Part shown: one piece after another, positions 1 to 64,000 of the stretch
Position numbering within the stretch: the stretch's first letter is position 1
How the letters are laid out: the number at the start of each line of letters is the position of its first letter
Assembly (NCBI GenBank): GCA_030374765.1
Contig: JARGXX010000034.1
Coordinates: 372,001 to 436,000, forward strand
Direction of reading: 5' to 3'
DNA from: Agarophyton chilense
Lineage: Eukaryota > Rhodophyta > Florideophyceae > Gracilariales > Gracilariaceae
DNA length: 64,000 bases
Program-made: the position numbers and the translations under genes
The notes under the pieces: model-generated
Databases searched by the model: none
Told to the model about the DNA's origin: nothing
What the model saw: only the letters and a program-made list of their open reading frames with translations

Positions 1-2
1 GT

Positions 3-239
3 CACAAAGCACCAGACTGCACATTTCCCCTGCGGGAGGGTTCACGAATTATCGCTCAGTACGAGGCTCTGACCCCTGAAGAGAAAGCTCGAGTCCCGAG
101 TAGGTCCTATGAGGAACAAAGAATACTCCGAGCTCACCTTGCTGACAGGGATACAGAACTTGTACCCGCGAACGGGGAACAACCGGTCCCCTTCGAGGCA
201 GCTGCACCGAATTCGGTGGGGTCCGCTTCGAAAAACTAA
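3..239 (+). CDS. Gag C-terminus of gypsy element Gy1 (5'-truncated by window edge)
   Basis: This open frame enters from before base 1 and ends at TAA 237-239. The first residues, H-K-A-P-D-C, are the H-x4-C half of a CCHC zinc knuckle, and the following text aligns with the gag tail of Gy2 after its knuckle (shared 'YEAL(T/S)P(Q/E)EK' segment). Gag is the structural nucleocapsid polyprotein that packages the element RNA. The pol frame opens at once downstream in a different frame. An A-rich run sits just before the stop. The rest of gag and the 5' LTR lie outside the window, so completeness cannot be judged. Confidence 0.8.
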   Translation, partial: HKAPDCTFPLREGSRIIAQYEALTPEEKARVPSRSYEEQRILRAHLADRDTELVPANGEQPVPFEAAAPNSVGSASKN

Positions 240-241
240 AC

Positions 242-3200
242 TTGGGAGTCTCCTCTGCGGGAGCGGCGTCTTCTAAGCCGGAGTTGAAGACGCCCGAGGC
301 GCTCCAGCTTCGCTCCCCAGCTATGACTATCCTTTCAAGGAAAACGGCTGACACCGACCTTAACTCGGGATACTTTAGTGTCCTCCGTCGCCCGTGGATA
401 CGGTCCCGTAATCTCCGTATTCCGGATCGAGTTATGGTAATGGCCAAGCGGAATTATAAAGTATTCGCCGACTTCGGCCTGTCCAACCAGTTTATGGTTC
501 GTCAAATATCTGTCCTGGATACAGGAGCCGCTCCTAACTTAATTCATGTGGAATTGTTACCCCCGCTGCTCCGGGTCCAAGTTCGTACCGGTCCACGTTT
601 GGATATCGCCGATGCGAACAACAACCCGCTACGGACACTGGGTACAATTTCCCTCATGGTGAGGTTAGGCTCCTATCTCGTCCAACTGGAGTTTATTGTA
701 TGCAAGTCACTTGCAGCACCAGTCATACTGGGTTGTGACCTTTGCGACCGCTTCGTGGAAGCCATCCGTCCTCGGAATAGAACTGTGGAACTCGAAGACG
801 GGTCTACGATCCCAATCGTTCGTAAACCCTTACAGGGAGCAGCGCGAACACGCGTCCCTCTCCCCGTCGCGCAGAAATCCGTGAAGAAGGACCCGGTGTC
901 TACACGGGTAAAGGTTGCGAAGTCATTGGCTATCCCGCCAGAAACCCAGGTTTGGGTCACAGTTGTTACCAAGCAAATTGGTGTGCATGTGGTACAACCG
1001 AACCCGTCTCTGTATACGCGGCGTCAACTAGCCCTTGCGAATGGGGTTGTCTCCGTGGAACCGGATAAACCTTTCAAGGTTTTGGTAGCCAACTTTGGAA
1101 AGACAACGCAGCGTTTGGTCAAACACTAGATCCTGGGTTCTGTTCTTCCACACCCGCATGCGGTCGTACCTACAAGGATCTCTATCGCAGAGGTCCTTGG
1201 TGTGGCGGACCCTAAGGAGGGGGAGGACACTGCCGAAATCGCGGAAGACGGTGAGCATACGACTGCAGCTCCACACGCTGAACACTTTAAACCTCAGGAG
1301 GTTACGGCCCCTATCACAGGAGCAGACCAGACGGATCCTGTTCAGGGATTGGGAAAATGGGATCTCAACCATGTACCCGCATGTCATCGGGAGAAGCTGA
1401 GGCACATGCTTCGTGAATTTACCCCCATGTGGGATGGTTCCCTTGGAACTATTGGGATCACAGAACACCGCATCGACTTGTTAGCGAACACTCGGCCTAT
1501 TGCCCAACACCCTTACAGGGCTGGACCGAAAGCTCGGGAAGAGGAGAAATCTCAGGTGGAGAAGATGCTTAAAGCGGGCGTAATTGAACCTGCCCAGTCC
1601 GCTTGGGCCTCACCAGTGGTGTTAGTTCCGAAACCGGATGGATCGTGGCGTTTCTGCATCGATTACAGACGCCTGAACGAGGTAACCATTAAGGATGTGT
1701 ACCCGATCCCTCAGATGGACGAATACATCTACTCCCTTGGGAGCGCTACTGTTTTCTCTACCCTCGACGCCAATTCGGGCTACTGGCAAGTCCCTATTAG
1801 TGAGGAAGATCGAGACAAAACGGCTGTCGTGTGTCATCAAGGACTTTTCCGATTCCGGAGGATGCCTTTTGGGTTGACATATGCCCCCGCAACGTTTCAA
1901 CGGGCGATAGACATTCTGTTGGCTCCCTTCAAGTGGAGGACGTGTCTAGTGTATTTAGACGACATTATTGTCTTCTCCAACAACCTGGATGATCACCTCG
2001 AACACGTCAGGGACGTAATGAAGATACTCCGCGACGCGGGAATCACCTTGAAACTCAAGAAGTGCGAGTTTTTCACCGATTCGGTTTAGTATCTGGGTCA
2101 TATCATCCGTCCCGGACAGCTTTCAATCGATGAAGTACGAGTGAAATCCTTGAAGGAAGCAAAACACCCGAAAACTCAAACGGAGTTGCGATCCTTCTTA
2201 GGTCTGTGTAACGTGTATCGCCGATTCGTCCCGAACTTTGCGGATATTGCCACCCCCCTCAACAGGCTCCTGACGAAGGGACAACCAGTTGAACTGGAAC
2301 CTTTTGGCGACGCGGAAGCGTCTGCCTTCACGGCACTGGTGAATGCCGTAACATCACCGCCAATCTTGGCTCTACCCAATCCTGGGCTCCCTTACGAAGT
2401 GGACACCGATGCTAGTGCAAACCAAGTAGGGTGTGCACTGTTCCAATCCTCTGAGGATGGTGAACGTCACCCTATTGGGTACTGGTCACGTTCCCTGAAT
2501 GTGCATGAAAGGAAATACTCGGTCTCCGAGAAAGAATGTTTAGCCGTCGTGTGGGCCTTAGCTACACTTCGCCCCTATCTGATGGGTACTCGTTTCAAAG
2601 TCCATACGGACCACGCATGCTTGCGTTGGCTCCTGGAGATCTCCGAACCCTCGGGCCGCCTTATGCGCTGGCGTCTCCGACTGTCGGAATTCGACTTTGA
2701 GATCCTGTACAAGAAAGGGAAGCTGAACACTCAGGCTGATGCACTATCCCGCTTGAGAACAATAGCGGAAACGGAACCCTACGAGGACGATGACATCCCA
2801 TGCTTTATGGTATCGGACCTCGAGGGAGGAGCTCAACCGCTGACCGATGATGTTTGTGACGTTATACTCGTCAACGAGAGTCTGGATTCGCCGACCGGCT
2901 CTTTAACTTCGGATACTCTCGAACCTGGGCCCGCTCCCTCAAGGGCCCAGTCAACGAACTCTTACAGAGTTACTCCCCCACCGAAGGTAATCAAGCCTCC
3001 TGGCTCTCCGCCTAAGGAGGGGGAGGAGGACTTAGTTCCTTCGCAGGACGATCTTTTGGCGTCAGCCAGTCGCCCTAACAGGGAATCTAGTTCTCACAGT
3101 GAGACGGCGAGCCCGACCGAGCCGGCGACAGAGAAGTCACAACCCCAGCGTATGGGTAGCGACATCACCGCCGACCTAGCCGAGCACGACGTCAGAAAAG

Positions 3201-3415
3201 ATGACGAAACTCCGCCTAGGGAGGGTCGTGTGGAGAACTCCGCACCCGGAACGCCTATAGAGCCGACGATCACCCGCCGCCGCGGAAGAGACACTGAGGT
3301 GTCGCACACTCAAACCCCGCTTTCTCGGGAACGAGCTGTGTCAGCGGACCCTCACGGGGAAGATCTCGACGACGAGGTTGACAAAATTTGGCTCTCCGTT
3401 ATGGAATGGGAATAG
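242..3415 (+). pseudogene. Gy1 pol: protease, reverse transcriptase, RNase H; integrase missing
   Basis: One reading frame is interrupted by TAG at 1127-1129 and TAG at 2087-2089; the second replaces the Lys codon of the Gy2 counterpart (AAG in Gy2). Order: retropepsin with D-T-G-A near 518; RT with a WRFCIDYRRLN block, FGLT and YLDDIIVFS near 1952; RNase H starting 'VDTDAS', with 'SEKECLAVVWAL', 'TDHA' and 'ADALSR'. After RNase H the frame goes straight into a Pro/Ser/Glu-rich linker like the one that follows integrase in Gy2. The HHCC zinc finger and D-D-E core are absent, about 1 kb compared with Gy2. No ATG is evident at the head of the frame; the first codon is TTG, so expression as a Gag-Pol fusion is likely. 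The copy cannot encode integrase and is not autonomous. Confidence 0.9.
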
Positions 3416-3995
3416 GAACTCCTATGGAGACACTGGAACCCTCAGGAATGGGAAAGAAATGAGTGAGACCCGTCGGGAACAGCTCAGGAGAGTGCTAGCG
3501 CGTGCCTAAAGCGCCACCTCATATCCGCTTGCGGAGTGGCAACCGGCGCCCGCGCATTTATGTGACACACGTCGAATGGCACCGAGCCAATCAAAAGGCT
3601 CTGACGACCAACCGTCGCGCAACCCGTCTCACCGAGCCAATCAAAAGGCTCTGACGACCAACCGTCGCGCAAACCGCCTCCGTCGCACGGCGCGTTGCAC
3701 AAGAGCACCCTTCGTCCCCGTAGCTCGGGTTGACGTTGAAATCTTACCCCCCTGAGATTGGAGACGCTACCGCATCGCGGTTTCTCAACCGTCACGGAAT
3801 CTAAGAACACCGTTGTTATCGGGAAGATCTCAGCTTTAAGAAGAACCCAAGTAGACGGAAGTTACAACGTAGCCCACAGGCCACTCGGTGCCGTTTGGAC
3901 GAAGTGCTGAGACCCGCTCGCAACACGGAAAAGAACCCACCGGGGTGTGTCTAGACCCTACGTTGACACCCTCAAGGGAACTAGAGCGTTCCAAG
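3416..3995 (+). other. Decayed pol linker region between Gy1 RNase H tail and chromodomain
   Basis: No intact frame is seen here. The stretch corresponds to the linker before the chromodomain. It holds a 50 bp tandem duplication (3580-3672) and, at about 3520-3556, a short stretch almost identical to part of the antisense gene of the same element (near 4794-4826). That shared piece is a sign of local rearrangement. Confidence 0.5.
3580..3672. repeat. Two-copy 50 bp tandem repeat in Gy1
   Basis: Copies start at 3580 and 3630. Their first 43 bases are identical (both begin CACCGAGCCAATC); the remaining 7 bases of each unit diverge. Confidence 0.85.
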
Positions 3996-4235
3996 ATGGA
4001 AGAGAAGCCCGAACCGGGAAAAGTGTACCCGCAGGAATTCGTTATCGATCGCATCGTGCGTCACATCTACACCCCCGAGGGAGAAGTTCGCTACCAAGTC
4101 CGATGGTACGGATTCTCGCCCGATGAGGATACAGTGGAACCCATTGAGCACCTTCCGAGGTCTAAGGTTTTATCCTATCACCGACGCGCTCGGGTAACCT
4201 TGCCTTCAAATCTGGATCGTGCCCAAGTCGGATAA
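3996..4235 (+). CDS. Gy1 C-terminal chromodomain
   Basis: From ATG 3996 to TAA 4233-4235, 79 residues. The core 'FVIDRIVRH...YQVRWYGF..DEDTVEPIEHLP' has the aromatic cage-type Tyr/Trp and the W-Y-G-[FY] signature of chromodomains. In chromoviruses this domain sits at the end of integrase and guides insertion toward marked chromatin. It lies in frame 3, whereas the upstream pol is in frame 2, so it is no longer fused to pol here. In Gy2 the same domain is in the pol frame. The domain itself looks undamaged. Confidence 0.85.
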   Translation: MEEKPEPGKVYPQEFVIDRIVRHIYTPEGEVRYQVRWYGFSPDEDTVEPIEHLPRSKVLSYHRRARVTLPSNLDRAQVG

Positions 4236-4646
4236 ACCACCACGGGAACTGGTGTGGATGCGACCTCGAAGTGAGGAAGATGTGGGACCTCTGACGAGGA
4301 ATTGAGGAGAGTATCCCGAAGAACACGTATTGAGAGGGAATGTCTACTGGCCCTCGGCCTAGCGCCGTTAACCAGGGAACACAACACCGGTTATCGGGAC
4401 AGTTTATAATGAAAAAGGAAAAGAAGACCCACGAAGTGGAAAAGAAGATTAAGAAGAAGATTGGACCCTAGGAAGGGAAGAAGATGAAGATGAAGATGAA
4501 GAAGAAGATGAAGAAGATCCTAAGAAGGAAGAAGAAGAGAAGTAGAAGTTAAGATCCTAGGAAGGAAGAAGAAAGAAAGTTATGCAAATATCAGAAGTTT
4601 ACTATTGTCGCCAAGCTATGGACTCCACAATTACCCGAAGGCGGAA
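4236..4646 (+). repeat. Purine-rich GAA/GAT microsatellite stretch
   Basis: Bases about 4408-4575 are nearly all purine on the + strand with imperfect GAA, GAT and AAG units. The stretch lies between the chromodomain and the antisense gene. No gene was seen. It could be simple slippage or a remnant of an internal polypurine tract. Confidence 0.7.
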
Positions 4647-6503
4647 CTACGGATAGCCCGAGGAGGGACCCGCCCCACCGTTGGGATTCTGACCCTGATG
4701 GTACGCCGAGGCGAAAGCCAACATCTGGCTCACATCCGTCATACCCGGGGGAATCGGAATGCCTGCGTTCACGAGGCCTTGTCGCACACTATCCGCTTGC
4801 GGAGTGGCAACCGGCGCCTGCGCAAGGGTGTTCACACCCCACCCGGGGGGAGCAGATGAACCGCCGCCGGATGCATTCGCCGCCGCAGCTGAGGTCGTTC
4901 CCACTGGTTGGAAGGGTGCAGATCGCTCCACAGGGAGTACTCCACTAGGAGCTGGCACTTCGTTATCCAACGCTGGATCGTCCAGGTCTACTGGAGGCTC
5001 GTACTCGTAATCGTCGGTATAAATGAACCCCGTCGGGTGTCCAACCGGCATCGGTCGAGGCGAGTCAATCAGCGCCCGTGCTTGCGCCGCGCTGATGCGA
5101 ACCCCTTCGAAGGGATTGTAATAGACCCAGTTACCGGAGCCCGGATCGTACCGGCCAGGAGACTTGTCTCGCGCGGATCCTTCCCCTGCCGAATGATTTG
5201 CCACTGAAACTCGATCCCATTGGGTGTTGTCGATCACGTCCAAGATTGGATACAGGTCCTGTACGTTGCTGGCCGAACCCAACGCTGGGACAAGGTCGAT
5301 CTGACGCATGATGGTCCGTAGCATCGGAGGAATATACCAGATACAGAAATGGTCATGAGCATCCCAGAGGAGGTGCGCCGCTACGCGGGCTGCCCACTCG
5401 GCTGCAACGAGGGCCCAGTATCCCGAGTTCGGGTCGTGCATCAAACGAGACCCGATATAGTAGATACATGGGGGCAGTTCAGCAAAGCACCCTCGGGGGA
5501 CCTCGACCTTATTCCACCAAGCTGGAAGGGGCGCGAATCGCCCAACCTTCGCCGTGTTACGGATACGCTCCAGTTCCACGTGAGGATACGGGACAAGGAA
5601 CCCGAAACGGGAGCGCCAGCGGCGCTCGAAGCGCACGCGTCGATCGAACCCATACTGGGTAAACTGCCGCTGAAGGTACCTGAATTCAGCCCGAAGGATG
5701 GGACGACTCCATTGGAGCATATCTTCTCGGAGAGGAAAACCCGGTCCGCGGAACTCGGCTTCGGGAAAGGCTGCCAAGTTATCCCCGTAGGAGACCTCAC
5801 CGTACGTGCGGTAATAGGCGACATCGAACCCGTACTCCGGGGGAACCAGATGGTCAAAGCGTGACCTCTCCAATCGCTGGTAGGCCAGAGCCGCCATCGC
5901 TGCGCGCGCCTTGTCCAAGGACTCCCCGCGACTGCGGTATAGATACTGAGGCTCTATGGCTACCCGCGCCCTCCAATCGGGAGAACGTACAACCTCAACA
6001 GGTAGGCCACCCGGCAATAAGCCGTCCTCCACGTAGGAGTCGATGAGCTCATCGTCGCGAACCGCTGTCGGATGGAACCACGGAGCGCGGGAATATATCA
6101 CCGGATCGGTAAGGGAACTCCACCTTCGAAAGGATTCGTTTGAGATCCAAACTCTGGAGTTTGCTACCAAGGGCATCGCATGAGCGGAGTTCCACGCCAC
6201 CGCGGTGATGTCCAAATCCTCCTGAGGATGTCGATTGACCGCCGAGGCGGAAGGTTCGGTACCTGACGGAGCCGCATCCAAACCGGAGAAATATCCACCC
6301 TGCTGGGGAGCTTCGTTGTCCGCCGGCGCGGAGGCCGATGGCCCCGAGAGTGGGTTGATGACGTATGGGTTCATTCCCTTGAGAGGGCTAGTCGAAACCG
6401 CTGCTGCGAGAAGTTGCGTATCGCCGAAAGTCGGAGGTGTAGAAGAAAGTTGTACCGATGAGCCGGTTTTGTGGCGATCCTCAGAAGTGGTGAAGGACCC
6501 CAT
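4647..6503 (-). CDS. aORF1: long antisense gene of Gy1, unknown function
   Basis: A 618-codon intact frame on the strand opposite gag-pol, with ATG at 6503 (the frame stays open upstream to about 6542) and TAG at 4647-4649. I do not recognise the family. The N-terminus is Ser/Pro-rich. The core is rich in Trp, Tyr and Arg, with 'APWFHP.AVRD', 'RPILRAEFRY', 'WW...EVP' and 'IWYIPP' blocks. The tail is Pro/Ala/Gly-rich. No signal peptide, transmembrane helix or nucleic-acid motif is evident. The same blocks occur in the antisense genes of Gy2 (35813-37588) and Gy3 (26023-27103 plus 38499-39460), always between the chromodomain and the 3' polypurine tract. It is undamaged although pol in the same copy has two stops. 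Extra antisense ORFs are known in some plant gypsy elements such as Grande; a relation is not shown here. Confidence 0.8.
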   Translation of the reverse strand: MGSFTTSEDRHKTGSSVQLSSTPPTFGDTQLLAAAVSTSPLKGMNPYVINPLSGPSASAPADNEAPQQGGYFSGLDAAPSGTEPSASAVNRHPQEDLDITAVAWNSAHAMPLVANSRVWISNESFRRWSSLTDPVIYSRAPWFHPTAVRDDELIDSYVEDGLLPGGLPVEVVRSPDWRARVAIEPQYLYRSRGESLDKARAAMAALAYQRLERSRFDHLVPPEYGFDVAYYRTYGEVSYGDNLAAFPEAEFRGPGFPLREDMLQWSRPILRAEFRYLQRQFTQYGFDRRVRFERRWRSRFGFLVPYPHVELERIRNTAKVGRFAPLPAWWNKVEVPRGCFAELPPCIYYIGSRLMHDPNSGYWALVAAEWAARVAAHLLWDAHDHFCIWYIPPMLRTIMRQIDLVPALGSASNVQDLYPILDVIDNTQWDRVSVANHSAGEGSARDKSPGRYDPGSGNWVYYNPFEGVRISAAQARALIDSPRPMPVGHPTGFIYTDDYEYEPPVDLDDPALDNEVPAPSGVLPVERSAPFQPVGTTSAAAANASGGGSSAPPGWGVNTLAQAPVATPQADSVRQGLVNAGIPIPPGMTDVSQMLAFASAYHQGQNPNGGAGPSSGYP

Positions 6504-6570
6504 TGGGAAAGAAGTATGTATAGTGATCGGAAAGTTAGACACCCGCGGCTCGGAATGTTCTTCCTCGTCT

Positions 6571-6584
6571 TAAGGAGGGGGAGA
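6571..6584 (+). other. Polypurine tract of Gy1
   Basis: The run TAAGGAGGGGGAGA directly abuts the LTR start TGTAGAGC. Gy2 has an equivalent run in the same place. It is the expected primer site for plus-strand DNA synthesis. Confidence 0.8.
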
Positions 6585-7497
6585 TGTAGAGCAACGCCCA
6601 GTCAGGGGATACTTGAAGATGCAACTCATAGAATGAGGATTGAACCCTCCGAGGGTTATGATTATGATCCCCTCTAAGGTGTGCTGAGGTGGCACTGTTT
6701 TCTGGTTATATTTCGCCTATAAGGGAAAATTCGGATGGCCCATGGTTGGATTGGCCCCGTGATACACGTGGCTTGATTTTGGCACCGAATTTCGGATATT
6801 TGTTAGAACGTTGGATTTTTGGGCCCTGGCAGTGGGATCTCTACGTGTATGGCCCTGAGCAGGTTTGCACTACTGTAGAGTTTAGTTAGTGGGCCCTACT
6901 TAGGGAGGCGAGATCTGACAGTCCGAGCTCAGAGTAAATGACAACCAAGGTTGGTCTTCGATACCTTTAGAGGTTCTTCGTCGCCATCGTTTCGGCCTTA
7001 CAACCCGGAACGCGCTCTGGTTAGCAACGCCTGCGTAGGGACACGACTCCACTTGGAGAGTGCCCACGTGTGGGTTCCGTGCAACCACCCCCTTGGGACC
7101 GCTCAGACGACCTGCGTGCACGATACCCCGTGGGGGTTCTGCTTACTTGTTGCGTGCTTTTTGTGTTTCCTTTCGAGGACAGGTTTTCGCCCCTGTATTG
7201 GGTTTCTTTTGTTGTTTTGCCCCTTTTCTGGTTCTCAGGTCCGGTGTCTGTTAGTGCCCGACCCTCGCCCCGTTTTTCCTCTTCGCCGGATTTTCCCCCA
7301 TTCTTTGGGATACCCATACCCATTCCCGATCCACGGTTTCTACCCCTCACCTCCGTCGGTACTGCCGGAATCCCCCGTGGGAGTTACACCCCACACTACG
7401 GGTGGAACGGAGGGCTCTGTCTCTGAGTCTGCCTCCCCCAGGGAGCAAGGCTTCGAACATCTTGAGAGCACTTCCCGTCGCCGGGTTTTGCTCCACA
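6585..7497 (+). repeat. 3' LTR of Gy1 (913 bp)
   Basis: It starts TGTAGAGCAACG right after the polypurine tract and ends CTCCACA, matching the layout of the Gy2 LTR (TGAAGAGCAACG...CTACA) and the solo LTR at 45957. Near the 3' end, bases 7474-7485 form a perfect 4 bp stem (CCCG/CGGG, loop TCGC), found at the same position in the other two LTR families. The 5' LTR is outside the window, so the target duplication cannot be checked. The next base starts copia sequence. Confidence 0.85.
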
Positions 7498-8204
7498 GGC
7501 TTGGAATTGCTGCCTCTCCGTTTTGCGCATTTGCGGCAAGCTATTTGCAGCAAAAAGGGCCATTTCCTACTATCAAGGACATGATAACGCAGATTAATAT
7601 GCTGCGCACCCTGAAGAGAAAAGGAACGTCACTAAGGTTCCTGAGGCCACTCAGTGGAAAAGAATATCAGATCTCAATTATAGTATTTTCTGACGCAAGC
7701 CGAACGAACGACTATGGACAGCTTGGGTTTGTCGCTGGACTTCTTTTTGGAAAACTGAAGCAAGACACTGTCATTCATGTCATTTCCTGGAGTTCTCATA
7801 AGTTTCGAAGACCAGTTAAATCAATTGGATCGGCCGAAACTCTGGCTGCAGGAGAGACCATCGATGAGGGCAAGGTACTTTGTAAGGCATTCCAGGCTTT
7901 GTTAGGAATCCACGTTGGACTGTGGATCGTTGTGGACTCAAAGGATTTGTTTTGCACACTTTCTACCTGTCGCAACGCTGCAGATCGTTCTATTCGTGGA
8001 AATATCAGCGTAATCAGATACGAATTTGAAACAAGAAACGTTGACAGAATGATATGGATTCCAGGTAGCGCAAACTATGCTGATCCGTTGACAAAAACCG
8101 ATAGCCCTATCTTTCAAGCTTTGGAGTTAATGTTTTTTGATGGAAAAATATCAATGGACTTTCATGGTGCTTTATTCCGAAACTCTAACGCACCCACTGG
8201 TTAG
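7498..8204 (+). pseudogene. Copia-type RNase H fragment (5'-truncated)
   Basis: This frame runs in without a start from the Gy1 LTR border and stops at 8202-8204. The RNase H signature is present: 'FSDAS', 'SAETLA', 'VDSKDLF' and 'YADPLTK' supply the acidic catalytic residues. The domain removes the RNA strand during reverse transcription. The upstream RT is lost at the junction with the Gy1 LTR. The nearest relative in the window is the minus-strand fragment at 61047-61720, which shares the 'LQQK...QIN' lead-in. The frame is free of stops, so this piece is better preserved than most copia pieces here. Confidence 0.8.
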
Positions 8205-8544
8205 CAGGAACTCTGAGAGGAATTGGTATGGAAAGCAAATGCATCTTAGTCAATCTATGCATACCCTAGGCGCATTTGCGTATAATGCAAGCCTTCTAGG
8301 AGAGGTTTTGCATGACATGGTGCTGCAATAATCATGTGCACCAAGAGAGTAGATTACGTGGCCGTTAGCATTCGATTGCGTGGATTTTTAGTGATAGATT
8401 ACATGGCCGCTAGCCCGCCTTGTCGGGTATATAAGCCCAAGAGCCTGGACTTGGACCCTTGGTTTATCCAAGGGAGGCAAGCATTCGAATAGTTATCTGA
8501 ATCAGAAAATTGTTCTTAAACAGAAGCATCTACAACCTTACCCT
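8205..8544 (+). promoter_or_regulatory. Probable 3' LTR / promoter tail of the RNase H element
   Basis: Non-coding stretch directly after RNase H. It holds a clear TATA box (TATATAAG, 8428-8435) preceded by two imperfect copies of an AGATTACRTGGCCGYTAGC motif (about 8351 and 8394), as expected of a U3 promoter. It ends where minus-strand CopB begins. The exact LTR borders are not resolved because no second copy is in the window. Confidence 0.5.
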
Positions 8545-9879
8545 TTAATTTGAGGTAGTGTCTGTAGTGGTACATCCAGCAGTTGCAGGTAGCTGTAAGA
8601 CGTTCCCGTGCAAGTGCATTATGTTGCAATACTTCGTCAAATTCCTTCCATTCACCCACTGCGTAGATCCTTCCACAACGAAATGCCTGACAATTACAAT
8701 GTTGCCTGCATCAGAACGAGCGCTTAAAACAGTAGAGCCAAGTATGCGACGAGGCTGACTGTTGTGGTTACCACTTCTGTATTGGCAGTTTGGATGATCA
8801 GCAATAGTGTCAGGGATCGGGTCCAACTTGCCATTCTAGTCGGGACATACCATGCCCTTGATGACATGCAGCTCTTTCATGCCAATTCCACTGCAGGGTG
8901 CTCCGTCATCAAAAAGTGGTCCAATGAAATTGTGATAGGGATGCGACTCGTTTCCTAGAGTCACCATGTTGAAAGAAAAGACATTCTTCTGTTCTGTCAC
9001 TTGCGTTGGCGCAGCATCATAAGATTTGAATCCTGCCTTGAGAGAGCCATCTTCTCTGTGATCGCCAGCCAAGTGTCCGAACTTTCCACATTTGTTGCAT
9101 TTCGTTTTTCTCTTTTTCTCTGCCAATTGCTCCGGTGTCATTCTCGGCCTACTGTAGGCAGACAGATTGTTGCTTCTGTTCCTCTGAGTGTAGGCGGCGC
9201 TACTGCTCAGTGTATTAGTCCGCAGAATACCAGAGCCCTGACCTGGGTCGCATTTTCGGAGAACTGAAGCTATCGCACTGTACGAAATGCTCTCCAGAAA
9301 TGTGCTGGTCGTCGCATTCGTTTCGAACGAAGAGTCCTTAGGCGCACAATTTTCCAAAACAGAAACTCTCTGTGTGTTGTGCCCATGGCAATTGGCCAAC
9401 AATACAGAAGCGACGAGAGCTTCAGACAGCTTCGCGGCTTCTCCATGGGCGTTTAGTAGTGATACGTTCGCCTGAAACCGTGACTCAATGTTTTTCACAC
9501 TTTCGTTGCGGTTTCTCTTTGTATACAGCAGCGCCAGAAAGTCCTGATACACTTCCGACGCGACTGCGAGCGGATCTTGCATGTACAACGCGTTCAAGAT
9601 GGGGTCTGCCCCGCCAGCTGATTGAATCGTTTTTGAGGGTATTGATTTGCAGATATCTCGAGCGCGACCGTAGAACTGAGATTGCAGAACGATGCCCATA
9701 ACTTCCGGCTTGACCTTGTAGGGGTTGCTGTCTGCGAGAAGGTTGTGGTACGTGTTCTACTGAGCCACGGCGGAAGCATACAGTTCTTGATTTCCCTTCG
9801 CCTCTGTCCAGGGAACAGCACAAGGATCCCAGGAAAAGCGCGGGCTCGACGGCAGTTGATTAGAGCTTTCTGGGCCCAT
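8545..9879 (-). pseudogene. CopB gag-protease (copia-like), with two in-frame amber stops
   Basis: ATG at 9879 (MGPESSNQ), homologous to the CopA and CopE starts. One frame continues to 8545, broken only by TAG at 9757-9759 and TAG at 8836-8838; comparison with the homologues shows that both replace Trp (TGG to TAG). Gag is followed by the zinc knuckle CNKCGKFGHLAGDH, which ends in His instead of Cys. The protease then reads 'LFDDGAPCSGIG', with D-D-G-A instead of D-[ST]-G-A. The frame is cut at 8545 next to the plus-strand RNase H element, so integrase and RT are missing. Bases 9880-10092 to its right are probably its leader/LTR. Confidence 0.8.
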
Positions 9880-10092
9880 AAAAATAAACGGGGTAGGACG
9901 AACGACACTCGGCGGTGCTACAAACAATACTTTTACTACGGGGCGGTAGTTGTGGGCTCTCGCTGCCTTCTTTTTGCTGCAGTGCTCACAGACCATACGA
10001 CTTAAGTAGACTGTAGACCGCCGATAACCCGGCATATCTAACTATGGCACCAACTGTGAAACACTACAGAACAGATCTATACGGCGTGTAGG

Positions 10093-11400
10093 CTATTCGG
10101 GTTGCATACGATCATTATCGATACAGTATATTATACCATAAAAGATGCGCATCGGTTTTCGAAACCTTCCACACATGACCTTACACATAGGTCCCATCCC
10201 GTCTGACTGGAGTAGTTGCATGACCTTCTCGGCCTGATTCCTCACGCCTAGTGCTTTCCGTGGCAAATGTGCGGATTTTCCAACTGCACAAGGCTCAAAG
10301 AAGCGTTTGTCAGACACTATAGAAATTCCAACACCATCTATAGCATTAAGAGTTCTTCCGATTGCATCCAAGCCAGAATGCTCAAGTCGTTTGTGCCGCA
10401 GTTGTGTAGATTCCGTGCTTGCTTTTGAAATAAATGCCGATTTCTTGGTAGCAGAAAAAAAAACCACCTCGTAGAGGCCTGTCTTGATTTCTATACTTGA
10501 AGCCAAAATATCGCCAGTTCGTTATTTGAATTAACAGACTCGTTCTCATGTTTATCAGACTTTAAAACGATAGAGAAGCCTTTAGTGCGAATGAAACTCA
10601 CCCAAAAAAGGGTGTTCATTAAGTCCGGTACGTACTTAACGTTTTTCGAGCAATATATAATTCTCATAACCGAAAAAACGCCTCTACAATGCACATAACC
10701 TTCACATGTAATGATGGCGGTTTAATCATTGCAATTCGCAATGTCCTTTTTTGAAAAACGAAGATCTCCTGGAAAGATGTCCTCTCTGTTGGTAATGTGC
10801 TTTTTGGAACCAGAGTCCAAATACCACATTTGTTTTCCCATGACAGACCGCTTCTTTCCAGAGGCCACATCTACTGCAATAAAAGACATGCAGGCATTTT
10901 CGTTCGTTATTTCGTACGATTTTTGGGACGTCTTCGGCTTCTCAGTGCCTTTTAAAGACTCCGTTTTTCTTCACGTAGTTCTTGCTTTAGGGATTCTTTC
11001 GGCAAAAGCGTTTGATGTGTCCCTTCCCGTTACAAAAGAAGGAATTTATGTTTTTATTCGATGTAGACCTTCAAAGGTAAAACGAGGCGCCACTACTGCT
11101 CCCAGGCTATTATAATCCGTCCATGTCCACCTGAACCTCCCTCGTGATTAGCACTGGAGTGGTTTCGTATAATTTCTTGTCAACGGCACGAATCACCTCT
11201 GTGGTAACTTCATACATTTTTGACAACCCTCAAAGGAGGGCACGTAGCTTATCTTTGTCAGATACAGAATGACAGACACTGACGAGCTCCAATTCGACTT
11301 CTACTAAACGGCTCATGTATGCTAGCACAGACTCAACAGGTGACCTGCATATCTCTTGGTGCTTGTTGAGCAGAACGTCGATAATGGCTTATGACAAAAT
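10093..11400 (-). pseudogene. CopC: conventional Ty1/copia gag, protease, integrase N-terminus remnants
   Basis: Reading on the minus strand: a UBN2-type gag piece near 11400-11110 ('SVLAYMSRLVEVE...LRALL', then stops); a standard copia protease near 10860 with 'WYLDSGSKKHIT' (D-S-G); its C-terminus 'NVKYVPDLMNTL' at 10694-10491; then 'HKRLEHSG' and 'FFEPCAVGKSAHLPR', the HHCC pre-integrase region, and the start of the integrase core at 10506-10093. Frameshifts and stops separate the parts. It is truncated at about 10092 where CopB sequence begins. This family differs from CopA/B/E because it keeps the ordinary D-S-G protease. A short piece of the same gag recurs at 16098-16210. Confidence 0.75.
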
Positions 11401-12351
11401 TTCAAAGTTCTTTCGCAGTGTCTTCCACCCGACTTGTCGAACATTCTCTTAAAGAACAGGGGCAATATTGGAATCGTCTACCGAAAAAGCATGCACGAAA
11501 GCGAAATTTGGCGTTTCTACTGATGCGTTTGTTGCTCCGCTTCCGAATATGGGCCCAGAATACAGACAATGTCATTACTGATACTCCAACCATCCTTGGG
11601 CAGCCACACCAATTTGAACTTGCGAGACCACATGAAGTAGTTATCGGCCTACAAGACAGGTACGCGTAGCTTAGAATGCTCGACGAGAGTGCTTACAATC
11701 TTGTGTACGGATCGAAAGAGTTGGGAAGCACAGATTGCGATACGCTAGATCCATATCTTCTTATTGTAGAGGTAGAAGTTGTTGGGTCGAAGCTACCGAT
11801 GATTTACTGTCGCGATGTTGCTCTGCTAGGGTCTTAAGTACTACTTGTTCTAGCTTCTTGGCTTCCAGCATTCTACTCTCTGAAAAGTAGTGCTGCATCG
11901 CACAGTTCTCCAGATTGAGCGCAGTGTAGAAGCCAAACGTCCGTACTTGACAACAGTAGCTAAACGTCCATCTTGGACCGTCGGAGCTAAATGTTCATGT
12001 CGGACAACAAGGTTAACCCTTCTTGTGGAGGGCCAGTCGAGGAGAATACACAGCCCACAAGAGTCATTGTGATTGCAATAACGGACACTATTCGCCTCGT
12101 TGCATTTCACTTTGAAATGTAACTGATTGGTCATTGTGGAGCAGAACTCTGCAACTTAAACTATCCCATCTGTCGGTTTTTCTTTTGTTTACATTTTGAA
12201 ATGTATGGTCAAGAAATCTACAGTTCTCAGACAGCCAATTTCAAACAGAAGACACAAAAAGTGATTTTACTTCAGATGGTGAAGATTGCTGCACATCTTA
12301 ATATCTGCCCACAAACGTGGGGATGCACGAGTGTACCCTAGATATTTGTAC

Positions 12352-13029
12352 TCATGCAGAAGCGCTACCACCATCTCCTCCGACACCAATGCCGAATAGC
12401 GTACCGAAAAATGAAGAGGTGCCATCACCAGTAGAAATTCCGGATCCTGGCGCCGTACCTCCAACTATCGTACTGCCTTCACCCAAATTCAGGAAACTTC
12501 CGAGGCCAAGGCCAATTCCACCGTCACCCCCCGTCGCGGTATCAGACGAGGTAGTGGTGGTGGGAGGCGGTGTCGTGGTGGTGGGAGGCGGTGTCGTGGT
12601 GGTGGGAGGCGGTGTCGTGGTGGTGGGAGGCGGTGTAACGATGGGAGTAGCCTGCGAGGGAGACGCACTCGGGGTCGGCGGCGCTGAGCTTACAGCTGCT
12701 GCACTCGGGGTCGGCGGCGCTGAGCTTACAGCTGCTGCACTCGGGGTCGGCGGCGCTGAGCTTACAGCTGCCGCACTCGGGGTCGGCGGCACTGAGCTCA
12801 CAGCTGCTGCACTTGGGGTCGGCGGCACTGAGGTTCCAGCTGCACTTGGGGTCGGGTTTGGAGTTGGTGGGGCAGATGCAGCAGCCACAGTCGGTGGAGT
12901 CAAAGCTGGGATGCCCCCAGGACCAAATATAGAACTTAAGATATCAGTAAGACCCGTCGGTTGACGGATCACAGGAGCTGCAAAACTTCCTATTATCAGG
13001 AGGGAGAAAATGAAAGCTGTGTACTTCAT
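12352..13029 (-). CDS. Small secreted Pro/Thr-rich, Gly-tailed protein, copy 1
   Basis: 225 residues; ATG at 13029, TGA at 12352-12354. The N-terminal signal peptide (Lys, then a hydrophobic FIFSLLIIGSF stretch) is followed by Ala-Ala-Pro-Val, a plausible cleavage zone. The middle is low-complexity: tandem SAPPTPSAAAV units (36 bp DNA repeat), then four PPPTTTT units (21 bp DNA repeat), typical of an O-glycosylated stalk. The C-terminal ~60 residues are Gly-rich and conserved in three other genes here ('GLGSFLNLGE', 'APGSGIS', 'LFGIGVGG'). It is presumably exported to the cell wall or surface. The function is unknown. A TATA box lies 131 bp upstream. No intron is needed. Copy 2 differs by one residue (Pro37 here, Ser there). 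Confidence 0.8.
   Translation of the reverse strand: MKYTAFIFSLLIIGSFAAPVIRQPTGLTDILSSIFGPGGIPALTPPTVAAASAPPTPNPTPSAAGTSVPPTPSAAAVSSVPPTPSAAAVSSAPPTPSAAAVSSAPPTPSAAAVSSAPPTPSASPSQATPIVTPPPTTTTPPPTTTTPPPTTTTPPPTTTTSSDTATGGDGGIGLGLGSFLNLGEGSTIVGGTAPGSGISTGDGTSSFFGTLFGIGVGGDGGSASA
12544..12840. repeat. Minisatellites inside the secreted-protein gene
   Basis: Two adjacent in-frame arrays: about four copies of a 21 bp unit (GTGGTGGTGGGAGGCGGTGTC) and, from about 12665, about five copies of a 36 bp unit, the last ones drifting. Both lengths are multiples of three, so copy-number change would only lengthen or shorten the stalk. Copy 2 at 17365-17661 has the same number of units. Confidence 0.85.
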
Positions 13030-13159
13030 CGTGCGGTATGAGTGTGATTGACGTAGAATCCTGATGATGTTGAAAGGAGTGCAGCTTCAATGGTCCGAGA
13101 TGAATTCTGGAGAGGCGGAGAGATCAGGTCAATGGGTCGTGGTGGAAAGATTGGTTGGC

Positions 13160-13167
13160 TTTTATAG
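13160..13167 (-). promoter_or_regulatory. TATA box of secreted-protein gene, copy 1
   Basis: CTATAAAA on the minus strand, 131 bp upstream of the ATG at 13029, with no upstream ATG conflict seen. It is conserved in copy 2. Confidence 0.6.
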
Positions 13168-13972
13168 CGAGGTCGCCATGGAGCAGAAGTTGTGGCATTT
13201 AGATATTATGAAATTGCTGGGGCTAGGATCCACTGCGACCTTTTCCATAAAATAGTATCTTACAGTACAAATTCAAGAAAAGAGAAATGACAACACTGGA
13301 ATAGCTGAACTCGAAAACTCTGGAAGAACGTCACAGAACGAAGCCAGTACTCATCGCCATGGACGATTTCATTAGCCCGAGAATGGTGCAGGAGATTGTG
13401 AGGAGAAAATTGTTATCGTCATCTAGATAATGGAGGAAATATATATATAATACACGCGTCTGTGCTTTCTAGTTAATCTATATGGTGGCCAGTCAATAAA
13501 GGGAACCGCTGGAAAAGAGCGTTCTTGAAGATTCGTGTTTTATCAATTATCCCAACATCCCAAATGACTCAAGCTGGGGAGGGAGAAAAGTGCAACGGCG
13601 CTTTTTACTGGAGAGCAGTTCTCGCCGGCACGTTGTCGATCTCCATTTCAGAAAAACGTGACAAAATTAAAAGATGCTGCACTGATGCTTTTAATATTCT
13701 TCAATTATGATTAATACACCTGTGTCGGTAAACGCTTTGATTGTAGCATCGACAGGCGTCGGAATCGCGGGTGTAGGAAGATTCTCATTCCTTTAGTGAA
13801 CCACCCTGAAAATGCGTACAATAACGGTTTCACACCAACCACAAGCACACCTATAGACCTCCCAAAGCGCATCTTTGATCCCGTATTACACGTCGAACGG
13901 TCGCACTTCAGAACCATCACAGTTTTGTACGTCATCCGAGTCTTCAGGCTCAAAATGTGGTGCCACCCAGCA

Positions 13973-16074
13973 TCACTGTCGGGCTTTATACATCCCAAGT
14001 CTTTCGCGACGTAGAAATAAAGCCAAACACTCTATTTTAAAAGAAGCATCATCGACTGACATGGTGAATGACGGGAACAAGTCCAAACTCACTAGCTCAA
14101 TGTCGTATGCAGTGATCGGAAAAGATGACCCAACGTATTCTTTAACTTGCCTGAAAGTTTGCGGTCCTCCTACCCTCGAGCGAGTCCCGATGATTTTTAC
14201 ACGAGACACGGCTGTCTGTGGCATGGTCTTGCTTGTGCCACTCAGTTCTTCGGTCTCCTGTTGCTGGGATTCGGAGTTGCTCGAAAAATGCGAATTTGGG
14301 TTTCTCGGATTGTGACTCGACGGTGTGCTCAACTCGTTGACTGCTTTCCATTTCTTGGACATCATCTCGCCCCCAAACATTTGCAAGGCCAACAGGGTAT
14401 GTGTCTTGTGGAATAGGTTTGCTTCTGGCCGTTGCGTGGGCTTCAAAATGTCAGTCAAACTCTCCGCCACACGTTCAACAATGAACTGGGATACGGTACG
14501 TAGAGGACCACATTTTTGTAACATTTCAGGAAAGTGGAGAATGGCATGGGTAGTAGGGGTGAGACAAAACACGGAAAAAGTACAGTTGTAGAAATAGTTC
14601 ACAAACAATGAATGTGCTTGTACCACCAGTTCTCTCAGTCAAAGTATGTCGTCCGTTCTAGGTACCGTGTTGAAAGGAATAAGCGCAATTTTGGACGTCA
14701 AACTCCATATAGTGGTCAGCCTTGCATCAATCGAGCTGTTGTTAAATAGGGAGGGTCCGTAAAACAGTGCCAATTTCTTGAAGTCTTCCGCCTTAAAGCC
14801 CCCAATCTACTTGAACGATTCCGGAGAACGCCCCCATATTTCCGGAACTCCCCTGTAACAAGACGAAAGCGCCTCATTAATACTATGGATGACGACGTCC
14901 TCAACGGCGAAACTGTGTATGAAAGGGTCACATTTTGGATGTGTACCAATGCTGAGAGCAGCCAAATGTTTTACCCAGCCTAGAAGCCATTGGTGCATAG
15001 GATCATAGGGCGCACATTTGACTATATCCAATTAGAGCTTTCCCAGTACTAGACGTCTCTCGATTCCTGTACTCTTCATGATTCTTTCCTGCACATTTCT
15101 ACTGGCAGATCTCTCTAGCCGACTCCATGTTTGCATAACTTCATTTGCATTGCGCAACTGTGAACATTCTACTTCAATATAAGCTTCCGGTCTGCTCATT
15201 TGGGAGACTCTATTGAGGCGTCCACTTTGGGTAGATTCAGGTAATATCCATAGACGATTTCCTCCGTTAGATACTCTCTGAGCTCTCTTGTCACATTTTC
15301 TGCAGGGAAACTCCGCATTACGACCCTTCGTGCCGAGCATTTTGCTCGCTGCAGGTCAGTCTCTGCTGTTAAGAATAGGAGGTAAGCATAAACGGTCCTT
15401 AACTTCCCGTCGTTGCAAACATCTTAACATCTTTTTTCCAGATATACAATATCGTTGACTAGAGACGACACTAACAAGTCGAAGAGCTCAGTGTCGTGAG
15501 ATCCGGGAACAAAAACACACAACAGAACGTTTAAAGCTTGAAATTGGTATTCCGGACTGTAGTTCAAAATGTTGAATATCAGAGGCCAGAGAGATTTTGT
15601 CATCTTTCGCCCCTTAAACACTTCAACACCGTCCGATGAGAATGTCAAGAAAACATATAACTCGTCATCTTCGTTCCACGTGCACAGTCGCTCCATGTGT
15701 AAGTCTAGAAAGTAGTTGCCGTCGTATTTGCCGTCGTAGAAGTCATAGAGATATAGATCATCGCTATTGGTTCCCAGTGCTGCGTTGTATGCATCTTTGC
15801 ATCCCTTCCACAAGGCTCGAAAAGAATCTCGCTCTCTGCAAAGTGCCGCTATCTGCTCTGAAACCAGTCTGTACCAATATCTACTATGAATTATTACTGG
15901 GAGGTTGTACTTTCCCCTCGGGCACTGAATGTTTTCAGTGTTCTTTTCAAAGCATGGTGCGTGTTCTTCCTTGAACATGACCCCAAAATAGCGTCGAACT
16001 CCAGATATTCGCCTCAAAAAATTCATAATGGCGTCGTAGTCAAACTTTGAACCTATAACCGCTGTTTGAAGCAT
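13973..16074 (-). pseudogene. TNP2/CACTA-type transposase (Transposase_21 plus DUF4218-like), decayed
   Basis: Minus strand, two frames joined by one frameshift near 15345-15424. 16074-15424 carries 'FSSDGVEVFKG...SLWPLIFNI..YSPEYQ', resembling the DG...S.WP block of TNP2 transposases. 15340-13973 is one frame with stops (TAA 15032-15034, TAG 14807-14809 and a TGA before 14626). It holds 'YDPMHQWLLGWVKHL', the D-x-M-H...LG..KH catalytic block, then a DUF4218-like part with 'GGFKAEDFKKLALFY' and 'LTPTTHAILHFPEMLQKCGPL'. Such transposases move CACTA/EnSpm DNA elements by cut-and-paste. No CACTA-type terminal repeats were found. It lies exactly between the two copies of the segmental duplication. 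Confidence 0.7.
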
Positions 16075-17172
16075 CCTTCGAGATTGATTCTCTGAAAGTC
16101 CACGAGCTTCGATTCGACTTTTGCTAGACGGCTCACGTATGCTAACACAGACTCACCGGGTGGCATGCATATCTCCTGATACTTGTTGAGCAGAACGTCG
16201 ATAATGGCTTATGACAAAATTTCAAAGTTCTTTTTTTGTGTCTTCCACATAACTTGTCGAACCTTCTCTTCAAGAACAGAGGGAATACAGGAATCGCCTA
16301 CCGAAAAAAGGATGCACGAAAGCGAAATTTGGCGTTTCTACTGATGCGTTTGTTGCTCCGCTTCCGAATATGGGCCCAGAATACAGACAATGTCATTACT
16401 GATACTCCAACCATCCTTGGGCAGCCACACCAATTTGAACTTGCGAGACCACATGAAGTAGTTATCGGCCTACAGGACAGGTACGCGTAGCTTAGAATGC
16501 TCGATGAGAGTGTTTACAATCTTGTGTACGGATCAAAAGAGTTGGGAAGCACAGATTGCGATACGCTAGATCCATATCTTCTTATTGTAGAGGTAGAAGT
16601 TGTTGGGTCGAAGCTACCGATGATTTACTATCGCGATGTTGCTCTGCTAGGGTCTTAAGTACTACTTGTTCTAGCTTCTTGGCTTCCAGCATTCTACTCT
16701 CTGAAAAGTAGTGCTGCATCGCACAGTTCTCCAGATTGAGCGCAGTGTAGAAGCCAAACGTCCGTACTTGACAACAGTAGCTAAACGTCCATCTTGGACC
16801 GTCGGAGCTAAATGTTCATGTCGGACAACAAGGTTAACCCTTCTTGTGGAGGGCCAGTCGAGGAGAATACACAGCCCACAAGAGTCATTGTGATTGCAAT
16901 AACGGACACTATTCGCCTCGTTGCATTTCACTTTGAAATGTAACTGATTGGTCATTGTGGAGCAGAACTCTGCAACTTAAACTATCCCATCTGTCGGTTT
17001 TTCTTTTGTTTACATTTTGAAATGTATGGTCAAGAAATCTACAGTTCTCAGACAGCCAATTTCAAACAGAAGACACAAAAAGTGATTTTACTTCAGATGG
17101 TGAAGATTGCTGCACATCTTAATATCTGCCCACAAACGTGGGGATGCACGAGTGTACCCTAGATATTTGTAC

Positions 17173-17850
17173 TCATGCAGAAGCGCTACCACCATCTCCT
17201 CCGACACCAATGCCGAATAGCGTACCGAAAAATGAAGAGGTGCCATCACCAGTAGAAATTCCGGATCCTGGCGCCGTACCTCCAACTATCGTACTGCCTT
17301 CACCCAAATTCAGGAAACTTCCGAGGCCAAGGCCAATTCCACCGTCACCCCCCGTCGCGGTATCAGACGAGGTAGTGGTGGTGGGAGGCGGTGTCGTGGT
17401 GGTGGGAGGCGGTGTCGTGGTGGTGGGAGGCGGTGTCGTGGTGGTGGGAGGCGGTGTAACGATGGGAGTAGCCTGCGAGGGAGACGCACTCGGGGTCGGC
17501 GGCGCTGAGCTTACAGCTGCTGCACTCGGGGTCGGCGGCGCTGAGCTTACAGCTGCTGCACTCGGGGTCGGCGGCGCTGAGCTTACAGCTGCCGCACTCG
17601 GGGTCGGCGGCACTGAGCTCACAGCTGCTGCACTTGGGGTCGGCGGCACTGAGGTTCCAGCTGCACTTGGGGTCGGGTTTGGAGTTGGTGGGGCAGATGC
17701 AGCAGCCACAGTCGGTGGAGTCAAAGCTGGGATGCCCCCAGAACCAAATATAGAACTTAAGATATCAGTAAGACCCGTCGGTTGACGGATCACAGGAGCT
17801 GCAAAACTTCCTATTATCAGGAGGGAGAAAATGAAAGCTGTGTACTTCAT
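17173..17850 (-). CDS. Small secreted Pro/Thr-rich, Gly-tailed protein, copy 2
   Basis: 225 residues, ATG at 17850, TGA at 17173-17175. It is identical to the 12352-13029 product except Ser for Pro at residue 37 (C-to-T in the coding strand). Signal peptide, both tandem-repeat arrays, Gly-rich C-terminus and TATA box are all kept, so both copies look functional. With 19125-19739 and 22960-23571 it forms a local cluster of four related secreted proteins. Confidence 0.8.
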   Translation of the reverse strand: MKYTAFIFSLLIIGSFAAPVIRQPTGLTDILSSIFGSGGIPALTPPTVAAASAPPTPNPTPSAAGTSVPPTPSAAAVSSVPPTPSAAAVSSAPPTPSAAAVSSAPPTPSAAAVSSAPPTPSASPSQATPIVTPPPTTTTPPPTTTTPPPTTTTPPPTTTTSSDTATGGDGGIGLGLGSFLNLGEGSTIVGGTAPGSGISTGDGTSSFFGTLFGIGVGGDGGSASA

Positions 17851-17980
17851 CGTGCGGTATGAGTGTGATTGACGTAGAATCCTGATGATGTTGAAAGGAG
17901 TGCAGCTTCAATGGTCCGAAATGAATTCTGGAGAGGCGGAGAGATCAGGTCAATGGGTCGTGGTGGAAAGATTGGTTGGC

Positions 17981-17988
17981 TTTTATAG
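17981..17988 (-). promoter_or_regulatory. TATA box of secreted-protein gene, copy 2
   Basis: Same CTATAAAA motif and spacing (131 bp to the ATG) as in copy 1. Confidence 0.6.
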
Positions 17989-18674
17989 CGAGGTCGCCAT
18001 GGAGCAGAAGTTGTGGCATTTAGATATTATGAAATTGCTGGGGCTAGGATCCACTGCGACCTTTTCCATAAAATAGTATCTTACAGTACAAATTCAAGAA
18101 AAGAGAAATGACAACACTGGAATAGCTGAACTCGAAAACTCTGGAAGAACGTCACAGAACGAAGCCAGTACTCATCGCCATGGACGATTTCATTAGCCCG
18201 AGAATGGTGCAGGAGAATGTGAGGAGAAAATTGTTATCGTCATCTAGATAATGGAGGAAATATATATATAATACACGCGTCTGTGCTTTCTAGTTAATCT
18301 ATATGGTGGCCAGTCAATAAAGGGAACCGCTGGAAAAGAGCGTTCTTGAAGATTCGTGTTTTATCAATTATCCCAACATCCCAAATGACTCAAGCTGGGG
18401 AGGGAGAAAAGTGCAACGGCGCTTTTTACTGGAGAGCAGTTCTCGCCGGCACGTTGTCGATCTCCATTTCAGAAAAACGTGACAAAATTAAAAGATGCTG
18501 CACTGATGCTTTTAATATTCTTCAATTATGATTAATACACCTGTGTCGGTAATCGCTTTGATTGTAGCATCGACAGGCGTCGGAATCGCGGGTGTAGGAA
18601 GATTCTCATTCCTTTAGTGAACCACCCTGAAAATGCGTACAATAACGGTTTCACACCAACCACAAGCACACCTA

Positions 18675-19124
18675 TTGAGGGCGGGCACCAGAATCGAGCC
18701 CCGACATCAGAGCTCGAAGAGTGTGGACATCAAATTATGCCCCGATATCCACACTCTTAGCGTTCGGAAATTAGAGTGGTTCAGTTGATTACGCACTATT
18801 TTCTTATGGACTCTGGCATGAAGAGTGAAAAGCGGGAAACTGCCAGCATTATGATAAGTCAGTTGAGTTGAAATACAGGTGCAGATTGCTGAGCTCTGTA
18901 TTTTCAACATAACTCGTGAAGACTTATCTGTAGAATTTGACACCCATAAGGGTACCGGTTTCACTTTAAACAATCCCATACCATCAATGATTAAGAGTGA
19001 CACACAAGATTGATGGTATTCGAATCTCATGCTCTCCCGACAATGTCATTCTAGTAGTTGCTTAAAAAAGTCTATCGGGATAGAAATAAAACCGTTTCTG
19101 GACCACTCCTGAGGCGCCGACAAT
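18675..19124. other. Intergenic stretch with two inverted repeats
   Basis: No gene is seen. An inverted repeat with 15 bp arms (14 of 15 pairing) lies at 18717-18731 / 18744-18758, loop 12. A perfect 11 bp one (ATACCATCAAT) lies at 18979-18989 / 19009-19019. Either could be a small DNA-transposon remnant or an RNA hairpin. Confidence 0.6.
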
Positions 19125-19739
19125 TCACCCGCCCCCACTACCCGCTCCGCCGCTGCCGCCATTTCCCCCAAGCCCTAGGCTAATAAATAACCCAGCGAAT
19201 GATGTAGTACCTCCACTTTCGGCTGACCCAACTCCACTGCCAGCTCCTAGGCCTCCTACAAACGTACCACCATCACCAATCGACAATAGAGTACCAAACC
19301 CAGTTCCGTCTCCACCGGCGCCACCATCACCGCCACCACTGCCACCACCTTGATCCATTAACGGTGGTGCGCCAGAAGGTGTTGGAGAAGGACCCACGTC
19401 AACTGGGGCTTGGGTAGTCGGAAGTTCAGTGGTGGGCGGCTGTGTGGTGGGCGGATCTGTGGTAGGCGGCGTTGTGGTGGGCAGCGAAGTAATCGGCGGG
19501 GCAGTGGGCGGCCCGGTGGATGGTGACCCGGGGGAAGGCATTTGGGTAGCCGGGGCTGGAGAGGTTGATGCGGGCGGCAGTGTCGCCATCGGGGGCGCAG
19601 TAAGTGGCTGAGCAACGCCCGAAAATCCCGCCAACAGTCCGCTGAACAGGCCAGGGCCAAAAAACTGGCGAGAAACCGGCGCTGCGCACACGCACAGCAA
19701 CAGCATCGGTATAGTGGGGACCACTTTGGCGATTTTCAT
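19125..19739 (-). CDS. Small secreted Pro/Thr-rich, Gly-tailed protein, third member
   Basis: 204 residues, ATG at 19739, TGA at 19125-19127. The signal peptide is a Lys-containing head followed by 'IPMLLLCVCAAPV', with the same A-A-P-V-x-R-Q transition as the 225-residue proteins. The middle is Pro/Thr/Ser-rich with PPTT(D/T/E)xP units. The C-terminal third is Gly-rich and aligns with the family ('GTLLSIGDG', 'GAGSGVG', 'TTSFAGLF', 'GLGGNGGSG'). It is clearly more diverged than the duplicated pair, so family expansion here is older than the 99.6% duplication. Export to the wall or surface is inferred; the function is unknown. Confidence 0.75.
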   Translation of the reverse strand: MKIAKVVPTIPMLLLCVCAAPVSRQFFGPGLFSGLLAGFSGVAQPLTAPPMATLPPASTSPAPATQMPSPGSPSTGPPTAPPITSLPTTTPPTTDPPTTQPPTTELPTTQAPVDVGPSPTPSGAPPLMDQGGGSGGGDGGAGGDGTGFGTLLSIGDGGTFVGGLGAGSGVGSAESGGTTSFAGLFISLGLGGNGGSGGAGSGGG

Positions 19740-22700
19740 CTCAGCTGTGGGCTATTGGCCGGGGCAGCCGAATGGCGAAGGTTGAGGAGCTTTTGGGCAA
19801 ACGCAGAGCTGTGGATATCGCAAGAGCTCGCGGAGGCGAGCGCATCGATATCCAAGCTTGTTTTGAAAAGGTATAATCGAATCTTGTTGCAAACTTAAGT
19901 GCACCCCGATTTGGTGCCTTTAACCACAAGCCTTTCCCACTCGTCGATTCAAAAGCACAAGTCACAGCATATGTGCTCGGTATCGCGCGAAGCCGTGACG
20001 GAAACAGTTGCAACCGTCGAATGTACAGGTCTTGTTGTCACAAGAAAGAAGCGCATTACCACAAGGGGGCTTGTCTGTTCTACTTGCAGGTTTCACAAAC
20101 CGTTCAATAAAGAATGGTGAAATTAACGCTTCTGAAATCCTGCTACAAGCGCGGGGATGCAAACTGGTTGCCCAAACTCGAGATGAGCGCATGAACCTGC
20201 CATGAAGCTCCTCAAAAAAGCGCGAGCACTGTTTGCGGACTATTGCTAACACTAACGTAGAAAAATTGCTGTGTACAACGATAATATGGCATGGAACGTG
20301 TGATGGCTATCGCGAAGGCATACTGTAGGGTTACAGTATCTAGATTTCCATTCCTGGGTGCCACCGGTTAGAGAACCACTTCAATACCGCGACGAAATTC
20401 CTACGATTTGTTGACAGCTCAAGCTCACGGGCAGCAACGAAAACCCCAGGTCGCGTGAAACGCCGAGTTGTGTATAATTAACTGGTTCGTTTGGTCGATT
20501 ATCGACGCATTGCAGACCAGTTTTTGTCTATCCTGTCTACTGCTCGATTCAAGCTTGGCGTCGGCGCTCGCTTTTTCTCTACAACATGAGGCGTGAAAAA
20601 GAGCTTTGTTTGGCACCACTCCATATGCAAGTGTGTTCAGTCAAGTATTTCCCACGTGCATGGCGGACTTTCTTCGCATATCGTCACTCTCAGATTGTCA
20701 TAATTGAACCTTTCAGTAGCTTTGCACTTTTGCGAAATTGATTCGTCGACTAGACTGCAATCGAGACTCATACTGTACTAGGAGGTTTAGGGATTTACTA
20801 ATGGCGGTGCCTTTCATCAATAATATCGATAATGGCCAGCAGTGCAGAAATTGCATTAAGCGTACTGGGCTGTGGTGGATTTGTGGAACATGTGGCCATA
20901 TCCGGCTGGAGACTAATTGATATGGTCTCGTGTTCCATCTCTGCTCCGTTTTCGATATACAATTGAGAATAATACGTAATGTGTTAGCTCGCAGTAGACG
21001 TTATTAATGCACAAGCGCGCGTGGCGGCGGCAGACGGGCGGGCGAGCGCGGGGGCGAGGCAGTAAAGGCGACATGCGCAGAAACGTTTGGTTTTCATCGG
21101 CTAGATTTCATCAGATTGTTGAAGTTGGCGCGACTCTTTCACTCCAATGTATGCAGGTATTCGCATTGCTGACTGGAAAGATACTGCAATGTGCTATGGT
21201 GGACGTGATACAGATCACTGTGATGCGTTCTGCACATGGCAAACGCATTTGCGGCATGTTCCTGAATTAACCCTAGTTCGAAATTGTCCAGTCTGTTCTC
21301 GACCCTTTTGGTCTCTTATAATACGCACTATCCCTTAAATAGTTGTGACGCTTGCGTATAAGCTTCCCCTACTACCAACGCCGTATTGGCATGCAAAACC
21401 ATCACAGCAATCATTGAGGACTGGCGAGGAGTCGAATCGTAGAGTCAGAAGGTCCCTCTTTGCATTTATTCCAAAGTATCAAGTGGCCATAATTAATTAT
21501 TAGGGAGGGACAATGACATGGCTCTCTTTCTAACTGTATTAACCACCTCAGAACGTGACATGTGAAATAGAGTAGAATTTTAGGTCAAACTGAACCATGA
21601 ATGAATATCCTCGTACGCCGTAGAAACTACAAAGGCAAGGAGCCAGTGAGCCTACTTCAGAAAGCATCCTGCATCACTGTCAGATATTGGAAGACGTATG
21701 AAGGAATAAGACATCAGTTCGGGGAATGTGAGTGCTTACCCGTTTTTGCAAGTGATCCCGTGACATGAAGAAGCCTTTTGAATATTATTTCTCTTGTTCA
21801 TTTCTTGTGGCTCACCGCCGTTCGCACTTCTCACTTCTTTCCTACGTTCGTGTTTGGCATGAATAAAAGTGAATCCGATGCGGTTATTGGCGAAAGTCTT
21901 TACTTGAGGCTTTCTTTGACGTATGTACGTATGCACATTTATATTTAACCCTTTAATGAACCATTAAAATTTTGACAAATGCGAGGAGGTGGTTGTTGTC
22001 TGCAGCTATGCTGCGTACTGTACGATTTCGTTTTTGTGAAGTTCCATCGCTTCAGAAAGCAGCTAAATTGTCCAGCCAATGGTCAAACGAGTGGTGGTGA
22101 TAAATGGGTTTATGTTATTATTTGTGGTTGTTCAAAGGGGATCAGTAGTATCTAGGGATGGATAATGTAAAAGTATCGTCATTATAAGACCGTAAGCGCC
22201 CCCGGGAGGAGTATAATGTATCTACTTTAGTGGCAGTTGCTTTCAATAATCGACGAGAGAGCTCAGTTCCTACCGCATTTTCTTTTCGGTCAACGTATCG
22301 CCAGCCTCAAATGTTGAAGATGCCTACAGCAACAGTGTTAACGGTTACCAACTGTCTTCTCAAAAACGTACCCTTCACTGACACAACGAACTGATACTAA
22401 AAATTCACGAATGAGAAAAAAAGTAAAGAACCTTTAATTTTGATCTTGCGTGAGTCAAGTCCATCTTCTCGATCAGCTCATGGACCAGCTGTTCAATCAG
22501 TAATTGGTTTGATACTCTCATCCCTTTGATGACCCCGAATATTCACAAATCCATTAAAGCCATTTATTGTATCGTCACAATTTCGTCGACGTGCCGATAC
22601 AAATCATGGGTGTTCTTTCCGTAAAAAAACCCGCAGAGCTATTCTTCGCTATAACTTTCGGTCATTGTGGCTTTCAGTAATGCGCACAAGGTCAGTGGTT

Positions 22701-22959
22701 AACATAAGTGCTCACAGAAAAAGGCACAGTGTTTCACAAATTCGTGGAATTTGGCGCTCGAGACTTGCCCCTGGTTTTAAAATGTTTCGAGCCCCCAAAC
22801 TCTTTAAAATCGGATCCGCTTTGTAGAGTTTAGTCTTCTCGTCCCTTCTGCCAGCGAGTATCAAAGTGCGTAGTTCGAAGGAAGTGATTCGCAGGCTGCA
22901 GGTGATCACAATTAGACCACTTGAAAAGGACACGGCTTTCCTTCCTTTCTGTGCACACC
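19740..22959. other. Intergenic region, 3.2 kb, no supported gene
   Basis: Only short frames occur. The most gene-like is at 20738-20920, where a CxxC...CxxC pattern (CRNC, CGTC) could form a zinc ribbon, but it has no convincing start or neighbour. A CPVC-containing frame at 21147-21338 is equally isolated. The rest is AT-rich unique sequence with no long frame, LTR or transposase match that I can see. Confidence 0.5.
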
Positions 22960-23571
22960 ATGAAGAGCTTCATTTTCATATTCACCATGGCAATTTCTGG
23001 CGTCTTTGCCGCACCTGTCGATCATCAGGTCACGTTCGAAGGAGATGTCAATTTTTTTTCACCATTCTTCGGATTTCCTCAAGCCAACAACCCGTTTTTT
23101 GGCCCGGCTACCTCCCCAGTACCAAGTCCGAGCTCAAGCCAGGCTTCTGATCCTACTACCAGCCCGCCTCCGACGTCTACTCCGATTCCGAGCTCAAGCC
23201 AGGCTCCTGATCCTACTACCAGTTCGCCTCCGACGTCTACTCCGATTCCGAGCTCAAGCCAGGCTCCTGATCCTACTACCAGTCCGCCTCCGACGTCTAC
23301 TCCGACGTCTTCTCCTTCTTCGTCACCTATTTCTCCCACTCCATCCTCCTCCCCCGCCCCCGCTCCTGCTTCAGGGGGAGGATCCTCGACCGGTGGATCT
23401 GGTGGAGATGGATTAGGTCTTGGGAGTTTCCTTAACCTCGGCGAAAACAGTTCCATTATTGGAGGAGCAGCGCCTGGGAGTGGAATTTCCACCGGGAGTG
23501 GCACAACCTCATTCAGCGGGTCTTTGTTTGGTATTGGTGTCGGAGGAAATGGTGGGAGTGCGGGTCGATAA
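22960..23571 (+). CDS. Small secreted Pro/Ser/Thr-rich, Gly-tailed protein, fourth member
   Basis: 203 residues, ATG at 22960, TAA at 23569-23571. The signal peptide 'MKSFIFIFTMAISGVFA' is followed by A-P-V, like the other members. The stalk contains three tandem ~60 bp units encoding (SSSQAxDPTTS.PPTSTPIP). The C-terminus 'GLGLGSFLNLGENSS', 'GAAPGSGIS', 'FGIGVGGNGGSA' is very close to the 225-residue pair even though the stalk differs completely. A conserved C-terminal module with a freely changing stalk suggests that the module is the functional part. It is transcribed opposite to the other three. No clear TATA box was found. Confidence 0.8.
   Translation: MKSFIFIFTMAISGVFAAPVDHQVTFEGDVNFFSPFFGFPQANNPFFGPATSPVPSPSSSQASDPTTSPPPTSTPIPSSSQAPDPTTSSPPTSTPIPSSSQAPDPTTSPPPTSTPTSSPSSSPISPTPSSSPAPAPASGGGSSTGGSGGDGLGLGSFLNLGENSSIIGGAAPGSGISTGSGTTSFSGSLFGIGVGGNGGSAGR
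23129..23310 (+). repeat. 60 bp in-frame tandem repeat in fourth secreted-protein gene
   Basis: Three copies of a 60 bp unit starting CCGAGCTCAAGCCAGGCT, a few bases apart from each other in sequence. The length is a multiple of three, so the stalk frame is kept. Confidence 0.8.
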
Positions 23572-23993
23572 ACCTATTTAGGAAGAAGTTGAGGCATACA
23601 TTTCCAGTCATGCTTACGACACTTCAATGTGAGTATATGCGGAAATCTATTTCTGTGCGAGAGTGAACTATGTCAATCAAATAGTAAACGAGATACAACA
23701 CGTGTCAACCGTGTTACGATGGAATACGTGTGCACTGTCGCCGTCTGTCACATCAGCTCTAACACGTACTGCGCGTGTATTGAATGCTGCGGTGGTTCCT
23801 ATCGGTAGGCTATGTTCGCTAGAAACTGTTGCGTAGGACTAATCGGTATTTCTGAAAAGCTTGCCAGCACAGTTCCCGACCGTTCTATCGCTGTCACGTA
23901 TACTTATAAGCGGCCATCGGACCCAGTACGTTCCCGTCTCGAGTAGCAAACCGACCTCGATCTGTAGTTCCCCAGCTCGTCTCAGTCTGCTAC
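23572..23993 (+). other. Intergenic, with a possible promoter near 23903
   Basis: No ORF. A TATA-like CTTATAAG at 23903-23910 lies about 90 bp before the ATG at 23994. Confidence 0.35.
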
Positions 23994-24248
23994 ATGAAAC
24001 CTGCTGTTTTTACTGGGATTCCAGGAAGGCAGAGAAGGCTTTATTTGAAGACTGTAAAGGCAGCGGTTGTCGGTCAACTGCCGGCTACGGTGGCTTCTAC
24101 TGCTAATAACAACGGGCGCTTCGGCCACCCTCCTAGCACCGTCGCCATCAGCGAGGGGCATCCTCCGCTAAGTCCCTTACTCGTGCAGCCCTGCTGTTCT
24201 TCTTGTTTCCCACACTTCTCTAGCAAGGACAACCTACACTACGGATAG
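23994..24248 (+). CDS. Candidate small gene, 84 residues, unknown
   Basis: ATG at 23994 to a TAG stop at 24246-24248. The supporting context is a TATA-like box ~90 bp upstream and an AATAAA signal about 90 bp after the stop (near 24339). The product is basic at the N-terminus and Ser/Pro-rich, with a CCSSC cluster. No family was recognised, and no homologous frame is in the window. It may be chance. Confidence 0.3.
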   Translation: MKPAVFTGIPGRQRRLYLKTVKAAVVGQLPATVASTANNNGRFGHPPSTVAISEGHPPLSPLLVQPCCSSCFPHFSSKDNLHYG

Positions 24249-24416
24249 CTGGTCTTGCTGAGACGTTCTGTGTGCACCTCGGTTCTGCTGAACGCACAAA
24301 ACGACACAGACATTCTATCGTTCTCATCTGATCAACAATAAAGATCGAGCGCAACTTGTCTGCTAATCAAAAAACAATTCTGGTAACTATTACCCTTTTT
24401 TACATCGTTACTGTCG

Positions 24417-24710
24417 TCAAACGCCAATGTTTGATAGCACTGCTCGAGCAATCTGTACAATCAGATTGCTGCTTACGGGCGGCGAGTTGCACGAGTAGGT
24501 GTTCGGAGTAGATACTATGGGGTCAGAGCGTCTCTTCGCTTTCGGTAACAAGACTTCTGTGGAAGTTTCTTTTAATAACCCAAAATATATCTCTTGCTCC
24601 ACAGCGGTTGTAGCGCTGTGGAGTGTAGCGAGACACTTATTCAACGCTGTGGTTAAAAGAAAGGGGTAGAAACAGGTTAGAACACAGAGAACAAGTGTAT
24701 AATCAAACAT
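24417..24710 (-). CDS. Candidate ORF starting inside a copia LTR remnant
   Basis: 97 codons with ATG at 24710, inside sequence homologous to the CopA leader/LTR. The first ~20 residues (MFDYTLVLCVLTCFYPFLL) resemble a signal or membrane segment. The remainder is unlike any element protein here. CopA lacks this ATG at the same site. It could be a host exon captured next to the LTR, or chance. Confidence 0.25.
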   Translation of the reverse strand: MFDYTLVLCVLTCFYPFLLTTALNKCLATLHSATTAVEQEIYFGLLKETSTEVLLPKAKRRSDPIVSTPNTYSCNSPPVSSNLIVQIARAVLSNIGV

Positions 24711-24997
24711 ACGAAGTATCAGTTTTAAATTATCGTGTAGCGGTCGTGCGTCTCGTTTTGGAACATAGAGAGGAGCGTAGCTTCTTCTAAAGTAGTGATA
24801 CTAAATATACGAGAGCTTAACAAAACAGTACAAAACTTACGAGAGCTTAACAAAACAGTACAAGTAATACTGAAGACCGTTCAGTATTCAAGACATTGAA
24901 CGCTTGTAATATGACAATACAAACGTGAAAGGTCGTAACATTCAAATTCAATAATGACATTACAAACGTGAAAGGTCGTAACATTAAAATTCAATAT
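24656..24997 (-). repeat. Copia LTR/leader remnant, homologous to 44016-44358
   Basis: About 340 bp with roughly 90% or better identity to the sequence just upstream of CopA gag. Both hold the same tandem duplication of a ~43-45 bp unit (containing ACAAACGTGAAAGGTCG) at their right ends. No gag follows, so this is a solo or truncated LTR. Confidence 0.75.
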
Positions 24998-25168
24998 TCA
25001 TCTCTTTCTAAAGCTGACTTTAACCGAGAGGTTGACGAGAGGTTTTAGACTGAGATGTGGAAAAATCGTGAGGTATTTTTCCGGAGTGCATAGTAAGCTG
25101 CAAAGATTGAGCTAGACAATTGTCTGGCTTAGTAGCCGGATCAACCAAGTTCTGTTAGGGTAACCAAA

Positions 25169-25862
25169 GTGGTCTCTGTATCTTCGGGACAATATGTCTA
25201 CATAGACAACCCACCTTCAGGTAAAAGAACACAACCGGGTGATGAAGCGGACGATGAAGCTATTGATAGAGATATCAATTCGAAGCTTCTACCCAACTCA
25301 GTAGGACCTTATAAGGTATCGAACGCATCAGACCACACCGTTACGGTTGACCAGGACGGCATACTGAATACGATATCAATTGACCGTATTAGGGTAGCAC
25401 CTGAAACAGTTCAACATCGCATGGAGGCGGGCACCTCAGCCCGAGAGCCCAGAGCGGTAGCTCTGCGCTCTCGACCCTCGGAGGACCCCACCCCAATTGA
25501 GGTGAACGATGACTGTCAACGTGATGATCCGGATTACGACCCTCTAACGGGGACGGAAATTGAACCCCAAACGGTAACAGCGGGAGCTCCCGACCCGGCT
25601 TCCACACAGGACGCTCGCAACTCGGAAAATATGAACCCTCGAGCTAGCGTTCCCCCGAAAAATCAAAACCAAACCTCAGAGGAATTTCCCGTTGACCGTC
25701 TTGTGGGCCACACGTCACACCTACAATGGTCTGAAGTACACCATCAGGTGGTACGGCTGGGGCCCAGAAGAGGACATCCTCGAACCCCTAGCCGCAATAC
25801 CCCCACACTTCCGTATCAGGTATTGGCGCCGTCGCAAGGGGGCGATGCCTGCAGACGGCTAG
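25169..25862 (+). pseudogene. Gy3 pol C-terminus: integrase tail, linker, chromodomain
   Basis: The integrase C-terminal part 'LPNSVGPYKV' (GPF/Y-like module) and 'SIDRIRVAPE' lead into an acidic/Pro-rich linker and then a chromodomain beginning 'EEFPVDRLVGH'. The chromodomain changes frame after about 25730. Its second half ('YTIRWYGWGPEEDILEPL') reads in another frame and ends in TAG near 25862. So this is a third gypsy family, distinct from Gy1 and Gy2, cut at its left near 25110. Its antisense gene follows at 26023, the same order as in the other two. Confidence 0.75.
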
Positions 25863-26022
25863 CCTTAGACCTTCGTGGTACTCATGCCTAAGGAAGGGAG
25901 AGAAAAGACGTCGTTTTCCGCAGAAGGTGGACGCATATGCGTGTCAGATTACTTACAAGGGAGGACACGAAAGAACAACCAAATGTAACAGTAGAGGAGA
26001 CAAGAAGAGACAACAATTTTCT

Positions 26023-27103
26023 TTAAAAAGGACCTGTCGGTTTAGGAGCAATGGAATCAGGAATACCCGTGATATTGACTACCCACGGAGGAAAACCTGC
26101 GGAAATGCTAGGAGCCATCGACCTAAGAGGTAGCGAAGGAGCGGTAGCCCCGCCACTGGGGAGAGGAGTCGAAACCAAAAGAGGATGAACGGGAGGAACC
26201 GCTGGAGGGGGTTGAAAAACCACAGGGTTCAAGTTAGCACTTAGAAGGGGATCCATCAAATGATCAGATGGCGCAGCAGCAGAGACGCTCGCCAGATTGG
26301 AAAATTGACGGGTGGCCAGTTGGTACATGTCCAACTGGAACTGATTCCGGAACTCACCAAGTTGGTTCAGCGCCTTCATGTATTGCGCATGGCGCGGCAG
26401 CAAACCTTCAAGGAGTGTTAATGCAGCAACCACGGAGACAGGCCCAGCCCTCTGAAAGTTGGTGACGCAACCCTGGCGAATTCGAGCCAGCAAAACGACC
26501 ACGGCTGAAGAATCCATCGTAGGTTGAGGCGGAGGACGAGCAATACCCGCCAACAGAGGTCGAACCGGACCAACAACCCGCGAGGAGCTCGGTTGAGTAG
26601 GAGTCACACCCGTAGGGGTAGGCGACTTACGACCTTGAGGTAACGGCTCGGACGGGAAGGGTCCAGCATAACGACCTACCGGTGTCTCCACAGTACCTTG
26701 ATAAGGTTTGGGGCTCGCGGGAGCTCCATAAACAGGAGGCTCCCCGGGATAATATTGAGCGTGGCGAGGCACAATCTCCCAAGTTGCGGGATCGAAAGCC
26801 TCCCAACCTTGATGGGAATTCCAATGGTAATTCTTGCCCTGCTCGAGATACGAGTCAAAATCCTTCACGGTATAATCGGTCCCCTGAACGATGTTCTCGT
26901 AACCAAATCGGAAAATATCCTGGACAACCGACGGAGTGGGCACGCTCAGCGACAACGGAACCTCATAGGACTCCCACCAATCTGGTCGAAGCACGTACCA
27001 ATCTTGTCTACCCTTTGTAAGTTGTGAGAAGTACTCGACGTTATGAAACATATGCATAACGCGAGTGTAAAAGTTGCGAGTGCGAACGCGACTCTCGGTC
27101 GCT
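26023..27103 (-). pseudogene. aORF3, C-terminal part (split by Gy2)
   Basis: The frame is open from 27103 down to the stop at 26023. It includes 'HNVEYF...KGR.DWYVLRPDWWESYEVP', which aligns with the 'HVELERI...GRFAPLPAWW..VEVP' block of aORF1, followed by a Pro-rich tail. The missing N-terminal part lies beyond Gy2 at 38499-39460. Reading from 38501 across to 27103 without Gy2 stays in frame. The function is unknown; see aORF1. Confidence 0.75.
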
Positions 27104-27108
27104 GCATC
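27104..27108. repeat. Left target-site duplication of Gy2
   Basis: GCATC here against GCATA at 38499-38503: 5 bp with one mismatch, the expected length for gypsy integrase. Confidence 0.75.
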
Positions 27109-27972
27109 TGAAGAGCAACGTCCTCCAGGGAGGTTTTTGGGGACTTAAGTTTTTTCCGGAGCCTCCGGCGTGCAACCTCGTTATGAGTAGGAGTAATCCG
27201 TTTTCACGGCGATGGCCGGAACGCCGGTGATGCACCGGCGGGACCGGGTGCCATACACGTGGCTGCAGCGCCCGCGCGACACGTGGCCGCCAGATTGGCC
27301 CCTTTGTTAGACGGACATTTAGCTCTTTAGGATAGACTTTATTTATTCTATTCTACGGTGACTACAGTACTTAGGCCGCCGGCCTCGCGGCCGCCGGTCC
27401 AGTAAAGTCTCCCCAACAAGGGTGATCTTGGTCTTCCAGATCTTGGCTCTGGGTCGAACCGCCTGCGCGGGTATACAACTCCTTACGGAGGGATTTCCCG
27501 TGGTGCACGGCTTCCCAACCCCCTTGGACGTTCAAGCAGCCTTCGTGTGTTGGGTATCTATTCCCACTTTCGTGGTTCCGCCCGTGTATACGGTTTGCTA
27601 CACCCGGCAGTGCCGGCTATTCCCGAGTCCCCTCTTGCGACTCGTGGTCAACCTCGCCCTCTTGCCTCCGTTCCCATTTTCCTTCCCTTTTCCTCCCCTT
27701 CATTGGGCAATTCCCGCTCTTGCGGCTCGCACTGAAACCTGTCGTGCTCGCCACTCTCGTGGGTTTTGCCTCCTCAGAGGATACGCAAGCACCGCTTCGG
27801 CGGATATTCTCGGCTTCGTTCAGCCTCCCTGCCCCCGTCGCGACGGTTCGGCTCCGGTTTACACCCGGAATTGCGCGCCGATCCCTGGGAGGGCTCTACC
27901 GCGCCGGTTACCTCGTGAGAGGAAGATCCGGATGTCTTCGTAGGTTTTCCCCATTGTGGGCATTGTCCTACA
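27109..27972 (+). repeat. 5' LTR of Gy2 (864 bp)
   Basis: TGAAGAGC...CCTACA. It is identical to the 3' LTR over the first ~424 bp, then shows 14 substitutions in the last ~440 bp. It contains perfect hairpins such as CGCCGGT / ACCGGCG (27222-27240) and the near-terminal stem CCCA-TTG-TGGG (27950-27960). Confidence 0.95.
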
Positions 27973-27975
27973 AAT

Positions 27976-27993
27976 TGGTCTCCCGACTTAGAA
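27976..27993 (+). other. Candidate primer-binding site of Gy2
   Basis: TGGTCTCCCGACTTAGAA begins three bases after the LTR end. The leading TGG fits pairing with a tRNA 3' CCA. The tRNA species was not identified. Confidence 0.5.
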
Positions 27994-28095
27994 GTCAAGA
28001 CCGCTTGTGTCCTTTCTGAGGTTGTTTTCCGTTTAACGGGTCTTCTCCGGTGTCACCGGTTTGCTTCCTATTCTTCCGTCGAGAGGGTGTGGCCA

Positions 28096-30207
28096 ATGCC
28101 AAGGAAACCGCCTAGCATGGAGCCTCCTGCAACACGCAGCCGTTCCCGCCAAAGCGGTGATGCCAGGGGCACTAATGTTCCACAGGCCCTGGCTCCAACA
28201 CCGGATTCCCGGGAGATACTGGTCACCGGCACTGAAGACCCGCAGCCCGATTCCGGGTTAACGACCGTCGCAACGGTGGTTTCTCCGCCTCCACGGTTGG
28301 TCGACCAAGCGCGGATTGTACGCTTGGAAGAGCAGCTCCGCTCCCTGCGGGCTGCTCACAATACCCTCTCGAGGGAGTTCACCTCTTTACGAGGAAGCCT
28401 CGCTAGCCCCCCTCAAAGTGATTTAGCCGAGGATATCCGCGTATTGCGGTCGGACGTCAATACACTACTCGAGTGTTTGGGCGCTCCGTCTTCCTTCGCA
28501 GAAGGTATGGAGAATCGCTTCGAGCGTCTCCGAAGTCGACTTGAGTCGGTCGAGAGGACGTTAACCTCGCCCGCGAACGCGGCTAGACCGGTTTTCTCTC
28601 ATTGAGAGATCCAGTCTCGGAACCGGAAGAGCCGGAAGAACCAGGATTCTAACCGTAAGCACGGACCCCCGTCCGACTCATCATCTGAGTCGGACGGTAA
28701 ACCGAGTGACTCGGAGAGTTCCGATTCGTCGGTGAGCGATGACCCACAGGATCGTTATGGGCGCTCTTCCCGCTCAAAGCGGTCCTCTGCCACCTACGGG
28801 GCCATCCGGTCGCGCTCCAAGGGTCGGCGACATCCGGGCCTCAAACCCTTGAAGCCCACCAACCCTCTGTACAGGACACTCCTGTCCTACCGTTATTACC
28901 GGCTAGAAGATTCCTCTTTAGGTCGGACACCGCGTGACACGGGTAAAGTGAAAGACTGCATCAAGCGGATGCAGCTTTCACTTCGTAACCAGTCGTTTAC
29001 TGGGGATGATCCAATTCTGGTCTTGGATTTCCTACACCGCTTTGTAGCGAAAGCCGATATACTCGGAATGAACGAAGGACAAGCCTACGTGGCGCTACCC
29101 TACTTTCTACGGGGTGTCGCTGAAGATCAGTTTTTGTCGGTTCGGAGCTCGTCGCGAGCCTCCGAAGGAGGTGTGACCTGCTGGCCCGAGGCCGTGTAGT
29201 ACCTCCTGCGTTCCTACGCAACCAACTCTGCGATACAAGCGGCGATACTCGCTTTGCGAGACACTCGACAACGCTCCGGCGAGCTCGAGACCGATTACTC
29301 GGTACGCCTGAATAAGGCTTTCCACCGTTGTGGTAATGTATACCCCGCTGGGGAACGCTGTACGATGTTCATTGATGGCTTGGATCCAGCCATCAAGACT
29401 CTTGTCGCCCGTTACAGGGAACAAGAGCCGAAGGTGACCTACCTTGAACTCGTACAGTTTGCCCGCGCAGAGGGAGATGCACTACGTGCACGCAATCCGG
29501 GAACCCGGTCGAAGGCCGCTAAAGTATTGCTGCTTGAGTCGGACTCTTCTTCACCGTCATTTGCGACGGATGGCATCCCCAAACAGGGTTATGACAATAT
29601 GAATGTCATCGATCACGATGGTTTATCTATTCCGACAACGGAATTACCGTCTACGACGGATGGCTCGGTTGACTCAACCGCAAGGGACACGGAGAACGGG
29701 CAGGTCTTTTATCTTAATGACCGCCGCACTCCGGCCCCCCGTATGCCGTACTCGAACGGAATGACACGAAGTCAGCGCCCTGGATGGGTTGGAAACCGGG
29801 AACCCGGAAGATACACCGATGCTCGGAATGCCGTACCGCGAAACGCGGGAGTGACGTTGGTGTGCCACTTGTGCTACGAGCGCGGGCACACCTCCCCGCA
29901 ATGCCTTTTATCGCTACGCGATATGGCGCGAGTGGTGGATAATTACGAAGCCCTCTCCCCGCAGGAGAAGGGCTCCGTGCCACTCACGTCATATCTCCGC
30001 GCGAAGACGGACTTCCCCAACGCATTGGCTCACACTCCGAATTCTCGGTACAAACCGGCTCAGCCGGCACGCGCTGCACCAGCGCCAAACCACGCTGGTG
30101 GATCTCAACCCGCTCCTGCGGTAGCTACCGTGCAACGGAATCATGCACTCGTTGCCGATGAAGTCGGGCCTTCGCCGGACCAGGACCCTGTACAGGGAAA
30201 AGAATAG
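28096..30207 (+). pseudogene. Gy2 gag, one frame with two stops
   Basis: ATG at 28096 (MPRKPPS) to TAG 30205-30207, 704 codons, interrupted by TGA 28603-28605 and TAG 29197-29199 (probably CAG to TAG in 'WPEAVxYLLRSY'). A Ser/Arg-rich N-terminal region is followed by the capsid-like retrotransposon gag domain ('DDPILVLDFLHRFV', 'YFLRGVAEDQF', 'MFIDGLDPAIK') and a standard CCHC knuckle (CHLCYERGHTSPQC, 29863-29904). The protein would form particles and bind the RNA. Pol follows in another frame directly after the stop. Confidence 0.85.
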
Positions 30208-33200
30208 AGGGAGTCTCCCTTCGGGAGAGGCGTCCTCAGAGTTGAGGCTGACGACGCCCGAGGCGCCGATGCCTCGCTCCCCGGTGAAAATCCTGACAAG
30301 GAAGGACACCGCAGACGCGGACTCTAAACACCTCGGTGGTCGACCGTGGATACGGATTAGAAATAACCGGATCCCGGATAGAGTCTTGGTAATGGCCAAG
30401 CGTAACTATAAGGTTTACGCTGACCTTGGTCTGCACACGCAGTTTTAGGTGAGATATCTCACTGTCCTGGATACAGGTGCTGGGCCGATCTTTATTGTGG
30501 AATCGGTTTTACCCCCGCCATTGCGGTCACTCATCCGTTCTGAAACGGTACCCAACGTCTCAGACGCCAATAACAACCCGTTGAAAACGGTTGGTGTGAT
30601 CGACCTGGTCGTCAGGCTAAGGCGGATGGTGGTTAAACTAACTTTTATTGTGTGCCGCTCGCTGGCCGCGCCAGTTGTACTGGGATGTGACTACTGCGAC
30701 AGGTTTGTCGACACCATCCGCCCACGCCTTAAGCAGGTGGAACTTGAGAACGGATCGACCGTCCCTATTGTTCGTCAACCGCTGAAGCGGGCATCGAGGA
30801 AACACGTCCCTCTACCTTCTGCGCAGGAACCCACACCGGCGAACCGGGATTATACGAAGCTACGCGTTGCCTCGTCAGTCACCATACCCCTGGAGAGCCA
30901 GGTTATGGTTTCAGTCAATTCCCGTCAACACGGTCTTCGGATTGTTCAGCCCTTGCCCTCGTTGTACGAGAAATTTCAGTTAACCGTTGCGAACGGAATC
31001 GTGCAAGTCACGCCGAATTCCCCTTTCAGGGTGTTGGTTGCCAATCTGGGAAAGGCTCCCCAGACGCTGGCAAAGAACCCAGTCATTGGGTCTGTGACGC
31101 CGCACCCGCTCGCGATGCTCCCTACAAAGGTGACGGCTGCCGAAGTACTCGGAATAACTCCCTCTACCGAGGATGGTCTCCCGGTATCCGTTGCAGAAAC
31201 CTCCGGGGAGGCACAGCAGTTGGCGCTCGATAAAACCGTCAAGACGGATGCATTTCCGACCTCGTCGGTTCCTACACCTGACACCAGGGCACAGCCTACG
31301 AGCTACGATAAGATAGACCCGATCAAGGCCCTCGAGGACCCGGACCTGAGTCATGTACCGGTCTCATATCGGGACCGCTTACGCGGAATGCTACGCGAGT
31401 TTACCACAATGTGGGACGGCTCACTGGGTGAGATCAATACAACCGAACATCGGATAGACTTGCTACCGGACGCACGTCCGGTTGCACAACCCCCTTACAG
31501 GGCGGGACCGAAAGCTCGGGAGGAGGAAGAATTTCAGGTGGACAAGATGCTCCGTGCTGGAGTCATCGAGCCCGCCCAATCTTCTTGGGCTTCACTGGTG
31601 GTGCTGGCCCTCAAGGCTGACGGTACATGGCGGTTTTGCGTTGACTACCGCCGCCTCAATGCCGTCACCGTGAGGGACACCTACCCGATTCCGCGCATGG
31701 ACGAGTGTATAGACTCGCTCGGGGACGCTACCGTGTTTACGGCTCTGGATGCTAACTGGGGCTACTGGCAAGTCCCAGTCCGGGAAGAGGACCGAGACAA
31801 AACCGCGTTTGTTTGCCACTCGGGTTCCTACCGCTTCAAGCGGATGCCGTTTGGTTTAACCAATGCACCGGCCACCTTTCAAAGGGCAATAGACATACTG
31901 ATGTCGCGTTTCAAGTGGCGCACGTGCCTTGTCTACTTGGACGACATAATTGTCTTTTCCAGAAACCTGGACGATCACCTGACCCACGTGCGGGACGTGA
32001 TGACCGTACTGCGAGACGCAGGAATAACCCTCAAGTTGAGGAAGTGCGAGTTCTTCACCGACACGGTGAAGTATCTCGGGCACATCATCCGTCCAGGACG
32101 GTTAATGATCGAACAAGTTCGTATCAAGTCCCTCTGTGAGGCGAAGGAGCCCCGTACTCAAACAGAGCTCCGATCCTTTTTAGGTCTGGTCAACGTCTAT
32201 CGACGGTTTATACCGAGTTTCTCGGATATCGCCGCTCCGCTAAACTCGCTACTGCGGAAGGGCCAGCCACCGAAGCTTGCTCCATTTACCACCGATCTGT
32301 CGGAATCTTTTTGCTCCTTGATTAAGGCAGTTACGACAGCTCCCATCCTATCCTTGCCCAAACCTGGGCTTCCCTACTCCATCGACACCGACGCCAGCGA
32401 CCACCAGGTGGGCTGCGCACTGTTCCAAACCACCCCCGAGGGGGAATGCAAACCAATTGGCTATTGGTCCCGCACGCCAAACGTCCACGAGCGTAACTAC
32501 TCGGTCTCCGAGAAGGAGTGCCTCGCAGTGGTCTGGGCGCTATCCACTCTGCGCCCATACCTCATGGGCGTTCATTTCACCGTGTACACGGACCATGCCT
32601 CGTTGAGGTGGCTGCTGAATATCGCAGATCCTTCTGGCCGCTTAATGCGGTGGCGCCTCCGCTTAGCGGAATTCTACTTCGAGGTCGTCTACAAAAAGGG
32701 TGTCCAGAACACCCAAGCAGACGCCCTCTCTCGATCACCTACGACAGGTGAAGCACTTGCCGACCCGGAGGTCGACGAGATCCCGTGCTTTACCTTGGAA
32801 GGGGAAACACCGACGGAGTCGGATTGGCCCGAAACCGGGGAAGACACCATGGAAATGGATGAGCTACTCGCAGCGCGCGAGAATGAAACACCCGTACCCG
32901 GGACCTTTGTACCCATCTCCACCGAGGAGATGATCCGAGAACAGTTCGGCGACCCGTTCTGCACGCGCATACGGGCCCGCCTAAACGGTTGAGAGGACCT
33001 CCCGTTCGAGGTAAACGACATCGGTTACCTCTTCCGGACGGTGGACCACCGATCCCAGATCGTGGTCCCCCACACCCTGCAAACCAGGGTGCTCCACCTC
33101 TCACACTACCCGACCCTCGGGGGACACTCCGGTGGGAGAAAACTTTATCTAACCCTGCGAAGGGACTTTTATTGGCCCGCTATGGCGGTTGATTGCTACG

Positions 33201-35479
33201 CTACGGTGCAGTTCTGCACCCAATGCGCAAAGAACCGGGTGAAACTCCGGAAGCACTCCAAACGGATGACGCTTTTCCCCGCAAGCGCGCCCCTCGAGTT
33301 TGTCGCAATCGACATTCTCGGGCCTCTACTCAAGACGCGCAAGGGAAACAAGTTCCTCTTGGTTATCACTGACCGCTTTTCGAAGCTGGTGCGCACCGTA
33401 CCTTTACGGAAGATCACCGCTTTCACGGTTGCAAACGCCTTCGTTACGCACTGGGCGTTCGTTTACGGCCCTCCGATAGAGGTTCTATCCGATAACAGTA
33501 AGCAGTTCGCCTCTAAGTTCTTTCAGGACGTCTGCCGCATCCTCGACGTCAAGAACCTGTTTACAACCACCTACCACCCGCAAACAAACGGGCAGGTGGA
33601 ACGCTTCAACCGCACCCTACTTGCGTCGCTACGCTCCTACGTATCCGATCACCCAATGACGTGGGACATTTATTCTGATGCTATCACCTACGCCTACAAC
33701 ACGCAGGTTCACCGGACAACCAGTCTGACTCCCTTCGAGCTTGTGCTCTCCAGGACACCCCCGCCAGTGGCGGTCGAACCCCAACACAGGGTCAACTCTT
33801 TCCCATCTGTGGGTCAATACCGCCTCAAGTGGAAGAACTGGCTTACCAAGCTCGTACCGGTCGCCCGGAAGTCCATGGAACGTGCCCAGGCCGCCTACAA
33901 GCGGGATTTTGATAACCGCTTACGCGGACCACTACCGGCACCGCCCAAGCCGGGAACCTACGTGTTCGTTCGTCGGGAGTACTACAACCCCCGGACCGAC
34001 AAGCGTCACAAGCTCTCGCCTGTCGGGGAAGGTCCGTTCCGGGTCGTGTCCTCCCTCCCCGGCACCGTTGTGGTGGACAAGAACGGCGACCACGAACGTC
34101 TTTCACAAAACCGCATCGTAGCCGCCCCACCGCCGCAGGCGGAAAACGCATCAGCCTCCGTCGAAACGGCCTCGGATACCATGGGTACAACGGTGGCACC
34201 ACGCCCCGCCGTGGTACCGCAGCCCTCACGGGGTCTCTCCGATATACCGACTTTATCGGAACCACCGGCAATGCCGGAAACACCTGGCCCTCGCGGCCAG
34301 CTACCCTTACGGGCGCCGAGCAGAGGTATTTATACCCGCCATGCGGTTAGCCCACCATCACCCGTCGCTCCGTCTAAGGAGGGGGAGGGGACCCGCTCAA
34401 TCGCGGAAGCATCGCCGTCGCAACGGAAGTTTAACCGGACACCCCGGGCAAGGCCCCCGAGCGGGCAACCGGAATCGTCGCCGGACGCCAATCCGCTCCC
34501 GCGGGACGCGGCGGTCAACCCGACCGCCACGCAACCCCGCAAGGGGGACCAAGGCGCTCGAAGACCCGAAGCCGGGAAGCGAGACCCTACGGACGCTCCG
34601 CATCGCGTGGAAGCAACTGAGGGCTCCCCGCACATTCGCGGTCGCACACCGAGCGTTTCGGTAGATACCGGTACTCCGGCGGGCGCTGCGCAAGCAGGTC
34701 TAGCGAGCCACTCCGTTGAGAACAGTACAAACCCCATGGGGGAAAAGGGGCCCGACGACAAGTCGAAAACCGCCTCCCTTGCCGAACAATCGGAGCCAAT
34801 CGTCTGCGACGGTCCGACCACCCGTCCTCAAGGTCACGTGACCCGGGCGGGAGATCGGACCAATGGGCACCCGGCATCCAGGTCATTGGCTGACAGCCAC
34901 CCCGCGGAGGCGGATCGCCGGGACGGTGAACCACTCACCGCCCACAGCGCACCGCACGGCGGAAACTGCCCACCAATGGGAACGCCGCATGCCGCAAATC
35001 AAGCGGAGGCCTCCGGCGAACCGTCACCAAGACGGAAGGACCCCGGCTAACTCGCGGTAAGAGCGGACTTCAGGGAAGCCCCTACCGCCCAGCGGAAACA
35101 CAACCCGGCCGCGCCGGCAACTTCCGCGAAGCGACACGGCAGCCCCGGCAACCCGGCAACAACCGCAGAGCGGAATGACAAACCGGGTGACCCGGAACAG
35201 GCGACGACGAGCCCAGCCCCACGCGGCGCTGAGGCTCGGGTCACCACCACCCGGCAAGGCCGGCAAGTTTACGTGCAGGAGTACGTCCTCGACCGAATCG
35301 TCGGACATAGCTACGATGGGCACGGAGTGCTCCAGTACCGGACCCGCTGGTACGGATACGGGCCGGAGTGGGACACTCCGGAGCCCATCGAGCACCTCCC
35401 GCGCTCTGCGGTAATGCGATACCACCGCCTTGCGGGGACCGCACTCCCAGCCACGCTGGTAAACGCCCAAGAGGGATAA
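30206..35479 (+). pseudogene. Gy2 pol: protease, RT, RNase H, integrase, chromodomain; three premature stops
   Basis: One frame throughout. Retropepsin 'VLDTGAG' at about 30461; RT with 'WRFCVDYRRLN', 'FGLTNAPATF' and 'YLDDIIVFS' (about 31936); RNase H 'DTDASDHQVG', 'SEKECLAVVWAL', 'TDHASL', 'ADALSR'. The integrase has H..H/CTQC zinc finger, core Asp in 'AIDILGP', Asp in 'LSDNSKQF' and Glu in 'GQVERFNR', plus a GPF module 'EGPFRVV'. A ~400-residue Pro/Gly/Ser/Arg-rich linker follows, then the chromodomain 'YVLDRIVGH..YRTRWYGYGPEWDTPEPIEHLP'. Stops: TAG 30446-30448 before the protease, TGA 32990-32992 between RNase H and integrase, TAA 35048-35050 before the chromodomain. All catalytic residues are kept. 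Confidence 0.9.
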
Positions 35480-35812
35480 ACCGTGAACACGGAATGTAAT
35501 GGCTGATGGCGCCACGCGCCATCTCCGTCCATGCCCCAACGCGGGGAATGAGGCAACCACTCACGCTATCCCAACGTCGTTGGTGGTCGTGCCAGTTACC
35601 TGGTCCGCGCGCGAAGCGCCCACCGTTAAACACGGAACTCCCAGCTAGGCTGGTCCCCTGCAACGCCGGAACCCCGGTAGAAGGCCGGTACCCCGGAAAG
35701 AAAGAAGCGGACTTGGGAAAGGGCGTCGGAAAGGCGACCCTCTTCTTTTTATTTCTCACTACTGGCAAGGGCGCCCTAGTGGCGCCGCCCTACATTCTAC
35801 CGGAAGCTCCGG
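35480..35812. other. Spacer between Gy2 chromodomain and the aORF2 stop
   Basis: 333 bp between the convergent ends of pol and aORF2. No ORF is seen. It is the only sequence in which terminators for the two opposing units could lie, but none is recognisable. Confidence 0.5.
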
Positions 35813-37588
35813 TCATTCCTCCGCACGAGGTGGACCCCCGCCCAGGCGGTTGGCTAAGGCATCCCGCATGGCGCCCACATCACCCGAGATCTCGGAAGGG
35901 CGAAGCCCCACCTCCCGAAGGAAGCGCGCAATGACCTCGCCCCGCTCCGCGCCAGCGGCAGTTGCGGGCGGGCCCGCCACCGATGAAGTCGGATAGGAAT
36001 CCGTTCGCACGGCATCAGCAGCACCGGATGGAGCCGCACCACCGTAGTCAACGGACCCCTCACCGGCCTCGCCGGACTCTTCATCCTCCATCGGAGCGTA
36101 ACCCGGATCCTCCGGTTCGTTGTCGACCATCGGGTTACCATCCGCATAGTCGCAGTAATAGTCGCTCGAGTCGACATACCCTCGCGGGTGGTCGGCCGGG
36201 ACTTCACGCGGCGCATGCCGGTTGGCTTCCGCTTCCTCGCAGCTGATCTCGTGGTACTCCCAGGTGTCGAAGTAGATGAAATCCCCCGCTAGCGCGGTAT
36301 TCCTCCCGAATCCGGGGCCAGACCCGCGACGCGGTTGAATGCGTTGAAAGTTCTCCAGCGGGACCTCATCCCACTGGACCCCCTCCACAAAGTCGAGGAG
36401 GCCCAGCATCTCTTCTTCGTTCGCCTCGCCCCCGAGGGGAATGCGCATGTCCAAACGGCGGATCGCAGCCCGCACACGCGGTGGCACGTACCACAATCGG
36501 TATTGGTCGTACGCCTCAGCGAGGATAAAAGCCGCAGTGCGGACGGCCCATTCGCTTACCACGACGGACCACCACCCCGACTGGGGATCGTTCAAGAACG
36601 ACGACCCTACATAGGTGAAGACTGGGGGCAGCTCAATGAAGCAACCCCAGCACGCCTCCAAGGAGGATCACCAGTCTGGGAGACTGAAGTACCGACCACG
36701 TCGGTGAGCAGGCGCGATGCGCTCAATCTCCATGTTCTGGTACGGCACGAAATACCCTGTCCGGGCCCACCAACGCCGCTCATCGCGGATGAAGTTCTGA
36801 AGGAAGTTTGAGCGCGACTGCCGCGGTTGGTAGCGGAACTCTGCCCGAAGAATCGGTCGTGCCCAGCAAAGGGCTTCTTGCCGAGCGATCGGTGTGCCCC
36901 TCCAAGCGAGTGTTTCCAATCCGTTAAGACGGTCACAGTACGACATTTCCCCGCGAGTGCGGTAAAGGTGGACGTCGAATTCGACCTCTGGCGGTATCGG
37001 GAACTCGAAAGGCGCCCGATGGTGCCTGAGATAAGCGATCCGCACAAGCGCGGCCTGAGCCTCCGCAGAGGATTCACCGCGTCGGCGGAGTATGTGGTGT
37101 ACCGGGATGGCGATACGATTACGCCAATCCCAGGACATGGTCACCACGCCGGGCAGGTCGCCCGGGAGCATCTCCGAATTATCGGTGTAGGAGTGGATCA
37201 AATCCTCGTCGCGGACAGCCAATGGGTGAAACCAAGGCGCATACCGCAACATTGCGGAGCCATGCCGAGTTCTCGGATTGGCACCCACAAGGGCGTCGTA
37301 GGTCGGCCACTGCGGTGGGTCCGCCTGTCCGCGAAAGCGGGCGCCAATACGGCGGTCTTCGTACGCGAGGTTGGTAACATCCCCAGGGTGGGGCGCGGAC
37401 CGGAAGCCGGTGGAACCGCCAAGGGCGGGAGTCGCGGATGTGTTATGACGGTCGGGGTTGGACATGGTGCGTGTTGGTGTGCTGTGGTTGGAATCGGATG
37501 CGGAGAGCGTGCGTGGGATCCTTGGTGAAGGTGTGTTGGTTTCCGGAGACCCGGTGTCGGACGCGCTCTTATCATGACGTGCTGCCAT
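35813..37588 (-). pseudogene. aORF2: antisense gene of Gy2, one premature stop
   Basis: ATG at 37588 (MAARHDKSA) to TAA at 35813, 591 codons with a single TGA at 36668-36670. It replaces the second Trp of the W-W pair conserved in aORF1 and aORF3 (TGG to TGA). It aligns with aORF1 along most of its length ('APWFHPLAVRDEDLI', 'RTRGEMSY', 'ARPILRAEFRY', 'FVPYQNMEIERI', 'LWYVPP', 'QWDEVPLENF'). The C-terminus is acidic, then Ala/Gly-rich. It starts only ~46 bp from the LTR, so a minus-strand promoter inside the 3' LTR would drive it. The function is unknown. Confidence 0.75.
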
Positions 37589-37621
37589 GCCGACTTCCTC
37601 TTCGAGGTGTTTGCCCTGTCT

Positions 37622-37634
37622 TAAGGGGGGGATA
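37622..37634 (+). other. Polypurine tract of Gy2
   Basis: A mostly purine run (AAGGGGGGGATA, with a single T) ending directly at the 3' LTR. It matches Gy1 in position and composition. Confidence 0.75.
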
Positions 37635-38498
37635 TGAAGAGCAACGTCCTCCAGGGAGGTTTTTGGGGACTTAAGTTTTTTCCGGAGCCTCCGGCGTGCA
37701 ACCTCGTTATGAGTAGGAGTAATCCGTTTTCACGGCGATGGCCGGAACGCCGGTGATGCACCGGCGGGACCGGGTGCCATACACGTGGCTGCAGCGCCCG
37801 CGCGACACGTGGCCGCCAGATTGGCCCCTTTGTTAGACGGACATTTAGCTCTTTAGGATAGACTTTATTTATTCTATTCTACGGTGACTACAGTACTTAG
37901 GCCGCCGGCCTCGCGGCCGCCGGTCCAGTAAAGTCTCCCCAACAAGGGTGATCTTGGTCTTCCAGATCTTGGCTCTGGGTCGAACCGCCTGCGCGGGTAT
38001 ACAACTCCTTACGGAGGGATTTCCCGTGGTGCACGGCTTCCCAACCCCCTTGGACGTTCTAGCAGCCTTCGTGTGTCGGGTATCTATTCCCACTTTCGTG
38101 GTTCCGCCCGTGTATACGGTTTGCTACTCCCGGCAGTGCCGGCTATTCCCGAGTCCCCTCTTGCGACTCGTGGTCAACCTCGCCCTCTTGCCTCCGTTCC
38201 CATTTTCCTTCCCTTTTCCTCCCCTTCATTGGGCAATTCCCGCTCTTGCGGCTCGCACTGACACCTGTCGTGCTCGCCACTCTCGTGGGTTTTGCCTCCT
38301 CAGAGGATACGCAAGCACCACTTCGGCGGATATTCTCGGCTTCTTTCAGCCTCCCTGCCCCCGTCGCGACGGTTCGGCTCCGGCTTACACCCGGCATGGC
38401 GCGCCGATCCCAGGGAGGGCTCTACTGCGCCGGTTACCTCGTGAGAGGAAGATCCGGACGTCTTCGTAGGTTTTCCCCCTTGGGGGCATTGTCCTACA
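37635..38498 (+). repeat. 3' LTR of Gy2 (864 bp)
   Basis: Same length as the 5' LTR. The near-terminal hairpin reads CCCC-TTG-GGGG (38476-38486) where the 5' LTR has CCCA-TTG-TGGG, so the pairing is kept by two matched changes. Confidence 0.95.
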
Positions 38499-39460
38499 GC
38501 ATACTCGCCCGACCTACTACGGTCAGCCCAATTGATAGTGGTGAAAGGCCGATTCAGGGAAACCAAGTCAGGTGAAACCGGAAGGTAAGTTTCCGGAATA
38601 GACGGGTACTGGCACAATCGCACCACCAATCGACGGTAATAATCCAGCTCCGGTTCGATGCGCACATACGGAAAGTCGCTCGGATACATCGGCGGGATGT
38701 AATACCTCAAAGGTATATGACGCTTCCGACTCTGGGGACATTCCATTCGACCCTGACGAGGTTGAGACTCTTGGTCCCTTTTCTTCAAGAGCAATGGGAC
38801 GGAGCGGAAGCGCTCGCAGTCCAAACGGAACAAACCCAAATAGCTATCCAATTGCGGTCTAGTGAGAGCTGCCGGCAATGACGAATTCCCCACCGCCACA
38901 GGCCAATCGTGCTAAAACAGGTCACTATGAGTCACCTGGTCGAAGGCAATACCAAAAGGTCCATACTGATTCGTCGTCCGGTTCGCCGCACCAAACGCGG
39001 GATTGTGAGCCCAATTGGTTCGTGTTGTGGCAGGAAGTCCACCACTGTGTTGGTATGGGTCAGCCGGAGTCTCAGGGGAGAACAGTATCGCAGGGACAGG
39101 CACGCTGCGAAAACCAATGTTGGTAGGCGTTCTAGAAGACGAGCGCGTCACCCTCTTGGTAATACCACTGCGTTCACGGCCACGCGATGGGCCGCTACCT
39201 GATATGATTGAGAAGGCAATAGCACTAACCGACAAACGAGGTAATGACTCGACCTCCACCGCTGCGTGGAACACCAGCGGATATTCAGCTTTCTTAAGTG
39301 ACGCCTCCTCGGTCCGTTCCGAGGAGACGGCAAACGTATCCGACCTTTCCGATAGTACCGAAATCGACCTTTTAGGTGCAACAGTTTCCATCGTACGGGC
39401 GCGAGCGGTTTCAGACCTTTGAGGTATCGTGGAGTGGGACCAATCCGACCTTAAGGGCAT
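38499..39460 (-). pseudogene. aORF3, N-terminal part (split by Gy2)
   Basis: ATG at 39460 down to the Gy2 border, with one TAG at 38912-38914. The first five bases (38499-38503) are the right target duplication GCATA. The N-terminus is Ser/Arg/Glu-rich. The later 'YYIPPMYPSDFPY...DYYRRLV' segment matches the 'VPPEYGFDVAYYR' region of aORF1. The gene continues at 27103 after Gy2. Confidence 0.7.
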
Positions 39461-40407
39461 AACTTCAGGGGTATCAATCCCCTCGGAATCGCCGACTTCT
39501 TCAACCTCGATGGAAACCGGCCCCTCATGTCACTCGAGCGCTGGTGCTGCCTGTGGGGACGACCCACCCCTTTGAGATATCCCTTCGAGGCATCGGTGGC
39601 GAATCTAAGATGCTGCGCGAGGTGCATCGACGTGGCGCCGAATGGGTTTGCACGCGCGCGTGGGAGCGTCGCGATCCTGTCATAGCCTTGGAGGCAAACC
39701 AGAATGCAAAACTGGAAAAAGGTCGCGCAACTACATCAAGGGAGCGCTCGTCGCGCACCGTGAGCAACCGCCGGCGGACACCACTCCGATACCCGCGCTG
39801 CTGTCGGTCGCTAAACCTTTATGGTTTGATGGAAGGAGACACGGGGCTTGTCTCCCGGGTAGGAAGAGGGTCTGTCGTATAGTGGCAGAAGGTCTGATCT
39901 TTGAGGTTGTCGATATACTACACTGACCTTGTAGGTGATGGATGCGAGGGATCATCGACCACGCAGCTCCGGGCGAGCTACCATCTAGGTGTTGTCAGCC
40001 ACGTGTAGTGTTGACATGTACCTTCTGGTTGAGGAATTGTTAGTAATTGTAATTGTAATAATTTTTGTTTTAGTACAGTAGTGGAGTGGCTACCTGGCAC
40101 TGTAGCCAGTGCTGGCCAGGTCTCTGACACTAGGTCAGAGACCGTGCCTTGCTGGCACCTCCCGGGTGATCTGTAGAGTGCAGTCCACTGCATATAGGTA
40201 ACTGCACCTCCTCCACCCTAGTCTGATAAAGAAATGCACCACTTGGGTCACAACGATACCTTTTGGTTCATTGTTTCTCAACTACCACATAGGTTTTACC
40301 GCGCGTCGACCCTTACCATCGTTCACCTACACGGTATAGGCTAGTTGCCCCGCCGTTTGCCCCTGCGGGTTTTCAAGATGCCCTGTTACCATCGAGGTTT
40401 ATCACGT
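39461..40407. other. Probable Gy3 3' end / LTR remnant, unresolved
   Basis: No supported gene. By analogy with Gy1 and Gy2 the Gy3 polypurine tract and LTR should lie here. A TGTAGTGTTGACATG start at about 40004 and a CCCCTGCGGG segment near 40355 resemble the start and end of the gypsy LTRs, but no second copy confirms this. The CopA RT fragment begins at 40408. Confidence 0.3.
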
Positions 40408-43400
40408 CTACCTTCTGAGATTGAGCGTCACCACGCTCCCGAGACAAGACAGTAGCAGACCCCAAATGTGATTGTACGACAAAATGAATTGAGCAACGAG
40501 ATGTTGATGACTAGTAACACGTATGTCATCAACCATCTTCCCAACGAGCAACGCCAGTTTTCCTTCTTCTTTCAAATAAAACAATTGAGGAACGTATATA
40601 AGTTGTAGGAGTCCCAAGTCAAAAAAAAGCTGATCAGATTGAACTTGCTATTTAGCGTTGGCATTGACCAGGCCGTAGGCAGCTGTGAGTAGCAACCAAT
40701 ATTGGTTTCGATCAGTAGATGCCTTGGGGGGAATGACATAAACATCACGCCTTGCGGATCCAGTCTGGAGAAAGGCAGTTTTGACATCGAGTTTCGTGAG
40801 TTGCCAACGCAACATTGATGCGATAGACAATAAGATGCGAATTCCTGTGGGCGGACACATACAACAGTCGGTCTTAAGATCATGTTTCAAGTTATCTTCA
40901 TTTCCATGTGGAGCAATACGTGCCTTCAGTTTCAGCGACTTGTCATCATTTATCTTCACTTCGTAGATGACGTAACTGGATATTACGTTAGCTTCGGATG
41001 GTACTCCGGATATCGGCACCACTTTCACCATCTTTTTGAATGCTTCTTCGTCTGCATTGTATGCATTAACGAGGGAAAATGATGAAAGCCTTGTGCTCGA
41101 TATCGCAAGAACGGCTTATTTCCGAACTGATCAAAGATGGATCGTAGTGCATCAGGTTCGGCGCTGCTTGGCGTGAGAGTTTTTGCAGATGCAGAATTGG
41201 CATTCATTGCTCTCGAGAAAGATCGCCATGTTTCGTTTGTTAGCTGGAGGGTTTCGGTATCACCATCGTCATATTGAACTACATGAATTCCATCATTATT
41301 GATTGCATCAATTTTTCCAGCGTATTATGCATCATCAATTGGCCAGTAAACTTCGATGGAGACTCCGATAGGTGAGGAAGAGCATAATTTAACATCTGAG
41401 CTATGATGCGATTCAAATGTTTCTTCTTCTGTACCATGACGAAGTGAGCAATCTTCTTACGATTCATTAATCTCGTTGGTGCTGTCTATTACTTCATCTA
41501 TGGATCCATCGATTGTGTCAATGCTTTCTTGAACTTCGGACGCCAGAGGATCGTTGATAATTGCAGGTCGAACGTCTTCGATTGCAGCTGAATTTGATTT
41601 CCCATTTGTCCCATGTACAGTGATGGTTCGAGATAGAATGTCAAAAGAAAGCACAGTACGTGGAGATAATAATTTCCCACGTTTTTCGTTTTGATGCATA
41701 ATATGATCTGTACAAGATCCCCAAATCGAGTGTTAGGTTCAGAGAGAGCTTTAGATCTGAGGATTAGAGTAAGCTTCCGCTTGGCTGCCAGAGTGTCATG
41801 AGCCTTCAAGAGATCATCTGATATTGGAGTTATACGTTGTCTGTTATCTATAGGCTTTGTGAATCCTTTTGCCATTTCAAATGCGGAAAGTGTATCTTAA
41901 CCGTAAAGATCATTGGAAATCCGAATTGCTTGGTAGGCTAAAATCTCATTCGAACTTGATGCATCTGCGGCTGACTTTAACCGAAGAAAGATGCTGCTGA
42001 TTATTCGATGCTTGGACTCTAAGTGATTTTTTCTGTGCCGTCTTGGCGGTACAGGACGAAATTGGATATCGTTTTGACTCAAATAATTGAGGAATTCTTT
42101 CATTTTGAAAGAGTTGTCACCGTGAACAGCACTCGGAGGCCAGAACTGAGACATCCAACTTAATTCGAAGCCTTCGATAGCGTAGCGAAGACTAGTAGTA
42201 GATACTACATATCCAGCAGAATACCTTGTGCAAACATCCATAATGTGAAATACTCGTAAGTCTTCAAGGTGAAAGTGTCGATACGCCCAATATCATTGAA
42301 TTCACGATTCAAGGATGATAATGAGACCTTTCGAGATGGCTGCGGAAGAGCAGTTGCGATACAATGAGAGCAATTCTCAACCATACGAGCAAGATATCGA
42401 CTGACTTCATCAGTCCATAGCGTGTTACGTTGAAGTAGTGTCTTAATATCTGTAAACGTAGCATGTCCACATACATGTTTATGAACTTTGTCAATAATTA
42501 GTTTGATTTCTATCCAAGAGCGATTACTGGTCGTTTGTGCTGCGAGGGCACAAAACGATGGAGTTGTTTTCGTATCAGTTTGTGCTGAAATTGCAAGAAG
42601 AAATGTGTTGTATGGAACATAGCTGTGGAGATTATGATCAACCATTGTGATGTAATCACGTGTACCAGGTGGGTTTGAAAACATAAGAGCATTTGTATCA
42701 ATGTGCATGATGTCGCTTTGACTTGTGACATTGCGTCCAATAATCCACTGAGAAGATCCTTCGAGAAAAAGGTGGCGCATAAGGATAAGGTTGTTGGTAT
42801 CGGAGAGTGCAGTCAAGACGATGGATCCAAGGATTCGCCGTTTAGCACTAGCATGACTCCCTGAGACATATTGCCAGTATCCTCGAACAGATAAAGAGTT
42901 GGGTACAGCATCAAGTTTAACATTAAAATTTGGTAGCAATTGAAAACATTGCAGATAAAGTTCCGTAACACCAATTGTTGAGTAAGAAGACCCATCATCT
43001 ACAAGTGGTCCAACGTTTCGGGTTACAATATCACGGGTATCACTGAAGTTAGGTAGATGGACCATGTTGAATGAAATGGTCCCGGATCTAGAGGAGTCGC
43101 TTGTAGTACCAGTTTCGGGGGCCGTACTTCGAGTAGCAGGATTATCAGTGATTATGACATGGGTTTTAGCTTGCCTTCAGCAGTGTGATCAGATGACAAA
43201 TGGCCATATTTCTGACATGTGCGGCATTGAGATCGCGATTTAAGATCAAGAAGCTGTGTAGGGGTTAATCTGCGTATATCACGCCGACCATTGTACCGTA
43301 ATCCAGTGGACCGTTGAGCAGATGCAGAGCTCGAGAAAATAGGATTCGAGGACTCCAAAAATGACTCTTTCGTGTGGTCACATTGGCGAAGTACAGAAGA

Positions 43401-44009
43401 GATCGATTGGTACGACACAGCGTTCATAAATTCATCGTTTGATTACCGGTTTGTGAGATCATTGCCAGATTGAGCGACAGAAGCAAGAAAAGAGACACGT
43501 TGAGAGTTGTCTATGGCTGCATTGGCGAGTAACATGACCGCAGTGAGAGATTCGGGAAGCCTGGTGTTTTTACCTATGGCGTTGAACTTACCCACCTCAA
43601 CAGAGAATCGAGAGTCAAAGTTACGAATAGATTCGTTCGATCCGCGCCGGGTAGAAAGTAGATCATTGAAGCTTCGAAAGACCTTACTTACAACAGAAAG
43701 AGCATTGCGTTGGTAAATGGCGTTAACAATGGCATTGGAACCTTCAGCAGATTGAATAATGTCATCTGAAATACCGAGGCATAGATCACTGGCACGTCCG
43801 AAGAGCTGGGACTGTAGACAAATGCCACGAAGTTCAATTGGTATCTTGTGTGAGTTATTGTCGAGCAGTCTGTCTTGAAACGAGTTCCAGAGTCGAACGG
43901 CTTTCGCATATCCCTCCTGGTTGCCTTTTCCGTCAGTCCACGGAACACATTTCATGTCCCATGAAAACTTGGGGCGACTAGGAAGGCTTGAGTTTGACGC
44001 TGGGCCCAT
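40408..44009 (-). pseudogene. CopA: copia-like gag, protease, integrase, partial RT
   Basis: ATG at 44009 (MGPASNSS). Gag runs to 43152 with one TAA (about 43443) and ends in the knuckle CRTCQKYGHLSSDH (C-C-H-H). The protease 'LVDDGSSYSTIG' (D-D-G-S) and the integrase zinc region (HKHVCGH...CSHC) lie at 43065-42205. After a frameshift the integrase core is at 42241-41897 (Asp in 'VHGDNSF', Glu in 'HLESKH'), with its C-terminal part 'HDTLAAKRKLTLILRSK' at 41875-41498. The RT N-half is at 41031-40648 ('LTKLDVKTAFLQTG'), and 'KMVDDIRV' (the YVDD site, Met for Tyr) lies near 40540. RNase H and the 3' LTR are missing: the copy is cut at about 40408. Confidence 0.8.
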
Positions 44010-44015
44010 AACTAA

Positions 44016-44358
44016 AAGAATAGGGGTAGAAACAGGTTAGAACACAGAGAACAAGTGTATAATCAAACAAACGAAGTATCAGTTCTTAAATATCGTGTAG
44101 CTGTCGCGCATCTCGTTTTGGAACATAGAGAGGAGCGTAGCTTCTTCCAAAGTGGTGATACTAAATATACGAGAGCTTAACAAAACGGTACAAAACATAC
44201 GATAGATTAACAAAACATTACAAGTAATACTGAAGACCGTGCAGTATTCAAGACATTGAACGCTTGTAATATGACATTACAAACGTGAAAGGTCGTAACA
44301 TTCAAATTCAATAATGGCATTACAAACATGAAGGTCGTACCATTCAAATTCAATAATG
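44016..44358 (-). repeat. CopA 5' leader/LTR sequence
   Basis: Directly upstream of CopA gag and homologous to 24656-24997. It ends in the same duplicated ~43 bp units. A pyrimidine-rich TTCTTTTAG just before the ATG looks like a 3' splice site, so a leader intron is possible. Confidence 0.6.
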
Positions 44359-45951
44359 GTGCAGTTGGCTCGTCGGTGCAATTCGCCGGCGTGTAGAAAA
44401 AAATAATCTAAAAAATATTTTGTAGTGAGCCATGCATCTCTGGAGATGCGTGGAGCTTTCCGGTAGATTGGACGTTGTCGGGAGCAACCCACGGACAACC
44501 CCTCCGTTTTCCGTCTCGGTAACCCAGCGACACCCACCGCCCTCGAGCACCAACGTGCCACTCTGGCGCCTACCTTGAGGCAGCCTAGATCCCTTTAAGT
44601 GCCATTTTACCGCAAACGAAAATGGCACCAAAGACAACAACAAACATCGAAAATGCAGGTCAAACCCAAAAAAAATTTTCCTAAAGCTATAGCATAGAGT
44701 GAACAACGGCAAACAACGGCTTTGCTATAATCTACCGATTTTTCGCAGCATAGCACTTCTTCACTGCATAAATTTCGTAAAATGGCGCGGAGCCGTTGTT
44801 CAATATCTCCATGGTTTTTTTCAAAACGCGGGCTTTGAACAACAATGCTTATACCATGCGTGGCGAAAAGCTGCGATTCAAGCCACAAACAATTCTTGAT
44901 GCCTCTACTACGCGCATTAAAGAGGAAAACATTTGGGTCAACCAATACACATATGCAAAATCTGTTCACGAATAGTGCCTACGCATTTCAAGATCTTAAA
45001 TGTTTTAATCCAGAGCCTGCGTAAAGATTATTATTTCCGGAGACTTGATGGAAAATTGACGCCTCTGCGTTTGGTCGACAAAAGCTTTACTCCACCTCCT
45101 CTTGGTGTCGACTTGGCAGCGTAAGCTGGCTAATGGAGTAAGTCAGGGAGGGATCCTTGTTGGATAGAGAAATGATGAGGCTTCTGTAGGCCAGTGATCC
45201 CTAATATACCGGTGTGTTTTTCAGAATTTTTTTAAAAATTTTGAGAAAATTAAATTACCATTTTTGCAATGTCGGGCGTTGCAGTATGCTATTGAATTTT
45301 TTTTAAAGGCTAGGTACGACGATAAGTAGAGCTTAAGTAAGCTCCCGTATGGGTTGCTTTCCTTGATCGTTACTAGCGTTGCTTGAGTAAGAGTCCGGAA
45401 ACGGAATTATCTAAGATCTTTCCATAATTGGGTGATCAGAGGGATTTTCTACGTGTGCAAGTTTATTGTCCGGGCAATCCGAAAACTTGCGTGCAAGTCG
45501 TATTTGAATAAGGGTTCTATGCGTTTTTTAATCGATTTTTATAAGGGTTTTCGAATTTGTATATTGTAATTGACGATTTTTGTGATATTGGTGTGTGATA
45601 TTTAAAGGTTTTTCTGGAAAAGTGTTGTTCAAATTTTTGCACCAAGTGCTCTGCGTATTAATGTAGAGCGGGGCTTTTTGAAGTACCAACGTCTGTCTAT
45701 TAGTAACTGTGGAAAGTGTTGTCAAAGCACAAATATTAAAAACCTGGCGCATACGAAGCCCGGACTTATTTCTACTTGTACGGAGGTCGGTGACGGCTTG
45801 ACCTTTTGAGGTCGCGCGCCGAGCCGGTAGCAGCCCTCCTAAACGCAAAAGCCTGTAGTTCAGGGTAAAATTGTTCCAAGAACGGAAAGGGTTGACCGTT
45901 CGCAGAGGTGATGGGCCTGCAACAAATAAAATATGTAACTGTGGCTCTCGG
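44359..45951. other. 1.6 kb with no supported gene
   Basis: Short frames only on both strands. No LTR, transposase or RNA gene was recognised. Confidence 0.5.
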
Positions 45952-45956
45952 GCAGG

Positions 45957-46716
45957 TGTAGTGCAACGCCCTCGGCGATATTCCGGTGTCGGATAATCAT
46001 AAGTTAATATTGATACTCCCGTGGGGGATGCTCTACTTATGAGAGGAAAAATGTAGGATTTTGCTGCTATGGTATCGTGGTATGTTTAGAAGGCAGTGAT
46101 CACCGTTATAATGGGTCCCCACATGATAAGGACACTAATTAGAAATGTAATAATATAATAAGTGGCACTAGATTAGTTTATTTAATTTAATTAAGTTGTG
46201 TAGTGGCCACACTAGAACAGTACTTGGGCTCCGGAGATCTCGCCGTCGCCATCACCAAGTAAATGGGTACGGGGTGTTCGGCTCTAATTGTGACTGCCTT
46301 TGCAGGATTACTACTCCCTTCGGAGGGTATCCGCATTGCCATCGGTTCAGTTACCCCACCGGCATCTCTTAAGGAGTGATTCTTACTATACTTAGTATGT
46401 TTTCCTGTTTCTTTTAATTCTATATTTTACTGTGTGTTACAGGTTTCTTCTCTGCCCCAGTATTGGGTTGTCTCTTGGTTTCTTGATATTTCTACTACTC
46501 CGTGGAGTTATTTCCCCTGTTCCAAGGGTTATCGGCATTTTCATCGCACACCTCATACTCGTTTCTATCCCCACTTCCGTGGTATATCCTGAAGTCTCCG
46601 TGGAGTTACGCCCACAGCTGGGAGATACGGAAGGCTCTACGCTGAGTTCCCCTAAGAAGGGGGCAAGTCTTTGAACACCTTGAGTGTCTTTTCCCCTCGC
46701 GGGGAATTGCACTACA
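45957..46716 (+). repeat. Solo gypsy LTR (760 bp) with target duplication
   Basis: TGTAGTGCAACG...GCACTACA, flanked by perfect GCAGG at 45952-45956 and 46717-46721. The start resembles the Gy1 and Gy2 LTRs (TGTAGAGCAACG, TGAAGAGCAACG). The near-terminal stem CCCC-TCGC-GGGG is at 46693-46704. No internal sequence remains, so the element was lost by LTR-LTR recombination. It interrupts a short open frame that reads across once the LTR and one GCAGG are ignored. Confidence 0.9.
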
Positions 46717-47914
46717 GCAGGAGATCGAAAGCATGATGGTGGATGCCTCGGGAATTTTAAGAGAAGTTTTTGGGATAAGCTTTTAGTTTATCTTGGAAAG
46801 AAGTCCGAGAGTAAAAATATTATCCTTCATGTAATCAGGAATGAGATACTAGGGATTTGTAAAGAGGGTGAACTATATACCTTATTCCGGTGTATTGAAG
46901 ATAAAAGCATATCCACTTTGTGTCGGAGGAAGTGTGCCAAAGGCGGAGTCTTCTAGGGAAAGGCGTACTCGAGTTGCAACCGTCTCGTATAAAAAACCCC
47001 CAGGGGGTTCAAAATGCACACCGGGGCGCAAAGAAGGTGAGTTTTCGAGTGAATACGCGTCCGAGTCCGTCCCAGAATCAGATTTAGAAGAAAAAACTAT
47101 GGCCCACCCAATTGAAATGCAAAAAAAATCCTTTTTTCATGGAGAGGATGGAGAAATCGCAAAAGGGCATGACTACATACATAAAGCAATTAAGGGAGTC
47201 GTGCAAGAGTTCGGAGGAAAAGTAGAAGGTGGAAAAACTACTTATCGACGTCAGACAGGCGATGGATGGAGTTTTTGTCGATTCCGGCAACGACTCTGAT
47301 TCAGAGTCCGACGTGGGCCATAAGTAAATACCGAGCCTTGCGATGAAGGCTTTGATTTTGAAGCGGCAGAAGGTGAGCAAGAGAGGTTCTGGATTGCTTT
47401 CGCTAGCAAATCGTTTACTGAAAAATATGTTTCTGTTGACAGTCTTAAAGGTGAAGATATGATCTGCAAAGCCCTGACGAATTATCCGATGGTCCCTGCG
47501 TGGGTTGAAGCTCGTCACTTGATTGGCATTCGGGACCGCCGGAAAGCTGCAACTTTGGCTCGGGTTATTGACTGCCTCATCAGCTCGCTGGGCGTAATAA
47601 GATCCAAAAACGAGTTGGCGGTGGAGTTAGGAATTCGTAGGTTGGCGGCAGTGATAACGGGTACTAAGACTGGAATCTGGGATGCGACCAGAGAACTCGA
47701 AGAAGAGCACGAGTATTTGATAAGTGAGTCAATGGAGCGTACGATTCACAAGTTGGCGAAACTTCGAAAGAAGTTTAAGGAGGACAAGTCAGTCCTGCCT
47801 AATCAAAGTGATGGAAACGAAGCTTCGAGAAAAAAATTTACGACAGCAACAGCGATTTTGAATTCAATGGGCACGCGGGATTTGCTTCCTCTTGCAGGGG
47901 CGTTCGATAAATAG
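46717..47914 (+). pseudogene. Decayed unknown ORF, possibly gag-like
   Basis: Overlapping frames suggest one old coding region with at least three frame changes: 46717-46790 and 46868-47225 in frame 2 with a frame-1 piece between, then 'LLIDVRQAMDG' with a Ser/Asp/Glu-rich end near 47320, then about 190 codons to TAG 47912-47914. The last part is rich in charged helices ('WVEARHLIGIRDRRKAATLARVIDCL', shown only in part by those residues, and 'TRELEEEHEYL'). It has no zinc knuckle, protease or RT. I do not recognise it; the composition would suit a structural gag-type protein. Confidence 0.35.
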
Positions 47915-49667
47915 GACAGGGAAACAAAGAAAGCAAGCGCATGGCAACAAGAAAAGTGAAGAAAAAAAAATAGAAATCACAAGTATACCTGAGGGATTTC
48001 GAAGTGTGCTGATTTGCTTTTATGCCGAGCATATTCACTCCGTTCTACTGGTACAAGAGAGAAACACTTTCCAAAATGCCTGGCGAGCAATTTCTCGCAC
48101 GGCATCGGGGAAGACTCAGTTCGCCGGAATTGCTTTCGTTGCAGAGGAGTCCATAAGAAAGGTTGATTATACGCCTGAATAAAGTGACCCCATCATTGAG
48201 TCGTTCTTAATTCACATCTAGTATCATTGCCAGAAGATGTTCTGGCAGCCTTGGCGGGTATTTTATCATTACTATAGAAAGATAACCAACTACAGTTTAA
48301 GACAAAAACTATTTGAAGTGAAAAAGAGCTTTGAAGAACTAAAAAGCCTTTTTTTCTGGAGGGAAGGCGGAAGGATATCGGTAACTTATAAGGAGTTGTT
48401 GGGATGCGGGATATAAGAGCCAAAAAATAGCTCTACTAGCAGATTAGAACACAGAATACCGTGGGTGTTGATGAAACGATTGGAAGGGTACATTCGATCA
48501 GATGAACTCTATCAGCCCATAACAAGACATCCCTGTCCCAACGCCAGAGACTCCGAGCGATTAAACCAGGGCATTCACATCTTCCACCGTACTGTTGCAA
48601 GATTAGGCTGGGGGTTTGATTGAACATGTAGAATCCTAAACAGAAAATCGGTTAAGTCTGTTCGTCAGATTTCTGAAACAGACTTTTAGAGTTTTGACAC
48701 TCTGAATCAGTTATCTAAAGAATCATCAGAACAGAAAACTCCTTCCTGCAATACCAATTTAGAGCTTGGAACTTATATCAAAAATAGCATATGTAATTGG
48801 GAACATAGTAATGGGTCTGGTTGTGGGAGTTTAGAGTTTAAATGAGGTTTTGGTCTAGGACTGATTTTTGGGGAGTTAGGGTGAGCTGGCTGGGACTTTA
48901 TTAATTTCTGGTGAAGTTTCTTGGATCCCATCGCGTGGTAGTTTAAAAGCATTACAGCTTCGTATTAAATATTGAATTTTTGTTGTCAAAGTTTAAAAGT
49001 TTATGTTGCCAAATATTACTTCGAATGCGAAGCGATATAGTACGAGCGTAGTGAGCTGCCGCTGTAGTCAATGAGAGGAAATAAATAATAAAGTCTTCTA
49101 TTTTTGAGTTTAAAGATCTCCTGCGACAGAGTTCTTCTCTTTTAATTGTATTAAGATCGTTTGTATTCGTTTAAAGGGATCATATTTATTCTATGCTGTC
49201 GAAAACAGAGTTTAAACAGCAATTCGTTAAGATGGCAGTTGCATGGCGCGTAAAAATGATGATAACGAAGCAACAAGTTGCATTCTAATCGATAGGCGCT
49301 TTCCAAAGTTCTCTTATTTCGAACACGGCTGCATGACATTTAGAACGTTTTAAAATTAAGCGTTCAATTCGAACATGTTTGGGTTGGTAGCGGCACAGAG
49401 TATTGCCATCTAAATATTTCAATTTATTGCCGGAAATAAAGTCGACCGTTGCGTTTGAGAAATGGTGAGGACGACAAAATAGTTAACATAGAAGGAAAAT
49501 AAACGTTTTGACTTTGCGTTCCAGCGCTTAGTGCCTGAAGTGGAGCTGACGCAGAGAATATGTATGTTACCGAACTTCGTCTTCTTAAGGATTCACAGTC
49601 TACCTAGTAAATGACCACAGCTTATAGTTACGAACAGTTTATTGCTCTGCAAGTCATAGGAAACCAG
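47915..49667. other. AT-rich 1.75 kb with no supported gene
   Basis: The frames seen are short and lack family signatures. The composition is clearly more AT-rich than the gypsy regions. Confidence 0.5.
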
Positions 49668-50075
49668 TCGAGATCAAGTCTCGTAGATCTGCCTGTGGCA
49701 TAGTTTTTGTGAGATAGTCCGCAATATTCGTCGAGCTTTTCAAAAATTTTATGTTGGAGATAATTCTTCTTGTTAATCTTTCTCTGGAAACAGAGCTGTT
49801 ATGTCTAGTTCTCTTTTTTGATGTGCGCAATCCTCTTCAGAGAACATTAAATAGCGACTTTCTGTCGGTGAACAAGTAGTCCGGGACTCTTTTCCCCACA
49901 ATGAGGCTGAAATCATTGGCCAATGTTACTGCTACTCTAGAAAGACCACTAAAAGCAATCACCTCACCCTCTATAGCGAAGTGTGTATCCTTTTTAGACT
50001 TATACGACAGGAAATTGAAGGTTCACTTCCCAGTATCCTCACTTAGGAAGTAGATATATCCAAGCTGCAAATATA
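49668..50075 (-). pseudogene. Copia RNase H fragment (CopH)
   Basis: One minus frame with two internal stops. 'LGYIYFLSED', 'YKSKKDTHFAIEGEV', 'LFTDRKSLF' and 'IADYLTKTMPQADLRDL' match the order of copia RNase H blocks. No other part of the element is nearby. It differs from the 7498 and 61047 RNase H pieces and looks more like the CopF type. Confidence 0.6.
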
Positions 50076-50391
50076 ATTCACGCTAAAGGGGGCAAGCGCC
50101 AAATACTGGACACTTGGAATAGCATACAGTACATGAACAGCTTCTCCTAGTCCAATCAAGTTCAATTTACGACCGTGAAAAGGCCGCACGTTTTTTCTTC
50201 CAGATGCCAGAATATTAAACAAAACGCTGTTCCAACAGGTAGTTAAGGGATGAAGCACTAACCAGCCTTGTCCACCGGTTTTGAAACAGAAGACCACAAA
50301 AGATCGGACAGTTCAAACATTTGGCTCGCTAAAACGGTCTTTATTTGAAAAAATGTGAATGCAAATTTGCATGTAATGACGCATGCACAGG

Positions 50392-51790
50392 TCAGTTGTC
50401 CCTCACCATCTTTCTCGCCAACTTCTTCATCTTGGCATGAGCGTGTCGGTGCGGATGCGAAAAAGAGCAGACGCGATTCAGGTAAATTTCGACTGACTGG
50501 CCGTTCAGCCTAGCACGGGTAACAGCTCTAGCGCGAGGAAATTTGCTGCATTGCCACAGGGTGGCAACACGACGTTGTTCAGCAGCTAGCTCTTTGCGTT
50601 TGCGCTCTGCTTCTGCCGCAAAATACCTTGTCCTATCGCCCTCCAGTTTTTCCATCTCAAGACCCAGAGCAGTACTAAAAATCAGAACGCAGCCCTTCGT
50701 AGTGTCAATAAAAACCATTTTGTGCAATGACCGCTTCGTTTCCCAGTACCGTCTCACGTATTGCAGTCCGCTTCTGATCGTACGCGTCCACCAGTTCCGA
50801 TACAATTAGAATAGGACTTACAGGCGCTGCCGTGGCTGGCCGTGGGACATTCAAAAGTTTGATAGAACTCACCGGCCACATGCCAGCTCTACGAAAACCC
50901 GCTTGAATAGTTATTTCTTGTAAATGATTCGTAGTACGCATGTTTCATTAGACTACAGAAATAAAACATACTGAACATATTAAAGTCATTTAGAGCAGTA
51001 CAGTTCAGCGTTACTTTATTCAAAGACTCCTTAAAGACTTCTAATATCACAGTATCACATGGTTGAGTCTTTCCAGACGTATGTGTCGGTACGGCATATA
51101 CTTCAATTCCATTCTCCAGGAAAACCTTCAGAACTTCTAGCCCAATATGTGCGTGGTATCCATCATAACATAGCAGTACCTTCCGATCATTCTGGCGAAG
51201 GGGTGCGGTGTACTCTACAAAAGCAGTAGCTCATTGCAAGAAATTTTTGGTATCGACATCAGCGATGTCATCGCGCATAGCAAAGCGCCCGTTGGGAGGT
51301 AACAGTGACATGGGTGTTTCGATAATCTCCTTGTCATTTCTGATAGCACGACGAACTGGTAACTGCTTTCCCTTGAAAATAAAAAGCGGCAGCCCGCAAT
51401 TCCCCTCCGCGATGAATACGGGCATCAGTGTTACCCTGTTCTTGTAAGAGAATTATTTCAGTCGAAAAGCTCGGGAACCATATCGCAGCATAAAACGTTT
51501 TCCGCATATCTTTCCAGTGCTGTCTTTTTCTGGCGTGGAGCCTAATTCGTCAAGATTGAATAAGCGTTGGGCGTCAATGTTATGAGTTGAACATAGATTC
51601 TCAAGTGTAGCGAAATAGGTAGTAAATTAGTCTGCGTGTACCGCCAGAAACCGGCAGCCTTCCTGACGCAAAGGGAGTCCAAAGTTCTGTTTAACTATGT
51701 GTCTTGAGCGGAACCGACGAAGCCACTCACTTCCAGGAGAGAGGTCTTTGAATGGGAGCTTAGCTCTTCGATCTGGCTCCATCAGGCTGC
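50392..51790 (-). pseudogene. DDE_1 (pogo/jerky-like) transposase, decayed
   Basis: Minus strand, several frames. The N-terminal part has 'PGSEWLRRFRSRH' near 51735, like the Tc5/CENP-B-type DNA-binding region. The catalytic core has Asp in 'LFNLDELGSTP' (about 51560), Asp in 'LLCYDGYHAHI' (about 51160) and a 'THTSGKTQPCDTV' block (about 51070). The C-terminal 'FRRAGMWPV' (about 50890) corresponds to the usual F.K.GI.P motif. It is followed by a charged helical tail to 50392. Stops and frameshifts show that it is inactive. Such enzymes move DNA by cut-and-paste; terminal repeats were not found. Confidence 0.7.
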
Positions 51791-52605
51791 AAAATATTTT
51801 CACGGCTTTTTGCAGATGTGTTTATATCAATGGGATTCCTAGACCACTGTAGTATGCCAAAAAGTCAACGATGATGCTCTTCATTTCTTAGTTAGAGCTT
51901 ACGGGCGTCCAGGTTTTTGTAGTCGGGTTGTCATGCGGCGATGTAGCGTGCTCGGGGCTATCTTGTGCTTCGTGGCTGCTCAACGGTATGAAAAGCCATT
52001 ATGTTTGGCCTTGGTGGCTTTCAAAAAGCGAGACTCAAAAGCATATTTGGTTTGTGGCATCTCGTTTTGCCAGTGTTGGGGAAGGTGCAATGTAGGGAAC
52101 ATTCTGTTGGATACCTCGTGACTGACAACCATTTAAGCTACGAAATGCGCGCGCTATATGATTTCAAATGCGCTGAATCGCTTCGAATAAAAAGTTTTCA
52201 CTTTCATCCACGCATTTCGGAGATTTTGACCTTGACAAGTTGTCCATTGGGTCGTTTTCCAAGCAAAAATGTAAGAAATCCATGTTTTTTGCTTAATTTT
52301 GGCTACGAAATAAACAGTCCTGGAATTTCATGCACTGTTCCATAGTTAGCCCCCCCCCCTCCCTTTAGTTCGCGAAATACAAGTCTGGAAATGTTAATAT
52401 TGTGAACTCGGTAAGGGTCCAAACCATTTGCGCACAAGATATTTGAACAAACTTCAAATATAATGAACCGTTCTATAGACTGGAAAGTAGAATTAGCTAT
52501 ACTATAAGTAGCGCACCGGCTGGAGTTCGTAGAGTTCTACAGACAGCGAACGTAGGAAGAGACCAAGAAGACCAAGACCAGAAGTAATTCGTACCATACT
52601 CAGTT
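51791..52605. other. Untyped sequence; the right part is probably the CopE leader/LTR
   Basis: No gene was recognised. The last ~200 bp before the ATG at 52606 are A-rich and include a purine-rich stretch, and are likely the CopE 5' leader. A run of C (about 52352-52362) is the only simple repeat. Confidence 0.35.
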
Positions 52606-52905
52606 ATGGGCCCCAAACGCTCATCATCAGATATTCTATCACGGCCGCATTTCTCATGTGATGTACACAGTGAGTCGTGGACAGATAAAAAAAGGAATCA
52701 GGAGCATTACGCGAACGCAGTGTCGCAGTGGACGGATTTCCATTACCTACTTCCCGATTCAAACAACAACAAGATCCTTCGGGAGTTGAGAGAAATAATG
52801 TTGCAGTCACAGCTCTGTGGTAGAGCATGCGATATATGCAGAGCGATTTAGAGAGATGTCATCGAATCGAAGGAAAGAGTTTCTGCCATTGTGAATATCA
52901 TCTAC
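52606..52905 (+). pseudogene. CopE gag N-terminus (split by CopF)
   Basis: ATG at 52606 (MGPKRSSS), homologous to CopA and CopB gag. One TAG lies at 52849-52851. The frame reaches 'IVNIIY' at 52905, where CopF starts. The last five bases TCTAC are the left target duplication. The frame resumes at 58429. Confidence 0.8.
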
Positions 52906-53183
52906 TGTCGACAAACTCGGAGGGGGGGGGTGGGGTTATGTGACTTCCGAAGAACGCAGGTTCTCCGGGTGTCCGCGGGGACAGGCGAAGAGGACTGAGC
53001 GCCAGCGTACTGACACTGGTCAGTAGCGTAAAAAGTTTAATGTCGCGTAAAACAAATGCTACCGATTCGGAGAAGCAACTATGACTTTCTCTATCAGTCA
53101 TAAGTAGAAAAGATGCTGCGTAGACGAATGGGCGTATCGATAGTGTAGTGGTACAAGTCATCGATGTATGGCTTTCGATAACA
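52906..53183 (-). repeat. 3' LTR of CopF
   Basis: 278 bp. It matches 58149-58423 with about 18 substitutions and small length changes around a poly-G run. Confidence 0.85.
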
Positions 53184-53804
53184 CTCGATTCTTTTTGTAA
53201 ACGTCTACGCTGCAAATTATCCACTGTTGAACCGGTATGGGACAATATCCAGTGTCAAACAGTTGTTCAAGTCTAGAGCACGGCCTGTTTTTCGTCAAAC
53301 CATCTGCAGGATTGTCCGTACCGAGAATCTAGCCGATGTTGCTTATTTCCATGTTATGATACGCTTCACGTGCGGCCATAATATCCAGCATGAGACGTTT
53401 TTCGGTCGTTGTTGTCCCCTTGATGATATATTTGAATACAGAGTCACTGTCTGTCAACATACTGGGCGGAACATTTTCATTAAACATCGACTGCAGGTCA
53501 CGCTTCAGCAGATACGCGTAGTCAAAAGCGTCGCAAAAAGCATATAGCTCTGCGCCCATTGTCGATCGAACACGTCTTCGACTTTTTAGCTGCTGTAGTG
53601 TATAATCTTGTGCAAACCAGTGTCATCCACCAAAGAGATCAAATAGCCAAGTTGTGAGTGCAGCGATGGGGTGTTGCAGAAAGAACTGTCACTGTACGCT
53701 CGTATGTGTAGTTTGTTCTTGTTAAGACGGTGTTGAAGCAGACCTCTCGTTGAGGTAGATCGCGTGCGGCGGATCAGTTCGTTGATTGATTTGATGGCGG
53801 CCAA
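53184..53804 (-). pseudogene. CopF RNase H
   Basis: 'AYSDSSF' (Asp), 'MGAELYAF' (Glu), 'LTDSDSV' (Asp) and 'NPADGLTK' (Asp) mark a copia RNase H. One frame change lies near 53580 in the Y-K-S-R-R stretch, and a TAG follows 'NIG' where homologues have Trp. Confidence 0.75.
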
Positions 53805-53810
53805 GTTGAA

Positions 53811-54209
53811 CTATGGTTCTGTAATCTGAGCCAGCAAGTTGACGGGGGCCGAAATGTCTGGTCTAGTGTGGGTTAACCGAGCCAATTCTTGCCGCTTTGA
53901 TCTAAACTTTGGATACGTAGCGTCATGTCGTAGGAGCTTGATACAGTTGAAAAACTGTGTCTGGTGGAGTTTGTAGCCATTTGATATCTGCTGGACATTG
54001 ATTACAGCAAACTTGAAGTTCTGGTACTTTCTGTATTTGGACTCGAAGCGAACTTCGGTTATTCTGGACTGGTTATCAAATTCAGGATCTCCGGTACTGA
54101 TTGTGTCATTGACATACGCCCCAGTCACGCCAATAAGCTTGCTATTCACTGTTATGAAAAACAAGGACAAGTCTCCGGCTGTGGGGGTCATTGACAGATC
54201 GTGGCGCAA
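53811..54209 (-). pseudogene. CopF RT C-terminal half, catalytic YVDD changed to YVND
   Basis: 'GAYVNDTIST' stands where RT needs Y-V-D-D, so the first Asp of the pair is Asn. 'LARLTHTRPDIS' is the usual copia motif downstream. This alone would kill polymerase activity. Confidence 0.75.
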
Positions 54210-54230
54210 GTGCCTGGTGAATGTGGAGTT

Positions 54231-56320
54231 CTAGTAATCACCTGAGTCGCTTAGGCCGTAGAGTGGCTTCAATAGTTTCAGAAGCTGATTCTCCGAAAGT
54301 CGAAATTCCGCTGCTGGTTTCACGTAGATGTCGCGCATCAGCTGGTCGGCTGACTGCAAATAAGCCTGCGAAACGTCCTGTGACCAGAGGGGGAAACCAA
54401 ATAGTGCGGCAATGGCGAAGAGGACTCGGATGGACGACTGCTTCAGCGTGGTACCCGTGTGGACCAGAAGATGTTTTTCGACATCAGTGTGTCCTTGGGC
54501 AATGAAACACGCTTTGTAAACTTCATTATCCGTATCCTTGTTCTTAATCGAAAGTGCGAAACGACCACCAACGATGTTGTGCAACGATTTCGGATCCAAT
54601 TCTTCGCGGAGGATGATTTCGTATACGCCACGTCGTGCTAAACCTGCAAGTCCTTTGGCCTTCTCATCGTCAAATAATTGGGTTCTACTGCGCGCGTCTG
54701 AAGGGTGTAGAATCTCCGTAAAGTGTACTGACGGGGTTTGTTTGGACCGGAAGTGGTGTAAACCCTCAAAAAGGCGGTGGAGTTCACGATCGTTGTGGAA
54801 GGCAGGGTCTGGAAGGATATGTGCAATGTTGTAGCGAGCGAGGCGTCCATCTATATCCAAAGTAACTTCCTTGTCAATGGTCTCCAGTACTTTGTGTGGT
54901 CCGTGCCACTGTTTGTTTTTTTCATCGTAATAGTGTACATGGTGCCCAGGTTCAATGAGGTACTTCGATTTGAGCGGAATACGAGATCTAAGAGCCTGCT
55001 GGATACGGAGTTTGGCAGTAATCTGGTCCATTTCTTTCCGAGCTGCTTCCAACGCGCCTAATCGGTCAGTCTGTCTGGGAACAGAAGAAGAAGTGATTGG
55101 AAGTCGCGGTAATGTGCCGTACACAAACAGGGATGGAACCAAGCCTTCTGGCCTCATGGTGTCATTCATGCCTTTGATGGCAAATCGTAGCGCAAGCTCG
55201 GGGTCAAGATTAGGACTGGAGTGCATCACAGTGTTGAAGATTCGTCTCAGTTGTGCATGATAGCCCTCTCCAACTCCGATGCTGTTATGTGCCTGTACTC
55301 CTGATATTTGAATTTCAATTCCGAAGTCTCCCGTGCATTTCTCCCAGTACTTGGAGGTAAATATAGAGCCTTCGTCTGTTCGCATTTTGTTTGGAATTCC
55401 AGTATATGTGGTAGCCCATGCTTTCAGAAAAGCGTCCCAGACGTGCGCGGATGATTCACCTTTCAGTATGACTGCGTTTTGGTAGTGTGTTTGCGTGTCA
55501 ACGATTTGAAGGACGGGTATACCTTTGCGCCGTTTGTACGAAATGTACATGAGGTACAGGGCTATTTATTAGTTGGAACGGATGTCAGCCTCCGGAATTG
55601 AAACACGGAAGCGAAAGGGAGAAGCGGAGAAGTACTGGCACGATTTGCATTTTTGAGCAATGCAGTGGCGTATCCGTTGGGTATCCGTCGTGGTGTCTTC
55701 TGGTTTAGCGCGTTTTAAGAGGTTATAGAGCTTTTGGGCACTTGGATGGAAGAAATGTGCATGTAACTTGGATAGTTCGGCTCTCGTAAACAAGACTTCA
55801 GAGTTCTTCCAAAACAAAAACATGTGACCGTTCTTCCGAAAGAGAGAAACGGAACTGTTTGTAACGTGATGCACGAGCTCATTATTCTCGTTTTTTAGGT
55901 AGACACCGCAGCGATCAAGGAGGTCGAGTCCAATCAGGAACGGTATGTCGGAGTCAACGACATCGATCCAAAAGAGTCGAATGCGTTCGCGGGTAAGGGT
56001 ACTCTGACGTGCAGTTGCCCTAAGCTGTTTCGATTACCGTCGCCGAATTTGAATGCATACGGTGACGGACGCAGTTTAAAGTTCGTGCCAAAAGTCTGGC
56101 AGTAGGCCTTGGCTTGAGCCCGGCCGCAAACTGATTTGTGTGCCCGTGGGTCAATAAAGCCACCTTCGAATTTGCCCCGGGAATATGTTACTCTGCGCTT
56201 CGGGGTTATACGAAGGTTCAGTGCTTCCTTGACGATTCTGTGGGCAAGAATAGGGGTGTGATTTGGATAGGAGTGGCGGGAGCGGGCGACAAAACGTGCA
56301 GGGGAGCATTGCGAGAGCAA
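54231..56320 (-). pseudogene. CopF protease, integrase and RT N-half
   Basis: Protease region at 56320-55934 with 'GGFIDPRAHKSVCG' (D-P-R-A where D-[ST]-G-A is expected). A frameshift is followed by the integrase zinc region at 55874-55569 ('LHAHFFHPSAQKLY...CKSC'), then two TAA stops near 55565. The integrase core and RT are open at 55550-54231. The first catalytic Asp appears to be Tyr ('LYLMYI'); the Asp in 'RTDEGS' and the Glu in 'GVGEGYH' remain. Integrase is followed by '[15 protein letters not shown]', then RT '[11 protein letters not shown]' and 'LLKPLYGL'. The frame ends at 54231 just before the next RT piece. Confidence 0.8.
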
Positions 56321-56406
56321 CAGTGTGTACGCTGGTGTGGAGTCACGGATATCTGGGGGTTTCTTGGGCCTTTCATTGGAGACCGTGCGGCCGAGTCGAT
56401 CTCCAT

Positions 56407-58116
56407 CTAAAAACCTTCATCCGAGCTGCATGGGATGTCGTTTACGTGCAGGAGTGGCCAAGTGGTTGGGGTTTGGAGTTCTTGACTGGGTAGCGCGTTG
56501 GATATACAAGCCGCACTTGAGTCGGCGTTTGCTGTATCTTGATTAATTACAGCTTCAGCGATTAGGGTTTGTTCTGGGTCAGGTGAGTGATACTCAACAA
56601 GGAGCGATTCTGTAAACTGTTCGACTACCGCAGAGGCGTCATCGTCGAGTTCAGTGAAGTTGATTCTCTTGGACCGAGATTGTTTGTACCATTGTTTCGC
56701 TAGCTGTTTGTTTCGGTGAATACGGGCTTCATTGCGGGGTTTGAGACACGTGAAAAGCCTGCAATCTTTCTGCTGACAGTTCCAACAGACCTTGAGTATC
56801 ATGGGAACATCCTTGTGTTGCGGCTGGGCTCGTCTTGGGTTGTAAAGCCTACTTTCAAATCTCGGGGGTTTGAATGTTGACCGGCTGGTCGGTGGTCTGG
56901 CGAAACGTCCTTGTCCAGCAAAGTGAACTGAAGGATCATAGTCCGGTGGTCCTTTAACTACGTTTGCATTAGAAAGAGATGGACGGAAGGGAATGTCATC
57001 CGAAGACGCCCTTTGCGTCTTCTGCGCTGGTTGCGAAGGGTTTTGTCCCGCCGTGAACTGGCGTTGGTTTCTTTCAGCACTGAATAACTCCGACATCAAG
57101 TCTCTGTCTGATAGATGCTTGGCATTGACTTGTGATAAGATGTTTTGGGACCATGAAATGCCTTGGACTGCGCTGCGAAAGAAATTGCGCTTGCGTCTGT
57201 CCGTTCTGTCTTCCTGGTGGGCCATTGGTGCAACGCGAACAAATTCTTTGACGAGGAGGTCCAAAGCTTCAAGCTCAGAAACATTGTCTGTCACGAGGTC
57301 CGTTAGATGGAGGTCCTCTAACTTTGCAAATATGTCTTCCCTTGTCGTTTCCGAAGCGTAGCGAGCATTGAATACTGCCACAACAGCGCCCCAGTTTTGA
57401 ATCAAGCCCTTCACTTCTCCTTTGAAGAAGTGCAGCGCGTCTCCTGCGAGAGAAAAATGAAGGTACTGAATTCTAAGATCACCGTTAATCTTCTTCAGAT
57501 TACAGTAGTCCATGAAGGAAGAATCGTGATCATTCCAATCTTTTTCAAGATCGCCTTTGAATTTGTCGCTTTTACCTCGGTAACGGCTGGTGAAGAACGT
57601 TACGCGCTTGTTCTCATATTCCTCATCCGCTACTCCGACATTCGGAGCTGCAGGACCTCTATCGGCATTGATAGGTTGTGGAACTTGAAGCTGGAATGGT
57701 ATTTGTGCAGCTGAGGGTGAACTACTTCCTCCAGGTGAGTACAAAATAACATCTCCGCTTCGAAGGGCGTCCAAGTAGTCCATAGCACGCTTACGTTGCA
57801 CAGCAAACTCCTCACCATTCCAAATGGCTGTTATAACTCTTTTGGCAATCAACCTTCCAGTATCTGCTGTCTGAGGAACATCAATTTCTCGTTGCTCCAA
57901 GAACACACGAATTCTTTTGTAGATTTCGTAGTTGCTAACTATATCCGGGTTAACAAGTTTCATGGCTCCCATGTCTTCACGAATTGCTTCAAGAAGATTT
58001 TCACCGCTCAGCGGAGGAACAGTCTGCATGTAGCTTAAGAACGAGTTCTCAAGACCTCTTTGCAAGTTGTTGTGTAGGACAATTGTTCCCCACGGTTTTG
58101 CGGGGTCGGCGGACAT
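56407..58116 (-). CDS. CopF gag with a C-C-C-C zinc knuckle
   Basis: 569 codons, intact, ATG at 58116, only ~33 bp from the 5' LTR, stop at 56407. A capsid-like helical region ('FMDYCNLKKIN', 'LHFFKGEVKG', 'AVFNARYAS') is followed by a basic linker and the knuckle CWNCQQKDCRLFTC (56746-56787), which keeps CCHC spacing but has Cys in place of His. A C-terminal acidic tail follows. Pol starts in another frame. Its intactness contrasts with the broken pol. Confidence 0.8.
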   Translation of the reverse strand: MSADPAKPWGTIVLHNNLQRGLENSFLSYMQTVPPLSGENLLEAIREDMGAMKLVNPDIVSNYEIYKRIRVFLEQREIDVPQTADTGRLIAKRVITAIWNGEEFAVQRKRAMDYLDALRSGDVILYSPGGSSSPSAAQIPFQLQVPQPINADRGPAAPNVGVADEEYENKRVTFFTSRYRGKSDKFKGDLEKDWNDHDSSFMDYCNLKKINGDLRIQYLHFSLAGDALHFFKGEVKGLIQNWGAVVAVFNARYASETTREDIFAKLEDLHLTDLVTDNVSELEALDLLVKEFVRVAPMAHQEDRTDRRKRNFFRSAVQGISWSQNILSQVNAKHLSDRDLMSELFSAERNQRQFTAGQNPSQPAQKTQRASSDDIPFRPSLSNANVVKGPPDYDPSVHFAGQGRFARPPTSRSTFKPPRFESRLYNPRRAQPQHKDVPMILKVCWNCQQKDCRLFTCLKPRNEARIHRNKQLAKQWYKQSRSKRINFTELDDDASAVVEQFTESLLVEYHSPDPEQTLIAEAVINQDTANADSSAACISNALPSQELQTPTTWPLLHVNDIPCSSDEGF

Positions 58117-58148
58117 GATGATTGATGCAGTTTGCTTTAATTCGCGAA

Positions 58149-58423
58149 TGTTGACAAACAAGGGGGGGGTGTCGGTTATGTGCCTACCGAAGAACGGAGG
58201 TTCTCCGGGTGTCTGCGGGGACAGGCGAAGAGGACTGAGCGCTAGAGTACTGACACTGGTCAGTAGCGTAAACAGTTTAATGTCGCGTAAAACAAATCCT
58301 ACCGATTAGGAGAAGGAACTATGGCTTTCTCTATCAGTCATAAGAAGGAAAGATGCTGCGTAGACAAATGGGCGTATCGATAGTGTAGTGGTACAAGTCA
58401 TCGATATAAGGCTTCCGATAACA
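58149..58423 (-). repeat. 5' LTR of CopF
   Basis: 275 bp, TGTTATCGG...TTGTCAACA on the minus strand. It contains a run of eight G on the + strand next to the internal end. Confidence 0.85.
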
Positions 58424-58428
58424 TCTAA

Positions 58429-60812
58429 AAACAGGATCCCCTTACTACAGTTACCGACTTCTATCGAGACATGCTGGAAACGGTGGAGATGAAGCGTCAT
58501 AGAGACTAGTTATTGAAAATTTTCGAGTCCAGGTTTCAAATTCAAGTATGGATATTAACTTCACACGGAACAGAAACGCAGTTGTCTGATTCGTTGGTTT
58601 CTTTCATTTTCCTGGCTAAGGCAAATGTGGAGAACAATGAAAGAGTATCTGTTTTGGCCAATAGCGCCCCTCATGGTGAACCAGTGGACTCTGCGGCTAC
58701 CACGAACAACTACTTGAAAACTTTTTCTTAAAACTCGATTGCCTTTGTCTTGCGGCAATGCGATAAGATCACTCAAAATGAATCAAACCCGCTAACGCTT
58801 ATTGTAAATGCCGGCGCAGGTCCAGGACATAGAACCTCATTTACCTCTCGCGGAAAAACAGCAAGAACTCCAAGAACCCCAGACCAGCTCGCAGATCTGA
58901 AGACGCGCACGAAGTGTCCCTCGTACCAGAATTTCGGACATTGGGCAACAGAACATAACGAGGATGGAAGGTTGAAGCATGGAGCTCGTTTTACGGATGC
59001 CCAACGCGGCAGGCACAATGGGAAAAATGCACTGAATTTTAACATGGTTCGATTGAGTGACGCAATTGCATGCAGCAGTCTCTGTGATGACTCCATTGGG
59101 TCTTTATTGGACGATGGGGCACCATATAGTGGCATTGGAAGAGATGAAATACGATTTATGCGGTTCTTAGTTTGTCCTGAGTGGAATGGGACATTGGGAA
59201 CTTTACCGAAGTCTGTTGCAGACAGGCCGTTTTCGTAGTACGGCACTGGCAGGAGCTCGAGCCCAGCCGGGAAGGTGCTTGGGCCTGTTGTTCTGCAGGC
59301 CGCTTCGGATAAAGGTAACGCCCTGAAAATCAGGCATTTGGTCATAGAAGGATCATCCCAATGGGTGGCTGAGAGAAATGTTACCCAACACTATGACATA
59401 CTGCACATGAAGACAAAGACAAATGTGTTGTAGCTTCCATGTGATAAAAGAGTTGTCTCGCAAGGTACGATATCGCTAGTCGACCTTGATTTCCACAGTC
59501 ATATCCTCCATGGAGCGTTCACATTTCGAGCACAACCGATGAATGATCAGAGTGTAGGCATATCGTAATGCGCTATGGCCTAAGTCCCAGAGTCTGATGT
59601 CCCTATACCCTTGTATGAACTCAAGAAAATCGTTGACAAGGTCCACAAACATGTTTGTGAACAGTCTACGTTATCGATATTTCCGGCTCTCTATTGCCAG
59701 ACGCAACCCAAAGAAATTCCATGACCTAGGACACGCAAGTAGTTAATTCGATAGTGGGTGTGTCTCGATATGGTTTTGTCCCAATCAGGAGACTCTGTCG
59801 CGGTTGTTAAACCGAGACAACCCTGCGTCCAAATAAACCGAGGCATCGAACCCCGCCTTTCCCTGACGAAGCACTCGCGTAGTTTGCCCCGTACGTATTC
59901 GAAAAACAGAGTCCTGCTGGAACGAAATGATATATGAAGCGAAGACGTCAACAAGTACCTTGCTCGTACGCTTGAAGAATGTATTAATTGTAAAACTATA
60001 GCCTTGCCTCATCCTGCGAGGGAGGTCTCCCTCAGTTCAATGTCGCGTTCTTTCAACAACGTGGTCTGTGTAGACCACATGTTTCTAGACGAAGAGTGTG
60101 TGCTCCATGTGATGGACTCCACTACACGCTACTCTGCGGGAACAAGCGTAGTACATACGTCTTTGAAAAACGCCATCTGTGCGTTTTAATGCTGATGGAT
60201 ATCTCTTTATTGTACTTGAAGTCTGTCCTCTTCGATCCTTCGTTCAACAAATCAATATTTCTTGGATATTTCGGTCCCCATAGCATTTAAGCACGAAAAC
60301 TGCCTCCGAGAAGACACAAAATGAATGTGCTTGATTCGAAGCACCGAATTATTAGATACATATTTCCCCATCTGAAGGCGGCTTGGAACGAGAAAGATGA
60401 CCACCAGGTACCCCTTCTGACCCAGGGGTCGATGCCCATACCAAATGAGCTCTATGGAAATGACGTTCTCTCGGCCCAAGAGCTTGCTAAAGGCTACAAT
60501 AGCCCTGCTCTGAGTGGAGCCCTATCCTATAAGATACCCCCTCCGACCATATCAAAGCGCATAAAACCTTGTTAGCGAAGCCCAATTTGACCCTCATTTT
60601 GCGCTTCAAGGCCGCAAAAGATATTCCGATCATTGTAGCGGACATTTTTTAGATCTTCATAAAGAATTCTAATGAGAAACAAGCAAAGCGAACCGGGGAT
60701 AAGCCTGTTATCAAATACGACCACGAAAATCGAACTGTGACACTCCCTGGTGCCAATTGTAGAAATATATCGGGAGTGATAGAAGATATACGCCTCGCTA
60801 GGTATTGAGCAA
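58429..60812 (+). pseudogene. CopE gag C-terminus, protease and integrase
   Basis: Continues the 52606 frame after CopF. Gag has TAG 58507-58509 and TAA 58729-58731, then a knuckle CPSYQNFGHWATEH (second Cys lost, final His as in CopA/B) and a protease 'LLDDGAPYSGIG' (D-D-G-A) at about 59105. Protease and zinc-finger parts decay from 59238 to 60000. The integrase core restarts at 60040 ('VDHMFLD', 'TRYSAG'), with 'LDSKHRI' near 60330 (Asp where CopA has the catalytic Glu). The integrase C-terminal part 'LAKPNLTLILRFK' runs to TGA at about 60810. RT and RNase H are missing. Confidence 0.75.
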
Positions 60813-61046
60813 TATTCGTGTACTGAGTAGGATCTGGGACAACTAGGGACGCAGTCTAGCTGCCTGCAGTTGACAAATGACTCCAAGTAGTACACAGTTG
60901 TGTGATATGCTAGTACGACAACTGTCACTTAGTACAGTTCGAATACAAATAAATGTCTGAACGGTTTCAATGTAATATCAGTTCTCTCGTGTCGGTAACA
61001 AGTCTGTCACGACATAAACGACATTCATATCCATCCCTCTACTTTG

Positions 61047-61720
61047 TTAACTAAAAATCTTCTCCGAGCTTTTGGTTTCCGATACTTCATTAAACTCGAT
61101 GTTCAGTCGACCAGTGTATAGTGTCCAATGTAGATCATCAGTTAGACAACTATGTTTCTTCGTAAGAGGATCTGCTAAGTTGACAGATCCCAGTATCCAT
61201 GAAATTGATTCTACACATCCAGTCTCGAACTCGAAACTTATGCTGCTGAAATCTCCTCTAATAAGACTGTCAATGGAGTTTTTTTGCTTGGCCATTGACG
61301 TAAACAAGTCTTTGGAATCGACTATTACCTTTAGGCTGATGTCAACTTTTAGTAGCTCGCAGTATGCGTTCCTGACCGTCTTCTCTACTACGATTCCTTC
61401 AACAGCAGCGACAATCTCTGCCGCGGGTACGCTCTCAACAGAGCATTTAGCTTCGTGCGCCGTTTACGATACAATGTGAGAAATGGCATCCTTCACTACT
61501 GGTCCAATCAGTAGTCGAGTCATTATGCAGAGCTGACCGATGTCATCAATCTTTGATGCGTCGGAGAATACTTGAATACTTAAATCATAGTTTTTGCGAT
61601 CGGTAAGCTTTGGGTAGGAAATTGAGGTGCCTAGCTTCTTCAGCTTACCAACAGTATTTATTTGTTCGATCAAGTGCGATACGCGTACGTCCGGTGCTTT
61701 TTGTTGCAGCTAGTGTCTAC
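61047..61720 (-). pseudogene. Copia RNase H fragment (CopD)
   Basis: Minus strand: 'LQQK' lead-in, 'QVFSDAS' (Asp), 'CSVESV' (Glu), 'VIVDSKDLF' (Asp), 'LADPLTK' (Asp). There is one TAA after 'HIVS', where the 7498 copy has Trp. It is related to the plus-strand fragment at 7498-8204. It faces the 3' end of CopE tail to tail. Confidence 0.75.
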
Positions 61721-61944
61721 AAGCCCATAGGATTGGCCTCACCTGAGGCCAGCTTGCCCTCATATGAGGCCAAATTTTCTCTTAAAAAGCAACTGAAATT
61801 CATTCAAGATATGAATTTATCGTTGAGAAAAGGCCTCGGGAATCTAGTCAAACAGAGCTTTAATACTCTTCTCTAAAACGATATACTTCTGGTGTAGCAA
61901 ACTTAAGTAGTTGTGAGTGGAAGGCACTGCCTCTCTCTCTCTGT
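61721..61944. other. Short untyped spacer, with TC microsatellite
   Basis: Between CopD and CopG. It contains a short TC repeat (about 61928-61942) and no gene. It may hold the CopG 3' LTR, but no pair is available. Confidence 0.35.
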
Positions 61945-64000
61945 TTACTTCGCTATCGTCCTCGTATCTCTTATGTACTGTTCTCCTAACTGTAATGCTG
62001 TTTGACGTATCGAAAAATGTGGCGCAGCAAGAGTGGGTGATGGTGTTTGACAGTCCCCGGTTGGTGCGGCACATTTTGAACTTGGTGCTGGTCTGATGTG
62101 TAGGGTATCTCGGAGATGTTTGAAGCGGTCGCTATTGAGAGGTTTGGTGAAGATGTCGGCTTGCATGTCGTCGGTCGGTATTCTGTGCAGCTGGATCATG
62201 TTGGCTCTTACGTGGTGTTGCAGGAAATGATGTCGGATATCTATATATTTGCGTTGTTTTGCTGGAGCTTGGTTTGCGGATATGAGAATGGCGGATCGGT
62301 TGTCTATGAAGTGAGGTGTGGGTTGTGGTGATTCTCCCGTCGCGTCTCGCATAAGTTTGTACAGCCATGTTGTGTGTCTGGTGATGTCTGTGGCCGCTAT
62401 GTACTCGGCTTCTGTCGTTGACAACGCGACGATGTTCTGCTTTCGAGATGTCCACGATATTGGAGTGTCGTTTATACAATGTACCGTTCCGGTAATGGAC
62501 TTCCTGTTGTTCTCGTTGGCAAAATCCGCATCGCTGTATGCCTTGAGTAGGTGGTCAGTGCTTCTATTTTTCTTCTTGGAGGGGAACCACAGGCCGTGCG
62601 TGCGTGTACCTTTGAGGTAGCGGAGTAAGCATTTGAGTGCTTGTGCGTGGTGTTTTTGCGGGTTGGTCATGTGTTGGGAAAGTCGGTTGGTGGCGTACGC
62701 GATGTCGGGGAGGGTGCTGTCGGTAATACACCGGATTTCTCCTAGTGTTTGTCGGTATCTTGATGCGTCCGCTGATGACAGTAGCTGCGAGGTTGGTTGT
62801 TGATCTAGGGCTTTGAGGTTGTTGTAGGGTGTCTTCGTGGGGTTACAGTGCTTCATGTTCGTTTATTGTAAGACTGCGTCGATTGCATCCGGGTGGGAGA
62901 CGTGGATTCCTGTCGGTCCTCTCGTGATTGTCCAGTTCAGAAATCTGGTTGGTGGGCCGAGTCGTTTGACTTTGTATTTCCTAAGAAGCTGTTGATATAG
63001 GTCGTCGATATGCTCCTGATCGGATGCTAATACGAGAAAGTCGTCAATGGTTGTACTGACTATCGTGTAGCCGGTGTTGGTGCGGCGTGTGTAGAGGCAT
63101 GGGTCATGCTCGGAGCTTTGAAAGCCTAGAGAGGTGAGAAAATTTTGAAGTCCATGGTTGTAATAGTATGCTGCGGGTGGAGAGCCATAGAGATTTCCGA
63201 CTAGTTGTCCGTAGGTGCTTGGGTGTCGAAATGTGCCGTTGAATTTTGGTATCTGTTTAACATAGATGGGCCGTGTGTTCTGATAATTTTCGTGAAGATA
63301 TGCCGATTTGATGTCAAAGTGCTCCATTGGCATATTGTGAGTGGAGTGAAGAGCAAGAAGTATGCGTTGTGTGGTTCTGTCAGCAGTGTATGTTGTGGTG
63401 TGCTTTGCGTCGTAGCGGAGTCCTGGTTTCATCAAGTCTCCTCGGAGGTGACAACGTGCTTTTCTTTGAATAATGTGACCCTCTGCGGATCTCTTGTATC
63501 GGTAAAGCATCATGAGGGGGATGACCGATTCGGATGGTGGTTTGAACTCGTTGGGTAGCCATTTGATGCTTTGATGGTTGTCGAGATTTTGAAGTTCCTG
63601 ATCATGTGCGTGTTGCCATAGATCTGCGTCTGGGTATTTTCTGGCTTGGGGAAGGTTGGCGGGTGGAGGCGTGTTGATGATTATTGTTGTGGGTGTGGGC
63701 TGTTGGTGTGCCGATCTGGTTTTGAATGCTGTGGACGTGGTGGAAGTGGGGTCTGTTTTCGCATGGTATGGGTGGAAATCCATTGCCCTGATTGGGTGGT
63801 ATGTCTTGGTTCTAAGGTTGAGGATCATGATGTGGTCTAGCGACAGGGCGTACATGTATCGCACTGCTTCTGCTCTTGTCTCGAGCTTCTTTTTGGGTGC
63901 GTAAGCCGGTATTGTCCCGAGTTGACCGAATGTAAATATGCGCTGGAGTGTGGCTGTTGTGTTGTACCACAATTTGTAAGGTGATGTATTGGTCGTTGTG
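61945..64000 (-). pseudogene. CopG: conventional Ty1/copia pol (integrase tail, RT, RNase H), runs off the window
   Basis: One minus frame from beyond 64000 to 61945 with a single TAA near 62858 ('AVLQ*TNMKHCNP'). Integrase tail; RT with 'HFDIKSAYL', 'LYGSPPA' and 'TIDDFLVLA' (the YVDD site reads T-I-D-D); RNase H with 'AYSDADFA', 'STTEAEYIA', 'IDNRSAI' and 'QADIFTKPL'. This is an ordinary copia lineage, unrelated to the CopA/B/E group. It is the best preserved copia pol here and is nearly intact. Gag and the 5' LTR lie outside. Confidence 0.9.

What the first reader, a model, noticed from the sequence alone, without database searches (positions are those of the whole stretch)
4647..6503. A homologous long antisense gene in three divergent gypsy chromoviruses
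Gy1, Gy2 and Gy3 each carry a ~590-680 codon gene on the strand opposite gag-pol, always between the chromodomain and the 3' polypurine tract. Shared blocks (A-P-W-F-H-P, R-P-I-L-R-A-E-F-R-Y, W-W...E-V-P, W-Y-[IV]-P-P) persist although the proteins are very different overall, so the gene has been kept through long divergence. In Gy1 it is intact while pol has two stops. It has no membrane segments, so it is not an obvious envelope. It may regulate or restrict the element, or act as a separate protein made from a minus-strand LTR promoter.
Basis: partly seen in the sequence, partly recalled or inferred. Interest (0 to 1): 0.82.

Follow-up and report, generated by a model that had tools for sequence, protein, structure and literature searches.

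The report
Antisense accessory gene in red-algal retrotransposons
At least five families of virus-like jumping elements in a red alga carry the same extra protein gene on the strand opposite their usual genes; selection has kept its protein sequence, and it likely makes a helper or regulator protein for the element, which gives a little-understood kind of gene a new protein family to test.

Summary
The antisense gene is real and wider than reported. Gy1 has an intact 618-codon frame at 4647-6503(-). Gy2's window copy has one in-frame stop; Gy3's is split by a nested Gy2. Stop-free copies of all three, and two further families (Gy4, Gy5), exist in the genome. In Gy1, Gy2, Gy4 and Gy5 the gene lies tail-to-tail with the chromodomain and starts 35-97 nt from the 3' LTR. 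Between families the antisense frame is conserved as protein: codon-position identity 54/64/34% for Gy1/Gy2, dN/dS about 0.17-0.27 (dS high). Within families copies mostly decay neutrally, as in the RT control. The host is a red alga; the named homologues are hypothetical proteins of Gracilariopsis chorda and fragments from Agarophyton chilense. No Pfam, PDB or fold match was found. Except in Gy3 the protein is nearly lysine-free (2-6 per ~600 residues); pol is not. It works like the antisense additional ORFs of plant Grande/Retand and fungal Boty, but no TRP28 domain was detected. Best reading: an accessory protein, likely transcribed from the 3' LTR and acting in trans. Expression and function are untested.

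The parts
4647..6503 (-). Gy1 antisense accessory gene, intact, 618 codons
   Evidence: ATG to stop with no internal stop; 42 of 71 scored genome copies have no stop
5004..6191 (-). Conserved core of the protein (residues 105-500): 77 invariant columns in 16 sequences (Gy1, Gy2, Gy4, Gy5 and P0002), 10 of them tryptophan
   Evidence: alignment A4
497..3415 (+). Gy1 protease-RT-RNase H, with stops at 1127-1129 and 2087-2089; integrase core deleted near 2905
4026..4235 (+). Gy1 chromodomain to its frame's stop, tail-to-tail with the antisense gene
   Evidence: YPQEFVIDRIVRH...WYGFSPDEDTVEPIEHLPRS
6585..6960 (+). Start of the Gy1 3' LTR (TGTAGAGCAACG...), 81 nt from the antisense ATG; proposed site of the antisense promoter
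   Evidence: promoter role inferred
35813..37588 (-). Gy2 antisense gene, 591 codons, one in-frame stop at 36668-36670 in this copy
   Evidence: copies without stop
30449..35050 (+). Gy2 protease-RT-RNase H (30449-32992) and integrase (32993-35050)
35270..35479 (+). Gy2 chromodomain to its frame's stop, tail-to-tail with the antisense gene
   Evidence: YVQEYVLDRIVGH...WYGYGPEWDTPEPIEHLPRS
37635..37960 (+). Start of the Gy2 3' LTR, 46 nt from the antisense ATG
26023..27108 (-). Gy3 antisense gene, 3' part, cut off by the nested Gy2
38500..39529 (-). Gy3 antisense gene, 5' part (left bound approximate), with a stop in this copy

Best explanation
These chromodomain-bearing Ty3/gypsy elements of a red alga carry an extra gene on the strand opposite gag-pol whose protein has been kept by selection, and which is likely transcribed from the 3' LTR and likely acts in trans as the element's own accessory factor. 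Shown: one homologous gene in five families, tail-to-tail with the chromodomain in Gy1, Gy2, Gy4 and Gy5, with purifying selection on the protein between families. Inferred: transcription starts inside the U3 part of the 3' LTR, because only 35-97 nt separate the ATG from the LTR. Predicted, from a weak model: a mostly helical core, rich in invariant W and R, between low-complexity tails. Untested: its action. I commit to a regulator or helper that binds the element's own nucleic acid or chromatin complex in the nucleus, comparable to Grande gene23 and the Retand TRP28 proteins. Its scarcity of lysine is predicted to lengthen its life by leaving few sites for ubiquitin.
For: Between-family frame scores and codon-position identities: Gy1/Gy2 54/64/34%, Gy2/Gy4 68/73/43%; NG86 dN/dS 0.17-0.27 for all six pairs of Gy1, Gy2, Gy4 and Gy5. 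Sense-strand chromodomain just past the gene's 3' end. Start near the 3' LTR. Copies without stops: Gy1 42 of 71; Gy2 N-half 106 of 129, against 101 of 129 for an RT segment of the same length; these lists hold only the best-scoring copies. P0003 of G. chorda is sister of Gy2 in the protein tree. Lysine: 17 K against 45 expected over Gy1, Gy2, Gy4 and Gy5, and R-to-K replacement 3 of 94 in three disjoint pairs against 17 of 46 in pol and integrase. Position and orientation match known plant antisense aORFs, for which nuclear location and a regulatory role are reported or proposed (PMC7264820; PMC11963269).
Against: No transcript or protein data. No domain or fold match; the AlphaFold models are weak (mean pLDDT 31 and 48), so a nucleic-acid or chromatin role rests on analogy alone, and a pI of 5.2-7.4 in seven of eight proteins (8.7 in Gy3) does not favour it. 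Two Gy4 copies with open frames of 1919 and 1823 codons over RT lack most or all of the gene, so it may be dispensable in cis. Within-family dN/dS is weak (0.64-0.71), and in the shared-variant test one minus-strand frame scored as low as the gene frame in each of the three families. Lysine scarcity is not seen in Gy3 (17 K, 18.6 expected).
Confidence: 0.55

Rival explanations
1. The antisense RNA, not the protein, is the product: it pairs with the sense genomic RNA over about 1.8 kb, and the resulting double-stranded RNA controls copy number.
For: The gene overlaps the sense genomic RNA, and such a role is discussed for plant antisense aORFs (PMC7264820).
Against: Third codon positions are nearly free while first and second are conserved, and other frames score far lower; an RNA function would not conserve one reading frame. 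Both roles could still coexist.
Confidence: 0.15
2. The protein is structural or envelope-like: part of the particle or needed for transfer between cells.
For: Its place between pol and the 3' LTR is that of env-like genes (PMC7264820); long low-complexity tails.
Against: Antisense, unlike env-like genes; the most hydrophobic 19-residue stretch averages 0.93-1.54 in seven of eight proteins scored, 2.04 in Gy3.
Confidence: 0.12
3. It is a self-restriction or host-derived factor that limits the element, kept because it lowers harm to the host.
For: The window Gy1 copy keeps the gene intact while pol is broken; two Gy4 copies with a long open frame over RT lost it.
Against: One broken copy is not evidence of selection: after insertion copies decay nearly neutrally (singleton omega 0.80-1.05). 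Host genes related to it outside elements were not sought separately, so a host origin is neither shown nor excluded.
Confidence: 0.12
4. A long frame by chance or by base composition, with no product.
For: GC-rich DNA gives long frames; Gy2's antisense region also has a 233-codon sense frame.
Against: Five families share one protein, and annotated homologues exist in another genus.
Confidence: 0.02

Closest known systems
Antisense additional ORFs (aORF-3R) of plant Ty3/gypsy elements: Grande gene23, RIRE2, Retand ORF4, PvRetro13
   Same: Between pol and the 3' LTR, antisense to gag-pol, in most copies of a family, shared by several families, function unknown (PMC7264820, parts 1 and 2 of 3 read). 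A survey counted extra ORFs of 250 codons or more, either orientation, in 3372 plant Ty3/gypsy elements (PMC6317226, passages only).
   Different: Different protein (no TRP28 detected), red-algal host, chromodomain elements. Retand is a non-chromovirus lineage of flowering plants (PMC11963269: search listing, passages, Discussion). Lysine scarcity is not mentioned in what I read.
brtn of Boty-like elements of Botrytis cinerea (Zhao et al. 2011, seen only as cited)
   Same: Antisense additional gene in a fungal LTR retrotransposon (PMC7264820; PMC8365987 passages).
   Different: Sequence not compared: no brtn sequence was at hand.
HTLV HBZ / APH-2 antisense genes
   Same: Antisense retroelement gene, with an antisense promoter inside the 3' LTR in HTLV (PMC7264820; PMC11963269).
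   Different: Those act in retroviruses of people; no sequence link was sought. HBZ being a bZIP protein is recalled, not from a call.
Hypothetical proteins BWQ96_03215 and BWQ96_10156 of Gracilariopsis chorda
   Same: Homologues of 617 and 565 aa (P0003, P0004).
   Different: Named only 'hypothetical protein'; their genomic context could not be seen.

Membership tests
LTR-retrotransposon antisense accessory ORF (aORF-3R) | Lies between pol and the 3' LTR | tested here: met
   Gy1 and Gy2 in the window; Gy4 and Gy5 have the chromodomain on one side and the LTR edge near the start
LTR-retrotransposon antisense accessory ORF (aORF-3R) | Antisense to gag-pol | tested here: met
LTR-retrotransposon antisense accessory ORF (aORF-3R) | Present in most copies and conserved like other element proteins | tested here: inconclusive
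   Stop-free Gy2 copies 106 of 129 against RT 101 of 129, but both are capped lists of best-scoring copies and copies were not matched one by one; of four Gy4 copies in the RT list, two lack it
LTR-retrotransposon antisense accessory ORF (aORF-3R) | Own antisense promoter and transcript | not testable with these tools
   no RNA data
LTR-retrotransposon antisense accessory ORF (aORF-3R) | Nuclear protein (reported for Grande gene23) | not testable with these tools
   no localisation data
Retand TRP28 (PF04195) proteins | TRP28 domain detectable by profile | tested here: not met
   hmmscan of the 7 members of A1 and 16 of A4 up to E 10: no PF04195; HMMER's filters drop most weak matches, so a very distant relative is not excluded
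Chromovirus | Chromodomain downstream of a Ty3/gypsy integrase | tested here: met
   Gy2 in the window; Gy1 copies L054/L055 have integrase; the chromodomain was recognised by eye and by similarity, no Pfam call was made on it
Chromovirus | RT falls in the chromovirus clade | not tested
   no RT tree was built
Env-like gene | Transmembrane segment and sense orientation | tested here: not met
   antisense; hydropathy maximum 0.93-1.54 in seven of eight proteins, borderline 2.04 in Gy3

The most novel reading that the evidence does not exclude
This is a new class of retrotransposon accessory protein: an antisense-coded trans-acting factor made almost lysine-free by selection, older than the split of Gracilariopsis from Agarophyton-like algae, that escapes the host's ubiquitin system while controlling the element from a two-way LTR.
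Probability: 0.25. Interest if true: 0.78.

Novelty: new variant of a known kind. Interest (0 to 1): 0.58.

Why it matters
Antisense accessory genes of LTR retrotransposons are known in plants and fungi, but their functions are open. A family with five divergent lineages in one genome, many stop-free copies, a conserved core and an odd, testable trait (almost no lysine in four of the five) gives a good handle on what such genes do and whether LTRs drive genes both ways. It also suggests that two 'hypothetical proteins' annotated in a red-algal genome are element genes.

Tried and rejected

Sequence: Pfam and NCBIfam scans gave only sub-threshold hits (DUF3905 at E 0.08-0.12 and others weaker); profile against PDB sequences gave nothing below E 7. 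Scans of viral contigs and genome contigs with P0002 and A2 found no relative.

Within-family dN/dS as proof of function: rejected. Gy1 and Gy2 copies came from the top of lists ranked by protein score, which favours low dN, and the RT control behaves alike. Shared-variant omega was 0.48 (P 0.02) for Gy1, 0.78 (P 0.16) for Gy2, 0.73 for Gy3, 0.31 (4 N, 6 S; P 0.06) for RT. In each antisense set one minus-strand frame scored as low (Gy1 0.38, Gy2 0.78, Gy3 0.74). In one search three of 18 Gy3 rows (L061 and the two window flanks) covered too little and were dropped from the tests.

The RT rows for Gy1 used a wrong frame and are dropped; the other rows stand. One search gave LTR distances one base too short for Gy1 and Gy2; one search corrects them.

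Print: ten paper searches. In the titles and abstract starts that they listed I saw none on antisense genes in red-algal LTR retrotransposons; several lists showed only part of the papers found (for example 10 of 78), and most subscription papers are not in that library.

Full report
Observation. In Gy1 the minus strand of 4647-6503 is one frame of 618 codons from ATG to stop; frame 1 of the sense strand of the same stretch holds 11 stops. Gy2's counterpart (35813-37588, minus) has 591 codons and one in-frame stop in this copy. Gy3's is broken by a nested Gy2 whose LTRs start at 27109 and 37635. Gy1's own pol has stops at 1127-1129 and 2087-2089 and also lacks the integrase core: copies L054 and L055 carry about 1.36 kb there that the window copy does not, encoding integrase 62% identical to Gy2's.

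Is it more than chance? Yes. Translating all six frames of each region and aligning every frame with every other, the antisense frame gives 796 for Gy1/Gy2 (next best frame pair 446, shuffle maximum 64), 147 for Gy1/Gy3 (shuffle maximum 64) and 136 for Gy2/Gy3 (shuffle maximum 60). Identity by codon position in the locally aligned part is 54/64/34% for Gy1/Gy2 and 44/54/31% for Gy1/Gy3. Third positions are near random while second positions are conserved, which is the mark of selection on the protein in that frame. NG86 dN/dS is 0.17-0.27 for the six pairs among Gy1, Gy2, Gy4 and Gy5, with dS of 1.6-3.6 and so only approximate; for Gy3 pairs dS is saturated in three of four and the fourth gives 0.37. 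An hhalign comparison of the Gy1/Gy2/P0002 profile with Gy3 gives 96.8% probability.

How widespread? The window's genome has 79.8 Mb in 135 contigs. Scored copies, which are lower bounds, are 71 for Gy1 (42 without stops), 129 for the first half of the Gy2 gene (106 without stops) and 110 candidates for Gy3. An RT segment of the same length as the Gy2 piece gave 101 of 129 without stops, four of the 129 being Gy4-like at 86-87%; among the best-scoring copies the antisense gene is thus kept about as well as RT. A search with a divergent copy showed two more families: Gy4 (7 copies at 94% or more, open frames up to 624) and Gy5 (dozens of rows at 53-59%, many with open frames of 652). In L092 and L093 (Gy5) and in L090 and L095 (Gy4) the chromodomain lies on the opposite strand just past the gene's 3' end. 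In the four families other than Gy3 the first ATG is 81 (Gy1), 46 (Gy2), 97 (Gy4) and 35 nt (Gy5) from the LTR edge, with a purine-rich tract of the sense strand in between (the Gy4 and Gy5 edges were set by likeness to Gy1 and Gy2). Alignment A4 of 16 sequences (Gy1, Gy2, Gy4, Gy5, P0002; Gy3 not included) has 77 invariant columns, 10 of them tryptophan and 14 arginine, none lysine.

Host and relatives. RuBisCO large subunit and 14 of 15 phycobilisome matches sit on contig C39, so the host is a red alga. The matches in the 5.8-billion protein set, found with A4, are eight: P0002, P0006 and P0009 (unnamed), P0003 and P0004 of Gracilariopsis chorda, and P0005, P0007 and P0008, fragments from Agarophyton chilense, the best at 94% (95%). 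Searches with P0001 and with A1 had found only P0002. Both named species are Gracilariaceae. The host is therefore likely Agarophyton or a close relative. In the protein tree P0003 is sister of Gy2 (support 100/100) inside a clade with Gy4 (98/99) and, less firmly, Gy5 (94/96); P0004 and P0009 are unplaced. If the gene passed vertically, Gy2, Gy4 and Gy5 are older than the split of the two genera; horizontal transfer was not tested.

Within-family evolution. IQ-TREE codon omega is 0.64 (Gy1, 16 rows), 0.64 (Gy2, 28 rows), 0.71 (Gy3, 15 rows) and 0.575 (RT control, 21 rows). Internal branches make up 7-11% of tree length in the three antisense sets and 2% in RT, and singleton variants have omega 0.80-1.05 (RT 0.82). 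Copies mostly decay neutrally after insertion, so this test neither proves nor refutes function. In the Gy3 gene frame one stop occurs among shared variants, against 9-13 in the other five frames.

The protein. It has no Pfam, NCBIfam or PDB relative at a meaningful score, no clear transmembrane segment except a borderline one in Gy3, and weak AlphaFold models suggesting a mostly helical core. An unexpected trait is the near absence of lysine: 6, 2, 3 and 6 K in Gy1, Gy2, Gy4 and Gy5 against 11.1, 10.6, 11.4 and 11.9 expected from codon-position composition (together 17 against 45, Poisson P 1.6e-6, families not independent), and 5, 1 and 5 in P0002, P0003 and P0004. The gag and pol pieces of Gy1 and Gy2 that I counted have 3.2-5.8% K. 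Asparagine, which shares the AA start of its codons, is not scarce. In-frame AAR codons number 17 against 55 and 25 in the other two frames (Fisher P 0.0007 against the two together). Nine antisense-protein pairs were compared; in three disjoint ones arginine is replaced by lysine in 3 of 94 changes, in the six overlapping ones in 0 to 3 of 33-50 each, against 17 of 46 in pol and integrase (P 3e-7 for the disjoint pairs). Gy3 does not share the trait (17 K, 18.6 expected).

How it likely works. Shown: an antisense protein gene kept by selection in several element lineages. Inferred: with so little room between ATG and LTR, the transcript starts in the U3 of the 3' LTR, so the LTR would serve as a two-way promoter. 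Inferred by analogy with plant antisense ORFs, for which nuclear location (Grande), a DNA-binding prediction (Retand TRP28) and regulatory roles are reported or proposed (PMC7264820; PMC11963269): a trans-acting accessory factor. Trans action fits the loss of most or all of the gene in two Gy4 copies that keep open frames of 1919 and 1823 codons over RT, but it is not shown that those copies moved after the loss, and dispensability explains them as well; two other Gy4 copies of the same RT list still have the gene. Low lysine is predicted to protect a regulator from ubiquitin-driven turnover; that link is recalled general knowledge, not a result.

Known or new? The kind of gene is known. The protein family, red-algal chromodomain elements as its carriers, and the lysine trait did not appear in the paper listings and passages that I saw. 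Verdict: a new variant of a known kind.

Noticed in passing
window 11282-13029 and 16102-17850: A near-identical direct duplication (spacing about 4.82 kb) carrying a gene on the minus strand whose start looks like a signal peptide, followed by PTPSAAAVSS-type repeats (36-base units); similar-looking genes at 19125-19739 and 22921-23571.
   Followed up: no
window 24655-24954 and 44015-44314: 94% identical direct repeats that look like LTRs of a copia-type element; Gy3, itself interrupted by Gy2, lies between them: a nest of three elements.
   Followed up: partly
window 25136-25891: Gy3 sense-strand frame ending in a chromodomain-like stretch (FPVDRLVGH) that appears frame-shifted in this copy; it points toward the antisense gene as in the other families (by eye).
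   Followed up: partly
L088 and L089 (G000:C68 and G000:C21): Gy4-like copies with open frames of 1919 and 1823 codons over RT whose antisense gene is largely (L088, a 56-residue remnant) or wholly (L089) gone, with different spacing between chromodomain and LTR.
   Followed up: partly
G000:C39: Plastid contig of 227,691 bases whose ends repeat: the same phycobilisome-type matches recur 185,684 bases apart, suggesting a plastid genome of about 186 kb assembled past its start.
   Followed up: no
window 52921-53183 and 58161-58423: 92% identical direct repeats flanking copia-type frames on the minus strand.
   Followed up: no
L092:378-480: The Gy5 protein starts with a basic stretch (PRRMHKS...GAKKRSAAK) that resembles a nuclear localisation signal; by eye I saw none as clear in the Gy1, Gy2 or Gy4 proteins, and no predictor was run.
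   Followed up: no
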